Part shown: positions 1 through 43,989 of the stretch, piece after piece
Layout of the letters: each line of letters opens with the position of its first letter
Position numbering within the stretch: position 1 is the stretch's first letter
DNA from: a virus
IMG/VR virus record: IMGVR_UViG_3300037247_002025
Location: 1-43,989 of that record
Reading direction: 5' to 3' (one strand)
Length of the DNA stretch: 43,989 bases
The notes under the pieces: generated by a model
Database searches by the model: none
Seen by the model: only the letters and a program-made list of their open reading frames with translations
Told to the model about the DNA's origin: nothing
Translations under genes and position numbers: made by a program

Positions 1-178
1 TCGTTCCGTCGCGCGCGATCAGGTAGGCGGTCCCGATCGGCCGCGGGTCGGTCAGCCACCAGCGAAAGGTCGAGGTGGCGCTCCCGCCCACCGTGTGGTG
101 TAGCACGATCAGGTTCTTACTCGTTATCTCGTTCTTGTACTCGTCGGCCGGCAGGCGCAGGCTATAATCTATCTTCAT
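1..178 (-). CDS. N-acetylmuramoyl-L-alanine amidase (endolysin), N-terminal part
   Basis: Partial gene; it starts at the ATG at 178 and runs off the left edge, leaving 59 codons. The translation has VLHHTVGG (His27-His28) and later IGTAYLIARDG, the pattern of the amidase_2/PGRP fold, in which the first His binds the catalytic zinc. Such enzymes cut the amide bond between N-acetylmuramic acid and L-alanine in peptidoglycan to release phage. The ATG overlaps the stop of the holin-like gene (ATGA), so the two are translationally coupled as a lysis cassette. The remaining zinc ligands and any cell-wall-binding domain lie outside the window. Confidence 0.85.
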   Translation of the reverse strand, partial: MKIDYSLRLPADEYKNEITSKNLIVLHHTVGGSATSTFRWWLTDPRPIGTAYLIARDGT

Positions 179-438
179 CGCTTCACCTCGTCGAACGTTC
201 GCTTGGCGTAGCTACGCGCGCCCTCGGCGGCGGCGTGGATCTTTCCGAGCAGCTCCTTAACGTCGCGGAAGTTGTCGCGCAGCTCGCCGGCGGTCATGGC
301 GGAGTTCCCGGGGTTGCCCCCCTTTCGCTTGTTCTTGCTGGCGGCCTCGAGCGTGCGCGCGAAGACGTACTTTAGCAGCTCCAGCACGACCCAGGCGCCG
401 GTGACGACCAGGACGGTCAGCAGGCTCTCTTGGGGCAT
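175..438 (-). CDS. Probable holin (single membrane segment)
   Basis: An 87-residue protein with one strongly hydrophobic stretch at about residues 6-27 (LLTVLVVTGAWVVLELL) followed by a long charged tail rich in Lys, Arg and Glu. Size, topology and its place directly before the endolysin, with overlapping stop and start, fit a phage holin that lets the amidase reach the wall. No family motif was recognised, so the call rests on topology and context. Other membrane roles, for example a pinholin or spanin-like accessory, cannot be excluded. Confidence 0.6.
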   Translation of the reverse strand: MPQESLLTVLVVTGAWVVLELLKYVFARTLEAASKNKRKGGNPGNSAMTAGELRDNFRDVKELLGKIHAAAEGARSYAKRTFDEVKR

Positions 439-442
439 GGCG

Positions 443-760
443 TTAGATCCCCAGCTCCTCGTTCCCGGTCAGCCTCACCAGGGTCTCCAGGATGGTGTCG
501 TCCGCCTGGACCACGACGCCCTCCGCGCCCAGCCGGTTAAGCACGGCCGGCGGCAGGCTCTTGGTGGGCCGCGCCAGGTGGGGCACGGCGACCGCGATCG
601 TGTTGGGGGCGCTCTTGGCGGCCCGCCAGAGCCTGCGGTTGACCCGGAGCAGCGTCCAGCCGCCGCCGTCCCACTCCAGCGACCAGGAGTTTCCGAGGGC
701 GCCCAGGGCCGCCTGCACGGCGGGCTCGGACATCTTTACGAAGGCGAACAGCAAATCCAT
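443..760 (-). CDS. Hypothetical protein between tail fibre and lysis genes
   Basis: Encodes 105 residues starting MDLLFAFVKM. The ATG at 760-758 overlaps the TGA of the large upstream tail gene, which fixes this start; a longer reading to 808 would run inside that gene. The protein is mixed alpha/beta, with WSLEWDGGGWTLL near residue 26 and no transmembrane segment. I do not recognise the family. Its place between the fibre and lysis genes suggests a virion accessory or fibre chaperone, but this is only positional. Confidence 0.7.
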   Translation of the reverse strand: MDLLFAFVKMSEPAVQAALGALGNSWSLEWDGGGWTLLRVNRRLWRAAKSAPNTIAVAVPHLARPTKSLPPAVLNRLGAEGVVVQADDTILETLVRLTGNEELGI

Positions 761-3360
761 CACGTCACCTGCCCGCCGCTGAACGGCGTCGAGACGAACT
801 GCTCGCACTCGCCGGTGACGTTGACGTAGTTCGCGCCGCCGGCCTCAAGCCGGACGTAGAGAGCCAGCTTGATCTGTCCCGTGGTCGGGTTGGTATAGGT
901 GAGCGCGCCGCTTCCGGTTCGGCTCTGCGACGGCGTGGAACCGGGAGACGCAGCCAGTCTCAACCCGATGTTGTTGCCGGCCGAGTAAAAGTCTCTTGCG
1001 CCGCCGCCGGCCCCGTTCCCTATGAGGGTAAGCTCAAAGATAATCGAGGACACGTCGGGGCCCACGTAGAAATCAATCTCTTGCAGCTTCCGCCATCCAG
1101 TGAGCGTGGTCGTCCCGCTGGCCAGCAGGTCGAACACGCTCTTTCCGCTGTTGGACTTGTGCCAGTTGTCGGGGTCTATTTGACCAGAATCAAGAATCGC
1201 GTCCCCCACCCGCCCGTCGGTTAGCTCTATCGGGCGGCCCGATACCTGCGAGGCCCAGGCCGCCGAACCCTGGGTCGCCAGCGCGCCCTGGCCGGAGATG
1301 GCCGCCGCCGTGCGCGTCTCGGTGATGTTCGCCCCGCTCTCGGCGGCCCACTTCCGGGTCGCCGCCTCCGCGACGTCGTCCGCGTCCTGCGCCCCCGCCC
1401 CCGTGAAGCGAAAGATGTCGTCGGCGTCGAGGTTGATCCCGCCTACGATGCGCCGCAGTAGGGTCGGGCGGAGGACCCCGTCGAGGTAGGCCGGATCGAT
1501 CGAGCTCCGGGTCGGGCTACCGGGGACGGCGTCGAGGTCGATAGGAAAGAGCGCCGCCCCGAACTGGTCGAAGTAGGCCGTCGTGGCGACCGTGATCGAC
1601 GCCACCGAGCACGCTACTCGCGCGAAGAACGTACCGGCAGGCGCGGTGGCCGAGATCGCCGAGCGGGCGTAGCTTGAGGACGTAACCGCGTCTCCTATCG
1701 TACTCCCGATCTCCGTCTTGCTCGCGTTGAGCCAGCTGATCCGTACCCGCGGCGAACCATCGCCCGCCGTTCGCTTGATGAAGCACTGCGCCATCACCCG
1801 GTCGCCCGGGGCCGCCGGCATGGTGACGGAGTTTCGTAATGTGGAGGGAGCCGAACCGACGAACTTCGCGACCCAGTCGCCGTCGTAGGCGTCCGTTGAA
1901 TTTTTCTCGATCGTAAAATCGCCCGTGTCCTTCGTCCACTGCACGTCGCCCGACTCGAAGTCCGGGTTGCGCATCAGCAGGATGCCGCCGCCCGAGAGCA
2001 ACTCGTTGTCGAGCCCGCCCTCGAAGCCGGGCTCGCCCCCGCCCGGGTCGCCCGGGTCGCTGTCGACCTCGATGGCCTTGCTCCGCAGCCCCACCGTGAC
2101 GACGCGAAAGGTCCCGTTGTTCGTATTGGTCTGGTCCCCCTTCGGCGGCTCGAAGTAGAGCGTGTTGATCGTCACCGCCCCGGTGTCCTGGCGGATGAAG
2201 CCGTGCAGCGTCAGCAGCGACCCGATCGCGCCCGGCGCGGCCGTGTCGCTCCGGGCGTAGAGATAGATCAGCTCGGCGCGGGCGTAGGCGTAGCCGTCGA
2301 TCGGGGAGGTCGGGAGCGCCACGGTCGTCCCGTGGGTCTGGGTGGTGACGAAGAACTCCGGCCGTAGCGCCGCGAACTTCGAGTTGCGAACCATCACCAG
2401 CGCGTCGTCGTCAAGCGGCGGCTTGCCGGGAAGAAAGACGTTGGCGTTCAGGTCGGTGAACGAAACCGTACCGGTCGCGGTGATCCCGGCCCGGAAGCCG
2501 AAGGCGAAGACCCGGACGCGGCCGTCCTGGGTAACCGTGTCGCTGCTCGCTAGGAGCCGGTAGGTGACGGTGGTATCCACCAGCCCGGTGGCGCCGTTCA
2601 CGTTCTTTTCTAGCCGCGCGAGCGTATGCCCGGACGGACCGCTCGAGAGCCCGGTCGCGAAGGCCGGGGTCCAGCGCCAGCTCGTCAGGAACACCAGGTC
2701 CGCGTAGGGGTACTGGAAGCCATCGACGTCGCTGGTCGGCCGCGGCACGGTCTGGCCGTTCCCGAACTCCCCCAGGTCGAAGAACTCCGCCTGGACGACG
2801 CTCCGCTTGGCGGCCGCGTTCAGGTCCTTGAGCCGGTCCTCCCGCCAGGCGCTGTCGAGGTCGAGGTCCGCGTCCGGCACGTTCGTCCACGCCGGGATCG
2901 CGGCGAGGTCGAGCTGGCCGAGCCCGCGGACGCCGACCGCCCAGACCGAGAGCTCCCCATCCTGGGTCTCGGTCGTCTGCCCACCCTGGACGTGGTAGAC
3001 CGTCTTGCAGTGGACGAGGCCGGGGTCGCCGTCGGCCCGCTGCTCCACGTCGTAGTCGAAGTAGAGGATCGTGCCCGCGCCGCTGGTGATACCGTCGCGC
3101 GGGTCCGCGCTCAGCACGACCTCCCACAGGTAGATAACCTCGCTCGCCTGGTAGGGCAGCCGGTCGACCGCGCTGGTCGGGCGCGCGACCGTCTGCCCGT
3201 CCGAGAACCGCCCCATGTAGAAAAACTCCGGGCGGACCACCCCGAACTTAGTGTTCTCGAGGATCTTGACGGCGTGCTGGCCCTGCGCGATCTCCTCCGC
3301 GTCGAGGGCGGAGTCCGGCAGGTCGCTGAGCCCCGGCGGCGCGATGAGCGTGAGCGGCAT
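760..3360 (-). CDS. Large tail fibre / receptor-binding-type protein with triple repeat and CBM-like domain
   Basis: An 866-residue protein built in modules. Residues about 30-430 hold three diverged copies of a domain of roughly 140 residues with the signature (R/A)EFF...GxxVxxPTSxxDGxxY (near residues 44, 190 and 330). Residues about 460-610 form a beta-sandwich resembling carbohydrate-binding modules (opening RNPDFESGDVQW, closing TAYFDQFGAALF). After this comes a region typical of phage fibre shafts (AATRKWAAESGANIT), and the C-terminal ~120 residues form a beta-rich tip. It follows the hub-like gene by 3 bases and overlaps the next start (ATGA), as expected for the most distal tail gene. 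The likely role is host-surface glycan binding at the tail tip. Confidence 0.7.
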   Translation of the reverse strand: MPLTLIAPPGLSDLPDSALDAEEIAQGQHAVKILENTKFGVVRPEFFYMGRFSDGQTVARPTSAVDRLPYQASEVIYLWEVVLSADPRDGITSGAGTILYFDYDVEQRADGDPGLVHCKTVYHVQGGQTTETQDGELSVWAVGVRGLGQLDLAAIPAWTNVPDADLDLDSAWREDRLKDLNAAAKRSVVQAEFFDLGEFGNGQTVPRPTSDVDGFQYPYADLVFLTSWRWTPAFATGLSSGPSGHTLARLEKNVNGATGLVDTTVTYRLLASSDTVTQDGRVRVFAFGFRAGITATGTVSFTDLNANVFLPGKPPLDDDALVMVRNSKFAALRPEFFVTTQTHGTTVALPTSPIDGYAYARAELIYLYARSDTAAPGAIGSLLTLHGFIRQDTGAVTINTLYFEPPKGDQTNTNNGTFRVVTVGLRSKAIEVDSDPGDPGGGEPGFEGGLDNELLSGGGILLMRNPDFESGDVQWTKDTGDFTIEKNSTDAYDGDWVAKFVGSAPSTLRNSVTMPAAPGDRVMAQCFIKRTAGDGSPRVRISWLNASKTEIGSTIGDAVTSSSYARSAISATAPAGTFFARVACSVASITVATTAYFDQFGAALFPIDLDAVPGSPTRSSIDPAYLDGVLRPTLLRRIVGGINLDADDIFRFTGAGAQDADDVAEAATRKWAAESGANITETRTAAAISGQGALATQGSAAWASQVSGRPIELTDGRVGDAILDSGQIDPDNWHKSNSGKSVFDLLASGTTTLTGWRKLQEIDFYVGPDVSSIIFELTLIGNGAGGGARDFYSAGNNIGLRLAASPGSTPSQSRTGSGALTYTNPTTGQIKLALYVRLEAGGANYVNVTGECEQFVSTPFSGGQVT

Positions 3361-3363
3361 AGT

Positions 3364-4749
3364 CTAGGCGAGCGGGTGAGCGTCGACGTCGTCGCTCATC
3401 TTCCCGTCCGTCTTATCTCCTACGAACATATAGGTATCCTTCTGGCCCTGGCTGGCCGCGGTCCACTCCGGCACGCTCGCGGGCGCGATCAAGAATGGCC
3501 CCAGCCCAGCAGGATCGATCCCGCCCCCGAGCTGTACTTGCTCCGCGTCGGCTAGCGAGATCTTCACCTGGCCCTTCATGTAGACCCGGCTAACCTTCGT
3601 GACGACGAAGAACTGGTCGGTGATGCCCAGCGCCCCGCTGACCCGGTTGGGCACGAACGGGTGGCTGAGCTCGACGAAGTCCCCGATCTCCAGCAGCGCG
3701 GCCTCGTCCCAGTGCGCGGTCAGGGCATTCATCGTGAGGTTCTTATCCGCGAAGCGGTTGAAGATTCCCTGCGCGACCAGGCGGGCCAGCCCGAAGCCCT
3801 GCAGGGCCGATCGCATCCCGAGCGACTCGATGACGTGCGAGCCCTGCTGGCTGAACTTGCTCTCCGACGCCGCCTCGATCTCCACGTTGCCGACCGCGAA
3901 CTTATCGCCATCGTGGTCAAAGCGGTGGATCACCACGTTGATGAGCTCGCTCTCCGCTGGCGTCGGGAGGGTCGCCACATTAGCGGCGCTGAACGAGAAC
4001 TGCGAGACGATCGTTCCCGGCAGTGGCAGGAAGCCCCGGATGCTGAACTTCCCGTCGGCCAGCGTAAGGGCGTAGAGGCCGAGCGGCGCCAGCAGCTCCT
4101 TCTCGATGAACGCCTTGGCCTCCGGCGCCTTTTCGATCGAGAAGTTGAACTGGATGCCCGGAAAGACCAGGTCCCGGTAGGCCTGGATGGTGGTGACGTC
4201 GATGTCGCCCGCCGCCAGCCCGACCTCGCCCTGCAGGATCTGCGAGTTGAGGATGGTCATCGGGTTTCCACTGAAGGTCTTGGGGTCGTCCGAGCCGGTC
4301 GGCCCGCCGTTGTCGCCGGTCTTAAAGATGGTCTTCTTTACCAACCGGGTCCGGGGCTTGCAGGTGAACTTCCAGGCGGTGTTGTTCTTGACCGACTCCA
4401 CCCGGTCGACGACGTAGGTGTGCATGAGCGCGTAGTCGGCCTCGGCCAGCCCGACGAACCCGGTCTTGAGCGTGCATTCCCGGCCCTGAAAGACGAAGGG
4501 AAAGTCCCCGAGGATTGCCCCGCCGATGTCCGCGACCGTCACCGCCAGGTCGTTGAGCGCGCTCGTGCCCTTGAGCTCCTGGGCGCTCTGGGTCACCGGC
4601 GCGATGTCGACGATCCACGAGTCAAAGCTCCCGAAGCCGGGGTCCCTGGTAGCGAAGCTCCGTGAGTAGCCGGTGATCTCGAAGAGGTGGACGTACCGCT
4701 TGACCAGCTTCGCGGCCTCGGTCTTCCAGTTGGCGGTCGCGCTGATCAT
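3364..4749 (-). CDS. Tail hub / baseplate-like minor tail protein
   Basis: Encodes 461 residues starting MISATANWKTEAAKL. The ATG at 4749 overlaps the TGA of the preceding gene, so the longer reading to 4821 is not needed. Sequence such as FQGRECTLKTGFVGLAEADY, a long middle domain with SIRGFLPLPGTI, and a C-terminal domain with IGDFVELSHP and TKVSRVYMKGQVKI look like the stacked beta domains of siphovirus tail hub proteins (the phage-27/Tal-like region). It lies between the Dit-like and fibre genes, the usual place of the hub that joins the tube to the fibres. The family was judged by eye, so the exact name is uncertain. Confidence 0.55.
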   Translation of the reverse strand: MISATANWKTEAAKLVKRYVHLFEITGYSRSFATRDPGFGSFDSWIVDIAPVTQSAQELKGTSALNDLAVTVADIGGAILGDFPFVFQGRECTLKTGFVGLAEADYALMHTYVVDRVESVKNNTAWKFTCKPRTRLVKKTIFKTGDNGGPTGSDDPKTFSGNPMTILNSQILQGEVGLAAGDIDVTTIQAYRDLVFPGIQFNFSIEKAPEAKAFIEKELLAPLGLYALTLADGKFSIRGFLPLPGTIVSQFSFSAANVATLPTPAESELINVVIHRFDHDGDKFAVGNVEIEAASESKFSQQGSHVIESLGMRSALQGFGLARLVAQGIFNRFADKNLTMNALTAHWDEAALLEIGDFVELSHPFVPNRVSGALGITDQFFVVTKVSRVYMKGQVKISLADAEQVQLGGGIDPAGLGPFLIAPASVPEWTAASQGQKDTYMFVGDKTDGKMSDDVDAHPLA

Positions 4750-5630
4750 ACGAACTCCCGCAGCCGTAGCTTGAATTCGTAGAAACGGTTGGCCCCCCGC
4801 ACCTGGAGCTTCGGCCGCCACCGCTTATCCTCGAGGACGTAGGTGGTCTTGCCGGCCGCGAAGGCGTCGGGGTAGTAGTCGAAGTTGGTCCCGTCGAGCA
4901 CGGCGGTGATGAAGGTATCCCAGCGATCGATCGCGGCCGGGATCACGGCCTGCGTCTTGACGTAAGGGCCGAGCGCACCATAAGCAAGCTGGCCTCCCCA
5001 GAAATAGATCGGACCATCTGCCTCTTCCCAACTACTTGATCCACCTATTTGAAAACCGACGTGCGTCCAATCACTGGCACCGAGTCCCGTGAGAAAGAAT
5101 CGTTTCCACGAATCGACTACGATCGCGTCACCTTGAAATTGAGGATCGCTACCACCCGAAGCATTTTTATGCATTACCATCCTTACGGTCATAGAACCGG
5201 TAAGAACGCGCAACCAAATTGATGTCGCAAAGCTACGGCCTACAATCTCCGGGGGCTGTCGGTCTTGCCAAATCCTTGCGTTTGTAGACGATACGTCTGG
5301 AATAACTTTATCGGCGGTATTGCCGTCCAACGGATCGGTCACATCTGAGGTATTCGCCTCAACCGTCACCTGCGACTTTGTCCAATCCCCGTGGTCGAGC
5401 TCCTCCGATCGCGTGAGGTAGTTCTCCGCCTCGGTCGGTACCAGCGTGAGGTCAAGCTCGAGGAACTTGTCGACCCGCTCCAGCAGGCTCTGCCGCTCCC
5501 CGGAGCTCGCGATCGTGTCGTGGCGCCGAAACGCCTGGTCGAAGGGCCGGACGTTCACCGGCGGGAAGGCGAAGAGCAGCTCGTTGGCGCCCCCGCTCGG
5601 CCAGACGATCTTCGGGACTAGGATCGGCAT
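4746..5630 (-). CDS. Distal tail-like protein with inserted carbohydrate-binding-like domain
   Basis: A 294-residue protein. The first ~68 and last ~66 residues (ending RGANRFYEFKLRLREFV) appear to form one tail domain, and residues ~69-228 are an inserted beta-sandwich opening NYLTRSEELDHGDWTKSQVT, a typical start of phage CBM-like domains. The DNA of the insert is much lower in G+C (about 50% over 4981-5340, counted by hand) than the flanking lines (about two thirds), which points to later acquisition. The gene follows the tape measure with a 4-base gap and a good ribosome site (AGGAG), the normal place of the distal tail protein. The insert probably binds host or environmental glycans. Confidence 0.6.
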   Translation of the reverse strand: MPILVPKIVWPSGGANELLFAFPPVNVRPFDQAFRRHDTIASSGERQSLLERVDKFLELDLTLVPTEAENYLTRSEELDHGDWTKSQVTVEANTSDVTDPLDGNTADKVIPDVSSTNARIWQDRQPPEIVGRSFATSIWLRVLTGSMTVRMVMHKNASGGSDPQFQGDAIVVDSWKRFFLTGLGASDWTHVGFQIGGSSSWEEADGPIYFWGGQLAYGALGPYVKTQAVIPAAIDRWDTFITAVLDGTNFDYYPDAFAAGKTTYVLEDKRWRPKLQVRGANRFYEFKLRLREFV

Positions 5631-5634
5631 CGGC

Positions 5635-8136
5635 TCAGCTCCTGCTCACCACGTTAAACGAGTCCGAGGCCTGCAGCGGCGCGTCGCCGCTCCGGACCAG
5701 CTCGCTCATCTGCTGCATCAGCTCGAGCAGGGTATCCGCGCTGATAATGGTTCCCTCAACGATGAGGGTCAGGCCCCCGCCCGCTCCGGCGCCCTCCTCG
5801 ACCCCACCCGGTTGGTTGGTACGGAACGGGATCACCGCCTCCTTGATCGCCGGGGCCTGCTCGCCCAGCAGCGCCAGCGTCGGCCGCGTGATGATCCCGC
5901 CCGCCTGCATCCGGCGCTCGACCTCAAGCGGCTCCGCGGTATCTCCCGCGACCTGGCCCCGGACCGGCGCGGCTCCCGCGCCCGCGCCCGGCGCGCCACC
6001 TCCTTCGCGGCCGCCCCCGAACGCCCCAGCTACCGCCGCGACCTGAAGCGCGCCCACCGCTCCGTAGAAGGCGGAGGCCGCGAAGTGCTTGGCCGCCTTC
6101 CAATACTGCTGCTTAGCTAGGTCGGCGAAGCCCTCACCCATCTCAAAGATCGCCTTCACCAGGGCGATCTCCTTAACCGCCTTGATGATCGAGCCCGCCT
6201 TGGCCGCCTCGGTCGCGGTCGTGCTCGCGGCCAGGGCCTGGTTCATCGCGATGTTCCGCAGGATCTGCCCGACGATCAGGCCCATCACGCGAAGCATCAC
6301 CCCGCCCGCGCCCTGAACGCTTCCCGCGATCTGGTTGAAGGCGTCCGTCGCCTGCTGGGCCATGTCGGTAAAGCTGATCCCGGTATCGGCAAGGGCCTGC
6401 CGCATCGCCTCGAGCTGCTCCTCGGTTGGCTCGACGAAGACCCCGATCCCCTCGGCCGCCAGCTCGAGGTTAAGCGGGATCTCCCCCAGGCCCTGGTTTA
6501 GTTCCTCCAGGGACTGCTTGAATCGCGCCGCCTCAAACTGCTCGATCAGCGCCGCGTTCTCTCCCCGGAACCGGGCGATCCCCGCCGCCGCCAGGTCAAA
6601 CTTGAACCCCACCCCAGCAGCGGCCCCGCCGAGATCGTCGAGGGTTTTCTTGGTTTTCTCCCCGGTCTCCGCGACGAATTCTAACTCCTGGCTCATCTTT
6701 GCGAGCTGTATCTCGAGCTTCTCGATCAGGTCGATATCGGTCTTGATCGAGCCCTTGAGATTATCCACCGTCTCGCGAAGCTGCGTGACCCCAATCGCGA
6801 GTATCCCGAAGGTTCTAAAAAGGGTCTCATTGCTTAGGACGAACTCGGCGATCGCTAACCGCGCTTGAAAGATCGTAAGGATCACGCCCTCGACCAGCCC
6901 CTTCCAGAATATAAAGACCTGCGTAAGAGAGATAATCGACCAAGCGACCGCGTTGAGGATGATCCGAAGATTCTCTCCCCTAGCTCCCAACGTCCCGAAG
7001 CTGACCAGCACCGCCTCGATCGCCGGGCTCATGTTCTCAAAGGCGATGATAAACTCCTTCTCGATCGTCACGGTGATCGCCTTGAATCGCTCGTCCAGGG
7101 TATCGAACTGCTTGTCCGCCGCGATCGTGGTCGCGGTCGCATCTTCTTGAGCTTTCTTAAGCACCCCAAGCGCCCGCTTATACTCGTCGGCGCCCTTGCC
7201 TAAGAGAATAAAGATACCTTTCTGTGCTTCCGTTTCTCGAAACAGGTTGGTGGTCGCGGCCGTATCGCCCTTCAGGAGCTTGCCGAGTTCCTGTAGGGCC
7301 GCGTTCAAGCCGTCCTTGGCAATGATGTCGCGCATCTTCGCCTGCGAGATTCCTAGTTCCTCAAATCGCTTGGTCGCCTCGGGCGTAGTGAAAGTCCTAA
7401 GGATCGCGACCATCGTAGTCATAGCTTCTGCCGCCGAGATGCCGGACTTCGTCATCGTTGCGATCCCGGCGTTAAGCTCGGGCAAATCTATATTTAGCTG
7501 GGCAGCAGCCGAAATCACCCGCCCCAACGAGCTGGATAGCTCTTCGCCGGTGATCTTTCCTTCCTCGATAGTCTTAAACAGCACAGAGGAAACTGACGCG
7601 GCCTTCTCAACGCTTAGACCGTAGGCATTTATTACGGTCGTCAGCACATCGACGGCGGTCAGGGTATCTGTTAGCCCAGCCTTCGCGAAGAGCGCAGCCT
7701 CGCCCACCAGCCTTACGGCCTGCGCCGGTGCGACGCCGGCAGAGAGCGCCTGGTACAAGCCGCGTGTGAGCTCGGTCGCACTTCCTAGCTCGGGCCGCAG
7801 CTCAAAGATCTGTTGCTTTAAGATCTTTAACTGCTTGACCCCGACCGGGGTCTGGGTATTTATCAGGGTCGCGACGTTGGCGAACTCCTTCCCGAACTCG
7901 ATCGCCGCCTTCGCCGCGTCCTTTAGGACCTGGATGACCTTCCAACCTACGAAGACGAGCCCAACGCCGAGCGCAAGCTGCTTGATCCTTCTCAGGCCCG
8001 CGCCGAAGCCGCTAAGCCCCTTCTCGGCCTCCCGCGACGCCCGGCGAACCTTCGGGCCGAGCCCGGCCACCGCGCTGTTAAGCGGAGCGTCGTCGACGCG
8101 AAAGCTAAGAACGGCGTCGCCGAGGTTAATGGCCAT
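5635..8136 (-). CDS. Tail tape measure protein
   Basis: An 833-residue, largely helical protein. The N-terminal half has the features of the TP901-type tape measure core (SAGVAPAQAVRLVGEAALFAKAG, then AINAYGLSVEKAASVSSVLF-like text and EELSSSLGRVISAAAQLNIDLPEL at about 120-245). Hydrophobic stretches at ~53-67, 390-430 and 610-700 fit the membrane-active segments of these proteins. The protein sits inside the tail tube and sets its length; with the usual ~0.15 nm per residue rule, 833 residues suggest a tail of roughly 120 nm. No muramidase or peptidase domain was seen. Translation starts at the ATG at 8136 after GAGGAG, overlapping the end of the frameshifted chaperone. Confidence 0.9.
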   Translation of the reverse strand: MAINLGDAVLSFRVDDAPLNSAVAGLGPKVRRASREAEKGLSGFGAGLRRIKQLALGVGLVFVGWKVIQVLKDAAKAAIEFGKEFANVATLINTQTPVGVKQLKILKQQIFELRPELGSATELTRGLYQALSAGVAPAQAVRLVGEAALFAKAGLTDTLTAVDVLTTVINAYGLSVEKAASVSSVLFKTIEEGKITGEELSSSLGRVISAAAQLNIDLPELNAGIATMTKSGISAAEAMTTMVAILRTFTTPEATKRFEELGISQAKMRDIIAKDGLNAALQELGKLLKGDTAATTNLFRETEAQKGIFILLGKGADEYKRALGVLKKAQEDATATTIAADKQFDTLDERFKAITVTIEKEFIIAFENMSPAIEAVLVSFGTLGARGENLRIILNAVAWSIISLTQVFIFWKGLVEGVILTIFQARLAIAEFVLSNETLFRTFGILAIGVTQLRETVDNLKGSIKTDIDLIEKLEIQLAKMSQELEFVAETGEKTKKTLDDLGGAAAGVGFKFDLAAAGIARFRGENAALIEQFEAARFKQSLEELNQGLGEIPLNLELAAEGIGVFVEPTEEQLEAMRQALADTGISFTDMAQQATDAFNQIAGSVQGAGGVMLRVMGLIVGQILRNIAMNQALAASTTATEAAKAGSIIKAVKEIALVKAIFEMGEGFADLAKQQYWKAAKHFAASAFYGAVGALQVAAVAGAFGGGREGGGAPGAGAGAAPVRGQVAGDTAEPLEVERRMQAGGIITRPTLALLGEQAPAIKEAVIPFRTNQPGGVEEGAGAGGGLTLIVEGTIISADTLLELMQQMSELVRSGDAPLQASDSFNVVSRS

Positions 8137-8838
8137 CTGCGCTCCTCGTCGGCCGCCGCGGGACGATTCCGTGCCGCCGCATGAAGGTCGTCGCGCTCAT
8201 CTTATTTCTAAAGCCGCCCGTCATCTCTTTCATCTTGGCTCCCGCCAGCTTCGCCTGAAACTCAAACTCCAGCTTTCTTCGCCTCCCCAGGCTCTGCAGC
8301 ATCAGCCCCAGCTTCTCCTCCGTCCAGTGGTCGTTTATGTACTCGGGCGTGAGGCCCCACTGGTAGAGGGCGAGCTCGTAGGCTTCTCCGAGAGTAACGT
8401 TGCCTTCGTTACCTGGGAAAGTGCCAGGACCGTCTGCAGCAGGTCGAAAAAAGGGAAGCCCAGCTTCATTACCGCGTTGAAGGCGACGACCAGCTGGACC
8501 TCAGTCGCCTCCGCCTCGATCTTCTTTCGCGGAAGCTCGGGCGCGTAGGCAAAGAAGAGGTCCGCGACGAACCCCGGAAACTTAATGAACGCCAGGCGCA
8601 TCGCACGGGTGAACATCTCGGTTTCGTCCTGCTTCCGAAAGAAGCTCAGGATGGTTCGGCGCGGCGGCGTGAAGCCCTTCGCGACCAGCTGCAGCTTTTG
8701 ATAGAATAGCTCCCGCCACCTTCCTTGTTCATTGATCGTCAGCGGCCGGATCTCGTACTCGCGATCGCCCAGCGTAACCTTGCTCGGCAATTGAAAGAGC
8801 CCCGCCTCCTCCGTCCTTCCGTTCGTCTTCTCTGGCAT
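8126..8838 (-). CDS. Tail assembly chaperone GT, made by -1 ribosomal frameshift
   Basis: Translation starting at 8838 can slip back one base on CCCTTTTTTC (minus strand, 8455-8446), which holds two in-frame slippery heptamers, C_CCT_TTT and T_TTT_TTC. The -1 frame is then open to the TAA at 8128-8126, giving a fusion of 237 residues. The extension carries LGEAYELALYQWGLTPEYI and NDHWTEEKLGLMLQSL, the kind of text seen in T domains of lambda-like GT proteins. No independent start supports this second frame. It ends inside the tape measure start region, the classic G/GT layout. The T domain is expected to bind the tape measure during tail assembly. Confidence 0.85.
8335..8838 (-). CDS. Tail assembly chaperone G
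   Basis: A 167-residue, unshifted product starting MPEKTNGRTEEAGLF, fixed by AGAGGAGGCG just upstream of the ATG at 8838. It has a ~50-residue beta-type N-terminal part (KVTLGDREYEIRPLTINEQG) followed by helices. Residues after the slip site (from about 128) are Ser/Thr-rich and look non-conserved, as expected where the conserved reading leaves the frame. The protein coats the tape measure during tail assembly and is absent from mature virions in well-studied phages. Only position and the frameshift support this naming; the sequence itself is diverged. Confidence 0.8.
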   Translation of the reverse strand: MPEKTNGRTEEAGLFQLPSKVTLGDREYEIRPLTINEQGRWRELFYQKLQLVAKGFTPPRRTILSFFRKQDETEMFTRAMRLAFIKFPGFVADLFFAYAPELPRKKIEAEATEVQLVVAFNAVMKLGFPFFDLLQTVLALSQVTKATLLSEKPTSSPSTSGASRPST

Positions 8839-8858
8839 CTCGCCTCCTCTAGCGAAAG

Positions 8859-8897
8859 GGGGCCGCCGGTTCCTTCGCCGCGCCATCCGGCGGCCCC
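8859..8897 (-). terminator. Strong hairpin after the major tail protein gene
   Basis: Perfect 11-base inverted repeat GGGGCCGCCGG / CCGGCGGCCCC (8859-8869 and 8887-8897) with a 17-base loop, in the short gap between the major tail protein and chaperone genes. On the minus strand it is followed only by CTTTCG, so the U-tract is short. It is more likely an attenuator or RNA-stabilising 3' end that lowers expression of downstream tail genes relative to the tube protein than a full terminator. Confidence 0.6.
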
Positions 8898-8912
8898 TCC
8901 CCGCGTCAACTA

Positions 8913-9509
8913 CTACGCTTCCGATACCGCGGTCCAGTCCACTAGGCGGAACATGCGCTCGCCCTTCGGCTTGCTGCTTTCCACGTTGGCCCGGAACTCC
9001 GCATTGAAGAGGGTCTTCTCCCCCTTCCGGTAGGCCTGGCCGATCGCCGAGACCGACAGCACCCGCCACACGATCAGGAGGCGGAAGCCCTGCGTCCCGT
9101 CGGCCTGGCTCTCGGGCGAGTCCGCCTCGAAGCCCAGCGCCCACTCGGTCAGCGGACCGGTGCCCACGGTCAGGATGTCCTTCCCGGTAACGCCGGACGC
9201 GGCCGCCTCCGTGCTGAAGGTGCTAGCGCTAATCGCCTTGTTGAGGTTCCCGAGGGTCGCCTCCGCCAGCGGCGCGCGGACGATAAACTGCTCGGAGGTC
9301 AGCGTCGACTTGACCGGACCGGTCTCCTGGTCCACGAAGTGGTCCGCGATCTCCGGCGTGTACTCGAGCTCGACCCCGCCGTCAGAGTAACCCATGCTCG
9401 TCCACCCAGCCCAAACGAGGATGTCGTCATTTTCGTCAGGCGGGGTAGTTCCCACCGGCGCGAGGTATAGCTCGCCCGGTCCCACTAGAATGTTCGCTAC
9501 GTCGGCCAT
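8913..9509 (-). CDS. Major tail (tube) protein
   Basis: A 198-residue protein starting MADVANILVGPGELYLAPVG, a common opening for siphovirus tube proteins (a glycine-rich strand followed by APxGT). Beta-rich throughout, with ALGFEADSPESQADGTQGFR in the C-terminal half. It polymerises into the hexameric rings of the tail tube. The position before the G/GT chaperone pair and a strong Shine-Dalgarno (AGGAGGAGATC) fit a highly expressed virion protein. The hairpin at 8859-8897 follows it directly. Confidence 0.85.
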   Translation of the reverse strand: MADVANILVGPGELYLAPVGTTPPDENDDILVWAGWTSMGYSDGGVELEYTPEIADHFVDQETGPVKSTLTSEQFIVRAPLAEATLGNLNKAISASTFSTEAAASGVTGKDILTVGTGPLTEWALGFEADSPESQADGTQGFRLLIVWRVLSVSAIGQAYRKGEKTLFNAEFRANVESSKPKGERMFRLVDWTAVSEA

Positions 9510-9518
9510 GATCTCCTC

Positions 9519-9854
9519 CTAGAACTTCACCGGCAAGAGTTTAATGTCGGTGATTGAAATGGTCGTGGCGATGTTGACATCGCCATTCGCGTCATTGTAC
9601 TGCCCCGGCGGAAACGGTCCCATCAGATACTGGGTCGCGGCCGCCGGCGACTGCGTAACGTCCTCGTTCGAGCGCCCGTGCGAGCACGGTTCACTCGCGA
9701 CCGTGACCAAGCCGGTGGGGGCCGCGCCCCCGTCGACCAGCAGCATCGTCTTTCCGTCGTTCTGGAACTTGTCCGTCGCCGTCGCCGCCGCGAGCAGCGA
9801 GGTAATCTCCTTGACGCCCTTTCCTGGAAGTGAAGCTACCGTAAGCTGTGCCAT
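9519..9854 (-). CDS. Small structural protein, unknown role
   Basis: A 111-residue protein beginning MAQLTVASLPGKGVKEITSL, with a beta-rich middle (GLVTVASEPCSHGR) and the motif MGPFPPGQYNDANGDVN followed by C-terminal strands. Small proteins with a similar MGPFP...NDA(D/N)G text are frequent near head-tail genes, and are probably decoration or joining proteins. The gene lies between the tail terminator and the tube protein, with a very strong ribosome site (AGGAGGAAGGC). The family is not named with certainty. Confidence 0.65.
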   Translation of the reverse strand: MAQLTVASLPGKGVKEITSLLAAATATDKFQNDGKTMLLVDGGAAPTGLVTVASEPCSHGRSNEDVTQSPAAATQYLMGPFPPGQYNDANGDVNIATTISITDIKLLPVKF

Positions 9855-9863
9855 GCCTTCCTC

Positions 9864-10262
9864 CTAATCCTTCCTAAAGATGAGCTGAAATACGCTCAGC
9901 ACGTTCGGCCAGCGGGTCTCGGGATCGACTAGATCCTGCCCGTAGACGGCCTCCCGCGCGTTCAACAAAAATCCGTTGGCGCCCAGGTCCACTCCCCGTC
10001 GATCGTGGAGCGCGTCGTGCACCAACCGATAGACCAGCCGCGCCTCCTCGGGGTCCTTCTCCGACCAGCACCGAATCTGAACCGTAGGCGAGATGAGCGG
10101 CAGGTCCCCGTCCGTCTCCCCGCCCACGGTCTCTAGCGTGACGGCCGGTAGGGTGGTTCCGCTCCGGACCGGGCCCACCTGGATCTGCGCGGCCGGCACC
10201 GTCGCGATCAGGGCGGCGTCGGCGACCAGGATGAGCCGGATGGCCTTGTTGGTATCGATCAT
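9864..10262 (-). CDS. Tail terminator / completion protein (DUF3168-like)
   Basis: A 132-residue protein starting MIDTNKAIRLILVADAALIA, with VTLETVGGETDG, then QIRCWSEKDPEEARLVYRLV and a C-terminal strand NVLSVFQLIFRKD. This order (short helix, strand, QIRCWS-type strand, helix with A..L......AL) is typical of the gp17/DUF3168 tail-completion family that caps the tube at the head side. It overlaps the gp10-like gene by four bases and lies exactly where siphoviruses keep it. Confidence 0.75.
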   Translation of the reverse strand: MIDTNKAIRLILVADAALIATVPAAQIQVGPVRSGTTLPAVTLETVGGETDGDLPLISPTVQIRCWSEKDPEEARLVYRLVHDALHDRRGVDLGANGFLLNAREAVYGQDLVDPETRWPNVLSVFQLIFRKD

Positions 10263-10585
10263 AGCTCCCTCGCGATCGCCCGGGCGATCGCCTCCTTGTT
10301 CCGCTCGATGCTCGGTCGGAGGTACGGCTGCGCCGGCCTCCCCGCGGTCCCGACCTCGAGGTAGCCCCCGTACCCCGACTCGGTCCAGATCTCCGCCGTC
10401 TTTCCCCGCACCTTATACTTGATCGACCGGCGGTTGAACCCACGCTTATAGGGACTCAGCCGTACGGCCATCGGTACTACGTCGCGAGGAAAGGCGTATT
10501 TCAACCCCGCCTCGATCGCCGCGGCTGACTTCGATCGAGATAGAAGATTAACCATCCGCAAGCCTACCCGAACATCTAAACTCAT
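10259..10585 (-). CDS. HK97 gp10-like head-tail joining protein
   Basis: Encodes 108 residues starting MSLDVRVGLRMVNLL; the ATG at 10585 overlaps the upstream TGA, so a longer reading to 10828 is a shadow. The C-terminal part carries YLEVGTAGRPAQPYLRPSIE, the hallmark (GTxxxPAxPFLRPA) of the HK97 gp10 family. These proteins sit at the neck between the head-closure ring and the tail terminator. Both neighbours are of the expected type, so the call is firm although the N-terminal half is not distinctive. Confidence 0.8.
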   Translation of the reverse strand: MSLDVRVGLRMVNLLSRSKSAAAIEAGLKYAFPRDVVPMAVRLSPYKRGFNRRSIKYKVRGKTAEIWTESGYGGYLEVGTAGRPAQPYLRPSIERNKEAIARAIAREL

Positions 10586-10920
10586 AATTTTACCAACTCT
10601 AAAAAGAGCTCCAGGTGGTGGCCCTGGCCCCCGGCGTCCCTTACCACGATGATCCCGTAGGTCTCGCCGTCGAGCGCGATCTGGTCGGCCGCGGTCACGT
10701 CCTGGACCTCCAGGAAGAGGACGAAGTCCGTGATCCGCGCCTCGCGCCCGACCGCCAGCTCTATCCCGGCCGCCTTGCCCGAGAGCGGCTGCTTCAGGCA
10801 GGGAACGTCGGTCGCGAGGTCTCCCCACGTCCCCGCCGGCGCCCCGTAGCCGTCCGTCCCGCCGGAGGCGGTAAACCGCCGGATCGTGCAGGTCTGCGTG
10901 AGCAGCTGCCGGAAGCCCAC
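10582..10920 (-). CDS. Head closure / head-tail joining protein
   Basis: Encodes 112 residues with a GTG start at 10920, directly after the upstream TAG and preceded by GAGGAG. The start GFRQLLTQTCTIRRFTASGG, then WGDLATDVPCLKQPL and a C-terminal LDGETYGIIVVRDAGGQGHH follow the Phage_H_T_join (SPP1 gp16-like) pattern: a small beta-barrel with T.Q.CTI.R at the start and YxVxxVxxxxGxxHH near the end. The ring it forms closes the filled head below the connector. Confidence 0.8.
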   Translation of the reverse strand: MGFRQLLTQTCTIRRFTASGGTDGYGAPAGTWGDLATDVPCLKQPLSGKAAGIELAVGREARITDFVLFLEVQDVTAADQIALDGETYGIIVVRDAGGQGHHLELFLELVKL

Positions 10921-11301
10921 CTATCGGCTCCTCACCACGTCGTTCCAGATCAGCTCCGCCTCGCTGAACGGCGAGAGGTTCAGCTCCGCGTAGCCGAAGG
11001 CCGGCGCGTTCTCGCTCAGGGCGCGGTAGTGCGCGGCCACCTTCAGCACCGCCTCGGCCATCGCCTTCGAGTCGATGGTATAGTCACCGATCTTCGTCGA
11101 CTTGGCGAGCAGGGCTGCGTTGGCGGCGACCGCGTCCAGCGCGCCGGCGGCGGCCAGGTTTAGGTCGGCGCCACCCTCGGTCAGGAAAAAGTCGATCTCC
11201 TCGTCGTTAAACAGCTGCCGGGTCGCGTCCGCCTCGTCCGTGTCTCGGATCTTGAGCCGAACCTTGCCGCGATCGGTCGCCAGGTCGTAGGTAAAGGCCA
11301 T
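10921..11301 (-). CDS. Head-tail connector (adaptor) protein
   Basis: Encodes 126 residues starting MAFTYDLATDRGKVRLKIRD, with the ATG at 11301 overlapping the previous TGA. Text such as RLKIRDTDEADATRQLFNDEEIDFFL followed by helical, alanine-rich segments is characteristic of the gp6/gp15-like adaptor family that binds below the portal. It is the first of five consecutive neck and tail genes that resume the normal order after the unusual insert at 11301-16878. Confidence 0.8.
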   Translation of the reverse strand: MAFTYDLATDRGKVRLKIRDTDEADATRQLFNDEEIDFFLTEGGADLNLAAAGALDAVAANAALLAKSTKIGDYTIDSKAMAEAVLKVAAHYRALSENAPAFGYAELNLSPFSEAELIWNDVVRSR

Positions 11302-13022
11302 CAGATGATCTCCTCTCGGTGCGGCACGGGTAGGTCCGCCGCGCCTAGAATCCGCTCGCGCGTCCAGGGAAAGCCAAGGTCGACCGAAAGGTCGCCCGAG
11401 ACGGTAGCTAGCCCCGCGACGACCCCCCGCAGCGCCCACTTAAGCTCGAGCACGCCCGCGAGCGTGCTGCCGCCGGCGACCGCGCCGGTCAGGGCGCGCA
11501 GCCTCTGAAGCTCGCCCGCCAGCGTCGAGGCGACGTCGATCGATCCATTGATCGCGCGGTACTTTCCGAGGATCGCGTCCAGCGTCGAGGCGGCCGCCAC
11601 GGTGCTAGCCATCAGCCGCTCGACCGGGAGCTGCCCGGTCAGCGCCGAGATCGCGGCGATCACGCCACTCAGAAGCTGCTCGCCGGCGAGGGTAAGCTCC
11701 CCGTCTAAGGCGCTGACGCCGGAGATAGTTCCCGCCAGCGCCCACTCGAGCTCAAGCGCACCGGCGAGGCTCGAGGTCGCCGGAACCACCGCGACCATCT
11801 CTCTTGAAATTGGCAAGTCGCCCGCGAGGGTCGAGGTCGCCGCCACGGTGCTAACCATTAGTCGATCAACGGGAAGCTCGCCCGCGAGCGCAGCAGCCGC
11901 GGCTATAGTGCTGATCATCTCCCGATTGACGGGGAGCTCACCTGCGAGGGTTGAACTCGCGGCGATCACGCCATCCAAGAGCTGCTCACCGGTAAGAATC
12001 AACTCGCCCGCGAGGGTAGAAGAGGCGGCGATCGCAGAGATCATCTCCCGGTCAACCGGGAGGTCGCCCGCGAGCGTCGAGACCACCGCCACGGTGCTGA
12101 CCATCTCTCGATCGACCGGCAGCACGCCCGCGAGCGCGGAGACCGCGGCGACGACCGCGGCCATCTCTCGGTCAACCGGCAGATCCCCGGTCAGGCTCGA
12201 GGCCGCGGCGATCGTGCCGTCGAGGAAGACGTCGACGGCTACGCCTATCTCAACGCCGCTGTAGATCCCGGCCACCTGCTGCTTGTGAACGTCCAGGATG
12301 ACGCTGCCCGGATCGGCGGGCAGGAGGACGAGGGGGAGCAGGGGAACAAAGCTAGAGCGAAGCCTATTCTCCTCGGCAGGATCAGCCGCAGCCGCCGGTC
12401 GGATTACAACTACATTTGCAATCCAAATCGCTGAGGTAGCGACGGTAAAGGCATCGGGGTCTTCCGGGCTACCGTTGCGCTCCCGCCGTCCTGTCCCGAT
12501 TTCAACCGAGCCGCCGCCAGCGCCAGCATTGGTGTCAATGAAGTCCGTGTAGCTTGTCGGCCCCGCGGTGATGTCGTTGTCGGAAACCTTAATCCCGGCG
12601 ACTGCCAACCAAAGGGTATCCTCGGCACCCCAGCTAGGAGCTAGGCTCGGCGGGTCGGGCGAGGTACTGGTTCCCGTCGTAGCGACTCCTGCCTCTGGTG
12701 CCGTAGTTCCGTGCCAACCTGTTATGCGATAGGTTTGGGCTGCCGAGGATTCGCCACTTACTATATTAACATCTACCGTCGTGCCGCCCTCGGTTCCGTC
12801 GGCAAATCTATAGAAGACGGTCAGCTGAATGGTGTTCAGCCCGGCATTTTCACTAAATAGCAGCGTCCACCCGGTCGGCGTATTTGGCTGGTCGTCATCA
12901 TCATTGAGGAACTTCATCACCAGCAGGTCACCGTCGTCAACGGTGGCTGGCATCGCTACGGCGTGAATTGGCCCGTCGAGGTCAACCGATTCAGTGACGC
13001 TCGCTACGACTGGAAAAGCCAT
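11301..13022 (-). CDS. Structural protein with N-terminal beta domain and 14 x 20-residue repeats
   Basis: A 573-residue protein in three parts. Residues 1-210 are a beta-sandwich-like domain (TPTGWTLLFSENAG; AIWIANVVVIRPA) coded by DNA lower in G+C. Residues 211-266 are a linker with a hydrophobic stretch. Residues 267-550 contain 14 tandem repeats with a period of 20 residues (two of 22) around the core S(A/T)LAGxLPVDREM. The regular small-hydrophobic pattern suggests a beta-solenoid fibre. Repeats of the type AGSIA-xSTL-xGxL are known in other phage virion proteins. The place between capsid and connector genes hints at a head fibre or decoration, but a tail role is possible. Confidence 0.65.
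   Translation of the reverse strand: MAFPVVASVTESVDLDGPIHAVAMPATVDDGDLLVMKFLNDDDDQPNTPTGWTLLFSENAGLNTIQLTVFYRFADGTEGGTTVDVNIVSGESSAAQTYRITGWHGTTAPEAGVATTGTSTSPDPPSLAPSWGAEDTLWLAVAGIKVSDNDITAGPTSYTDFIDTNAGAGGGSVEIGTGRRERNGSPEDPDAFTVATSAIWIANVVVIRPAAAADPAEENRLRSSFVPLLPLVLLPADPGSVILDVHKQQVAGIYSGVEIGVAVDVFLDGTIAAASSLTGDLPVDREMAAVVAAVSALAGVLPVDREMVSTVAVVSTLAGDLPVDREMISAIAASSTLAGELILTGEQLLDGVIAASSTLAGELPVNREMISTIAAAAALAGELPVDRLMVSTVAATSTLAGDLPISREMVAVVPATSSLAGALELEWALAGTISGVSALDGELTLAGEQLLSGVIAAISALTGQLPVERLMASTVAAASTLDAILGKYRAINGSIDVASTLAGELQRLRALTGAVAGGSTLAGVLELKWALRGVVAGLATVSGDLSVDLGFPWTRERILGAADLPVPHREEII
11373..12224 (-). repeat. Tandem ~60-base coding repeats (14 units)
   Basis: The conserved LAGxL core recurs at residues 278, 298, 318, 338, 360, 380, 400, 420, 440, 462, 482, 502, 522 and 542 of the protein encoded at 11301-13022, spacings of 20 with two of 22. 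Neighbouring units are similar at the DNA level (CGGTCGACCGG-type blocks recur), so copy number could change by slippage or recombination. Confidence 0.9.
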
Positions 13023-13027
13023 TAACC

Positions 13028-14704
13028 TTACGCTCCTGAAACCATCTTCGCGCGGGTGAAGGTGCCGCTCACCAGGCTCAGGGCCGCCTTGGCGATCTTG
13101 ACGTCCGCGTCGCTGTAGATGCCCAGCTCCGAGCCGGTGGTCACGTTCTGGTTTCGCAGCGCCATGAAGAACAGCATCAGCAGCTGATCGGGTCGCGGGT
13201 TAGCCGGCGGTTGGCCTTGCGGCAACTCCGCCAGGGTCGCCGCGCCCGAGCCGAAGACCTTGTCGGCGGCGTCCTGGGCGAACGCCGCCGCGCTGATCGC
13301 GTCGGTGGCGAACTTGCCCGACGTAAACGCGTTGCCGGCGATCGCGGCGGCGGTCAGGACGTTGGCGGCCATCGCCCCGACCGAGCCGTCCACGCGGCCC
13401 GAAGCCAGCGCGTTCATCGCCGCGCCGAGCCACTCCTTTAGGTCGGCGTGAACCATCCCGTCCGCCTCGGTGGCGATCAGGTTCGCCGGGGTCGCGAGCA
13501 CCTTGCCGGCGGCGTCCGTGCCGGCCTCGGCCGCTATCGTGCTTCTCGACAGGGCGGCGTCCTCGGTGAGGTCGGTGGTGGTACCGTTGTCGGTAATGGT
13601 CATGTTGCCGCGGGCAGCCACCGTCAGGCTGGTGCAGGTGGCGCCTATGATGAGCTGGCCGTCGCTCTCGTAGCTCACGGTGTCGAGGGCGGTCCCGCTG
13701 TTGAGCTGCAGTCCCCCCGAGTAGTGTCGGATGTTGAGGTTGGTAACGCCCGCCCCCGGGAAGGTGAGCTCCGGCGTGTTGTTTCCCGCGACCGCGCTGT
13801 GGCACCCGGCGAAAATTATGTTCATCGACGCGCGGAGGGTGCTGTTGCCCGTTAGCGCGCAACCATAGGCAAAGCACTCCAGGGCTGCCAGCCCCGCCAG
13901 CTCGCAGTCGTGCATGTGAATTCGGTCTGCCCCGCCCTGGGTACCGGTCAGGGAGAGGGAGATGAACGTCGAGTTATCCACGTCCTGGGAGCCCAGGTTG
14001 ATCTGGTTATTTCCCCCGATGCCGACAAACTCGTAGTCCTCCATCGGGGCGGCGAGCGTGACGTTGGAGTCGTTGATGAGGTAGATGCGATCGAGGCTCA
14101 TGCTGTCGGCCAGGGTCTTGGCGGCGCCGATGGTGGAGACGGGGTTGCCTATGGTGCCGTCCACGCCGTTTACGGTGTTGGTGTTGCCGGCGGCGTCGTT
14201 TAGATAGACCCCGGGCCCACGCGGCCCCAGGTAAGCGGGGTAGAATCCCTCGTTGCCGTCGAACACGGTTTCAAGATTATCGGCGGCAGGCGCAGAACCG
14301 CTGACAGCGGTCACGTCCGCTCCGACCTCCCCGGCGGCGCTTACGCCGAGCCTTCTCCCGTTGGTAGCGGGCATAAGAGCGGCGCGGTTCTCGATGCTGA
14401 ATGAGGCCACCACGTACCCGACGGCGGAGATGCCATTTATCGTGCCAGCCGAGATAACCACCTGGTACTCCTGTCCCACGCCGAACCCGTTGGCGGCAGT
14501 GGCGACTACGCGAACATTGTGTAGGCCCGTGAGGCTATTAAAATCCAGGGTAAGTGTTTCCGCTCCGGTTATGGGAGTAATAGAGTTATCTTCATAAATT
14601 TCGACTTCACCGGAAACCAACGTAACCGGCAATCCAGTGTTATTCACCGTGGTGAACTTAAAGTCAAACGTCGTCTCTAAAGCAAAATCGCCTAAGTTGT
14701 TCAT
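13028..14704 (-). CDS. Beta-helical fibre-like structural protein
   Basis: A 558-residue protein. The N-terminal ~110 residues look like a small Ig-like beta domain (GLPVTLVSGEVEIYEDNS; VSAGTIN-type strands). Residues ~170-400 read like a right-handed beta-helix, with short strands, many Asn, Gly and Thr, and TPVSTIGAAKTLADS-type entry text (NPVSTIGAAKTLAD). The last ~150 residues (AANVLTAAAIAGNAFTSGKF) are the coiled or trimerising alanine-rich tail common in phage fibres. It shares a one-base overlap (TAATG) with its upstream neighbour. The likely role is a fibre on head or tail; which one cannot be told from sequence. Confidence 0.6.
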   Translation of the reverse strand: MNNLGDFALETTFDFKFTTVNNTGLPVTLVSGEVEIYEDNSITPITGAETLTLDFNSLTGLHNVRVVATAANGFGVGQEYQVVISAGTINGISAVGYVVASFSIENRAALMPATNGRRLGVSAAGEVGADVTAVSGSAPAADNLETVFDGNEGFYPAYLGPRGPGVYLNDAAGNTNTVNGVDGTIGNPVSTIGAAKTLADSMSLDRIYLINDSNVTLAAPMEDYEFVGIGGNNQINLGSQDVDNSTFISLSLTGTQGGADRIHMHDCELAGLAALECFAYGCALTGNSTLRASMNIIFAGCHSAVAGNNTPELTFPGAGVTNLNIRHYSGGLQLNSGTALDTVSYESDGQLIIGATCTSLTVAARGNMTITDNGTTTDLTEDAALSRSTIAAEAGTDAAGKVLATPANLIATEADGMVHADLKEWLGAAMNALASGRVDGSVGAMAANVLTAAAIAGNAFTSGKFATDAISAAAFAQDAADKVFGSGAATLAELPQGQPPANPRPDQLLMLFFMALRNQNVTTGSELGIYSDADVKIAKAALSLVSGTFTRAKMVSGA

Positions 14705-15414
14705 TATGCCCTCACCGCGTGATGTCTTACCTGTGCCAATCCCGCGCCCTGCCCGCCTACCGCCGTCTTCGTCACCGTGATCCTCGGCACCTGGGTATTG
14801 TCCATGCCCGGATTCCCGGCGTTATAGCGCAACCGGAACTCTATAAAGTCTCCGTCGCTAAAGTCAGCCGAAACCAGTAACAGGCCCCAGACCATCTCGG
14901 TAAAGTTGTTCGCCGTGAGCTCGAAGTTTGCCAGCTCTGCGTCAGATACCATCTGTTCGCTAGCAACGAAGGAGCCCGCCCCGTCGGTGAGGCCGTCCGT
15001 TCCCCGGTTGGTCGTAGCCCCGCCGTCCGTCAGGAAGCTACCGGAGTCCATCCGAACGCGATTGGTTGCACCCGTGGGAGTTATCCACGACCCCCCGCCG
15101 TTTACCCGGTACTGGAGGTCGTAGTCGTCGATGGCGTTCCCGCCAATATCTCCGGCGCCGAGCTCGTCCATCAGAAGCCGAAGCTGAATCTGGGAGTCCG
15201 AATCTACGCCGCGCCCGGTTACGTTCACGTCCTCACCCGCAGCCGGACTTGAGCCCGCCTCGGTTCCGTCCTCGTAGAAGCGGAAGTGCGTTATATCAGG
15301 GGCGAACTCATCGTGGCCGCACAGAGCCCAGGGACCGGAGTAAAGATAACTCTCCCGATGGAGGACGACACCCGTCTCGATGTCGATGACGACCTTAGTG
15401 GTTACGCGCTTCAA
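14704..15414 (-). CDS. Virion-associated protein, TTG start
   Basis: Encodes 236 residues if started at the TTG at 15414, giving LKRVTTKVVIDIETGVVLHR. This start is preferred because TTKVVIDIETGxVLxxExYxYSGP is a recurrent N-terminus in phage structural operons and GAAGAGGG lies just upstream; the ATG at 15468 would lie deep in the previous gene. The rest is beta-rich (ITHFRFYEDGTEAGSS; DFSDGDFIEFRLRYN) and looks like a jelly-roll or concanavalin-type domain. It overlaps the upstream gene by 20 bases. Function unknown; probably a virion surface protein. Confidence 0.6.
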   Translation of the reverse strand: MKRVTTKVVIDIETGVVLHRESYLYSGPWALCGHDEFAPDITHFRFYEDGTEAGSSPAAGEDVNVTGRGVDSDSQIQLRLLMDELGAGDIGGNAIDDYDLQYRVNGGGSWITPTGATNRVRMDSGSFLTDGGATTNRGTDGLTDGAGSFVASEQMVSDAELANFELTANNFTEMVWGLLLVSADFSDGDFIEFRLRYNAGNPGMDNTQVPRITVTKTAVGGQGAGLAQVRHHAVRA

Positions 15415-15691
15415 TTTTCGCCCTCTTCCTGATCTCCCAGTAGTCCTCATCCCGAATCGACCGGCCAAATAGAACCGCCTTGGGGCCGCGGTACATCAGC
15501 AGGTAGTCCCACAGGCCGGGGGTGTCGCAGCCGTTCCAGCCGGTCTCAGCGTTCCAGTAGTAGGCGGTCTTGCCGGACTGTAGCTTCCCGTCATTATCAA
15601 CCACCTGTACGTTGCTGGTCGGGGCATGGAAGGGGTCACCATCCTCGCTACTGAAGGTTGACCCGTCGCCGTAGTAGATTTTCCAGGCCAT
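15395..15691 (-). CDS. Small conserved phage protein
   Basis: A 98-residue protein opening MAWKIYYGDGSTFSSEDGDP, with SNVQVVDNDG, KTAYYWNAETGWNGCDTPGLWDYLL and VLFGRSIRDEDYWEIRK. Proteins of this length with a YYDDGSTF start, a YYxW strand and a GLWDYL...VLFGRTI.xExF end occur in many siphovirus structural operons, usually with no assigned role. It overlaps the next gene, so the two are probably co-translated. Confidence 0.65.
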   Translation of the reverse strand: MAWKIYYGDGSTFSSEDGDPFHAPTSNVQVVDNDGKLQSGKTAYYWNAETGWNGCDTPGLWDYLLMYRGPKAVLFGRSIRDEDYWEIRKRAKIEARNH

Positions 15692-15692
15692 C

Positions 15693-16061
15693 TCATCCCC
15701 CGCTCTCCCAGGGAACGACGGCGGTCGCCTGGTTCGAGGGCACGCTCTCCAGGCCGTTGGCGTCCAGCGCCCGCACCACGTAGTAGTAGGTCAGGCCCTT
15801 CTCCACGGTCTCGTCGTCGTAGGTTAGGCCGGGGATCACCGCCGAGTTTAGCCGGACGTACGGACCGCCGTTCTGGTCGGAGCGGTAGGCGTGGTAGCCC
15901 ACCACCGTCGGCGTCGGGCTGGCGTCCCACGCTAGCTCGGCGACCGGCTCCCAGGTTACAACGATATTCAGCACCTTCTCAGCGGTCTGCTGCCCCGCGC
16001 CCGAGGCCGCTAGGACCAGGGCCAGGAGCAACATCGCCGAGGTTGTGAGAAGGCGCCTCAT
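15693..16061 (-). CDS. Exported fibronectin type III protein
   Basis: A 122-residue protein. Residues 1-21 form a typical signal peptide (MRRLLTTSAMLLLALVLAAS) with a possible cleavage site around GAG/QQ. Residues ~35-120 are one Fn3 domain: AELAWDASPTPTVVGYHAYR, then YDDETVEKGLTYYYVVRALDANG. Right after the signal it has GQQTAEKVL, matching GQQTAEQQL of its upstream neighbour, so the two leaders are related. The ATG overlaps that neighbour's TGA. A secretion signal is unusual inside a capsid-tail operon; the product may sit on the infected cell surface instead of in the virion. Confidence 0.7.
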   Translation of the reverse strand: MRRLLTTSAMLLLALVLAASGAGQQTAEKVLNIVVTWEPVAELAWDASPTPTVVGYHAYRSDQNGGPYVRLNSAVIPGLTYDDETVEKGLTYYYVVRALDANGLESVPSNQATAVVPWESGG

Positions 16062-16453
16062 CCCGTCTTCCGCTTGTCCTTCCTCGCCGGCTTCCTACCA
16101 AACTCGAACGTCCGGGTGGCCGCGCTCCCCGCGCTGTCGGTAGCCTCAACGGTAAAGATGAAGCTACCGGTCTCAGTAGCCGTGCCACCCAGGACGCCGT
16201 CCGCGGCGCCCAGCGTCAGCCCGGCGGGCAGCGCGCCCAGGATCACCGCCCAGGTATAGGGCGCGACCCCGCCCATCGCGGTGAGGGTCGTGCTATAGGG
16301 CACGCCCATCTGCCCGCCCGGCAACGAGCTGGTCATCACGACCAGCAGCGCCGGCGCGATGTCGAGCGAGAGCTGCTGCTCGGCCGTCTGTTGCCCGCAG
16401 GCCAGCAGCGGAAAGAGTAAGACGACCAGCGTAACCAAAACGAGATACCTCAT
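16058..16453 (-). CDS. Predicted lipoprotein with Ig-like (He_PIG-type) domain
   Basis: Encodes 131 residues from the ATG at 16453, which has GGGAGG upstream; a longer reading to 16624 overlaps another gene and lacks a ribosome site. The N-terminus is a signal peptide with a lipobox LLAC (Cys19), so the product should be lipid-anchored. Residues ~42-120 match the putative Ig domain family: GVPYSTTLTAMGGVAPYTWAV, LPAGLTL, GGTATETGSFIFTVEATDSAG. The C-terminus is basic. Phage lipoproteins often block superinfection, but the Ig domain and place in the structural operon leave an adhesion or decoration role open. Confidence 0.7.
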   Translation of the reverse strand: MRYLVLVTLVVLLFPLLACGQQTAEQQLSLDIAPALLVVMTSSLPGGQMGVPYSTTLTAMGGVAPYTWAVILGALPAGLTLGAADGVLGGTATETGSFIFTVEATDSAGSAATRTFEFGRKPARKDKRKTG

Positions 16454-16476
16454 AATCGTCCTCCCAATCGCCCGTC

Positions 16477-16878
16477 TTAGTCGAGCGTGATGTCCAGGTC
16501 GCCCGCGGCAAACTTCGCCGTATCGCCGTCGTCGATGTCCTTCGCCGTGCCCAGCAGGCCGTAGGCCAGCAGGTTGCCGCCGCTGACCGCGTCGTAGATC
16601 CCGAAGTAGGTACACACCCCCCACGGGCCGGTCGCCGCCGGGAAGGCCATCTCGATCGCGTTCGCCAGCGCGCCCGCGGCCGCGGTCGTCCAGGTGGTCT
16701 TGTCGTTGGTAAAGCTCGGCCGCGAGTAGTTGTTGCCGCTCGGCTCGGTGAAGTTGGTACCGTCGTCGCTCGGCGTGGTGGTCGAGAGCGCCAGCCAGAC
16801 CGACGCCGGCTCGGCGTAGTCCAGGCCGCCGAACAGTTGGTCCAGAACCTCGAGTTCAAGATAGTCTGTAAAGCTCAT
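16477..16878 (-). CDS. Fibre-type virion protein following the capsid gene
   Basis: A 133-residue protein with the widespread phage pattern VWLALSTTTPSDDGTNFTEP, then NNYSRPSF, AAATGPWG-type text (FPAATGPWGVCTYFGIYDA), GGNLLAYGLL and a C-terminal GDLDITLD. This arrangement is found in short fibre or tail-fibre-like proteins encoded in many siphovirus structural operons. It follows the major capsid gene with a strong ribosome site (GGGAGGATTAGGCT). The fold is probably a small beta-sandwich trimer. Whether it decorates head or tail is not visible. Confidence 0.65.
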   Translation of the reverse strand: MSFTDYLELEVLDQLFGGLDYAEPASVWLALSTTTPSDDGTNFTEPSGNNYSRPSFTNDKTTWTTAAAGALANAIEMAFPAATGPWGVCTYFGIYDAVSGGNLLAYGLLGTAKDIDDGDTAKFAAGDLDITLD

Positions 16879-16900
16879 AGCCTAATCCTCCCGCGGTGAG

Positions 16901-16922
16901 GGGGGCGCCCTTCGACGCCCCC
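16901..16922 (-). terminator. Hairpin after the major capsid gene
   Basis: Inverted repeat GGGGGCG / CGCCCCC (16901-16907 and 16916-16922) around an 8-base loop, directly downstream of the capsid stop. No U-tract follows on the minus strand, so it is probably an attenuator or mRNA 3' stabiliser that separates capsid expression from the genes after it. The major tail protein gene has a comparable hairpin. Confidence 0.5.
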
Positions 16923-16942
16923 GTCCCGCACTATTCAGCAGT

Positions 16943-18106
16943 TTACGACTCCGTGCCGTCCTGCGCGTAGGTGACCCGGGGGTCGATCTGCGTGCCCCCC
17001 ATGATGTGGCGAACCCGCCACAGCATGGAGTCGCTCTCGAAGTCGCCCTCGAGCGGACCCGCCGCGCCGCCGCCCACCGCTACCTTGTTCGGGGCCTTCA
17101 TCACCAGCTCCGGACTGGTCCGCCCCGCCAGGAAGTTGAGCCGCGCCGCCTGCCCCGACGCCAGCTTCGCGAACACGTACCAGGTGGTGTCCTTGTTCGC
17201 GCTCTCGTCGACGATCGGCAGGTACTCGTTGACGTGGCCGGTGATGCTCATCAACCGCACGGTGCTAATTTCCCGGCCCTCCACCGTGCTCGCCACCGAG
17301 ACCGCCTGCAGGATCTTGAGCATGTCGAACTCCAGCGTCGGCGGGACGACCAGCTCGAATCCGATGATGATGATCGGCAGGCCCTCCTGGTCCGTCTGCT
17401 GCCGCATCAAGCTCACCGTGGTCCCGAGGTTGACCGCGCCGCTGGTGCCGCTCAGCTTTAGGTCGCCCTTGTTGGTGATGGCCTTCCCGTCGATCGGGTG
17501 CGTGACCGTCGCCCCGTAGAGCGAGGCGTGTGGCCCCGCCGCGTCCGCGATCAGGCCGGTGGCCTCGAAGAACTCGGTCACCAGGGCGGCGTTCAGGAGC
17601 CGCTCCCCGATGTCCCGAAATGCCCCGAGCTCATAGTCGGCCAGCACGGTCTCCCAGGCCAGACCGAAGAGGCGGCCATACTTCTCGAGGGTGATCGCGG
17701 TCTTGCCCTCGTCCAGTTCCTTGTCCTGCTTGTACTCGCCGCGGATCTTTACCTTCGGCAGCTTGTCCTGCAGCCCCCAGATCCCTAGGATCTCCTGGCC
17801 CGAGGCCCGAAAGTCCTTCTGGGTACCGACGCCGATGTAGCTGCGCCAGTCCGGCTTCGACAGCACGTATTTCGCGTGCAGCGACCGCTCCAGGATATTG
17901 CCAAAGAGGATCGGAAAGTCCGACATGGTCGAGGCCTCCCGCAGAAGGTACAACCGCTTGTGGGCGCTATGCCCCCGCTCGTTGAGGATCAGGGCCTGCA
18001 GCGCGTCGAACTTTTCCTTAAAGTTCTCGACGCTGTGCGCCTGGTCTCCCATGCTGGGGTCCAGCCTGCCCTCCATAACTTCCAAGATGTTAAGTTTCTT
18101 CCGCAT
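16943..18106 (-). CDS. Major capsid protein
   Basis: A 387-residue protein with strong Shine-Dalgarno AAAGGAG. The N-terminal ~70 residues are helical and charged. The body has EYKQDKELDEGKTAITLEKYG, GLAWETVLADYELGAF, AALVTEFFEATGL, LRVPPTLEF-type text (ELVVPPTLEFDMLKIL) and a C-terminal strand region with FESDSMLWRVRHIMGGTQID. These follow the pattern of HK97-fold capsid proteins of the Mu-like/DUF2190-associated group. The DUF2190 gene and the protease-scaffold gene directly upstream fit this call. The fold is inferred; no delta-domain boundary was established. Confidence 0.85.
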   Translation of the reverse strand: MRKKLNILEVMEGRLDPSMGDQAHSVENFKEKFDALQALILNERGHSAHKRLYLLREASTMSDFPILFGNILERSLHAKYVLSKPDWRSYIGVGTQKDFRASGQEILGIWGLQDKLPKVKIRGEYKQDKELDEGKTAITLEKYGRLFGLAWETVLADYELGAFRDIGERLLNAALVTEFFEATGLIADAAGPHASLYGATVTHPIDGKAITNKGDLKLSGTSGAVNLGTTVSLMRQQTDQEGLPIIIIGFELVVPPTLEFDMLKILQAVSVASTVEGREISTVRLMSITGHVNEYLPIVDESANKDTTWYVFAKLASGQAARLNFLAGRTSPELVMKAPNKVAVGGGAAGPLEGDFESDSMLWRVRHIMGGTQIDPRVTYAQDGTES

Positions 18107-18118
18107 GGTTTGCTCCTT

Positions 18119-18508
18119 TTACCCTACCTCCGCCTTCTGCAAGACGGGGATGGTGGCGGTTCCGCCGGACGTAACGGTCCCGAGGGCGTACCCGAAGAAC
18201 GTACCCAGGGTAAAGTCCTTGTTCAGCTGGTCCTCGGCGTCGTCGATGTATAGCTTGTCGCCGATCGCCACCGCCTCGTCCGCCGGCGTCTCGTTCCGCC
18301 CGGTTACCAGCAACCGATAGACGCCCTTGCGGTCCATCGGGATCAGGTCGGTCGAAGCCAGGGCCGTGTTCTGCGCCACGCCCGTGAGAAAGTCCCCCGC
18401 GCCCCAGAACGCCGGCGCACCCGACTGGATGAGACCGGACGCTTGCGGGGTCAGGGTGCTCTCAAGCACGGTAAGAATATCACCTTTCTGTTCCCAGTTT
18501 TTCGCCAT
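18119..18508 (-). CDS. DUF2190-type capsid accessory protein
   Basis: A 129-residue beta-rich protein. The text IPMDRKGVYRLLVTG, AVAIGDKLYIDDAEDQL and GYALGTVTSGGTATIPVL is the DUF2190 pattern (a strand, GDxxY, then GxAL...G). Such small proteins commonly lie between protease/scaffold and capsid genes and are thought to decorate or stabilise the head. Strong ribosome site GGGAGGAACAGCG; 12 bases before the capsid gene. Confidence 0.75.
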   Translation of the reverse strand: MAKNWEQKGDILTVLESTLTPQASGLIQSGAPAFWGAGDFLTGVAQNTALASTDLIPMDRKGVYRLLVTGRNETPADEAVAIGDKLYIDDAEDQLNKDFTLGTFFGYALGTVTSGGTATIPVLQKAEVG

Positions 18509-18526
18509 CGCTGTTCCTCCCGCCGC

Positions 18527-19030
18527 TTAGTAGCGGCCGTCCTCTGCGGCGACCTTAGCCTCGGCCTCGGACAGTCCCATCTTCTGGAACCGTCCTACCC
18601 GCGCCTTCCGGTCCGCCTCTACCTTGACCGCGTCGCCGGCACCATCACCACTACCGTCGCCGTCGCCGCCGCCCAGGTCGGTAACTTGATCGGGGGCCAC
18701 TTCCTTCATGAACTTAACCATACTGGTCACGGCCTCCTTCATCCCCTCGTCGGTCTTGGCGTCCTTGAACTGAGCCAGGACGCGCTCCTGCGCCTTCTTG
18801 GGGAGCTTCGACTCTTCGAGGAGCTTCTTCAGTACTTTGTTGGCCTCGGCGATCGCCGTAACCTTCGCGACTTCCTTCGTGACCTCCTCCGCCTTCTTCA
18901 ACTTCTCTTGCGTCTCCTTGAGTTCGACCTTGATCTTGTCGACTGCCTTGGTCTCGGCCGCCTCGGTAAGAGTCTTGAGTTCCTTTTCCTTCGCCTTGAG
19001 CTGCTCGCGCAGCTGCTCTACCTCGTTCAT
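18527..19030 (-). CDS. Scaffold protein from nested in-frame start
   Basis: Inside the protease gene, GGAGGAAACACC precedes an in-frame ATG at 19030 (Met205), a full Shine-Dalgarno at ideal distance. The product would be 167 residues: a Glu/Lys-rich coiled coil (LREQLKAKEKELKTL) plus a flexible Gly/Asp stretch and a C-terminal helical tail. Making scaffold in excess over a protease-scaffold fusion from a nested start is known from lambda C/Nu3-type genes. The start lies just past the protease domain, as expected. Confidence 0.75.
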   Translation of the reverse strand: MNEVEQLREQLKAKEKELKTLTEAAETKAVDKIKVELKETQEKLKKAEEVTKEVAKVTAIAEANKVLKKLLEESKLPKKAQERVLAQFKDAKTDEGMKEAVTSMVKFMKEVAPDQVTDLGGGDGDGSGDGAGDAVKVEADRKARVGRFQKMGLSEAEAKVAAEDGRY

Positions 19031-19642
19031 GGTGTTTCCTCCGTTAGATTCTATGAGCTCGATAAGATCTGGGCGCCGCTCCCGCAGCTGCGCGAGCGAT
19101 ACCACGTCCAGGTCTAGCTCATCGCTTGCTCTTGCTGACTCCAAAACCTCTACCCCGCCGCCCGCGGAGGGATACGTCACAAAATCTACCGAGCGGCCAA
19201 GAATGAGCCGCTCTACCAGCTGGGTCCGGTGGCCCTCGATCTCGGCGTCCGAGGCCTCCCCGGCCGCGCGGATCGAGACCCCCATCTCCCCCAGCTTCTT
19301 GTGCTGGGCGAGGTTCTCCAGCTTCTTCTTAAACTCCGGGTCGATCACCGCCGCGGTCGCGCGCACGCGCCCATCGTCCTCGACCCACAGGCTCGTGAGG
19401 CTCGCGGCCCAGTCCCGCACCGAGCCCTCCGGCCGGGCCTGCTCCTCCCGCTCGGTCGCGTGGTCGATGAACATCTTGGCGCCCTCGAAGATCTTATAGT
19501 CCCGCTTGAGCACCTCCGCCGGATAGAAGCGCCGCTTGCTCTTATTGAAGCCGGGCTCGATCACCGTCAGCGTGATCTCTCCCCTCGCGGCGTCGTAGGC
19601 GCCCTCCTCGAAGGCGTTAGCCTGTCGCAGCATCTTTCGCAT
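18527..19642 (-). CDS. Prohead protease fused to scaffold
   Basis: A 371-residue protein. Residues 1-~170 form a protease domain of the herpesvirus/prohead-protease fold: SKRRFYPAEVLKR, MFIDHATEREE (His61 candidate), AAVIDPEF, GEMGVSIRAAGE (Ser123 candidate) and SVDFVTYPSAGGG. Residues 205-~310 are Glu/Lys-rich coiled coil, then a Gly/Asp linker and a short C-terminal helix. The protease cleaves scaffold and itself during head maturation; the coiled coil is the scaffold. An internal start at Met205 would also make the scaffold separately. The catalytic residues are inferred from position in the fold. Confidence 0.8.
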   Translation of the reverse strand: MRKMLRQANAFEEGAYDAARGEITLTVIEPGFNKSKRRFYPAEVLKRDYKIFEGAKMFIDHATEREEQARPEGSVRDWAASLTSLWVEDDGRVRATAAVIDPEFKKKLENLAQHKKLGEMGVSIRAAGEASDAEIEGHRTQLVERLILGRSVDFVTYPSAGGGVEVLESARASDELDLDVVSLAQLRERRPDLIELIESNGGNTMNEVEQLREQLKAKEKELKTLTEAAETKAVDKIKVELKETQEKLKKAEEVTKEVAKVTAIAEANKVLKKLLEESKLPKKAQERVLAQFKDAKTDEGMKEAVTSMVKFMKEVAPDQVTDLGGGDGDGSGDGAGDAVKVEADRKARVGRFQKMGLSEAEAKVAAEDGRY

Positions 19643-19644
19643 CG

Positions 19645-20007
19645 CTATCCCTCCCCTTCGCCGCCCTCGGCCGGCGCTACATCGCCGCCCTCGGCCGGCG
19701 CTACATCGCCGCCCGAGGCCGGCGCTACATCGCCGCCCTCCGGCTCTGATTCTTCCTCTACTACCTCCGGCTCCGGCTCTGATTCTTCCTCTACTACCTC
19801 CGGCTCCGGCTCTGATTCTTCCTCTACTACCTCCGGCTCCGGCTTTGATTTTCCTTTCCTACAGATGCTCGCGTCGATCAAGACGGTCTGCCCCGGGGCG
19901 ACCGTCACCGAGATTCGATCGCTCGAGTGCCGACCCGAGATCTTACCCTCTACGATCACGGTATCCTCGTTCTCGAGGTTCTTTCCGTTTTTGTCCTTCC
20001 AGCTCAT
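19645..20007 (-). CDS. Acidic repeat protein of the head operon
   Basis: A 120-residue protein. Residues 1-53 form a compact domain (DTVIVEGKISGRHSSDRISV, then VLIDASICRKGK). The rest is low complexity: three copies of an 11-residue unit PEPEVVEEESE and three of an 8-residue unit GGDVAPAE/S, ending GGEGEG. The tail is strongly acidic and disordered. Ribosome site AGGAGGATACC is strong. Position between minor head and protease genes suggests a head-assembly or internal head role. No family recognised. Confidence 0.65.
   Translation of the reverse strand: MSWKDKNGKNLENEDTVIVEGKISGRHSSDRISVTVAPGQTVLIDASICRKGKSKPEPEVVEEESEPEPEVVEEESEPEPEVVEEESEPEGGDVAPASGGDVAPAEGGDVAPAEGGEGEG
19660..19850 (-). 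repeat. Two adjacent coding microrepeat arrays (24-base x3 and 33-base x3)
   Basis: The 24-base units (starts at 19660, 19684, 19708) encode GGDVAPAE or GGDVAPAS, and the 33-base units (about 19738-19850) encode PEPEVVEEESE. Units are almost identical in DNA, unlike typical diverged protein repeats, so they are recent expansions and likely vary in number between related phages. Unit lengths are multiples of three, so changes keep the frame. Confidence 0.9.
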
Positions 20008-20165
20008 GGTATCCTCCTATGATTCCGAGGGGACCGGCAACCCAACCGGCCCCCTTGCCCTCTGGCTGCGGTTAAGCGGCCGCGGGAAGTTCCATTGGTT
20101 TGGCACTTGTTTATTTGCACGCGTTCTACCTGTGCACCAAGCCAACCCAAGAATAGGCCACATCA
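20008..20165 (-). promoter_or_regulatory. Gap before the capsid-module genes, with TATAAT and a hairpin
   Basis: This 158-base gap is one of few between left-arm genes. On the minus strand TATAAT lies at 20170-20165, overlapping the minor head stop, though no well-spaced -35 box is visible (TTGATA lies 22 bases upstream, too far). Near the downstream gene a stem GGGGGCCGG / CCGGTCCCC forms. It may be a secondary promoter or leader for the acidic protein, protease and capsid genes. Weak evidence. Confidence 0.3.
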
Positions 20166-20945
20166 TTATAATTCCCCCGGCGCCCGCGCCGGTATCAACG
20201 TACACGCGCAGTTCGGGTGGAACGGCGGGTGCGCGTGTCCGCTCTGAAAGTCCTGGGCCATCGCGATCGGTCCCTGGCCCTCGTTCGCGATGCAGATCGG
20301 GCAGGGGACGACCGAGAGCACCGTCGTCTTGTACAGCGCCCCGGCCCGCTTGTAGCGGCTAAAGCTGGCCTGGGTCACGGCCTCGTTCATCTCCGTATTG
20401 GCGATGAGGTTCGACCGGAATACGCTCATGTCGAGCACCGTCCGGCGGATCAGCCGCCCCAGCCCGTCGACGCCCAGCCGGTCGCGGAGGCCGGAGGCGA
20501 TCGTGGTTCGCATCAGCTTCCGGGTGGTCTCGTTGATGCCCGTGATGAGGACCGCCGACCGCGCGCTCGCGTAGGCGTACGCCTCGGTGTCCTGCTCGAT
20601 GAACTCGCTGTCCCGCCGCAGGATCTTCTCCGCGAAGATCCGCCCGCTGACGAAGGCATCCTCGAGGTTCGAGATCAAGATCTGGTCGAGCTGGGGGTCC
20701 AGGGCCGTGAGCACCGGCTCCAGCATCCGGTCCGCGATGAAGTGGGCCTCGGGGATGCCGGCCAGGCGCTCCAGCTGCAGGGCGTCGATCGCCCGCTCCA
20801 CCTGGCGGAAGTAGAAGCGCAGGTCCTGCCGCATCCGGCGGATGAGCCGCTGCCCGGCCACCGACTGGATGCCCTTCAGGCCTAACGCCTCTTCCAACAT
20901 AAAGACCTCGCCTAAGATCTCATCTACTAGAGCTGGACTAACCAC
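20166..20945 (-). CDS. Minor head protein / head morphogenesis (SPP1 gp7, Mu F-like)
   Basis: Encodes 259 residues with a GTG start at 20945 inside the last codons of the portal gene (AAGAGG upstream); an ATG at residue 16 is an alternative. Residues ~140-250 carry the gp7/F signature: RTVLDMSVFRSNLIANTEMN, then VVPCPICIANEGQG and HPPFHPNCACTL, with Cys-x2-Cys and His/Cys residues that can bind metal. These minor head proteins attach to the portal and act in head assembly and DNA ejection. Directly follows the portal, as in SPP1-like phages. Confidence 0.85.
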   Translation of the reverse strand: MVSPALVDEILGEVFMLEEALGLKGIQSVAGQRLIRRMRQDLRFYFRQVERAIDALQLERLAGIPEAHFIADRMLEPVLTALDPQLDQILISNLEDAFVSGRIFAEKILRRDSEFIEQDTEAYAYASARSAVLITGINETTRKLMRTTIASGLRDRLGVDGLGRLIRRTVLDMSVFRSNLIANTEMNEAVTQASFSRYKRAGALYKTTVLSVVPCPICIANEGQGPIAMAQDFQSGHAHPPFHPNCACTLIPARAPGEL

Positions 20946-22602
20946 GATTCTGCCTCTTGAAGAACTCGATCTGCTGAAGCCGCTTCTTCGCCTCCCCCTC
21001 GGTGGCGAAGGCGCCCAGCCGCTTTCCCTCCTTACTAAAGATGACCCACCTTCCCTCGACGTGGCGGATAACCTCCTCGAACGCGACCTCCTTGAAGAGG
21101 ATCTCCCGCAGCGTGCGGAGGGCCTCGGGCAGCTGGGCCGCCATCTGCTCGGCCTGGTCCGGCGTCAGCGGTTCATCAGACGTAAGCTTTTCCGCCTTCT
21201 CCGCTTGCTCCTTCATGATCCGCTTGACGATCTCCGCCACGTTGTTGAGCCGGTACGCGCTCAGCGTATGCTGGATCATCTCCGGCTGGCCGGGGATCTC
21301 CGGCTGGGCCGCCTTGACCGCCGTCAGGCTTTGCCCGAGGGTGGCGATGTCCGCGTCGAGGATCGGCGGCAGGTCGATGTCCACCTTCTCGTCCGCCATG
21401 CCGTGCCGGGAGAGCACGAGCGAGAAGAGGTCCTCGTAAAACTCGATCCAGAGCTGGCGGTAGGCCCCAAACGCCTTCCGCATCGGCAGCTCCATCGAGG
21501 TCGAGGTCGCCAGGTTCCCGGTCGAGGGATCGCCGAAGTAATGCAGCATGATGCCGGTCCCGGCCGAGACCATCAGCTTGAAGAGGTCCGAGTCGTCCCG
21601 GCTCTCCCGTCCCCCGGTCGCGCGCGGCATGGCGGACAGGGTAGCCGCCTTGTTCTCCAGCCAGGTCGCGCCGGCGACCGGCGGCGGGTTGGTCTCGCCC
21701 GTCTCCGCGTCCGCGGTCGACTTGAGCTGGGTCTTCGCCGCCGCCAGCGCGCTCGCCCCACCCTGGAGGGTTAGCTTGAGGGCGAACTTTGATAGCGCCT
21801 GGGTAATCGCTACCCGCGAGACCATGAAGCGGCGGTGCTCCCGGCACCAGTCGAGCACCGAGCCCAGCAGGGAGTTCCCGCGCTGGGCGAAGTCGTCGAA
21901 CGGCAGGTGATAGATGTAGACCTTCGACTTCCACCTGATCGTCGCGCCCCTCTCGTCCTTGAGGAGCGGGACCTCCTCCTCGCCGTCCGCGTACGACCAG
22001 TCGAGGTAGTAGATGGTCCGCTGCTGTCCGGCCGGCGTCATGAATTGGCGCTTGTAGAAGACCGGCGACTCCTTATCGTCCGGCAGGCTGACGATATCGG
22101 TGATCTCCAGCGGATCGATCCGCCGAATGATCGGCAGGTCGCCGAAGAGGGCGAAGAAGACCTCGCCGTCCACCAGCAGCTTGGTGCTCGACTTGCGCTG
22201 CCCCCGGGCGCGCAAGATTCGCCGGTTCTTCTTATGCTTCCAGAACTCCTCCAGGACCGCCTGTACCTTGGGCTTCTCCGCCCGAAACGAGAGCCCGTCC
22301 CCGACGGAGTAGTCGGTCCAAAGCCGGACCGCCTGCTTACAGAGCGGGTCGCGGTGCCAGTAGAGCCGGGCGCGCTCCACGATCAGCTGCCGGCTCGCCG
22401 GCTCGAGCTCGCCGCTCCGGGCCGGGCCGCCCAGGCGGATGAAGCCCTTGTCCTCCAGCGCTAGCTCCAGGTCGGCGCGGCTTACCCCGGCCTCCAGGAT
22501 CTCCGGGTCGCGCGCTAGCGCCTCGAGGATCGACTCGTAGGCCGCGGCCTGGGCGACCTCGCTGATCGGGGCGGCGGTTCGCTTCTTTACCTTACGCGGC
22601 AT
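20938..22602 (-). CDS. Portal protein
   Basis: A 554-residue protein with the portal pattern: ARLYWHRDPLCKQAVRLWTD near 78-98, LLVDGEVFFALFGDLPIIRRIDPLEI near 142-168, KVYIYHLPFDDFAQRGNSLL, and the long helix region with TGIMLHYFGDPSTGNLATST. The C-terminal 40 residues (WVIFSKEGKRLGAFATEGEA) form a small extra domain often added to portals of this type. It forms the dodecameric DNA gateway of the head. Ribosome site GGGAGAGG; preceded by the large terminase. Confidence 0.9.
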   Translation of the reverse strand: MPRKVKKRTAAPISEVAQAAAYESILEALARDPEILEAGVSRADLELALEDKGFIRLGGPARSGELEPASRQLIVERARLYWHRDPLCKQAVRLWTDYSVGDGLSFRAEKPKVQAVLEEFWKHKKNRRILRARGQRKSSTKLLVDGEVFFALFGDLPIIRRIDPLEITDIVSLPDDKESPVFYKRQFMTPAGQQRTIYYLDWSYADGEEEVPLLKDERGATIRWKSKVYIYHLPFDDFAQRGNSLLGSVLDWCREHRRFMVSRVAITQALSKFALKLTLQGGASALAAAKTQLKSTADAETGETNPPPVAGATWLENKAATLSAMPRATGGRESRDDSDLFKLMVSAGTGIMLHYFGDPSTGNLATSTSMELPMRKAFGAYRQLWIEFYEDLFSLVLSRHGMADEKVDIDLPPILDADIATLGQSLTAVKAAQPEIPGQPEMIQHTLSAYRLNNVAEIVKRIMKEQAEKAEKLTSDEPLTPDQAEQMAAQLPEALRTLREILFKEVAFEEVIRHVEGRWVIFSKEGKRLGAFATEGEAKKRLQQIEFFKRQNRG

Positions 22603-22622
22603 CGTCTACCTCTCCCAGCTCG

Positions 22623-24134
22623 TCATAGCCCTAGCCTCTGCTCCAGGTCGTCGAGCTCCGGCGAGATGACGACGTTCTCCTCGTAGCTGACCACCGACTC
22701 CGTGGTGTCCTGCCCCGCCGCCGCGTAGAAGGTCAGCCCGTGCACGAAGGCGTCCACCTGGTCGTCGTGCATCCCCTTGTCGAACTCGCACAGCTCGTCG
22801 ATGAAGCCCGGCGTCCACTCCTGGTCGGCTAGGACGTGGACCTGCCCGGCCTCCGGGTAGCCGCTCACCTGGGTCGCCCGCACCCGCTTCTTCAGCAGGG
22901 CCTCGATGGGAAAGACCGGCCAGCGGAAGGTCGGGTCCGCCTGCAGCGCCTGGCGCAGGGAGATCCCCGAGCCCTTGTTCTCGATAATGACCCGGGTCAC
23001 CGGCTGGCGATACCCCTGCTCCACCAGCTCCGCCTCCCGCCGCGCCCGGCGCAGGAGGTCCGGCCACTGAACCCGGTCCCGCCAGACCCGGATGACGTAG
23101 ACCCGATCCTGCACCCGACCCAGCGTCACGCAGGCGGAATAATCGTTCTCCTGCCCCGCCTCGAAGGCGGTATCCCAGATTTGGATAATGTCCTCGAATT
23201 GCGGCACGTCGGTCCGCTTATAGGGCCTAAACCATTCCCGCTTGAAGATGCTGCCGGTAGCGGTCTGCGGGTCCTGCTGGTAGAGCGCGCCCCACCCGAT
23301 CGGCCCCACATCCCGCCGCAACGAGGCGAGCGCATCGACGCCGTAGCGCGAGAGCCAGAGCGCCTTATAAGGCTTCAGCTCATACTTCCCCTCCGGATTA
23401 ACGGCCGGGAGGGTCAGCACCGTCCACTGCTCGCGCTCGGCCTTTAGCAACCGGCCGGCGAGGTCGTCCTCGTGCCAGCGGGTCATCATCAGGACGATCC
23501 ACCCGCCGGGCTGAAGCCGGGTCCGCGCTACCATCGTATACCACTCGTGGCAGTCGTCGCGGTAGACCTTCGAGTAGGCCTGCTTGGCGTTCTTAATCGG
23601 GTCGTCGATGATGAGGCCGTTCGCGCCCTCGCCCGAGATCGAGCCGCCGATCCCGGCCGCGATAAACGACGGCCGGTGGTCGAGCTTGCCCTCGAGCTGC
23701 CAGCGAACGTCCCCGGTCAGGGAGAGCCGAACCTTCGGAAAAAGCTTGCGGTAGGCGGGGCCGTCGACCGTGTCCCGGCACGCGCGGCTCAGGCTCTTCG
23801 CCAGGTTCTCGGCGTACGACGCGCCGATGATCGCGTGCTGGGGGTTCAGCCCCAGGTAGTAGGCCGGGAAGCGGATCGAGGCCAGCTCCGACTTCGAGTG
23901 GCGGGGTGGGGCGAAGATCATCCCGCGCTTGATCTTTCCCCGGGCGATCCGGTCGAGGAACCTGCCGATGAGGTAGTGGTGCCAGGAGACCGCAAAGGTC
24001 GGAAAGGTAAAGGCGGTAAAGGGGATGATGCCGGAGAGGCCCTTCTTACGCTGCCGGCTCTCGAGCGCCGCCGACTCGACGACCTCCAGCGTGAGCTCCT
24101 GCCGCTCCTCAGCGAGGGCTTCGACCAGTTCCAT
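22623..24134 (-). CDS. terL: Terminase large subunit
   Basis: Encodes 503 residues from the ATG at 24134, preferred over the GTG at 24164 because GGAGG precedes it. The ATPase part has the Walker A-like APPRHSKSEL (75-84), GASYAENLAKSLSR and Walker B LIIDDP (~172); MTRWHEDDLAGRL follows as the coupling motif. The nuclease part has IWDTAFEAG, IENKGSG and the C-terminal HDDQVDAF acidic site. It drives packaging and cuts concatemers. Adjacent to the small subunit and portal. The cutting strategy (cos or pac) cannot be settled from this window. Confidence 0.93.
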   Translation of the reverse strand: MELVEALAEERQELTLEVVESAALESRQRKKGLSGIIPFTAFTFPTFAVSWHHYLIGRFLDRIARGKIKRGMIFAPPRHSKSELASIRFPAYYLGLNPQHAIIGASYAENLAKSLSRACRDTVDGPAYRKLFPKVRLSLTGDVRWQLEGKLDHRPSFIAAGIGGSISGEGANGLIIDDPIKNAKQAYSKVYRDDCHEWYTMVARTRLQPGGWIVLMMTRWHEDDLAGRLLKAEREQWTVLTLPAVNPEGKYELKPYKALWLSRYGVDALASLRRDVGPIGWGALYQQDPQTATGSIFKREWFRPYKRTDVPQFEDIIQIWDTAFEAGQENDYSACVTLGRVQDRVYVIRVWRDRVQWPDLLRRARREAELVEQGYRQPVTRVIIENKGSGISLRQALQADPTFRWPVFPIEALLKKRVRATQVSGYPEAGQVHVLADQEWTPGFIDELCEFDKGMHDDQVDAFVHGLTFYAAAGQDTTESVVSYEENVVISPELDDLEQRLGL

Positions 24135-24678
24135 TCGTCTTCTTCCTCCGACCGCCGTTGTCACCCGCGGCCTTGAGCTGCTTGTGCGCCCGGATCAGGA
24201 GCGCGTCGAGCTGCTCGGTCGTCAGCTCCCGCACGCTCTCGACCGTGATCGGTACGTCCACGCGCCCGTAGATCTCGACCCGCGTCGGGGCGTCGAGCCC
24301 GAGGAGCTTCGCGCGCCGGGCGGCGATGACGCCGACCGCAATCCGCGCCCAGCGAAAGTAGTCGAGGGGCAGGGGCTTGAGCTCGGTCCCGCGGTCGTCC
24401 ACGGTTCCCTGGTAGAGTCCCTCGAGGATGGTCGCCTCCGCGAGGTCGAGCTTCTTCTCCTCGAGCCGAACCTTCGCGCCGATCTCCTCGAGGTACGCCG
24501 CCCGCCACTCGGCCATTACCGCGGCGAGGTCCTTGCTGACGGTCGAGCGGGTAACGCCGAGGGTCTCGGCGATCGTATCGTGGGTAAGCGTGCCGGTCAG
24601 ATAGAGCTGCGTCGCCTGGCGCCGACGGTTGGTGATGAGAAACGTTTGCGTTCGAGTTCGCTTAGGGGCGCCGCGCAC
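24109..24678 (-). CDS. terS: Terminase small subunit
   Basis: Encodes 189 residues with a GTG start at 24678 (AGGAGCGAACCTC upstream). Residues ~16-56 form a helix-turn-helix: ATQLYLTGTLTHDTIAETLG followed by VTRSTVSKDLAAV. The middle is helical (GAKVRLEEKKLDLAEATILE), fitting the oligomerisation core, and the C-terminus is basic. It recognises the packaging site and loads the large subunit; the coding regions overlap by 26 bases. It is the first gene of the leftward late operon, so its binding site may lie nearby. Confidence 0.8.
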   Translation of the reverse strand: MRGAPKRTRTQTFLITNRRRQATQLYLTGTLTHDTIAETLGVTRSTVSKDLAAVMAEWRAAYLEEIGAKVRLEEKKLDLAEATILEGLYQGTVDDRGTELKPLPLDYFRWARIAVGVIAARRAKLLGLDAPTRVEIYGRVDVPITVESVRELTTEQLDALLIRAHKQLKAAGDNGGRRKKTNGTGRSPR

Positions 24679-24817
24679 GAGGTTCGCTCCTATATTCGTT
24701 CATCGTCGCGCCCATCTTCGGCGAGTAACCGGAGGTTGTAAAGCTCCGCCGCTCTTTGGTTAACTTTTCCCCGGATATAATATAGTACGGACTCCAAGGT
24801 TTAGCCCCCAAAAAGGT

Positions 24818-25120
24818 CTTTCAAGGACTTACGGACCCGGGCGGGTCCAAGAGGGTCCAGTACGCACATACGAAAGGACTTACGCGCTTATAGCTACGCA
24901 TAGTCCTTTCAATAACTTAGCCTGAAAAGCGAAAGGGCGAAAGTCGTCTTTCAACGACTTACGAGCCCGCGAGGGTCCAGGGGGGCCAGGGTTAAGTCTA
25001 GCGCCTATATACCTATAGGGCAAGATCGGAGTGGACCTGACCCTCTTCTCACTTCACTGATAAAATAAATCTTACCCCTACTGCGTATATACGTCTTAGG
25101 GGGCCAATTTCTCGTAAGTC
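24818..25120. repeat. CTTTCAA / GACTTACG repeat family
   Basis: GACTTACG occurs at 24826-24833, 24877-24884 and 24956-24963, and inverted (CGTAAGTC) at 25113-25120; CTTTCAA at 24818-24824, 24906-24912 and 24948-24954. Two sites form the compound unit CTTTCAA-x-GACTTACG. ACGACTTACGAG (24954-24965) pairs with CTCGTAAGTCGT (25111-25122) as a 12-base inverted repeat. It interleaves with the GGGTCCA family. Confidence 0.7.
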
Positions 25121-25242
25121 GTTTCGTTTCAACGTGCTATACTGGACCCTCAACTTTAGACCTACGGCGATCGTTTTGCCCCTAACTCCTTTCTACGCTA
25201 AGCGTTACGTGGACCCTCGACCTCCGGGGTCCACCGGGTCCA
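24833..25242. repeat. GGGTCCA repeat family
   Basis: Exact copies at 24843-24849, 24853-24859, 24973-24979, 25227-25233 and 25236-25242 on the plus strand, and as TGGACCC at 25143-25149 and 25210-25216. Two near copies add to this: GGACCC at 24833 and TGGACCT at 25032. Seven exact 7-mers in 410 bases is far above chance. Candidates are operator sites or origin iterons. Confidence 0.75.
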
Positions 25243-25355
25243 GGGTCGCGTAACCCGCCCGCTCTCTACGACTTGCGAAAGGGGGTAGACCCGCGGATAT
25301 CGTTCCTACCTTATTATATATACGTTAAAAATCGCTTTCCGGCTCCATATTTTAC

Positions 25356-25384
25356 TGGACAGGCGGCCCCGGGTCGAGTATACT
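25356..25384 (+). promoter_or_regulatory. Early promoter, sigma70 type
   Basis: TGGACA (25356-25361), 17-base spacer, TATACT (25379-25384). One mismatch from TTGACA and one from TATAAT at ideal spacing. It lies just upstream of the first rightward gene, with transcription expected to begin near 25391. Probably the main early promoter read by host polymerase. Confidence 0.75.
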
Positions 25385-25399
25385 TCTTACGTGAGCGAA

Positions 25400-25687
25400 A
25401 AAAGAAACCCGGAGGGAACGATGAGATACCTAACCTGCCGTCATTGTGGTAACCGTACAAGCCGGATAACTATCAAGGGACCGGAGTGCGAATCGTGTCC
25501 GTCAGCTAAACTCCACCAGTGGGATCAGATCGGTAGCAACGCTCGCACCTGCCTCGATGCTTCGACCTCTACCTACTTCCGCTGCTCCCGTTGTGGTAAA
25601 AGGGCCAATAGGCGATATGCTAGTCACAGGTTAGGATGGGTCAAGAGCACTAATTTTCGGAGGCCCTGCAGAAAAGAAACCCGGAGG
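25400..25687 (+). repeat. 16-base direct repeats flanking the first early gene
   Basis: AAAAGAAACCCGGAGG at 25400-25415 and 25672-25687, both followed by (G)AAC(C)G and ATGA. They duplicate the ribosome-binding leader and bracket one small gene, which would allow loss or gain of that gene by homologous recombination. Confidence 0.85.
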
Positions 25688-25696
25688 AACCGATGA
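25421..25696 (+). CDS. Cys-rich zinc-ribbon-like protein, first early gene
   Basis: Encodes 91 residues. The ATG at 25421 is chosen because CCGGAGGGAACG precedes it; a GTG at 25391 would sit at the transcription start. It has paired cysteines CRHC (6-9), CESC (23-26) and CSRC (55-58) plus Cys44, suggesting two zinc sites, and a very basic C-terminus. Its leader, AAAAGAAACCCGGAGG, is repeated exactly at the end of the gene before the next start, so the gene is flanked by direct repeats. Perhaps a nucleic-acid-binding takeover protein; not recognised as a family. Confidence 0.65.
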   Translation: MRYLTCRHCGNRTSRITIKGPECESCPSAKLHQWDQIGSNARTCLDASTSTYFRCSRCGKRANRRYASHRLGWVKSTNFRRPCRKETRRNR

Positions 25697-25923
25697 AAAA
25701 AGAAAAGAAGAGCGCGGGCTCGCTGGGCTTCGTCGACACGGCCGGCGGCCGGCGCGAGCTGATCGTGACCCCGGCCGGGCCGATCGTCGCCGCCCCGGTC
25801 GATAACGTGATCGACCTCTCGACCGGCCGGCGGGCCGGGCGCTTCCTGGCGCGGCGGCTCGGAGACATCCCGGAGGAGCTCCTCCGCCAGCTCGTAGCGG
25901 CGCGCGACCGGAGGGACCGATGA
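25693..25923 (+). CDS. Small hypothetical early protein
   Basis: A 76-residue protein with a Lys-rich start (MKKEKKSAGSLGFVDTAGG), a short beta segment (RELIVTPAGPIVAAPVDNVI) and an Arg-rich helix at the end (RRAGRFLARRLGDIPEELLR). The ATG overlaps the previous TGA and the stop overlaps the next ATG, so it is translated as part of a coupled chain. No family recognised; the basic helix could bind nucleic acid. Confidence 0.6.
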   Translation: MKKEKKSAGSLGFVDTAGGRRELIVTPAGPIVAAPVDNVIDLSTGRRAGRFLARRLGDIPEELLRQLVAARDRRDR

Positions 25924-26300
25924 CGAAGAATCAAAAAGAACGGCTAACCTTCGCGCTCGCGGCCCGGCGCGAGCGCCCCGACGACCAGGTCGTCGGGTAC
26001 CGGCTCGAACGGCTCGCCCGCGAAGTTATGCGCGTCCCGAAGAACCACCGCCCCGAGGACGAGCCCCTCCCGATCGACGACGTTCGCGCTTCCGCGCTGA
26101 CCGAGATCTTCCGGCTCGACGAGGGCGCCTTCGGCCTCGATTGCCTCCGCGCCCTTACCTGCGAGCCCGAGCTCGAGATCGACGCGAGTACGGCCGCGAT
26201 CGAGGAGCTCGTCGAGGCGGTCCGGAGCGCGACCCTCGCGACCGACGAGCTCGACGCCTACTACGGCTTCATCGAGGAGCTCCGCGATGCTATACGTTGA
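25920..26300 (+). CDS. Hypothetical acidic helical early protein
   Basis: A 126-residue protein. After a basic start (MTKNQKERLTFALAARRERP) it becomes acidic and helical (IEELVEAVRSATLATDELDA). No membrane segment, no cysteine pair and no known motif. Coupled by ATGA to the gene before and overlapping the next by 14 bases. Function unknown. Confidence 0.6.
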   Translation: MTKNQKERLTFALAARRERPDDQVVGYRLERLAREVMRVPKNHRPEDEPLPIDDVRASALTEIFRLDEGAFGLDCLRALTCEPELEIDASTAAIEELVEAVRSATLATDELDAYYGFIEELRDAIR

Positions 26301-26589
26301 CCCCGTCTTCGATCCCCGCCCCCACGCCCGCCGCGCGCCCTTTGCCCGCGCCGCGCGGGCGGCCCACCTCTCGGCCGACTCGGTCGAGGAGCTCAAGGCC
26401 TACCTCGCCGCCCGGCGGTTTCCGCCGAGCTACCTCCACCGGCCGGGCGGCCCCGACTTTCACTACGACCTCTACGGTCCGTGGCTTAATATCGTTATCC
26501 GCGACCCGCGGATCAAGCGGGTCTCGCGGCGGGCGTACGTCGAGCTCCTGCGGGCCAAGCGGCTCTGCGCGCGAAGCGTCTGGGGCTGA
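26287..26589 (+). CDS. DUF4031-like protein
   Basis: A 100-residue protein. It opens MLYVDPVFDPRPHARR, has HLSADSVEELKAYLAARRF in the middle, then YLHRPGGPDFHYDLY, and ends in RRAYVELLRAKR. This layout (VYVD at the start, L.AD...EL..FA...G, HYD, then a basic helix) matches DUF4031, a small domain common in phages and actinobacteria and without a proven function. The His/Asp residues could form a small active site. Assigned by eye. Confidence 0.55.
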   Translation: MLYVDPVFDPRPHARRAPFARAARAAHLSADSVEELKAYLAARRFPPSYLHRPGGPDFHYDLYGPWLNIVIRDPRIKRVSRRAYVELLRAKRLCARSVWG

Positions 26590-26601
26590 GGGAGGAACCC
26601 A

Positions 26602-27663
26602 ATGTCAAAAATTTACCGCCGAGAAAAACAACTTTCTACCTTAGTGCGGGGCGACGCTCGACGCATTCCGCTGGTGGATGAATCTGTCCAGTGCGTTGTG
26701 ACCTCTCCGCCTTATTGGGGCTTGCGGAAATACGCCGGTAAGCAGAGGTCGGTGTGGGGCGGGCGGAAGGATTGTGAACATAAGTGGAGAGACCAGTCTC
26801 GTTTGATAGCCACGGGCGGGCAGACGGAAAAGCAGACAACTAATCTTGGGCAAACAGGTAAGGGCTATACAACAGGGGACTCTTCTTGTAATTGCGGTGC
26901 CTGGCGCGGAGCCTACGGCCTGGAACCTACCGTCGAGTTGTACGTCCGGCACACGGTAGAGATCCTGCGGGAGATTCGTCGGGTACTGCGAGATGACGGA
27001 GTGGTGTTTTGGAACATTGGGGATTCCTACTGTGGCGCGTGGGGTAACTACGGGCATCGTCCTGAATTAGATGGGACGCCCTCTCACCAGCGCCAGAAGA
27101 ACACGATCTACCTGAAGCGCGGGGGCTGGGATAACAGGCGCGACCGCCCGGCGTCGAGCTACAAGCAGGAAGGCCTCAAGCCTAAAGACCTTTGCCTGAT
27201 TCCCTTTCGTGTCGCCCTAGCCGCCCAGGCCGATGGCTGGTGGGCGCGCTCCGACATCATCTGGGCCAAGCCTAACCCGATGCCAGAGAGCATACGTGAC
27301 CGGCCCACGCGCTCGCATGAGTACATTCTGATGCTGACCAAGAGCGCGAGGTATTACTGGAACGCGGCGGCGGTGATGGAGAAAGCTATCGGAGCAACCT
27401 CGGGAGGCGCCGGGAAGCGCAACCTCCGCTCCGTCTGGACGTTTCCCGCTCGGCCCTACCGGGGGGCGCACTTTGCCGTGTTCCCGCTAGAACTACCAAA
27501 ACGTTGTATCGAAGCGGCCACGCGGAGGGGAAACCTGGTACTCGATCCTTTCGCCGGCACCGGAACGGTCGGCGTGGCGGCTACCAAACTGAATCGAAGG
27601 TCCGTGCTACTTGATCTTACCTATCAGCGCCTAGCTCGCCGGCGGCTGGTCGCGCAAGAGTAA
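26602..27663 (+). CDS. DNA methyltransferase, N4-cytosine or N6-adenine type
   Basis: A 353-residue enzyme of the beta order: catalytic TSPPYWGLR (34-42) near the N-terminus and the SAM-binding DPFAGTGTVG (315-324) near the C-terminus. IWAKPNPMPESIRDR and THSHEYILMLTKS-like text (RSHEYILMLTKSARYYW) lies between, as in phage and restriction-linked MTases. Cys residues around CEHKW and CNCGAW may form a small zinc site for DNA recognition. G+C is visibly lower than its neighbours (48% in one 60-base line counted), suggesting recent transfer. No restriction gene lies nearby, so it is most likely an orphan that protects phage DNA. Confidence 0.85.
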   Translation: MSKIYRREKQLSTLVRGDARRIPLVDESVQCVVTSPPYWGLRKYAGKQRSVWGGRKDCEHKWRDQSRLIATGGQTEKQTTNLGQTGKGYTTGDSSCNCGAWRGAYGLEPTVELYVRHTVEILREIRRVLRDDGVVFWNIGDSYCGAWGNYGHRPELDGTPSHQRQKNTIYLKRGGWDNRRDRPASSYKQEGLKPKDLCLIPFRVALAAQADGWWARSDIIWAKPNPMPESIRDRPTRSHEYILMLTKSARYYWNAAAVMEKAIGATSGGAGKRNLRSVWTFPARPYRGAHFAVFPLELPKRCIEAATRRGNLVLDPFAGTGTVGVAATKLNRRSVLLDLTYQRLARRRLVAQE

Positions 27664-27794
27664 TGCCAAAGATCAACGGCAAGAAACTTCCGGCGGAGGC
27701 GGTCCCGGCCGCCCGTCCCGCCTTATTAAACAAGGGAAAAAAAGAGCTGTACTTTCGGATCCGGGTTAGGGTAGACTTCCCGGTAACGAGATAG
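27663..27794 (+). CDS. Small ORF coupled to the methyltransferase
   Basis: The methyltransferase stop overlaps this start (TAATG), giving a 43-residue product MPKINGKKLPAEAVPAARPA... ending VRVDFPVTR, basic overall. It ends 9 bases before the next ATG. Coupled start, absence of a competing gene and a filled gap support it, but no family is recognised. Confidence 0.4.
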   Translation: MPKINGKKLPAEAVPAARPALLNKGKKELYFRIRVRVDFPVTR

Positions 27795-27803
27795 GGAGGA
27801 CGG

Positions 27804-28037
27804 ATGTCGAAGCGAGCGGTTAGGCGTATCGGACGGCCCCCGAAGTTTGATTCTCGCCTACGCGCGAAGCGCGCGCGGGTGGGTCGAACGCTCGAGGACG
27901 TCGCCGGGTCGACGGGACTCTCCGCCCCCACCGTCGCCCGGGCCGAGGCCGGTCTCAACATCTCCCTCCGAACGATCGACGCCCTGGTCGGCTACTACGG
28001 CCGGGGGGTCCTCAAGCTGCTGGTGCGGCCGCCCTAG
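27804..28037 (+). CDS. HTH (Cro/C1-like) regulator with AT-hook-like start
   Basis: A 77-residue protein. RIGRPPK at 8-14 resembles an AT-hook, and residues ~20-68 form an XRE-type helix-turn-helix: RAKRARVGRTLEDVAGSTGL, SAPTVARAEAG, then NISLRTIDALVGYYG. No dimerisation or cleavage domain, so it is a small Cro-like or accessory regulator. GGGAGG lies before the ATG. It may act on the repeats in the control region 2.4-3 kb upstream; this is a guess. Confidence 0.7.
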   Translation: MSKRAVRRIGRPPKFDSRLRAKRARVGRTLEDVAGSTGLSAPTVARAEAGLNISLRTIDALVGYYGRGVLKLLVRPP

Positions 28038-28094
28038 ATACCCTCCGGGGCGGCGCGCCGGCGGTAAGAATCCTACCGATCGAAGGAGGGTAAG

Positions 28095-28340
28095 ATGAGA
28101 AAGTCAAGAAGCCTCGGTAACTACGTGAGACTCTCGCTCGCGGAGCCGTACCCGTACCTCTTCACGCACCCGGTCGACCTGACGCCCGGGCCGATCGAGC
28201 GCCGCGGGCGCCTCCGCCGCTCGCGGTTTCCGGCCGGCCAGCCGACGGTCGCCTTCGACCCCGCGCACGGAAGTACCTTCCTGGAGCGGCGCACGGCCGC
28301 GCGGCCGGCGCTCGCCGACCACGACGCGAGGGACCGGTGA
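28095..28340 (+). CDS. Small hypothetical basic protein
   Basis: An 81-residue, Arg- and Pro-rich protein (MRKSRSLGNYVRLSLAEPYP; RRGRLRRSRFPAGQPTVAFD) with an excellent ribosome site (GGAGGGTAAG). No motif seen. Its TGA overlaps the GTG start of the next gene. The 57 bases before it, after the HTH gene, show nothing beyond this ribosome site. Confidence 0.5.
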   Translation: MRKSRSLGNYVRLSLAEPYPYLFTHPVDLTPGPIERRGRLRRSRFPAGQPTVAFDPAHGSTFLERRTAARPALADHDARDR

Positions 28341-28603
28341 GCTCGCACGTCGTCCTACCGGGGGGCCGGGCGTGGCTGGCGACCCTGCTCAAGATGGAGA
28401 TGAAACATAATCCTCGCGCCGGGCTGAGCTGCCCGACCCACGCCCCCGCGCCGTGGCTCTCCCGCCCGCCCGGCTGCGACGCCTGCTTCCGCGACCTGCA
28501 GGCCGCGCTCCGCGACACCCACCGGCTCTTCACGCAGTGGAAGGCCTGGCACGCGCGGCTGGCGGCGTGGCTGGCGAAGGCCCAGCCGTTTGGAAGGGCC
28601 TAA
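28337..28603 (+). CDS. Small hypothetical protein with CxxH/CxxC pattern
   Basis: Encodes 88 residues from a GTG that overlaps the previous TGA (GTGA). CPTH (about residues 32-35) and CDAC (about 50-53) could bind one zinc ion, as in short zinc-finger proteins; a Trp-rich helix follows (THRLFTQWKAWHARLAAWLA). Function unknown, possibly binding nucleic acid or protein. Confidence 0.5.
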   Translation: MSSHVVLPGGRAWLATLLKMEMKHNPRAGLSCPTHAPAPWLSRPPGCDACFRDLQAALRDTHRLFTQWKAWHARLAAWLAKAQPFGRA

Positions 28604-28604
28604 C

Positions 28605-28805
28605 GTGTACGATTGGCAAAGGTACAACCGAGTGGGCAACGCGCTCTTAAAACGCTTAGATGGGTTGGGACCATTTATCCATCCTCTCAAGCGCCAATTT
28701 TTATTGGCGAAGGTAGAGCGGGCCCTAAGGCGTGAGGAGCTCGCACAAGAAGCTACCCTGCGGGAGATAAGTCAAGCTATAAAAAGGAGGAACCCATGCA
28801 GCTAG
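28605..28805 (+). CDS. Small helical protein, GTG start
   Basis: Encodes 66 residues from the GTG at 28605, preceded by GGAAGGG; a TTG at 28590 is a possible alternative. The product (VYDWQRYNRVGNALLKRLDG...) is helical and basic, ending RREELAQEATLREISQAIKR. Lower G+C than its neighbours. No family recognised. Confidence 0.5.
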   Translation: MYDWQRYNRVGNALLKRLDGLGPFIHPLKRQFLLAKVERALRREELAQEATLREISQAIKRRNPCS

Positions 28806-29032
28806 ACATAGAGGTTCGATTCTACGACGACGTGTATAAGACGCTCGGCCGGGGGCACGCGAGCATCACCACCGAGAACGACGAGCTCCCGGTCGCGACC
28901 CTACACCAGCTCGGCCTGGCCGCCCCGGCGGTGATCGCGGGGATGATCAAGCACGCCCAGCTCGAGGCCGTCACCAGCCTCAAGCAGCAGGCGCGGGAGA
29001 AAGAGGAGAAGGAGAAGGAGGCCCAGTCATGA
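28796..29032 (+). CDS. Small hypothetical protein
   Basis: A 78-residue protein: a beta-type start (MQLDIEVRFYDDVYKTLGRG), a short LHQLGLAAPAVIAGM segment and a charged C-terminal helix (REKEEKEKEA). Very strong ribosome site AAAGGAGGAACCC. Coupled by ATGA to the membrane protein downstream. No family recognised. Confidence 0.55.
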   Translation: MQLDIEVRFYDDVYKTLGRGHASITTENDELPVATLHQLGLAAPAVIAGMIKHAQLEAVTSLKQQAREKEEKEKEAQS

Positions 29033-29310
29033 CGATGGAAACTATTTTATTGATTTGCCTATTTTTTGGCCCCCCGATCCTAGCCGCGAGGGGAATCGGA
29101 TACCGCGGCGCGTGGTTCGGCGTCGCCGCGTTATCTTTAATCGCCGCGCTGTTGAGCTGCGTCGGCTCCTTCGGCATGGCCATGAACGTAAAGGACCCCA
29201 CCGACCAGCTTGCGCTAAATAGCGCGGTAAGCGTGTCGCTGTGGCTCGGTATAACGTTCATCGGCTGCCTGCTCGCCGGCTGCTTTTATCGAGAAGTTCC
29301 CAAAGATTAG
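29029..29310 (+). CDS. Small membrane protein, three segments
   Basis: A 93-residue protein with three hydrophobic stretches at about 5-20 (ILLICLFFGPPILAA), 28-52 (WFGVAALSLIAALLSCVGSF) and 69-86 (SVSLWLGITFIGCLLAGCF). Short loops and a charged tail (REVPKD). Early phage membrane proteins of this kind often block superinfection or alter the host membrane; no motif proves it here. Confidence 0.6.
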   Translation: MTMETILLICLFFGPPILAARGIGYRGAWFGVAALSLIAALLSCVGSFGMAMNVKDPTDQLALNSAVSVSLWLGITFIGCLLAGCFYREVPKD

Positions 29311-29323
29311 TTGAGGTAAGCCG

Positions 29324-30040
29324 ATGACAACGACTCCCCGCGTTACCTACTGCCACCCCTCCCTCGTCGCCCCGCGTCGCTTCTACTATCGCCCTATCGG
29401 GGGTCACGACGAGTTTATCATCGGCGAGAACCTCCGGGGAACGAACCAGTATGATCGACTCGGACCGCTCTCCTCCGGAGACGTAGTGCTCGACGTAGGC
29501 GCTCACATCGGAGCGTTTACGGTCTTCGCCGCCGCCCGCGCCCGCTTCGTAGTCGCGGTCGAGCCGCTCCCCGCGAACCTTCGGCTCCTCCGGCGAAACC
29601 TCCGGGGTCTCTCGAACGTTCGCGTGGTTTCGGCGGCGGTCGACGGAACGATCGACGTACCGGGACCCCGTCCGTTCTTCGTCGCCCGAAACGAAAACCA
29701 CTACCTTGGTTCTCTCTATGTCGACGGAGGTCGCCGCCGCCGATCGGTTAAGGTGATCCCATTTCTCCCGCTTCTCTACGAGGTCCGACCTACCTACCTG
29801 AAGCTAGACTGCGAGGCCGCCGAGTATAATCTTCTCGACTGGCGACGGGTCCCCGGTTACGTCGAGGTGATCGTTTTCGAGGCGCACCTCTCGCGTCGCG
29901 CCTGGCGCGACGTCGCTTACCCGAAGCTCCTCCGCGATCTCCGGCGATCGGGCTTCGTCGTTCGTGCGCCGGAGATAAAGCGACGTTGGTCCCTCGTCGT
30001 CGCCGCCTCCCGGAGGGGCTGGAGACGGAAGAAGACCTAG
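29324..30040 (+). CDS. FkbM-family methyltransferase
   Basis: A 238-residue SAM-dependent enzyme. The motifs are VVLDVGAHIGAFTVF (motif I, 54-68), VAVEPLPANLRLLRRNL (motif II, 77-93) and LKLDCEAAEYNLL (159-171), the LK(I/L)D.EG.E.-type signature of FkbM. The C-terminal Arg-rich region is not part of the core. FkbM enzymes methylate hydroxyl groups of sugars or polyketides, so the target here is uncertain: a cell surface sugar, a virion glycan or a sugar on modified DNA. It sits among early genes, with GAGG before the ATG. Confidence 0.8.
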   Translation: MTTTPRVTYCHPSLVAPRRFYYRPIGGHDEFIIGENLRGTNQYDRLGPLSSGDVVLDVGAHIGAFTVFAAARARFVVAVEPLPANLRLLRRNLRGLSNVRVVSAAVDGTIDVPGPRPFFVARNENHYLGSLYVDGGRRRRSVKVIPFLPLLYEVRPTYLKLDCEAAEYNLLDWRRVPGYVEVIVFEAHLSRRAWRDVAYPKLLRDLRRSGFVVRAPEIKRRWSLVVAASRRGWRRKKT

Positions 30041-30060
30041 AGAAAAGAAAGGAGACCATC

Positions 30061-30495
30061 ATGAATCGCAGAGAGGTTCACTATCACCTCCGCCGGCTGC
30101 CGACCTGCGTGGTCGTGGTCGCGGCCGTGCCGGGCGAGCTCGAGGTCGAGCTCGTCCCCCACATCGTTCACCACTCGCCCACCGGGATGGAGTTCGGCTA
30201 CGCCGGCTCCGGCCCGGCCGACCTAGCGCTCTCGCTGTTGACCTTTCACCTCCAGGCCGACCCGGTCCGGGTCAAGCTAATCTTGACCCGCGGGGTTCGC
30301 CCGCCGCACCTCGACGAGCTTGACCCGGCGGTCCGGGCGGTCCGACTCTACCAGGCCTTCAAGGACCACGCGCTCGCTGGCCGATTCGCCACCGAGCACG
30401 GTATCGACCTGACCGGCTGGAGCATCAGTCAGTGGATCGAGGCGCGCGAGCGGAAGGAAGCCGAGGCCGCTAAGATCATCGAGAGGACGCCGTGA
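30061..30495 (+). CDS. DUF6166-like protein
   Basis: Encodes 144 residues from MNRREVHYHLRRLPTC, with AAAGGAGACC upstream of this ATG; earlier in-frame starts fall inside the FkbM gene. The middle motif HSPTGMEFGYAGSGPADLAL (41-60) is the hallmark of DUF6166, small proteins found in phages and plasmids without proven function. The C-terminal helix is charged (QWIEARERKEAEAAKI). It overlaps the next GTG start. Confidence 0.65.
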   Translation: MNRREVHYHLRRLPTCVVVVAAVPGELEVELVPHIVHHSPTGMEFGYAGSGPADLALSLLTFHLQADPVRVKLILTRGVRPPHLDELDPAVRAVRLYQAFKDHALAGRFATEHGIDLTGWSISQWIEARERKEAEAAKIIERTP

Positions 30496-30749
30496 GCGGC
30501 GAGATCGTTCACTACGTCAACTGGAACGGGGAGCGGGTCGGCCTGACCATGACTAAGCTCCGCCAGGTCGCTCCGCTCTTGGCCCGCGAGCTCCGGGGCC
30601 GGTACCAGGGTCACAAGCGGGCGACGGCCGCCGCCCGCCGCCGCTGGCGCGAGACCCGGGCGGACCGAAAGATCCAGCGCACCATCGAGCGCGAGGCGCG
30701 GCCGGCCTGGAAGCGGCTGCTGGCGCGCGTCCGGCGGGGGAAGGCATGA
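30492..30749 (+). CDS. Small basic hypothetical protein, GTG start
   Basis: Encodes 85 residues from a GTG overlapping the previous TGA. The first third is a small beta element (SGEIVHYVNWNGERVGLTMT), the rest an Arg-rich helix (ATAAARRRWRETRADRKIQR). High charge suggests nucleic-acid binding. No family recognised. Coupled to the next gene by ATGA. Confidence 0.5.
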   Translation: MSGEIVHYVNWNGERVGLTMTKLRQVAPLLARELRGRYQGHKRATAAARRRWRETRADRKIQRTIEREARPAWKRLLARVRRGKA

Positions 30750-31057
30750 GCTGCTGGTACGAAAAGAGGGTGGAGGAGCTGCGCGCCGAGGGCTTCGCGC
30801 CCATCCTACTGGTCTCGGCCCGGACCCGGCCCGACCTCGCCCCCAGCGCCGGCGAGTTTCGGTTTCACTTCCCGAGCGCGGAGGACGCGGAAACCCAGAC
30901 CGCCATTTATAGCCTGGTGAAGCGGGCGCTCTTCGAGGAGCACGTACGGGAGACGGTTCAAGCGGCCCTGCCGGGCAGCGAGGGGGAGAGCGCCGAGGAG
31001 CAGGCCAAGCGGGCGCGGGAGCTGGCGCGGCTTCGCCGCCGGCACGAGAACAACTAG
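30746..31057 (+). CDS. Small hypothetical protein
   Basis: A 103-residue protein: MSCWYEKRVEELRAEGFAPI, FRFHFPSAEDAETQTAIYSL, then a charged helical tail (EEQAKRARELARLRRR). Alpha/beta character, no cysteine pair or membrane segment. Function unknown; part of the coupled early chain. Confidence 0.5.
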   Translation: MSCWYEKRVEELRAEGFAPILLVSARTRPDLAPSAGEFRFHFPSAEDAETQTAIYSLVKRALFEEHVRETVQAALPGSEGESAEEQAKRARELARLRRRHENN

Positions 31058-31067
31058 GAGGAGACCA

Positions 31068-31316
31068 ATGACCGTTAAGGTCCACGTCACCCAAGCTTGC
31101 CGGACCCACCCAAATTGCGTGATCCACTACCGACGCGACCCGGCGCGCAACCGGCTCCGGGGCCGGGCCACCCATGTTCGCGCCTGGACGCTCTTCAACG
31201 GGGCGGCCAACGACGAGATTATGGTGAAGCTCCCCAACGTTACAGTGCCCGGCGGTCCGATCTTCTGGGGCAAAGAAGAGTTGAGGAGGGGCCTTGTCAG
31301 ATTTAAAAATCTATAG
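31068..31316 (+). CDS. Small hypothetical protein
   Basis: An 82-residue beta-rich protein (MTVKVHVTQACRTHPNCVIH; DEIMVKLPNVTVPGGPIFWG) with a strong ribosome site (AGGAGGAGACCA). Cys11, His14 and Cys17 could form part of a metal site. Overlaps the next gene by 23 bases. No family recognised. Confidence 0.5.
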   Translation: MTVKVHVTQACRTHPNCVIHYRRDPARNRLRGRATHVRAWTLFNGAANDEIMVKLPNVTVPGGPIFWGKEELRRGLVRFKNL

Positions 31317-31506
31317 CTGCCGCCACGGCACCGGTCACTCCGCCGCCGACCTCGAGGGCCTGCTCGCTATGAAGCGCCTCCGGTGGGTGCCGGCGCGCGC
31401 CCTCGCCGAGGAGGGGCACTTCATCGACGTCGCGGCCGGGCGCCCGATCGAGGGCTGCCTGCTGGCCTACTACCTAAAGCTGAGAAGAAAGGGAGGAAGA
31501 CCATGA
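31294..31506 (+). CDS. Small hypothetical protein, TTG start
   Basis: Encodes 70 residues from TTG at 31294, with GAGGAGGGGCC directly upstream. The protein (SDLKIYSCRHGTGHSAADLE; VPARALAEEGHFIDVA) has a Cys/His cluster and a C-terminal basic end. Function unknown. Confidence 0.5.
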   Translation: MSDLKIYSCRHGTGHSAADLEGLLAMKRLRWVPARALAEEGHFIDVAAGRPIEGCLLAYYLKLRRKGGRP

Positions 31507-31847
31507 GCCTAAAGACCGCCCGCGCGCGCCGCTTTCGCCTCTTCATGTACCGGACCCGCGACCGGGTCCTCGCCGACCTGCACGTCGCGCTCCGGGGCGA
31601 GGTCCGGGCGATCGAGCGCCTGCTCGCCGAGATCCTCGACGACCGGGTCCGGCGGGTCGTCCGGCTGGGCTGGGGCTGGAAGCTGATGATCGTCCGCGAC
31701 CCGGACGACCAGCTCCGGTCGCGAAAGATCGTGGACCTCGGGGAAATGGAGCTCCGGCAGACCGCCGAGCTCTTCGTCGTCAACGACGTTCCGCTCGGCC
31801 GGCTCGAACCGACCGACCTCGCCGGCGACGAGGGCGGCGCGCGATGA
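31503..31847 (+). CDS. Hypothetical basic protein
   Basis: Encodes 114 residues from MSLKTARARRFRLFMY, chosen because GGGAGGAAGACC precedes this ATG and it overlaps the previous TGA. Helical Arg-rich N-terminal half, then beta segments (LGWGWKLMIVRDPDDQL; LRQTAELFVVNDVPLG). No family recognised. Coupled to the zinc-ribbon gene by ATGA. Confidence 0.5.
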   Translation: MSLKTARARRFRLFMYRTRDRVLADLHVALRGEVRAIERLLAEILDDRVRRVVRLGWGWKLMIVRDPDDQLRSRKIVDLGEMELRQTAELFVVNDVPLGRLEPTDLAGDEGGAR

Positions 31848-32044
31848 TTACCTGCCCGACCTGCCGCTACCCGGTCATGCAGCCAGGGGCGATCGAGGTC
31901 ACCGTCGACTGCGTCGGGATCGAGGCGCAGCGCGTGATCTGCCAGACCTGCTTCACGGTCTTTACCGTGACGGTTTGCGTCGTCTGGGACTCGCCGCTCT
32001 CGGTCGAGCAGCTCAAGCGGGCGGTAAATCAGTATCGTGGATAG
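31844..32044 (+). CDS. Small zinc-ribbon protein
   Basis: A 66-residue protein. CPTC at 4-7 and CQTC at 33-36 enclose a beta hairpin, the simple zinc-ribbon layout, followed by a short helix (SVEQLKRAVNQY). Such single-ribbon proteins bind nucleic acid or polymerase subunits in phages, but no partner is visible. Confidence 0.6.
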   Translation: MITCPTCRYPVMQPGAIEVTVDCVGIEAQRVICQTCFTVFTVTVCVVWDSPLSVEQLKRAVNQYRG

Positions 32045-32049
32045 ATGCG

Positions 32050-32247
32050 ATGGCCCGAATTTTATGTCGGTGCGGCTCATGCTACGACGCCGGGGGCGTC
32101 GTCCACCACAAGCCGCGCCGCTGGATCGAGACCGACCGGCCCTGCCCGAAGTGCGGCCGGACCGACGACGCCTGGGCGGTCCTCTCCGCCGAGCTCTGCG
32201 TCACGTTTCCGCTACTAAATCCAACGAGGAGGAAAGAAAATGAATAA
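32050..32247 (+). CDS. Small zinc-ribbon protein 2
   Basis: Encodes 65 residues from MARILCRCGSCYDAGG; the ribosome site is weak, so the gene may rely on re-initiation after its neighbour 6 bases upstream. CRCGSC (6-11) and CPKC (32-35) form a zinc-ribbon pattern. Overlaps the next ATG by 8 bases. Confidence 0.5.
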   Translation: MARILCRCGSCYDAGGVVHHKPRRWIETDRPCPKCGRTDDAWAVLSAELCVTFPLLNPTRRKENE

Positions 32248-32659
32248 CGCTCGACAGTACCTAAAACAAAAAATTCAAAAAGAGGAGGATAAACTTAAGA
32301 TGCTACGCGAGCTGTTCGCAGAGGAGAGGGAGGAGGTGGACCCACCTAGGATCGTCGCCTCGCCGCCCAAAAAGAAGGTTAGCCCGCGCCGGGTCAACCT
32401 AGAAACCGCGGCGACGGGCTTCAGGAAGATGCCGGTCGTCTTTACCTCGCGGGAGTACCGCGATCAGCTCCGCGCGCTTACCAACGTGCTGATAACTCGC
32501 GCGGCCGGCTATCGCTGGCTACGAAAGTTCGAGCACGAAGGTGAGTGTACCCAAGATAAATCTGTTGGAAACTTTCAGGCTAGGGTCTGGCGTAAGACCG
32601 AGGCTGGAAAGGCGATGCTACGACTTTCTCATGATCGAGCTCAACCCCCACCGGTTTAG
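32240..32659 (+). CDS. Hypothetical protein with possible winged helix
   Basis: A 139-residue protein. N-terminal coiled coil (RQYLKQKIQKEEDKLKMLRE), a Pro/Lys-rich linker, and a C-terminal part (YRDQLRALTNVLITRAAGYR, WRKTEAGKAML) that reads like a winged-helix domain. Very strong ribosome site (GAGGAGGAAAGAAA). Lower G+C than its neighbours. Overlaps the helicase start. Confidence 0.5.
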   Translation: MNNARQYLKQKIQKEEDKLKMLRELFAEEREEVDPPRIVASPPKKKVSPRRVNLETAATGFRKMPVVFTSREYRDQLRALTNVLITRAAGYRWLRKFEHEGECTQDKSVGNFQARVWRKTEAGKAMLRLSHDRAQPPPV

Positions 32660-34181
32660 GACCCGGCCGTTCGCGCACCAGCTCGTCGGCGTCCGGGCGC
32701 TGCTCGCCAACCCCGCGTTCGCGCTCTTCGACGAGATGGGCGTCGGCAAGTCGAAGCAGGTCATCGACGCCGCCTGCGCGCTCTACGAGGCCGAGGAGAT
32801 CGACGCCGTCGTCGTCGTCGCCCCGGCCTCGGTGCGCTCGGTCTGGCTCGACGCGGAGCTGGGCGAGATCGCCAAACATAGCTGGGTCGCGAGCGACGTC
32901 GCCGAGTTTCACCAGCGGGGCCTCCGGCGACTCTGGCGCCGGGGCGGCCTCGGCGCGGCCCATCCCCTAGCTTGGATCGTAACGAACTACGCCTTCATCC
33001 GAAACCTCCGGAAGGCGCGCGACGCCGGGCTGTTCGGCCGGCGGCGACCCGACAAGCTGAGCGAGCTCCTGAGGGCGCTAGGCGACCGGCGGTTCCTCCT
33101 CGTCCTCGACGAATCGAGCTACATCAAGAACCGCACGACCGCCCAGGCGAGGGCCTGCTACCTGCTCCGCCAGCGAGCCGCGCGCGTCGTGCTTCTCAAC
33201 GGGACGCCGATCGCGAACTCGCCCCTCGACCTCTGGGCGCAGTTCCGCGTGCTCGACGAGCGCGCGCTGCCCTTCCGAAACTTCTACGCCTTCCGCGCGC
33301 GCTACGCCGTGATGGGCGGCTGGCAGGGAAAGGTTCCGATCGGCTGGCAGAACCTCGACGAGCTCCAGCGCCGGCTCCAGCCCTACGTCCTCCGCCGCGA
33401 GAAGCGCGACTGCCTCGACCTGCCGCCCAAGCTCTACACGACGCTCGAGGTCCCGCTGACCCCCTCGAGCTGGAAGCTCTACAAGGAGATGCGCGACGAG
33501 GCGGTCGCCTGGCTCGACAAGACCCCGGTCCTCGCCGGCCTCGCGATCGTCAAGATCCTCCGGCTCTCGCAGATCACCAGCGGCTTCCTGGGCGGGCTCA
33601 AGGAGGGCGAGGAGGACGAGGAGGTCGCGCTGCCGCCGCGCGAGATCGGCCGCGAGAAGCTCGTCGCGCTCGTTGACTGGATCGACGAGCTGCTCGCGAC
33701 CGGCCGCGAGCGAGACTTTCGACTCCTGATCTGGTGCCGGTTCCGCGCCGAGCTCAAGCGGGCGGCCGCTCGCCTGGCGGCGAAGCTGATCGACACGCGG
33801 ACGATCCTCGGCGGCCAGACGCCGCGGCAGCGGGCCGAGGCGATCAGGTGGTTTCAGGAGCCGCTCGGGAAGGGCGACCGTGCCCGGCGGGTCCTAGTGG
33901 CGCAGCCGCAGGCTGGGGGCTTCGGGCTAAACCTGGCCGCCTGCCACCGGGTCGTCTACCTCTCGAACGACTTCAATTTGCTGACCCGGCTCCAGTCCGA
34001 GGACCGGGTCCACCGGCCGGGCCAGGACCGAAACGTGACCTATCTCGACGTGCTCGCGACTGGGCCGAGCGGAGGTCGAACGATCGACGCGACGATCCTG
34101 CGGGCGCTACGAAAGAAGGAGGAGGTCGCGCGCTGGACGACCGACGCCTGGCGCCGGGCCCTGCTAGATGAAGATAGTTAG
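32631..34181 (+). CDS. SNF2-family DNA helicase/translocase
   Basis: Encodes 516 residues from MIELNPHRFRTRPFAHQLVG; a GTG at 32541 is an alternative start with no clear advantage. Motifs: Q-type FAHQ (14-17), Walker A region DEMGVGKSKQ (34-43), motif II LDESSYIKN (159-167), motif III LNGTPIANSPLDLW (189-202), motif V/VI QSEDRVHRPGQ near the C-terminus. The compact form without extra domains is typical of phage SNF2 proteins next to primase genes. It probably serves as a replication or recombination motor; no DnaB-type helicase is seen in the window. Confidence 0.88.
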   Translation: MIELNPHRFRTRPFAHQLVGVRALLANPAFALFDEMGVGKSKQVIDAACALYEAEEIDAVVVVAPASVRSVWLDAELGEIAKHSWVASDVAEFHQRGLRRLWRRGGLGAAHPLAWIVTNYAFIRNLRKARDAGLFGRRRPDKLSELLRALGDRRFLLVLDESSYIKNRTTAQARACYLLRQRAARVVLLNGTPIANSPLDLWAQFRVLDERALPFRNFYAFRARYAVMGGWQGKVPIGWQNLDELQRRLQPYVLRREKRDCLDLPPKLYTTLEVPLTPSSWKLYKEMRDEAVAWLDKTPVLAGLAIVKILRLSQITSGFLGGLKEGEEDEEVALPPREIGREKLVALVDWIDELLATGRERDFRLLIWCRFRAELKRAAARLAAKLIDTRTILGGQTPRQRAEAIRWFQEPLGKGDRARRVLVAQPQAGGFGLNLAACHRVVYLSNDFNLLTRLQSEDRVHRPGQDRNVTYLDVLATGPSGGRTIDATILRALRKKEEVARWTTDAWRRALLDEDS

Positions 34182-34190
34182 AGGAGGAAG

Positions 34191-34688
34191 ATGATGTCAA
34201 AGTGGATGCAGTTTCGCAGCCAGCTCGAGCGCCTACTACCGGGCGCGGGCGGCGACGACGAGTACCAGAAGAAGATCCAGAAGACGGTCGACTACTACAC
34301 CAGGGGAAAGAAGCCAAAGACCCTCAGCCAGCTCGGTAAGATCTTCGTCGAGCTCCGGGCGAAGAAGCGCGACCTCGAGGCCGACGTGAGCTACCTCACC
34401 CTCCGGATGGAGGCGCTCTCGCGGGTCCTGCTCGAGCGGTTCGAGGACGACGGGATCACGTCCTTTAAGACGCCGGCGGACGTCACGCTCTTTATCCGCG
34501 ACGAGCCCTACGCCTCGATCGAGGACCGCGCCAAGATCTTCGCGTGGATCAAGAAGTATCGGCACGTCGAGCTGCTCGGCATCCAGTGGCAGACGTTAAA
34601 CGCCCTCATGAAGGAATATCTAACCGACGGGAAGAAGATCCCGCCCGGCGTCAAGTTGTTTCTGAAGTCGAACATCTTAGCGAGATAA
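34191..34688 (+). CDS. Coiled-coil protein of the replication block
   Basis: A 165-residue protein with a long helical segment (LGKIFVELRAKKRDLEADVSYLTLRM, about 46-71) followed by FEDDGITSFKTPADVTLFI and a C-terminal helical domain (RHVELLGIQWQTLNAL). The layout, helical hairpin then a beta segment reading like a DNA-end-binding tail, recalls Gp157-like and Gam-like phage proteins, but the match is not definite. It lies between helicase and ssDNA-binding-like genes, so a recombination accessory role is plausible. Confidence 0.5.
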   Translation: MMSKWMQFRSQLERLLPGAGGDDEYQKKIQKTVDYYTRGKKPKTLSQLGKIFVELRAKKRDLEADVSYLTLRMEALSRVLLERFEDDGITSFKTPADVTLFIRDEPYASIEDRAKIFAWIKKYRHVELLGIQWQTLNALMKEYLTDGKKIPPGVKLFLKSNILAR

Positions 34689-34698
34689 GGAGAAAACG

Positions 34699-35466
34699 AT
34701 GGAAAAGAGAAACAAGCTCGTAACGCAGGCCGGAGGTACGTTGGCGACGAAGGATCGCCCCGGCTTCTTAGCAAAGCAGACGGAGCGAAAGGGCCTCGAG
34801 CAGATCGAACGCGCCGACCTGGTACTTCCGCGCCTAAGCATCTGTCAGGCGATGTCCCCGCAGCGAAAGAAGAGCGATCCCCTCTTCATCAAGGACCTCG
34901 AGGAGGGGCAGTTCTTCAACACCGTAACCAGCCAGATCTACGGCGAGGGCGCCCTCCGGGTCATCCCGCTGCTCTTCGGAAAGTCGCGCCTCTACTTCAA
35001 GCCGTTCGACGAGGGCGGGGGGCTCCTCTGTCAGTCGATGAACGGAAAGACCGGCGGCTCGCTCTGCGCAACCTGCGAGGCCTGTCCGAAGCAGGCCTGG
35101 GGCGAGGACGGCGAGAAGCCGGCCTGCACGCTCCTCTACAACTACCCGTCGGTGCTGCTGCCGAGCTTCGAGCTGATCGTCGTCTCGATGAAGGTAACCA
35201 GCCTGAAGGCGGCGCGACAGTGGAACACGCTCATGCGCTTCCGGAACGCGGACGCCTTCGCGGGCGTCTACGAGCTCCGGGCCATCGAGGTAAAGAACAC
35301 CCTCGGGACCTACTTCGTCTTCAACGTCAAGCCAAGCCGATGGGCAAACGAGGCCGAGTACAGGCAGGCGACCGGGATCTATGAGTCGATTCAAGATCAG
35401 CAGGTTCGCCCGAGCACCGTCGGCCTGGCCCAGGAGGAACGCGCCGAAACCGCCCCGCAGATGTAG
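34699..35466 (+). CDS. Putative ssDNA-binding/replication accessory protein with zinc motif
   Basis: A 255-residue protein. LVLPRLSICQAMSPQRKKSD (41-60), VIPLLFGKSRLYFKPFDEGG, and a cysteine cluster with Cys111, Cys123, Cys126, Cys129 and Cys143 (LCATCEACPKQAW), then beta strands (SFELIVVSMKVTSLKAARQW). Phages with AEP primases often carry a protein of this layout next to the primase, thought to bind ssDNA. The acidic, disordered C-terminus (QEERAETAPQM) resembles SSB tails. The role is inferred from context and general layout, not from a proven family. Confidence 0.55.
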   Translation: MEKRNKLVTQAGGTLATKDRPGFLAKQTERKGLEQIERADLVLPRLSICQAMSPQRKKSDPLFIKDLEEGQFFNTVTSQIYGEGALRVIPLLFGKSRLYFKPFDEGGGLLCQSMNGKTGGSLCATCEACPKQAWGEDGEKPACTLLYNYPSVLLPSFELIVVSMKVTSLKAARQWNTLMRFRNADAFAGVYELRAIEVKNTLGTYFVFNVKPSRWANEAEYRQATGIYESIQDQQVRPSTVGLAQEERAETAPQM

Positions 35467-35469
35467 GCG

Positions 35470-36960
35470 ATGGACAGTTCCCACAAGCAGTTCGCGGAGC
35501 TGTTCGTCGGCGGTGACCAGGCCCACGGACTCTGGGACGAGCGCCGGGGCGCAAAGACCGACCACGGCCCGGCGACCCCGGAGCATTACGCCGAGCACCT
35601 AGCGGGGAAGCTCGGCCTGGGCCTGGTTCCCGTTCGGCGGGACGGAACCTGTCGCTTCGCGGCGATCGACATCGACGTCAACTCGATCGACCACCCGGCG
35701 CTCTTGACAAAGGTCCTCGCCCGAAAGCTCCCGCTCGCGGTCTGCCGCTCGAAGTCCGGCGGCGCGCACCTCTACCTCTTCATGCGGGAGCCGGGCCAGC
35801 CGGCGACGAAGATCATCCAGACCCTAAAGAAGTGGGCAACGCTGCTCGGTTATCCGGCCGCCGAGGTCTTCCCGAAGCAAACGCGGGTCACGAAGAAGAA
35901 CCTGGGAAACTGGATCAACCTACCTTACTTCGGCGACGCGAAGACCTCGCGCTACGCCGTCGGCCCGCGGGGGGCGCTCTCGCTCGCCGAGTTCCTGGCC
36001 TCGGTTCGGCCCTACGACCCGGCGCTCGCGATCGACGAGAGCGTCGACGAGACGTCGAGCGAGATGCCGCCTTGCCTCCAGACCCTCTCGCAGCACGGGG
36101 TTCCGGAGGGCCACCGCAACCAGGCGCTCTTCAACTTCGCGGTCTTCTATCGAAAGTCTAACCCGAACGACTGGGAGGACAAGGTCACCGCCCACAACGC
36201 CTCGGTGATGCAACCGCCGCTGGCGTACCGCGAGGTCCGGGCGGTCATCAAGTCGGTCGACCGGATGAAGTACCAGTATACCTGTGACCAGGAGCCGATC
36301 CACTCGCTCTGCAACCGGACGCTCTGCGTGACGATGCGGTTCGGCGTCGCCCACATGCCCTGGCAAGAGGCTGGGACCTACGACGAGCTGATGGTCTCGA
36401 ACCTCCGCAAGCTCCCGACCGACCCCCCGTTCTACCACCTGGAGGTGAACGGAAACGACGTCCCGCTGACCTCCGAGGAGCTCTTTAAGTTTCCGCGCTT
36501 TCGCCACCGCGTCGCGGAGCTCCTCGACCTGGTCCTCCCGCCGATGAAGCAACCGCGCTGGGATCATCAGATCAAGCAGCTGCTCGCCGCGAAGGTCGAC
36601 CTCGAGATGCCGGACGAGGCCGACGTCCCCAGCCAGGTCCTCCGAAAGTTCTACGACTTCCTCGCGATGCGCGAGCGGACCCGGACCGAGGAGGACCTGC
36701 TCCGCGGCTTTCCGATCGAGCGCGAGGGCTTCGTCCTCTTCCGGGCGTTCGACCTTCAGCGCTACCTTCACATGAACCGGCTCTTCTCGATGGACCTGCG
36801 GCGCTTCTACCTCACGCTCCGCGCCCACGGCTGCGAGCAGCGACGGCTCCGGGTCCTCGGCCAGCGCCTAAAGGTCTGGGCGTACCCGGTCGACAAGATC
36901 AACGAGCAGGGCGAAGAGTTTACGCCGCCGCCGGCGCCGGCGCCGGAGGATGGCCTCTAG
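35470..36960 (+). CDS. Archaeo-eukaryotic-type primase (TOTE/primpol-like)
   Basis: A 496-residue protein. The catalytic AAIDIDV (Asp67, Asp69) gives the metal-binding DxD, SKSGGAHLYLF (94-104) is the sxH motif, and FPKQ (134-137) with GNWINLPYF (146-154) completes the AEP active site pattern of TOTE-type primases. Residues ~215-310 (VPEGHRNQALFNFAVFYRKS, YTCDQEPIHSLCNRTLC) match the primase C-terminal PriCT-type zinc region. The rest is helical and unknown. It synthesises primers, possibly also DNA. Flanked by ssDNA-binding-like and UvrD-like genes. Confidence 0.85.
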   Translation: MDSSHKQFAELFVGGDQAHGLWDERRGAKTDHGPATPEHYAEHLAGKLGLGLVPVRRDGTCRFAAIDIDVNSIDHPALLTKVLARKLPLAVCRSKSGGAHLYLFMREPGQPATKIIQTLKKWATLLGYPAAEVFPKQTRVTKKNLGNWINLPYFGDAKTSRYAVGPRGALSLAEFLASVRPYDPALAIDESVDETSSEMPPCLQTLSQHGVPEGHRNQALFNFAVFYRKSNPNDWEDKVTAHNASVMQPPLAYREVRAVIKSVDRMKYQYTCDQEPIHSLCNRTLCVTMRFGVAHMPWQEAGTYDELMVSNLRKLPTDPPFYHLEVNGNDVPLTSEELFKFPRFRHRVAELLDLVLPPMKQPRWDHQIKQLLAAKVDLEMPDEADVPSQVLRKFYDFLAMRERTRTEEDLLRGFPIEREGFVLFRAFDLQRYLHMNRLFSMDLRRFYLTLRAHGCEQRRLRVLGQRLKVWAYPVDKINEQGEEFTPPPAPAPEDGL

Positions 36961-36962
36961 CG

Positions 36963-38456
36963 ATGAGGACCCTGAAGATCTACGGCCCGCCCGGCACCGG
37001 AAAGACTCACGAGCTCCTTCGGCTCTTTCGCGCGGAGCTCCTTCGCGTGCGGCCCGACCGGATCGCCTTCATGACCTTCACGCGCGCCGCGCGCCGCGAG
37101 GCGCTGCTCCGGACCGATCGCGCCGAGGGCGAACTACCGTACCTCCGAACGATCCACTCGCTCTGCTACCGCGCCCTCCGCCTCGCGCGCGGCCAGGTCG
37201 TCGGGGCGCCGGACCTCCGGCGCTTCGGAAAGACGATCGGGATGCGCCTATCCGGCCAGACCAACCTAGTCGGGGAGGAGCTGCTCGAGAAGGTCTGGCA
37301 GCCGCCGGCGCTCGGCGACCTCTTCCTGCAGCTTCATCATCTTAGCCGGCACCGCGAGGTAGAGCTTGAGGTCGTCGCCCACGACGCGCCCCCGAACGTT
37401 CGCTTTCAGGAGCTTCGGTTCTTTGCCGCGAACTACGAGGCCTGGAAGAAGCGCGAGGAGCTTCTCGACTACACCGACCTCCTGGCCCGGTACCTCGCGG
37501 AGGGACAGCCGCTGCCGATCGAGGCGATCTTCGTCGACGAGGCGCAGGACCTCTCGCCGCTCCAGTGGCGCGTGGTCGAGCAGCTCGGCGCGCGGGCCGC
37601 GCGGCGCTACGTCGCCGGCGACGACGACCAGGCGATCTTTACCTGGGCCGGGGCGTCGGCGCGGGCGTTCAACGCGCTGGCGGCGGACGAGGAGCGGGTC
37701 CTCCCGCGCTCGTACCGGGTGCCGCGCGCCATTCATAAGGTCGCGCAGCGGATCGTGGAACGGATCGTGGAGCGGAAGCGAAAGGAGTTTCAGCCGCGCG
37801 ACGCGGAGGGCGAGTTTCGCCTGGTCAGCGGTCTCGAGGAGAGCCTCTTCCAGCAGCGGGGCTCGACCTACGTGCTCTTTCGGAACTACCACCGGGGGAT
37901 CAAGCTCGCCCAGCAGCTCGAGGAGCTCGGCGCGCCCTTCGCCGGGACCGCCTCGCCGCTGACCGACGACGTCCGCGCGACGATCTATGCCTGGACCAAG
38001 CTCGCTCGCGACGAGGCCGTCACGACGGCCCAGGCGCGACTCCTGGTCAGGTTCTCGAGCCCCGACTGGCTCCAGCCGGGCCTAAGGGAGGACGCCCTCA
38101 ACCGGCGAACCGAGACGCGGGTGCGGCGGGAGCGGCTGTTCCTACGCGCGCCGACGACGGACGACTGCTTCCGCGCGCTCACCGGCATCCCCGGCGGGGC
38201 CTACCTGCTCCACTGCCAGGAGCGATACGGGCTCGGCCTCCTCATCAAGCCGCGGATCGAGCTGCTCTCGATCCACCAGTCGAAGGGCCGGGAGGCAGCG
38301 AACGTCGTGCTCGACCTCGAGCTCGCGCGCCGGACCTACGACCACGCGCTGCGCGCGCCCGACGACGAGCACCGGGTCTTCTACGTCGCCGTGACCCGCG
38401 CCCGAGAGCGGCTCGCGGTACTGCAACCAACCGACGTCCGGGCATATGAAATTTAG
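36963..38456 (+). CDS. UvrD/Rep-like superfamily 1 helicase
   Basis: A 497-residue helicase: Walker A GPPGTGKT (8-15), motif Ia MTFTRAARREA (37-47), motif II VDEAQD (191-196), motif III AGDDDQAIFTWAGA (218-231), motif IV RSYRVPRAIH, motif V IHQSKGREA and motif VI YVAVTRARERL. It is shorter than cellular UvrD (about 700), lacking large 1B/2B insertions. It lies directly after the primase (2-base gap), so it probably works at the phage fork or in recombination. Ends 28 bases before a shadow frame and 134 bases before the next gene. Confidence 0.9.
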   Translation: MRTLKIYGPPGTGKTHELLRLFRAELLRVRPDRIAFMTFTRAARREALLRTDRAEGELPYLRTIHSLCYRALRLARGQVVGAPDLRRFGKTIGMRLSGQTNLVGEELLEKVWQPPALGDLFLQLHHLSRHREVELEVVAHDAPPNVRFQELRFFAANYEAWKKREELLDYTDLLARYLAEGQPLPIEAIFVDEAQDLSPLQWRVVEQLGARAARRYVAGDDDQAIFTWAGASARAFNALAADEERVLPRSYRVPRAIHKVAQRIVERIVERKRKEFQPRDAEGEFRLVSGLEESLFQQRGSTYVLFRNYHRGIKLAQQLEELGAPFAGTASPLTDDVRATIYAWTKLARDEAVTTAQARLLVRFSSPDWLQPGLREDALNRRTETRVRRERLFLRAPTTDDCFRALTGIPGGAYLLHCQERYGLGLLIKPRIELLSIHQSKGREAANVVLDLELARRTYDHALRAPDDEHRVFYVAVTRARERLAVLQPTDVRAYEI

Positions 38457-38529
38457 AATGATTATAAGTAAAAACGTGAAAAAATGCCTAAGTCGTTGAA
38501 AATTAAGGGCCGCCCGCTTTACTTTTTAG

Positions 38530-38558
38530 TGGACTTCGCCGCGACTTTTTTCTACTAT
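38530..38558 (+). promoter_or_regulatory. Internal promoter before the H1-like gene
   Basis: TGGACT (38530-38535), 17-base spacer, TACTAT (38553-38558). The -35 shares TGGAC with the early promoter at 25356, and the spacer length is the same. It lies in the only sizeable gap of the right arm (38457-38589), which is AT-rich and otherwise without a gene. Confidence 0.5.
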
Positions 38559-38589
38559 CTAATAATCTTAGGTATAGGAGGAAGCCAAA

Positions 38590-39000
38590 ATGAACAACGA
38601 CGATCCGAACATTGCAGGAGACGAACCGGCGCCGACCTCGGCCAGCGTCGAGTTCAACAAGAGGAAGACGAAGCCGCGCGGGCGGAAGGGAGGAAAGAAG
38701 GTCGTGAAGAAAACCAAGAAAATCAAGAAGGCGGGTGGGACCCGGCGCGGCCACGCATACGAGATCGTTACCGGCCGACCGGCAGCGGCGTACCCGACGC
38801 CCCACAAGGGCACGGTCCCGGCCGCGATCTGGGCCGCGCTGAAGTCGAAGAAGCGCGCGACCGCACAGGCGCTCACCGACGCGATCCGCGGCAAGATCAA
38901 GTCGAAGAGCGCGAAGGACCCCCGGAAGCTCGTCGGGCACGTCGGGTGGTACCTTACCAAGTGGAAGAAGCTAAAGCTCGTCCGCTTCGCGAAGGCGTAG
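38590..39000 (+). CDS. Histone H1-like / basic DNA-binding protein
   Basis: A 136-residue protein with three parts: an acidic leader (1-20), a Lys/Arg-rich stretch at about 23-53 (KPRGRKGGKKVVKKTKKIKK) and a C-terminal domain (AALKSKKRATAQALTDAIRG, GWYLTKWKKLKLV) that reads like a winged helix. Lys-rich tail plus small DNA-binding domain is the layout of H1- and HU-like proteins. Its own promoter upstream and a terminator downstream suggest separate, high expression; a DNA-compacting role is an inference. Strong ribosome site GGAGGAAGCC. Confidence 0.6.
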   Translation: MNNDDPNIAGDEPAPTSASVEFNKRKTKPRGRKGGKKVVKKTKKIKKAGGTRRGHAYEIVTGRPAAAYPTPHKGTVPAAIWAALKSKKRATAQALTDAIRGKIKSKSAKDPRKLVGHVGWYLTKWKKLKLVRFAKA

Positions 39001-39026
39001 CGCACCACTCCGGCCGCACCCCAGAG

Positions 39027-39065
39027 AGGCCGATCGGGATCGTCTCCCGGTCGGCCTTCTTCTTT
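39027..39065 (+). terminator. Intrinsic terminator after the H1-like gene
   Basis: Stem of 13 pairs, AGGCCGATCGGGA / TCCCGGTCGGCCT (39027-39039 and 39045-39057, one G-U pair), loop TCGTC, followed by a pyrimidine-rich TCTTCTTTC. It ends the transcript started at 38530-38558 and would isolate the gene from those after it. Confidence 0.8.
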
Positions 39066-39079
39066 CATGGGAGGACGCG

Positions 39080-39556
39080 ATGAGATTTACCCTGATCGAT
39101 CACTCGGGCGGCGCAAATCTAGTCTACGCCTACTGGCGGAACGATAAGAACGAAGTCTGGCAGGGCGGCCACGTACCGGTCTCGCGCCGCCAGATCTTCG
39201 ACGCCTACGAGAGCATGAAAAAAACCGGCCGGCACCGTTGGCGCTTCTATAAGTTCGAGCCGGCCCAAGCGGCGATAGCTGCGGCCGCGCCCAATCGCGT
39301 TGCGCGGGCCGCGCCGCACCGATGGCGAACCGTGGCTGGCGCGAACCTCAAGGCGACGGGGCACGCGTTTGATATTCTTTGGATCTTAATTAAGATCCAG
39401 CCGGCGACGCTCGACGAGATCCTCGCCCGCGCGGGCCGCGAGAAGCTCCTCGAGACGCGAGGCGCGTCCCAACGCGGGCTGATACGTTGGTATCTTAACG
39501 ACCTCCGTAAGCGCGGGGTCGTCTACGTCGTCGACGAGCAGCAGAAGCTACTCTGA
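39080..39556 (+). CDS. Hypothetical protein with possible winged helix
   Basis: A 158-residue protein with a beta-rich start (MRFTLIDHSGGANLVYAYWR; EVWQGGHVPVSRRQIFDAYE) and a C-terminal part (HAFDILWILIKIQPATLDEI, RGLIRWYLNDLRKRGVVYV) that looks like a winged-helix domain, similar in layout to the end of the H1-like protein. Strong GGGAGGACGCG ribosome site. Perhaps a DNA-binding regulator; no family recognised. Confidence 0.55.
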   Translation: MRFTLIDHSGGANLVYAYWRNDKNEVWQGGHVPVSRRQIFDAYESMKKTGRHRWRFYKFEPAQAAIAAAAPNRVARAAPHRWRTVAGANLKATGHAFDILWILIKIQPATLDEILARAGREKLLETRGASQRGLIRWYLNDLRKRGVVYVVDEQQKLL

Positions 39557-39569
39557 GGAGGAAGGTGAG

Positions 39570-40712
39570 ATGGGAAATAAAAATTGGCCGAAGATTCTAA
39601 CGATAAATACCTATGCGGGCTCGCTCCTGGTCGGAGCGCGGCTTATCGGAGCGCGGGTCCGCCTGAGCCTCGAGGACGCCGCTTACGGGATGCCGGTCGC
39701 GAAGTGGAACTTCCTCGAGACGCCGATGATCGGAAACCGCGCCGGTTGGCCTGAGGAAGATCTAAGCGATACTCTCGTAATTGCCCACCCACCGTGCGCG
39801 GCCTTCTCGGTCCAGGGAAGTACGAGGAAGGCGGCGAGCGGGTTGGCGTCTTCCCACTTTAGGGAGACCGAGGAGGTGATGAAGTACGCGATGCGCCTTA
39901 ACTGCCGCGTCCTCCTGATCGAGTCGGTCGTCCCCGCGATGGAAGGAGCCCGCGCTACCCACGATCGCTTCGCGAAGAAGTACGGCTACCGGGTCTTACG
40001 GATCCTCCAGAACGCCACGACGTTCGGTGTTCCCCAGTGGCGGCTTCGCTTCTGGATCGTCTTCCTCCGCGAAAAGGGGAAGTTCCCACGCCGGGTCCCG
40101 ATCGGGCATACCCCTCGGTTTCGAGCGGTCGGCCAGGTCCTCGATCTCGACAACCTCGCCGAGCCGAGCGAGAAGGACGCGTGGCTGCTCGAGGATCAAG
40201 TTAAGAAGTTTAAGAAGAACGGTATAACCAAGCGACAGATCGAGGCGATCTTCTCCGGGGAGCAGGGGTACGGGCACCTTCAGAGCATCGTGAAGAAGTA
40301 CCTCGGGCTCCGGGGAAACCTTCAGGAGATCGTTCGCCAGTACTGCGTCGCCGGTCCCTTCCTCTCAAATACGATGTCGCTCCTAAACCCGGCCGGGTTT
40401 ACTCCGGTTCTCCTCTCGACGGCGCTCTGGTGCGTTCCCGGCGGTCGGATGATCGGAACCGACGACTATAAGGCGATCGCCGGCTTTCCCCGCGACTACC
40501 TCTTCGAGGGAAAGGCGGCTAATAAGTTTCGCGAGTACCTCTCGAAGGGCGTCGCGCCACCGGTCGCCGCCTGGCTCCTCGCCTGGCTCCTCGACCTCTG
40601 CGTCGGAAAGCTCCACGACCCGAAGGACTACGACGCCTTCTTCGTCCTCGAGGACGGCGACGTCGCCGACTTTAACGTGAAGAAGGAGGAGGCGCTCAAA
40701 CGTGTCGGATGA
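39570..40712 (+). CDS. C5-cytosine DNA methyltransferase (Dcm-type)
   Basis: A 380-residue enzyme. Motif I is atypical (TINTYAGSLLVGARLIGA instead of FxGxGG), motif IV HPPCAAFSVQG carries the catalytic Cys, motif VI is IESVVPA in place of ENV but keeps Glu, and motif VIII QWRLR is intact. A target-recognition-like region follows, and YLSKGVAPPVAAWLLAWL near the C-terminus is motif X. It should methylate cytosine C5 in a specific site. No restriction enzyme is nearby. The odd motif I may mean an unusual cofactor loop. Coupled by gap, not overlap, to its neighbours. Confidence 0.8.
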   Translation: MGNKNWPKILTINTYAGSLLVGARLIGARVRLSLEDAAYGMPVAKWNFLETPMIGNRAGWPEEDLSDTLVIAHPPCAAFSVQGSTRKAASGLASSHFRETEEVMKYAMRLNCRVLLIESVVPAMEGARATHDRFAKKYGYRVLRILQNATTFGVPQWRLRFWIVFLREKGKFPRRVPIGHTPRFRAVGQVLDLDNLAEPSEKDAWLLEDQVKKFKKNGITKRQIEAIFSGEQGYGHLQSIVKKYLGLRGNLQEIVRQYCVAGPFLSNTMSLLNPAGFTPVLLSTALWCVPGGRMIGTDDYKAIAGFPRDYLFEGKAANKFREYLSKGVAPPVAAWLLAWLLDLCVGKLHDPKDYDAFFVLEDGDVADFNVKKEEALKRVG

Positions 40713-40800
40713 AACTCTTGCTTTTTGGTGGTGCGTGATGGTCTGGGCGGCGGCGATACTTATCGCAAGGAGGCTTAGTGGGAAAGATAGTGATTCTTGA
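40702..40800 (+). CDS. Tiny single-pass membrane protein, 32 residues
   Basis: From GTG at 40702 with GGAGGAGG upstream: (M)SDETLAFWWCVMVWAAAILI then ARRLSGKDSDS. One membrane helix (about 7-22) and a charged tail. It overlaps both neighbours (the methyltransferase end and the kinase start), which is unusual for a random frame. It may be only a translational bridge to the kinase start. Confidence 0.35.
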   Translation: MSDETLAFWWCVMVWAAAILIARRLSGKDSDS

Positions 40801-41668
40801 GGGACCGGACGGCGGGGGAAAGACGGCGCTCGCCCAGCGGTTTCAACGGGCTGGGTTTGCCTACCACCACGAGGGACCGCCCCCGAAGCGAAAGAGCTGG
40901 GACGCGCTCGCCCACTACGGCGCGCTCGTCGAGCGGGCCCGGCGCGCGCGCCACGACACGGTCTTCGACCGCCTCCACCTCGGCGAGACCATCTACGGCC
41001 CGCTCGCGCGCGGTTGGGACCGGCTCGGGATCGACGGGCTAAAGCTGATGAACCGGCTCATCCGAGCGGCGGGGGTTAAGATCTGGCTTTGCCTCCCGTC
41101 CTACACCCGGTGCCTAGAGAACTGGCGAACGATAAAGGGCGGCCGCGCCGAGTACGTTAAGGACGAGTTAATCTTCAGGCGTATCTATGATGCCTGGCGC
41201 CGGCGCTACGCGCGGCTGCTCTCGATCTTTGACTATACGATCGACGACGAGGGGGATCTAATCGACGACGCGCTCCGCGAGCGGCCGCAGCTTCCGCCCG
41301 GCGTCGTCGGTGCGCCGAACGCGACCTGGCTCTTCGTCGGCGAGCGGCCGGCCGGGCCGCTCGACCTGGCGTTCTTCGCCCGCGAGGGATCAAGCGCGTA
41401 CCTGAATCGCTGCCTGGCGCGGGCCGGGTTTCGCGAGCCGATGATCGCGCTCGTCAACGCCTGCTCCTGGCGCGGCGGCCAGCGTCGGCTCCGCCGGCTC
41501 CAGGAGCAATACTCGCTCCGGGTGGTCGCGCTCGGGGCCGTCGCGCGGAGCGTCTGCCTGTGGCAGGGCGTTCCGGTTCGGGCCGCGCTTCCGCACCCGC
41601 AGTACTGGAAGCGGTTTCACTTTCACGACGAAGACGGATACGTTCAGCTCTTGAGGAGGATAAAATGA
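40778..41668 (+). CDS. dNMP kinase fused to a UDG-like domain
   Basis: Encodes 296 residues from GTG at 40778 (AAGGAGGCTTA upstream). Residues 1-~170 form a thymidylate-kinase-like P-loop domain: GPDGGGKT (9-16), FDRLHLGETIYGPL (63-76), WLCLPSYTRCLENW. Residues ~182-296 form a second domain: WLFVGERPAGP (184-194), LVNACSW, VVALGAVARS, PHPQYWKRFH (272-281), the pattern of the uracil-DNA glycosylase fold. A kinase joined to a UDG-like domain is unusual and hints at nucleotide processing of a non-standard base. The fold of the second half is inferred by eye. Confidence 0.65.
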   Translation: MGKIVILEGPDGGGKTALAQRFQRAGFAYHHEGPPPKRKSWDALAHYGALVERARRARHDTVFDRLHLGETIYGPLARGWDRLGIDGLKLMNRLIRAAGVKIWLCLPSYTRCLENWRTIKGGRAEYVKDELIFRRIYDAWRRRYARLLSIFDYTIDDEGDLIDDALRERPQLPPGVVGAPNATWLFVGERPAGPLDLAFFAREGSSAYLNRCLARAGFREPMIALVNACSWRGGQRRLRRLQEQYSLRVVALGAVARSVCLWQGVPVRAALPHPQYWKRFHFHDEDGYVQLLRRIK

Positions 41669-42510
41669 CGATTAGCACCGCGACGATGGCGAGCCTCTAC
41701 CGACAGCTACTCCAAAATTTGCTTGCGACGGGATGGATAGCGTCTCCCCACGGACGATCGACGCTTGAGATCCCCGGCCTGACCCTCTACCTCGCCGACA
41801 GCAGCCGAAACGTCCTGGTCCACCCGGTTCGGAATCTCAACTATCGGTTCATGATCGCCGAGTGGCTCTGGGTCGCGCTCGGCCGAAACCGGCTCGCCGA
41901 CCTTACCCGGTACAACTCAAAGATGGCCGCCTTCTCCGACGACGGGGTAACGCTCGCCGGGGCGTACGGCCCGCGCCTCCGGCCGCAGCTCCCCTACCTT
42001 TACCGCGCGCTCGCCGACCCGGACAGCCGCCAGGCGGTCGCGACCATCTGGACGCCGGCGCCGGCCGCCTCGAAGGATCTTCCCTGCACGCTCGCGCTCC
42101 AGTTCCTTCTTCGCCGCGGGCGGCTCCACCTGATCGTTACGATGCGCTCGAGCGACGCCTGGCTCGGCATCCCGTACGACTTCTTTACCATGTCGATGCT
42201 CCAAAACTCGCTCGCCGGGACGCTCGGGGTTGCGCGTGGCTTCATCCAGTTTAATCTCGGGTCGAGTCACCTTTATAAGGAGGACGCGGAGCGGGCGGCC
42301 GGGCTCGTCTACACCCAGCCGGGCGGTGACGAGACGCTCCGCTCGCCCGCGCTCGACGGGCCGCCGCCTGCCACGATGGAATCAATCTTTGAAGAATATT
42401 CAGCCATGTGCGGCTTGACACCGAAGTGGGTGCTCTACCGACGCTGTCTTCAAACGAAGACGAGCCAAGAATGCCTGGAGGTGCTCCGTGAAGCGAGCGA
42501 GCTTGGATGA
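41665..42510 (+). CDS. ThyA-family enzyme, probable dCMP hydroxymethylase
   Basis: Encodes 281 residues starting MTISTATMASLYRQ; ATG overlaps the previous TGA, with GAGGAGG upstream. The ThyA fold is shown by GAYGPRLR (99-106), LPCTLALQF (catalytic Cys141), MRSSDAWLGIPYDFF (160-174) and GSSHLY (199-204, His202). In thymidylate synthases the residue in PFN is Asn and selects dUMP; here it is Asp172, as in T4 dCMP hydroxymethylase, where Asp selects dCMP. The His after the catalytic Cys is Thr. It would therefore make hydroxymethyl- or methyl-dCMP, not dTMP. Activity unproven. Confidence 0.7.
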   Translation: MTISTATMASLYRQLLQNLLATGWIASPHGRSTLEIPGLTLYLADSSRNVLVHPVRNLNYRFMIAEWLWVALGRNRLADLTRYNSKMAAFSDDGVTLAGAYGPRLRPQLPYLYRALADPDSRQAVATIWTPAPAASKDLPCTLALQFLLRRGRLHLIVTMRSSDAWLGIPYDFFTMSMLQNSLAGTLGVARGFIQFNLGSSHLYKEDAERAAGLVYTQPGGDETLRSPALDGPPPATMESIFEEYSAMCGLTPKWVLYRRCLQTKTSQECLEVLREASELG

Positions 42511-42991
42511 CTACTTCCTGAAGATGCTCGACCTGGTCGCCTCGCGCTCGACCTGCGCGCGGCGCGCGGTCGCGGCGATCATCACCGACGCGACCGGCCA
42601 CGTCCTCTCGACCGGCTACAACGGCGTCCCGGCCGGAATGCCCCACTGTACCGACGTTCCCTGCCCGGGCGCGAACCGCCCCAGCGGGATTGACCTCGAC
42701 CTCTGCGAGGCGATCCATGCCGAGCAGAACGCGCTGCTCCAGTGTTACCGGCTCGACCTCGCGCGCGTCCTCTACTGCTCGGTCGTCCCCTGCTATCCGT
42801 GCGCGAAGCTGATCGTCAACACCTCGATCCTGCGGATCGTCGTCAAGGAGGACTACGCGTCCGCGCACTGGGAACGGACGTTAAAGATATTTAAGTGGAA
42901 GCAGATATTTATTAAGATGGGAGATTTATTTTGGTCCTATCAAGAAAACGCGTGGGTAGCTCGTGACGCCGTTGCAGGCCCGGCTCTTTAG
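42488..42991 (+). CDS. Deoxycytidylate (dCMP) deaminase
   Basis: Encodes 167 residues from GTG at 42488. Zinc site CEAIHAEQNA (His77, Glu79) and VPCYPCAKLI (Cys102, Cys105); the Cys-rich insert MPHCTDVPCPGANR and start MLDLVASRSTCARRAVAAII are typical of dCMP deaminases rather than cytidine deaminases. It turns dCMP into dUMP for the dTTP pool. It overlaps the ThyA-family gene, so both act on the same dCMP pool. The C-terminal 50 residues are less conserved. Confidence 0.85.
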   Translation: MKRASLDDYFLKMLDLVASRSTCARRAVAAIITDATGHVLSTGYNGVPAGMPHCTDVPCPGANRPSGIDLDLCEAIHAEQNALLQCYRLDLARVLYCSVVPCYPCAKLIVNTSILRIVVKEDYASAHWERTLKIFKWKQIFIKMGDLFWSYQENAWVARDAVAGPAL

Positions 42992-43989
42992 CGCGCCGCC
43001 GCGGCCGCGCGGGGGCTGGCGCCCGCCGGCAACCCTGCCGGAGCTCGCCCGCTACCCGTGGCTCGCCGTCGACACGGAGACCACCGGGCTCGACATAACG
43101 AAGGACCAACCGGTCGGGATCGCCGCCCACGCGCCCGACGGCCGCGCGTACTACCTCCCCTTCGCTCATCGGGGCGGCGGGAACCTCGACCCCGCGCTCG
43201 TTAAGCGTTGGGCGCGGGCCGAGCTCCGCGGCAAGGACCTCTACTTCTCCTCGGCGAAGTTCGACAACCACATGTTCTGGAACTGGGGGATCGACCTCGA
43301 AGCCCAGGGCTGCCGGCTGCACGACGTTCAGCACGCGGCCGCGCTCCTCGACGAGCACCGCCGGCGGTTCGCCCTCGACGTCCTGGCCGAGGAGTTCCTC
43401 GGCCGCGGTAAGTTCGGGCTCCCGACCGACGTCAAGATCAGCGACATGAGCGCCGGCGAGGTCGGCCCCTACGCCGAGAACGACGCGCGGCTCGTCGGCC
43501 TCCTCAAGGAGCACCTCGCGCCGAAGATCGCGGCCGAGAGCCTCGGGCCGGTCCTCGACCTCGAGGACGCGCTAGTCTACGCGACCTGCGCCCCGATCGA
43601 CGTAAAGAAGCTCGAGCGCTGGCGGGCGCGAGTCCGGGCGGAGTACCAGGACGCGATCCTCGCGATCTACGCGGCGATGAAGCTCCGCGTCAACCCCAAC
43701 TCCGGCCCGGACCTCGCCCGCCTCTTTCGGGAGCTCGGCCTCTCGTACGACAGCACGCTCCACGGCCGCCCGAGCTTTACCAGCGACTTTCTCGAGACGG
43801 TCGATCATCCGACCGTCCGGCTCGCGCTCCGCGCCCGGAAGCTCGGCGACATCAACTCCAAGTACCTCGATAAGTACGCGCGCCAGCTCCGGGGCGGCTC
43901 GACCCTACGCTACAAGCTCTGGCAGCTCCGGACCGACCAGTACGGAACGACCACCGGCCGCTACGCGAGCTCGAGCGTCAACATCCAGC
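42963..43989 (+). CDS. Family A DNA polymerase, N-terminal part (3'-5' exonuclease)
   Basis: Open frame to the right edge, 342 codons seen. It starts at GTG 42963 inside the deaminase end (weak ribosome site; TTG 42972 is an alternative). VDTETTGLD (Exo I, DxE), SAKFDNHMF (Exo II) and YAENDARLV (Exo III) form a DEDDy proofreading domain at about 37-180. DQYGTTTGRYASSSVNIQ at the very edge begins the polymerase domain (TGR.SSS.PN.Q motif). It is the likely replicative polymerase. The fingers, with the nucleotide-binding residues, lie outside the window. Confidence 0.92.
   Translation, partial: MTPLQARLFSAPPRPRGGWRPPATLPELARYPWLAVDTETTGLDITKDQPVGIAAHAPDGRAYYLPFAHRGGGNLDPALVKRWARAELRGKDLYFSSAKFDNHMFWNWGIDLEAQGCRLHDVQHAAALLDEHRRRFALDVLAEEFLGRGKFGLPTDVKISDMSAGEVGPYAENDARLVGLLKEHLAPKIAAESLGPVLDLEDALVYATCAPIDVKKLERWRARVRAEYQDAILAIYAAMKLRVNPNSGPDLARLFRELGLSYDSTLHGRPSFTSDFLETVDHPTVRLALRARKLGDINSKYLDKYARQLRGGSTLRYKLWQLRTDQYGTTTGRYASSSVNIQ

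Follow-up and report, generated by a model that had tools for sequence, protein, structure and literature searches.

What are seven extra genes doing between the major capsid protein (MCP) gene and the head-tail adaptor gene of an uncultured phage, and where would their products act? The question is raised by an IMG/VR virus record (IMGVR_UViG_3300037247_002025, 43,989 nt), the whole of which is called the window here; all coordinates refer to it unless another locus is named. The late operon lies on the minus strand and runs from terminase through portal, minor head protein (mhp), protease/scaffold, cement and MCP to the seven extra genes and the adaptor, after which it continues with Hc1-like, Neck1, tail terminator (TT), major tail protein (MTP), tape measure and tail-tip genes. 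An earlier note, made from the sequence alone, had described a seven-gene insert of about 5.6 kb that interrupts the capsid-connector order. This was confirmed: 5641 bp (5.64 kb) separate MCP and adaptor and are filled with seven tightly packed minus-strand ORFs, the first following the MCP after 64 nt, with inter-ORF gaps of -74 to +23 nt. We call this junction the slot, and Table 1 lists its features.

Table 1. Features of the MCP-adaptor slot and its flanks in the window.
Feature	Position	Strand	Remarks
Cement protein	18119-18508	-	Separate gene preceding MCP
MCP, left slot border	16943..18106	-	Pfam Phage_capsid_4 E=1e-24; phrog_133/4523
GC-rich post-capsid hairpin	16900..16923	-	20 nt beyond MCP stop; fold z=-3.4 in window
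gp80-type small fibre protein, 133 aa	16477..16878	-	PF23140 E=1.2e-38; phrog_240 'head protein' 1.3e-20
Ig-domain protein, 131 aa	16058..16453	-	He_PIG E=9.2e-14; hydrophobic N-terminal signal sequence
Fn3 protein with signal peptide, 122 aa	15693..16061	-	PDB 3mpc 'Fn3-like' 4.3e-8
98-aa protein, first cassette gene	15395..15691	-	77% identical in L007
~236-aa protein, second cassette gene	14704..15414	-	86% identical in L007
558-aa protein, third cassette gene	13028..14704	-	83% identical in L007
573-aa repeat protein, last slot gene	11301..13022	-	20-residue tandem repeat
Linker before repeats	12252..12395	-	82.6% identical DNA in L007; domains either side differ
Tandem-repeat region of 573-aa protein	11382..12302	-	~14 units of 20-21 aa
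C-terminal tail, consensus RERxxxAADLPxPHREE	11304..11369	-	Common to window, L003 and L007
Head-tail adaptor, right slot border	10921..11301	-	76% identical in L003, 56% in L007

The seven genes and their flanks

The first slot gene had been read as a short fibre protein, and its product indeed matches the gp80 fibre family PF23140 over its full length (aa 3-131, 132.8 bits with a cut-off of 27). It also matches PDB 8jou_a (E=3.6e-10), an entry that names a virion-associated phage protein, and the record of the gp80 homologue in phage phiM5 notes detection in the particle proteome. One gene of the block at least, the gp80-type one, is thus from a family with virion members. The next two genes had been called an Ig-like lipoprotein and an Fn3 protein with signal peptide. 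The latter description was upheld by the PDB match in Table 1 and the signal peptide; for the former, the putative Ig domain and the signal sequence stand, but the lipobox-like LLAC deviates from the classical consensus. The two proteins have the motif GQQTAE in common behind the signal sequence, and no relative of the Fn3 protein was found in viral contigs.

The following three genes form a cassette shared with the distant phage L007, the MCP of which is 42% identical to that of the window. Their conservation in L007 supports the view that the 98-, ~236- and 558-aa genes are coding. For the ~236-aa gene, which starts at a TTG near 15414 or at a TTG at 15468, 68% of the base differences to L007 are at third codon positions, and in the 558-aa protein there is a divergent stretch at about aa 430-508. 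The three proteins have no Pfam or PHROG match and no significant PDB match, and neither the 'beta' label given earlier to the 98- and ~236-aa proteins nor the beta-helical fold previously attributed to the 558-aa protein gained support from these searches.

The last gene had been described as a repeat fibre, and it does carry a 20-residue tandem repeat, which covers aa 241-547 (score 412 vs 34 in shuffles, z=94); a PDB search with this protein gave nothing up to E=10. When compared with its counterpart in L003, the closest relative of the window (MCP 80% identical), the C-terminal half is 58% identical while the N-terminal part is unrelated. Conservation of the C-terminal tail and swapping of the N-terminal domain within this clade suggest a protein anchored by its C-terminus, with the N-terminus facing outwards. 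In protein searches the 558-, 573-, 98- and 254-aa proteins had no match in named phages, and the slot region had no DNA match in them.

The family assignment of the adaptor is backed by its conservation beside the Hc1/Neck1 genes. Some further features were observed outside the slot. A 120-aa protein with acidic repeats (PEPEVVEEES and GGDVAPAEG; 19645-20007) lies between minor head protein and protease, and its repeats are shortened or missing in homologues. Between the genes for major tail protein and tape measure, overlapping frames (8335-8912) resemble tail assembly chaperones, with a possible programmed frameshift. The small protein o111, between tail terminator and major tail protein (9519-9854), moves among phages, being upstream of the protease in L003 (1097-1423), upstream of the portal in L097 (2706-3107) and before Neck1 in L008 (18014-18367). 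The early-strand genes at 26602-27663, 39570-40712, 41560-42510 and 34191-35466 encode N6/N4 and C5 DNA methylases, thymidylate synthase and relatives of cyanophage Pam3 gp33/gp34. There was no integrase among the window proteins scanned, which cover the early ORFs in part.

A variable slot and a mosaic block

The comparison of related phages for loss of the block, which the earlier note had proposed, was run on 84 loci, one of them the window, that have a related MCP and allowed placement of MCP as well as adaptor. The loci came from scans with MCP alignments, and narrower alignments were used as queries, the broad MCP alignment being insufficiently conserved. Empty, partly filled and differently filled junctions were all found: the slot is near empty (<450 bp) in 54 loci and has a size of at least 1.9 kb in 16. 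Inserts of the latter size are absent from the portal-mhp, protease-cement, cement-MCP, adaptor-Hc1 and Neck1-TT junctions, and elsewhere they occur at Hc1-Neck1 (3/72), TT-MTP (2/22) and mhp-protease (6/69). The MCP-adaptor junction is the most insertion-prone in the head-neck operon, and its insert in the window is more than a chance event; since the mhp-protease junction also takes inserts, it is the main hotspot and not the sole one. Relatives without the block, with part of it or with other cargo bear out the claim that it is a module added to an otherwise standard head-neck operon, and one that is dispensable.

The filled state changed at least 10 times on the MCP tree, a quick tree on which 7 changes are forced by well-supported branches. 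The turnover is most apparent between close relatives. Between L186 and L184, DNA identity is 90.7% as far as a point just beyond the MCP and 96% in the adaptor, yet their slots of 6.1 and 3.7 kb share no DNA; similarly, the slot is 3.5 kb in L171 and 70 bp in L180. As for the cargo, lectin-type LamG domains occur in several other slots, and a tandem-repeat protein is present in 13 of the 16 large slots (11 different proteins, period 18-47), usually as the last gene before the adaptor. We also considered whether such proteins are exclusive to the slot, and this was rejected: several empty- or mid-slot loci encode repeat proteins outside it, so they are typical cargo only. On inspection by eye, the last-slot repeat proteins of L120, L155, L159, L170, L171, L173 and L184 were seen to have a basic tail with Arg/Lys at five-residue spacing, and the repeats attached to these tails are unrelated.

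The seven genes had been taken as one unit, and here the comparison led to a different result. In L003 the order is MCP, gp80 (81% identical to the 133-aa protein), a 467-aa repeat protein with a related C-terminal half, and adaptor; of the block seen in the window, five genes in the middle and the N-terminal portion of the repeat gene are missing or replaced there. On the other hand, the window and L007 have 84.5% DNA identity across 2278 bp, beginning at the start codon of the 98-aa gene, with further short DNA matches in the 558-aa gene and the repeat-gene linker; outside the slot their DNA similarity amounts to one 137-bp stretch at 70%. The Ig and Fn3 genes were found in neither L003 nor L007. 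The outer genes match L003, the cassette matches L007 and Ig/Fn3 match neither, so that at least three parts of different history make up a mosaic block. A wider case is L008, whose MCP is unrelated (phrog_1005) and whose MCP-adaptor interval holds gp80, two giant repeat proteins and a phrog_1084 protein.

Such a patchwork might also be produced by chimeric assembly. The complete seven-gene block was seen in one contig only, and L007 comes from the same metagenome sample as L004, a phage very close to the window. However, L003 matches the block in place at its two outer ends and L007 does so in the middle, the gaps fit operon packing, and many other slots vary likewise; we therefore consider the probability of a chimera negligible. 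The sample in question is 3300037247, where exchange between L004 (82-88% DNA identity to the window) and L007 could occur.

A search of the open literature, where most subscription papers are missing, yielded no description of the slot. Accessory virion fibres are a known kind of element, and what we did not find described there is a recurrent MCP-adaptor slot.

Where the slot products may act

If the slot genes were ordinary receptor-binding tail fibre genes encoded early in the operon, their products would be at the tail tip. In Lietuvens, PVJ1 and L150 the gp80 homologues have baseplate or tape-measure genes as neighbours, and phrog_553 'minor tail protein' is matched by the repeat protein of L003 over its N-terminal part. 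Because gp80 relatives also occur in tail-tip clusters, a position in the slot need not mean neck or head. Nevertheless, the window keeps its own tail-tip/fibre genes at 443-5630, apart from the slot, and its tail-tip genes (o4746, o3364 and o760) have homologues in empty-slot relatives as well, which makes the slot cargo extra. Slot genes are recurrently found before the adaptor, not after the tape measure, and the block of the window likewise precedes the adaptor instead of lying beyond the tape-measure gene beside the tail-tip genes. The idea that they are displaced tail-tip genes was lowered by the presence of the tail-tip genes themselves, and we regard the tail-tip reading as unlikely.

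A different location would follow if all seven were head-decoration proteins coating the capsid shell in the manner of T4 Hoc, a dispensable surface fibre with Ig domains, a conserved C-terminus and variable outer domains (PMC10385173). The likeness is partial. The block directly follows the MCP, 'head protein' is the label of phrog_240, one of the proteins has an Ig domain, and the conserved C-terminus and variable N-terminus of the repeat protein resemble those of Hoc (PMC10385173). However, the phage already has a separate cement protein, encoded ahead of the MCP; relatives of gp80 are present in tail clusters; Pfam/PHROG scans of the seven proteins detected no Hoc capsid-binding domain; and the cargo is swapped as whole genes. 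While five of the seven lack a signal sequence, as expected of Hoc-type proteins, the Ig and Fn3 proteins carry one. Head decoration by the whole block is thus quite unlikely in our estimation. With gp80 relatives present in tail-tip clusters, fibres at the neck or tail side would be at least as likely as head decoration.

The signal peptides separate Ig and Fn3 from the remaining cargo. With a home-made strict rule (not SignalP), they were called in none of 781 core genes, in 2 of the 7 slot genes of the window (Ig and Fn3) and in 1 of 68 other slot proteins. The last is a 787-aa slot protein of L104 (8193-10553), which also has a LamG domain and a weak carbohydrate-binding module match. Since signal peptides are present on Ig/Fn3 and absent from core genes, export to the host envelope is likelier than virion assembly for these two, and their products are probably exported to the cell envelope. 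It has been reported that phage-borne DGR target proteins are without the signal peptides of their surface-displayed bacterial counterparts (PMC6199706), in keeping with the idea that virion proteins lack them.

Could the whole block then be moron-like cargo, absent from virions and active at the surface of the host cell? It resembles phage morons in being a set of optional genes inserted into a structural operon, with Ig/Fn3 that look host-derived. The signal peptides on Ig, Fn3 and the L104 protein would agree with this, as would the similar stand-alone secreted Fn3 genes on Acidobacteriota chromosomes. But signal sequences are missing from the other five genes, the gp80 family has members in virions, and most of the cargo looks structural. 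The late-operon packing is tight as well, and the block lacks the promoter and terminator of its own that a moron would have: no promoter-like site was found among the promoter types scanned, and terminator-like sites are no commoner than in shuffles. We consider this reading highly unlikely for the block as a whole.

Acidobacteriota genomes often hold similar Fn3 domains, some in small secreted proteins among chromosomal genes, and a Bryobacterales MAG (Acidobacteriota) has an MCP 47-51% identical to that of the window. This phylum is suggested as the host and as the source of the Fn3 gene; the donor is only suggested, because Fn3 is widespread and the search was confined to Acidobacteriota with no control phylum.

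The closest known counterpart for the first gene is fibre I gp80 of GP4 (PF23140, PDB 8jou), of which the 133-aa protein is a full-length sequence relative. The gp80 dimers of GP4 reportedly sit near the tail vertex, joined to one another by an elongated rope protein, and by analogy the repeat protein of the window could play the rope part. The GP4 assembly also has a fibre-tail adaptor, for which no counterpart was identified in the window. GP4 is a podophage, whereas the window phage has a tape-measure gene (long tail). The Burkholderia phage BcepMigl also has several virion-associated genes after the MCP, including a gp80 relative and, two genes beyond it, a pectin-lyase-like protein; it differs in being a podophage, in having the gp80 relative five genes after the MCP and in that no repeat protein was noted.

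The post-capsid hairpin and a reading of the locus

The slot begins behind the post-capsid hairpin. Downstream of the MCP stop, 77% of 82 unique loci have a stem of at least 8 pairs; for eight other core genes the figure is 11-29%, and for MTP it is 43% of 21. The post-MCP stem occurs in 13/14 filled, 8/11 intermediate and 35/46 near-empty slots; its position is kept between phages and its sequences differ. An Rfam search gave no match. As the hairpin has no clear U-tract in the window, we infer its regulatory role only: it may be an attenuator or an mRNA stabiliser. In T7 a terminator lies between gene 10 (capsid) and gene 11 (adaptor), the same operon place as the window's hairpin. Unlike that terminator, the hairpin here is often without a clear U-tract and is followed by cargo genes, and its function is putative.

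We account for these observations by cargo in a recurrent MCP-adaptor slot, with gp80, the repeat protein and probably the cassette as optional virion fibres and Ig/Fn3 as proteins exported late, a reading that we favour with reasonable but limited confidence. The hairpin would probably separate the very high expression of the capsid from a lower expression downstream, so that slot genes would be made late and at a modest level, leaving capsid and neck assembly undisturbed. As optional fibres or adhesins, the gp80-type, repeat and probably cassette proteins would be part of the virion, where the neck or the tail-side vertex is their most likely place. A position near the head-tail joint is probable for the fibres, since the adaptor gene borders the slot and gp80 reportedly forms the tail-vertex fibres of GP4. 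The Ig and Fn3 genes would have been added later, and their products would reach the host envelope by export at a late stage of infection; there, masking of surface receptors may be their likeliest role.

A broader picture, which we put forward tentatively as possible though doubtful, is that a large uncultured phage group has a hairpin-bounded cargo site where cassettes are swapped across capsid lineages, a C-terminally anchored repeat 'rope' sits near the head-tail joint and host-type secreted Ig/Fn3 proteins are taken up, so that one late operon would dress both the virion and the dying host cell.

Phage surface diversity is mostly sought at tail tips, and here a capsid-adaptor slot repeatedly gains, loses and swaps fibre genes. 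As the slot can be located by its flanking genes and the hairpin, it offers a simple route to unrecognised surface proteins in uncultured phages, and near-identical phages with full and empty slots make adsorption and host range directly comparable.

Follow-up and report, generated by a model that had tools for sequence, protein, structure and literature searches.

A phage gene cluster with a kinase-UDG fusion and a predicted dCMP 5-hydroxymethylase that probably serves cytosine modification

The window analysed here is the whole of a 43,989-b IMG/VR fragment, the end of which cuts the gene of a family A DNA polymerase (PolA) and leaves any genes past it outside view. Pfam and PHROG searches identified a consecutive plus-strand row encoding a C5-cytosine-methyltransferase (C5-MTase)-like enzyme, a kinase-UDG fusion, a thymidylate synthase (TS) homologue, a dCMP deaminase and PolA (Table 1), each where a first-pass annotation of this DNA had placed it. 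The part of PolA within the window comprises the 3'-5' exonuclease and the beginning of the polymerase domain (PF01612, 2.1e-8; PF00476, 1e-7, under the cut-off of that model; phrog_17, 1.2e-29). Two small genes located between the helicase and C5-MTase genes gave no match in the Pfam scan and weak family scores.

Table 1. Genes and domains of the cluster and other features of the window
Feature	Position	Strand	Evidence
N4/N6 MTase	26602-27663		PF01555 2.5e-44
FkbM-family methyltransferase, possible accessory tailoring enzyme	29324..30040	+	TIGR01444 9e-16, PF05050 1.9e-7
Two small genes, helicase to C5-MTase interval	38590-39000; 39080-39556	+	Context only
C5-cytosine-methyltransferase-fold enzyme, 380 aa, viral subfamily	39570..40712	+	PF00145 5.5e-12; AF2; family alignments
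Kinase domain, residues 1-172 of fusion, thymidylate-kinase/YorR-like dNMP kinase	40778..41293	+	phrog_761, fold search
UDG-fold C-terminal domain of fusion, family 4/UdgX-like	41294..41668	+	PF03167 sub-threshold, 1ui0, UdgX 6l6s
TS homologue, predicted dCMP 5-hydroxymethylase	41665..42510	+	PF00303 2.9e-18, MilA match, residue tests
dCMP deaminase	42488..42991	+	PF00383 1.1e-17; phrog_174 4.2e-37
Family A DNA polymerase (PolA), N-terminal part, contig end cuts gene	42963..43989	+	PF01612, PF00476, phrog_17

The fusion gene (40778-41668) matched phrog_761 (thymidylate kinase, 4.4e-7) and, below the cut-off of the model, PF03167 (UDG, 0.0025). This domain composition, already proposed in the first-pass annotation, was backed by AlphaFold: in the model (pLDDT 91.1), residues 1-172 adopt a thymidylate-kinase-type fold and residues 172-296 the fold of a family-4 UDG/UdgX. 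Fold searches retrieved YorR for the kinase domain (2axp, Z 16.5) and UdgX for the UDG domain (6l6s, Z 13.5, 27% identity, 2.4 A over 121 residues), and a profile search with the latter matched 1ui0 (0.002). Family 4 UDG and UdgX enzymes carry four Fe-S cysteines. The C-terminal domain shares their fold; however, it is fused to a kinase, the Fe-S cysteine set was not found in it (0-3 Cys in 13/13 rows), and the motif B His, kept in the window, occurs in only 33 of 73 fusions. From the adjacency of the TS homologue we predict that the kinase phosphorylates 5-hydroxymethyl-dCMP (hm-dCMP). The UDG-fold domain, we conjecture, probably acts as a reader of the base that excludes uracil-type nucleotides.

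The most likely start of the TS homologue is the ATG at 41665, which is preceded by GAGGAGG and overlaps the stop codon of the fusion gene (ATGA); this suggests coupled translation. Its best PDB match, and closest solved sequence, is the CMP hydroxymethylase MilA (1.7e-25), which differs in acting on CMP in the pathway of an antibiotic (mildiomycin), not on phage DNA. Among 30 TS homologues of such clusters (TS fold, PF00303), the catalytic Cys and an Asp at the base-reading site (EcTS 177) are invariant, Thr directly follows the Cys in 29, and Asp lies three residues before it in 28, including the window; L027 and L043 depart from the hydroxymethylase pattern. T4 gp42 and Pam3 were aligned as comparisons and not counted, and L015, with a stop in its TS frame, was excluded. 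In the loci of a kinase scan (see below), Asp177 is present in 75/75 readable TS homologues and the water-activating Asp in 72/75, the exceptions being L087 and L091 (the same contigs as L043 and L027, respectively) and L116.

Written as the residues three before the Cys, directly after it and at EcTS 177, the triplet is Asp/Thr/Asp in both MilA and T4 gp42, which serves the synthesis of hydroxymethylated cytosine (hmC). It is Asp/Asn/Asn in SP8, whose DNA base is 5hmdU (excerpt of PMC7653180), Asn/Pro/Asp in DLP4 and Leu/Val/Asn in TS A (1bko, first position found by counting back from the Cys). DLP4 stands in here for the 5mC phage Xp12 of the same genus (excerpt of PMC9206674), 5mC having been determined for Xp12 and not for DLP4. 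The substrate water is reportedly activated by Asp145 in the T4 enzyme, a position at which EcTS carries Leu143 (excerpt of PMC6400193). The TS homologue thus resembles T4 gp42 in the TS fold and the catalytic Cys, and, because it has the base-site Asp, the Thr after the Cys and the water-activating Asp as in that enzyme, it is, on these residues, best read as a dCMP 5-hydroxymethylase with hm-dCMP as the predicted product. The residue tests therefore uphold the putative function given in the first-pass annotation.

In all 14 loci with a TS identity of 39-54%, the kinase, the TS homologue and the deaminase lie in the same order. PolA follows in 11 of them; L006 stops short of it, and no PolA was matched past the deaminase in L002 or L003. 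Using the kinase alone as query, we collected 80 viral loci that hold a relative of the fusion; 76 also carry a TS homologue, and in many of the 80 the deaminase was not seen nearby. As both the order and the kinase-TS pair recur in this way, the grouping exceeds chance, and the check proposed earlier, a survey of gene neighbourhoods, found these three genes not scattered in relatives. The pairing is almost strict in many diverse phages, and the kinase-UDG fusion marks systems with a predicted dCMP hydroxymethylase.

Stenotrophomonas phage AXL3 shares with the window a full-length fusion (hhalign, 4.4e-31), the same TS type and a dCMP deaminase, and also has an NTP-PPase; it differs in that no C5-MTase was found in it and in a Methyltransf_23 enzyme upstream of the NTP-PPase. 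Of 37 restriction enzymes tried on its DNA, 35 fail to cut, and the two that do have A/T-only sites (excerpt of PMC7504290). This resistance is what points to an altered base in AXL3, whose authors annotate the TS-type gene as a thymidylate synthase. The complete circular genome ctIqW946 (MW202657) encodes an NTP-PPase, a hydroxymethylase with Asp/Thr/Asp, a deaminase and PolA, with an FkbM gene adjacent; the kinase-UDG fusion is not among its annotations, and its distant C5-MTase shares LSKGVC but reads NPPC and WETGP, unlike the window enzyme. The change of Asn177 to Asp is a reported marker of the cytosine-modified phage contigs found by MetaGPA, in which TS, PRA-PH and dCMP deaminase co-occur (excerpt of PMC8670742). 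Those contigs have an hmC carbamoyltransferase, whereas none was matched in any of the 17 records tested here, the window among them.

Of 17 records searched, 15 have PRA-PH and two, among them the window, do not; ThyX is present in 13 of 35. DHFR was found in none of 35 (the window and 34 related records; five have no TS match), a T4 positive control being matched. In the window, a fragment, there was no match to TAGT, PRA-PH, DHFR or ThyX, and no glycosyltransferase among the 28 frames of the Pfam scan; these gaps, with that of the carbamoyltransferase, count against a hydroxymethylase cluster. TET gave no match in any of 17 records, the window among them, but no control matched either, so its absence is weak.

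It is improbable that the TS homologue forms 5-methyl-dCMP, yielding 5mC phage DNA as in Xp12. Asp177 alone is compatible with a dCMP substrate for both reactions, the Asn177 to Asp change in TS is reported to yield 5-methyl-dCMP (excerpt of PMC8670742), and the resistance of AXL3 looks similar to that of AXL1, an Xp12 relative. However, DLP4, from which the features of an Xp12-type methylase are inferred, has Asn where the window and most of its relatives have the water-activating Asp. Furthermore, methylation gives dihydrofolate, and in DLP4 a DHFR gene adjoins TS, while DHFR is missing from the records searched here; the nearest PDB relative is also a hydroxymethylase. We regard it as very improbable that the row is an operon for nucleotide supply, in which TS would make dTMP from the dUMP of the deaminase, followed by a TMP kinase, with an orphan C5-MTase guarding some sites. 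The AXL3 genes are annotated and discussed in this way (excerpt of PMC7504290), and Pfam and NCBIfam assign the gene to thymidylate synthase models, yet the NCBIfam cut-offs were missed widely (best 53 vs 327 bits) and Asp177 stands in every readable sequence. Moreover, ct3Et533, ctUtU524 and PW916 carry an annotated pyrimidine or deoxyuridylate hydroxymethylase, ThyX offers a separate source of dTMP in some records, and the resistance of AXL3 DNA is broad.

The C5-MTase-like enzyme carries the motifs HPPC, ESV and QxRxR. The catalytic Cys (motif IV), the motif VI Glu and QxRxR (motif VIII) are kept in 22/22 members, all of which deviate from ordinary C5-MTases in the motifs near the Cys, with HPPC in place of SPPC, and in the glycine loop. 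In canonical C5-MTases motif I is a glycine-rich SAM loop of full length; here it is shorter by two residues than in CmoX and YS162. The AF2 model (pLDDT 92.3) resembles HhaI (Z 26.1) and CmoX (Z 25.5), and the fold comparison does not separate these two from HaeIII and DNMT1 (Z from 26.1 to 25.1 for the four), while by sequence the family profile is nearer HhaI (8.2e-12) than CmoX (1.5e-5). We therefore place the enzyme in a subfamily, found so far in viral contigs only, whose cofactor loop and active site are altered and which may not produce 5-methylcytosine. For this reason, of the two side-by-side routes to altered cytosine envisaged in the first-pass annotation, the hydroxymethylase is supported, whereas the DNA-level 5mC route is doubtful. 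The TS homologue lies on the same contig in 16 of 21 cases; the five contigs without it (three of them <22 kb), like the lack of a C5-MTase in AXL3, count against a C5-MTase step.

At the position of HhaI Asn304 and CmoX Arg350, the family alignment has Lys in 14, Arg in 6 and Gln in 1 (n=21), and the ordinary phage MTase YS162 has Asn (three MAFFT modes, whole family); the HMMER family profile likewise sets Lys opposite Arg350. On the other hand, the Lys aligns with Ile or falls against a gap in hhalign and in pairwise MAFFT against YS162, and its register varies between small MAFFT alignments that include L027 or L037; Lys326 therefore probably, in a register that is not certain, occupies this position. 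CmoX of Synechococcus phage S-B43 (5-carboxymethylcytosine) shares the C5-MTase fold and probably this basic residue, and an engineered M.MpeI N374K uses Cx-SAM, which E. coli CmoA is able to supply (excerpt of PMC12783734). Nevertheless, a CmoX-like carboxymethyltransferase, using Cx-SAM from host CmoA on residual or early unmodified cytosine, seems unlikely: besides the shifting register, the nearer HhaI profile and the tied folds, the family has HPPC, mostly Lys and a shortened loop, not the published CmoX signature of SPPC with Arg350. CmoA and an Asn-synthetase-type CmoY were absent from 34/34 records, many of them fragments (S-B43 positive control matched; host CmoA possible), and the window enzyme pairs with a predicted dCMP hydroxymethylase; an hmC genome would leave little unmodified cytosine.

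The usual C5-MTase chemistry requires an unsubstituted C5, and an ordinary enzyme would have little substrate where genomic cytosine is replaced by hmC. Tentatively, we suggest as a possibility that the C5-MTase-fold enzyme tailors hmC instead of cytosine and, jointly, that the kinase-UDG fusion is a base sensor. In this scheme, the enzyme Cys would attack hmC at C6 and the hydroxyl would depart with the help of conserved His73 and Lys/Arg326. Either a nucleophile or a SAM-type donor of an unusual (acidic) kind would then be joined at C5 to give a second-stage hypermodified cytosine, while the retired glycosylase pocket of the fusion would keep uracil-type nucleotides from the hmC pool.

Two other methyltransferase genes lie further upstream. 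The N4/N6 MTase noted previously in the same arm is a real gene, but it is located about 12 kb away, outside the recurring cluster, and is unlinked to it. The FkbM gene, about 9.5 kb upstream, exceeds the cut-off of TIGR01444 and has related genes in L010 and L014; its tie to the cluster is weak.

From the identity and order of the genes, their conserved residues and their co-occurrence, we infer the reactions of this phage. The explanation we favour, and consider likely, is that the cluster resembles T4 in making hmC at the nucleotide level, in keeping with the cytosine-modification cluster first proposed for this DNA, which is well supported. The TS homologue would convert dCMP and methylene-tetrahydrofolate into hm-dCMP, which the fused kinase would take toward the triphosphate, while the UDG-fold domain would probably sense the base and bar uracil-type nucleotides. 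The deaminase would provide dUMP from which the host, or in some relatives ThyX, makes thymidylate, and a PRA-PH, a pyrophosphohydrolase removing dCTP, would be expected past the contig end. PolA would then produce hmC DNA and, after replication, the C5-MTase-fold enzyme might add or swap a further C5 group, which is the least certain step. The modified DNA would shield the phage from restriction. The T4 pathway likewise comprises a dNMP kinase, a dCMP deaminase and a pyrophosphohydrolase, the last found in relatives of the window. In contrast to T4, the window has a UDG-fused kinase, a family A polymerase, siphovirus-like genes and a C5-MTase-fold enzyme in the row, and no beta/alpha-GT was seen in it.

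Phages making hmC are already known; the kinase-UDG fusion and the C5-MTase variant are the new parts, and our literature search found no published account explaining either the fusion or a C5-MTase subfamily with a rebuilt active site. Isolates such as AXL3 open the identity of the base to direct testing. Very probably, the cluster replaces cytosine by an altered form to evade bacterial defences. If the C5-MTase subfamily edits hmC or takes a non-SAM donor, it would constitute a new chemical handle on DNA, and might be both a tool for hmC labelling or sequencing and a further means by which phages escape restriction.

All the genes that the first-pass annotation had named here, i.e. those encoding a C5-cytosine-methyltransferase-fold enzyme (C5-MTase), a dNMP kinase fused to a UDG-fold domain (kinase-UDG), a thymidylate-synthase-fold protein (TS homologue), a dCMP deaminase and PolA, are present at the locus.

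Genes of the predicted cytosine modification row in the window
Gene	Position	Remark
C5-MTase-fold gene	39570-40712	
kinase-UDG	40778-41668	
TS homologue	41665-42510	start re-set to the ATG overlapping the preceding stop (ATGA), GAGGAGG ahead
dCMP deaminase	42488-42991	
PolA	42963 to contig end	

Located 5' of the row are genes for a UvrD-type helicase, an AEP-TOTE primase and homologues of gp33 and gp34 of phage Pam3 (34191-35466; PF23984, PF23977), a phage with TS/aGPT-Pplase modification genes of its own. The opposite arm encodes minor tail proteins, a capsid protein and a terminase, and a portal is weakly matched there. The source record is an IMG/VR fragment of 43,989 bases, and no DNA-level relative of positions 25000-43989 was found at megablast level among 50,697 records of annotated phages. 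Two small genes between the helicase and the C5-MTase (38590-39556) appear winged-helix-like by eye, and a gene weakly similar to 39080-39556 stands ahead of the C5-MTase in the related locus L030; the conservation of this pair was too weak for a claim. The window also encodes an FkbM-family methyltransferase (29324-30040), which could O-methylate a sugar or hydroxymethylcytosine (hmC); similar genes occur in L010 and L014, and in ctIqW946 (L064) an FkbM gene adjoins the C5-MTase. The minus strand encodes an acidic protein in which EPEVVEEES and GGDVAPAE units recur (19645-20007).

The known reactions of TS-fold enzymes were told apart by three sites: the residue three positions before the catalytic Cys, the residue after it, and site 177 of E. 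coli TS. The last is reported to read the base, Asn accepting uracil and Asp cytosine (PMC8670742). In the T4 hydroxymethylase gp42 the first is Asp145, the reported activator of the water that becomes the hydroxyl, and E. coli TS has Leu143 at this place (PMC6400193). The TS homologue of the window carries Asp, Thr and Asp177, the same triplet as T4 gp42, where Thr also follows the Cys, and as MilA, a CMP hydroxymethylase and the closest solved relative (1.7e-25). The triplet is Asp/Asn/Asn in Pam3 and in SP8, whose DNA is reported to contain 5hmdU (PMC7653180), Asn/Pro/Asp in DLP4, placed in the same genus as the 5mC phage Xp12 (PMC9206674), and Leu/Val/Asn in TS A (1bko; counted back from the Cys, at a gap in the HMMER alignment). 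Of the 30 TS sequences of the cluster, all have Asp177, 28 the Asp before the Cys and 29 the Thr; L015 (contig G013) was excluded because of an in-frame TAG, which may be due to error, decay or recoding. The exceptions are L027 and L043, in which the water-activating Asp is replaced by Tyr and Ala, respectively, L027 also having Gln at the Glu58 site; these deviations may reflect either a different chemistry or drift.

A thymidylate synthase was rejected, as the base site is Asp and not Asn. A 5-methyl-dCMP synthase would form dihydrofolate and therefore need DHFR, whose gene adjoins TS in DLP4; it was rejected because the residue before the Cys is Asp versus Asn in DLP4 and because DHFR was found in none of 35 records (the window and its relatives, five of them without a TS match), while the T4 control gave a match. 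ThyX, a separate source of dTMP, occurs in 13 of the 35 records and not in the window. On the basis of the triplet, the MilA match and the lack of a DHFR match, we therefore read the gene as very probably a dCMP 5-hydroxymethylase. Existing annotations are 'pyrimidine hmase' in ct3Et533 and ctUtU524, 'deoxyuridylate hydroxymethyltransferase' in PW916 and thymidylate synthase in the Stenotrophomonas phage AXL3.

A search with only the TS homologue found 14 viral loci, all of which keep the order kinase, TS, deaminase. PolA follows directly in 11 of them; L006 ends before it, and L002 and L003 have no PolA match past the deaminase. Genomes that are isolates or complete show a consistent picture: the neighbourhoods of ctUtU524 and of ct3Et533 (short kinase, PolA after the row) agree, and in AXL3 and PW916 the order is MTase, NTP-PPase, kinase, TS, deaminase, the PW916 kinase being unannotated in its record. 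A pyrophosphohydrolase (PRA-PH/NTP-PPase), which in this reading would be the counterpart of the T4 dCTPase, was detected in 15/17 records, i.e. in all except the window and the L006 contig. It lies 1.4-2 kb beyond PolA in the contigs of L004, L005, L009 and L012, the place at which the window ends, and elsewhere in other contigs. AXL3 is the experimental anchor for the cluster: it encodes a homologue of the kinase-UDG over the full length (hhalign 4.4e-31, 293 columns), its TS triplet is identical to that of the window, and only two of 37 restriction enzymes are reported to cut its DNA, both with A/T-only sites (PMC7504290).

The AlphaFold model of the kinase-UDG (pLDDT 91.1, pTM 0.87) has two domains, residues 3-172 resembling YorR and thymidylate kinases (2axp: Z 16.5, 2.9 Å over 160) and residues 172-296 UdgX and family-4 UDGs (6l6s: Z 13.5, 2.4 Å over 121, 27% identity). 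A single-sequence scan of viral contigs found no relative; an alignment query did, and the best 80 of 148 viral relatives were kept, 17 of these 80 loci being on contigs already in the collection. In this best 80 of 148, a TS homologue accompanies the kinase in 76 loci, with Asp177 in 75/75 readable sequences, the Asp before the Cys in 72 and the Thr in 73 (L122 was unreadable, and L075, L077, L086 and L119, without TS at the locus, were left out; L086 has one elsewhere on the contig). As the relatives were gathered by similarity, such counts lack independence: clustering the 76 TS sequences from the best 80 of 148 gives 51 groups at 90% identity and 28 groups at 70%. Many of the loci L092-L143 form a large group of kinase-UDG/TS pairs with the TS motif WGMxND, without a nearby dCMP deaminase match and, among the matches listed, without the motif B His of the UDG domain.

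The protein is long enough for the UDG domain in 72 of the best 80 of 148. Across these 72 fusions and the window, an acid (Asp or Glu) occupies the motif A position in 73/73, and Phe199 is kept in 69, Asn227 in 71 and Pro274 in 73; just 33 retain the His of motif B. The family-4 Fe-S cysteines are missing from the domain in the 13 rows compared (0 to 3 Cys per row). The Phe and Asn of UDGs bind the base, Asn selecting uracil. The retention of this pocket together with the loss of the hydrolytic His in over half of the fusions suggests a putative base sensor that turns away uracil-type nucleotides, which the adjacent deaminase would produce in abundance. Nothing relevant to such a fusion was met in the portions of the literature available to our search.

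A single-sequence scan of viral contigs with the C5-MTase likewise found no relative, and a four-sequence alignment did, yielding 21 loci, three of them on query contigs (L002, L035 = L003, L038 = L011/L022). In 84,980 genomes of bacteria and archaea, an alignment of the C5-MTase gave 18 pattern matches and no relative; as far as this method reaches, the subfamily thus looks viral. The kinase gene directly follows in 10/21 loci, and 16/21 contigs carry a TS homologue, whereas TS is matched in 2,278 of 50,697 phage records (binomial 4.5e-18, a value that mixes two collections and ignores kinship). In three loci a glycosyltransferase gene lies directly ahead of the C5-MTase or in frame with it. 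L002 has a TAGT glycosyltransferase and a radical SAM/SPASM gene ahead (1126-2858), in L003 one open frame holds both TAGT and C5-MTase (412-2739), and in L022/L038 a single frame directly before the C5-MTase (L022 120-1463, contig of L011) combines a GT2-type glycosyltransferase with a sulfotransferase (PF17784, 1e-33), making a sulfated sugar on hmC possible. Unannotated genes near the C5-MTase in L032, L033, L036, L039 and L042, inspected by eye as glycosyltransferase candidates, gave no Pfam match; L039 alone gave one PHROG match, of unknown function.

All 22 C5-MTase sequences retain the catalytic Cys, the Glu of motif VI and QxRxR, with HPPC as motif IV and ESV as motif VI. Compared with CmoX and with YS162, an ordinary phage MTase, the glycine loop of motif I lacks two residues. 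By fold, the model (pLDDT 92.3) comes closest to HhaI (Z 26.1), in a tie with CmoX (25.5), HaeIII (25.2) and DNMT1 (25.1); by sequence profile HhaI (8.2e-12) is closer than CmoX (1.5e-5). Arg350 of CmoX, which replaces HhaI Asn304, is reported to bind the carboxylate of Cx-SAM, the donor made by CmoA, and M.MpeI N374K was engineered to bind and use Cx-SAM likewise (PMC12783734). Whole-family MAFFT alignments, made in three modes, place Lys326 of the window opposite Arg350 and also opposite the Asn of YS162, and the HMMER profile of the family likewise pairs Lys326 with Arg350 (site composition: Lys 14, Arg 6, Gln 1; n=21). The register differs in hhalign and in pairwise MAFFT with YS162, and two small MAFFT sets scatter, so that equivalence to Arg350 is only probable. 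This uncertainty lowers the odds of a CmoX-like enzyme using host Cx-SAM on leftover C, which we consider unlikely. The published CmoX signature (SPPC and Arg) is absent from the family, and 0/34 records matched CmoA or an Asn-synthetase-type ligase, while the CmoX-carrying phage S-B43 gave a match. The Methyltransf_23 domain shares an open frame with the C5-MTase in L026 (6819-9341), and a related gene adjoins the C5-MTase in L037 and lies 5' of NTP-PPase in AXL3. As CmoA candidates, those of L037 and L026 were rejected (no TIGR00740); they have weak UbiG- and CFA-synthase-type NCBIfam matches below cut-offs.

Given the altered motifs and the failed CmoX tests, the enzyme qualifies, on the tests applied, neither as a plain methylase nor as CmoX; a drifted methylase is an alternative. 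In vitro, C5-MTases can join nucleophiles to hmC when SAM is absent. The idea that the enzyme acts on hmC is the most interesting one, since the same genomes should hold this base.

Among further routes, Tet_JBP had no match in 17/17 records, a search made uninformative by the silence of every control, and carbamoylation was dropped (0/17 records; 3/14 controls gave a match).

Taken as stated here, a T4-like hmC route is the probable function of the cluster. Systems of this kind are already known; this one is a new form, owing to its kinase fusion and altered C5-MTase.

Follow-up and report, generated by a model that had tools for sequence, protein, structure and literature searches.

Organization of the locus

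The window analyzed here is the whole 43,989-nucleotide stretch of IMG/VR virus record IMGVR_UViG_3300037247_002025. Near its end, the plus strand carries the following genes and features.

39570..40712, plus strand: C5-methyltransferase (C5-MTase)-fold protein missing two residues from the motif I (AdoMet) loop (PF00145, E = 5e-12; PPC, ESV, and QWRLR kept)
40778..41272, plus strand: predicted kinase domain for dNMP (5hm-dCMP), at the N terminus of a fusion ORF (PHROG 761 thymidylate kinase; nearest PDB entries YorR 2axp and 3kb2)
41309..41668, plus strand: UDG-fold domain at the C terminus of the same fusion (with motifs VGERP, NA, LGAVA, and HPQYWKRF; Foldseek matches UdgX 6iod and TtUDG 1ui0)
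41665..42510, plus strand: predicted dCMP 5-hydroxymethylase, thymidylate synthase (TS) family, 281 amino acids (TS-family profiles, active-site residues, model)
42076..42087, plus strand: codons of Asp138-Leu-Pro-Cys141 (DLPC), the hydroxymethylation signature Asp and the catalytic Cys (compare T4 gp42 Asp145/Cys148; PMC6400193)
42178..42180, plus strand: codon of Asp172 (GAC, in LGIPYD), the cytosine-selecting residue by alignment
42488..42991, plus strand: dCMP deaminase (PF00383, E = 1e-17; PHROG 174, E = 4e-37)
42963..43988, plus strand: family A DNA polymerase, truncated by the end of the window after the 3'-5' exonuclease and the beginning of the polymerase domain

The open reading frame (ORF) at 41665-42510 begins with an ATG at 41665, preceded by gaggag, and encodes 281 residues up to a stop at 42510. 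Its first 4 nt are shared with the kinase ORF (40778-41668), and its last 23 nt with the dCMP deaminase ORF (42488-42991). The kinase, hydroxymethylase, and deaminase genes thus look co-transcribed and translationally coupled. An earlier note on this DNA had described a dNMP kinase fusion directly upstream and an overlapping dCMP deaminase downstream; both are present as described, and the fusion partner that it left unnamed is the UDG-fold domain. Among the window ORFs scanned, we found no gene for a dihydrofolate reductase (DHFR), a TET protein, a glycosyltransferase, or a carbamoyltransferase. No NTP-pyrophosphatase (NTP-PPase) gene was found in the 44-kb window, whose end lies inside the polymerase gene. 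The early region carries an N6/N4 DNA methyltransferase (26602-27663) and an FkbM-type methyltransferase (29324-30040), which are possible further DNA or nucleotide modification genes. The segment at 34191-35466 holds homologues of cyanophage Pam3 gp33 and gp34, which also lie near the cassette in about 30 related contigs.

Family and predicted fold of the 41665-42510 protein

The 41665-42510 protein matched Pfam PF00303 (E = 3e-18) and PHROG 5131, thymidylate synthase (E = 1e-44). Its placement in the thymidylate synthase superfamily is based on the family profile, the fold, the catalytic Cys, Glu58, Arg166-Ser167, Asp169, and His207/Tyr209. The earlier note had proposed structure prediction and alignment as a check on its reading. 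The AlphaFold2 model (pLDDT 93.5, pTM 0.92) had as its best PDB match the CMP 5-hydroxymethylase MilA (E = 2e-19, TM-score 0.83), followed by TS structures and the dCMP enzyme AfhB of phage HY126 (9iqu); the structure-model alignments covered the window and the IMG/VR loci. The sequence profile likewise ranked MilA, a cytosine hydroxymethylase, first among PDB entries. MilA (PDB 5jnh and 5b6d) shares 30% identity with the window protein and has the same residues for cytosine and for hydroxymethylation.

Active-site residues point to a dCMP 5-hydroxymethylase

Which nucleotide would this enzyme use, and which group would it add? In the TS family, position 177 is Asn in enzymes acting on uracil and Asp in those acting on cytosine (PMC8670742; PMC5175136). 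A MAFFT alignment that included the SPO1, Pam3, and DLP4 enzymes placed Asp172 in the same column as Asn177 of E. coli ThyA (EcThyA) and Asp179 of T4 gp42, which bears out the earlier proposal that LGIPYD puts an Asp at the dCMP-selecting position as in the T4 enzyme. The idea itself is not new, because Asp177 has been published as a marker of modified cytosine (MetaGPA, PMC8670742). Asp138 sits three residues before the catalytic Cys141 (Cys-3) and fits the published hydroxymethylase signature, an Asp or Glu at that position. In these enzymes, the Asp activates a water molecule for hydroxylation of the exocyclic methylene; the corresponding residue of TS is hydrophobic, and the D145N change in T4 gp42 abolishes the product (PMC6400193). 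Glu66 is present together with Cys141, Thr142 occupies the place of His147 in thymidylate synthase proper, and the alignment ends without a TS-type C-terminal tail. Thymidylate synthase proper (Asn177, His147, and the C-terminal tail) was ruled against on the basis of Asp172, Thr142, and the missing tail.

The window protein therefore resembles T4 gp42 in having Asp at both 177 and Cys-3, Thr at 147, the catalytic Cys and Glu, and no TS C-terminal tail, although the two sequences are distant (phmmer E of about 5e-6). Unlike gp42, it lacks the second T4 signature, a Ser or Thr two residues before a Tyr (Ser94-x-Tyr96), and reads Gly99-Ala-Tyr101 instead. Gly is found at this position in most of the clade, and the SPO1 (Ala) and Pam3 (Gly) enzymes also lack the Ser, so the signature is not universal among hydroxymethylases. 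Given its absence, we assign the protein to the dCMP hydroxymethylases on its predicted function, without calling it an orthologue of T4 gp42. In addition, Gln replaces the second phosphate-binding Arg (EcThyA 127) here and in nearly the whole clade; thus, catalysis cannot be assumed to be identical to that of T4. The T4 and window loci also differ in that the window kinase is fused to a UDG-fold domain and no glucosyltransferase accompanies it among the ORFs scanned.

These data suggest that the 41665-42510 protein is very probably a phage dCMP 5-hydroxymethylase, as judged from its residues and its model. Could it instead be a dCMP methylase of the XP12 type, yielding 5-methyl-dCMP and a 5mC genome? 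The change of Asn177 to Asp is said to suffice for TS to methylate dCMP (Liu and Santi 1992, as cited in PMC8670742), and the enzyme of DLP4, which served as the methylase control in place of XP12 (same clade, with the base content of DLP4 inferred), likewise has Asp at 177. However, the DLP4 enzyme has Asn at Cys-3, a longer C-terminal tail, and a neighboring DHFR, which is what a methylase releasing DHF would need, whereas the window protein has Asp138 and lacks a TS tail, and no DHFR turned up in the window ORFs scanned. The residue at Cys-3 and the missing tail favor dCMP hydroxymethylase over dCMP methylase, as does the loss of product in the T4 D145N mutant, and we regard methylation as improbable.

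An ordinary thymidylate synthase, or a dUMP hydroxymethylase of the SPO1/Pam3 type, could be fed by the deaminase encoded directly downstream, which makes dUMP. The related protein gp28 of Stenotrophomonas phage AXL3 is annotated as a thymidylate synthase, but AXL3 also encodes ThyX for dTMP (PMC7504290). The SPO1 and Pam3 enzymes combine Asn177 with Asp at Cys-3, and all dUMP-type enzymes compared retain the Asn that is replaced by Asp in the window protein, which makes a dUMP substrate very unlikely. Action on the ribonucleotide CMP for a nucleoside product, as in MilA, is the least probable of all: MilA is the closest solved structure by both sequence and fold, but the window protein has Arg122 and Ser162, the deoxyribonucleotide type, in place of the ribose determinants Lys133 and Ala176 (EcThyA positions 126 and 167, where Arg/Ser go with deoxyribose and Lys/Ala with ribose, and where the A176S/K133R change switches MilA to dCMP; PMC5175136), and it lies among phage replication genes.

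The cassette is conserved in related viruses

To the dCMP hydroxymethylase assignment, the relatives of the window protein add a conserved gene context. Scans of IMG/VR by peptide patterns recovered hundreds of relatives. The patterns of the first scan contained position 177, but those of the two main scans left it out, so conservation there is no search artifact. Asp was present at 177 in 110 of the 115 aligned ThyA-family proteins and at Cys-3 in 113 of them; Asp172 is thus not due to chance. The five proteins with Asn at 177 came from phages SPO1 (gp29, annotated as a dUMP hydroxymethylase), Pam3, CN2, LuckyBarnes, and P26218.

Removal of these five Asn controls, E. coli, and T4 left 109 nonredundant viral loci. 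Near the hydroxymethylase, we counted a kinase in 102 loci, a dCMP deaminase in 96, a MazG-like NTP-PPase in 87, and a UDG-fold domain in 85, which was fused to the kinase in all but one (84). A Methyltransf_23 protein was found in 62 loci, the C5-MTase-fold protein in 24, and a TAGT glycosyltransferase in 2. The earlier suggestion of a phage-made modified cytosine nucleotide is supported at the level of sequence and fold by Asp172, the MilA-like fold, and the kinase, deaminase, and NTP-PPase context kept in relatives. The MetaGPA study described TS homologues in modified contigs that resemble these proteins in Asp177, an altered position 147, and co-occurring deaminase and PRA-PH/MazG domains. 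Those homologues were linked to a carbamoyltransferase, which was not seen among the window ORFs scanned, and text searches of the paper gave no hit for PF00145 or PF03167 domains (PMC8670742).

The cassette, whole or partial, also lies on five MAG contigs labeled Gallionella, Chromatiales, Lentisphaera, Proteobacteria, and Patescibacteria, which are presumably binned phage. The Methyltransf_23-type proteins (for example, L016:3993-4889 and L020:2668-3492, and also in AXL3) could O-methylate 5hmC or act elsewhere. TS homologues in which Asp177 and Asp at Cys-3 are joined by Arg126 and Ser167 also occur on actinomycete genome contigs (Streptomyces, Kitasatospora, Amycolatopsis, Paractinoplanes, and others; L226-L235), where the phage cassette is absent. 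Two distant homologues (L236 and L237) share Asp177 but differ at Cys-3 (Phe), 126 (Gln), and 167 (Ala), which leaves no clear prediction of their substrate. Three further members (L212:12378-13436, L188, and L193) pair Asp177 with Ala, Asn, or Tyr at Cys-3 and are possible dCMP methylases within the same clade.

Among cultured phages, AXL3 (gp27-gp31) carries in a row the deaminase, an enzyme with Asp177 and Asp at Cys-3, the kinase-UDG fusion, and the NTP-PPase. Its cassette differs from that of the window in having a Methyltransf_23-type protein in place of the C5-MTase-fold protein, and it was annotated as a dTMP pathway. Genomic DNA of AXL3 was cut by only 2 of 37 restriction enzymes, both with A/T-only sites, and resisted the other 35; its authors named no modification (PMC7504290). 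A 5hmC-type genome would explain this resistance.

A kinase-UDG fusion and a C5-MTase-fold protein accompany the enzyme

Although the predicted hydroxymethylase belongs to a known enzyme type, unusual proteins are encoded next to it. The model of the kinase fusion reached a pLDDT of 95.4, and its C-terminal half resembles UdgX and the Thermus family 4 UDG (Foldseek, with a profile alignment to 1ui0). The Pfam UDG profile scored below cut-off for the window protein and above cut-off for two relatives (L005 and L015); in L015, the UDG-fold domain is a stand-alone protein adjoining the hydroxymethylase (L015:196-711). The domain keeps the acidic motif A, the Asn of the NA motif, and the HPQ/HPS motif. 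The fold together with the motifs GE.PG and HP(S/Q) places it in the UDG superfamily, with its activity a prediction. Brig1 and Brig3, UDG-superfamily glycosylases of host defense, remove glucosyl-hmC and hmC (PMC11078745, PMC13160076), so a UDG fold can read hmC. In the phage cassette, the domain may keep uracil or unmodified nucleotides in check; alternatively, it may bind the modified base.

Motif I of the C5-MTase-fold protein reads NTYAG--SLLVG, compared with DLFAGIGGIRRG in E. coli Dcm, and does not fit the F-x-G-x-G pattern of the AdoMet loop. The two-residue deletion was present in all 24 family members aligned, which span two subfamilies, and the Asn, Tyr, Gly, and Ser of motif I were invariant in the main subfamily (16 relatives). 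The catalytic motifs are retained and invariant: Cys76 (PPC), Glu118 (motif VI), and Q156-x-R-x-R. We took the distribution of this family from IMG/VR; a tblastn search of 50,697 phage records gave nothing at 1e-5. A ThyA-family enzyme was found on 25 of the 29 IMG/VR contigs with a main-type C5-MTase-fold gene (within the fetched flank on 19 and elsewhere on the contig in 6), with Asp177 in every one scored. With the window included, 26 of the 30 contigs bearing the gene also encode an Asp177 enzyme; the four contigs without a ThyA-family partner are 13.6 to 42.6 kb long and may be fragments. Some C5-MTase-fold proteins are fusions, with a TAGT domain in L003 (412-2739) and with Methyltransf_23 in L063 (4816-7338) and L170 (5019-7028), and the one in L002 (2859-3935) adjoins a TAGT gene. 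TAGT proteins are a glycosyltransferase family that takes its name from TET operons acting on 5hmC; we found them only beside the relatives in L002 and L003.

Is this protein an ordinary 5mC methylase? It may be, but such an enzyme would find no free C5 on fully hydroxymethylated DNA, and for this reason we entertain a nonmethylating role on 5hmC. The protein might represent a new class of enzymes that hypermodify 5hmC after replication, working with the kinase-glycosylase fusion, a proposal that we hold only tentatively. C5-MTases reportedly couple thiols to 5hmC in vitro without AdoMet, in work from the Klimasauskas group. In the proposed reaction, the C5-MTase-fold protein could flip 5hmC out and attack C6 with its Cys; expulsion of water would then regenerate the exocyclic methylene formed earlier by the hydroxymethylase, to which a non-AdoMet nucleophile could add. 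Alternatively, the protein could make 5hmC accessible to a transferase, either fused to it or acting as a partner.

Proposed pathway and implications

The partners of T4 gp42 include a dNMP kinase and a dCMP deaminase. If the window enzyme follows the chemistry of gp42, Cys141 would attack C6 of dCMP, methylene-THF would form the exocyclic methylene on C5, and Asp138 would activate a water molecule whose addition yields 5hm-dCMP and THF. From the gene context, the co-transcribed kinase domain would take 5hm-dCMP to the diphosphate, while the dCMP deaminase, joined in most relatives by the MazG-like NTP-PPase, would lower unmodified dCMP and dCTP. The adjoining DNA polymerase would incorporate 5hm-dCTP, and the genome would carry 5hmC or a derivative as protection against restriction. 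Cytosine replacement of the kind seen in phage T4 is thus probable in the DNA of this virus.

On this reading, the cytosine replacement strategy of T4 would extend to a large lineage of uncultured phages and a few cultured ones, with a possible account of the unexplained restriction resistance of AXL3. A two-residue rule, combining position 177 with Cys-3, would separate the enzymes that make T, hmU, mC, and hmC. Encoded beside cytosine-modifying enzymes, the kinase-UDG fusion and the C5-MTase fold with its deleted AdoMet loop are good candidates for new DNA-base chemistry.
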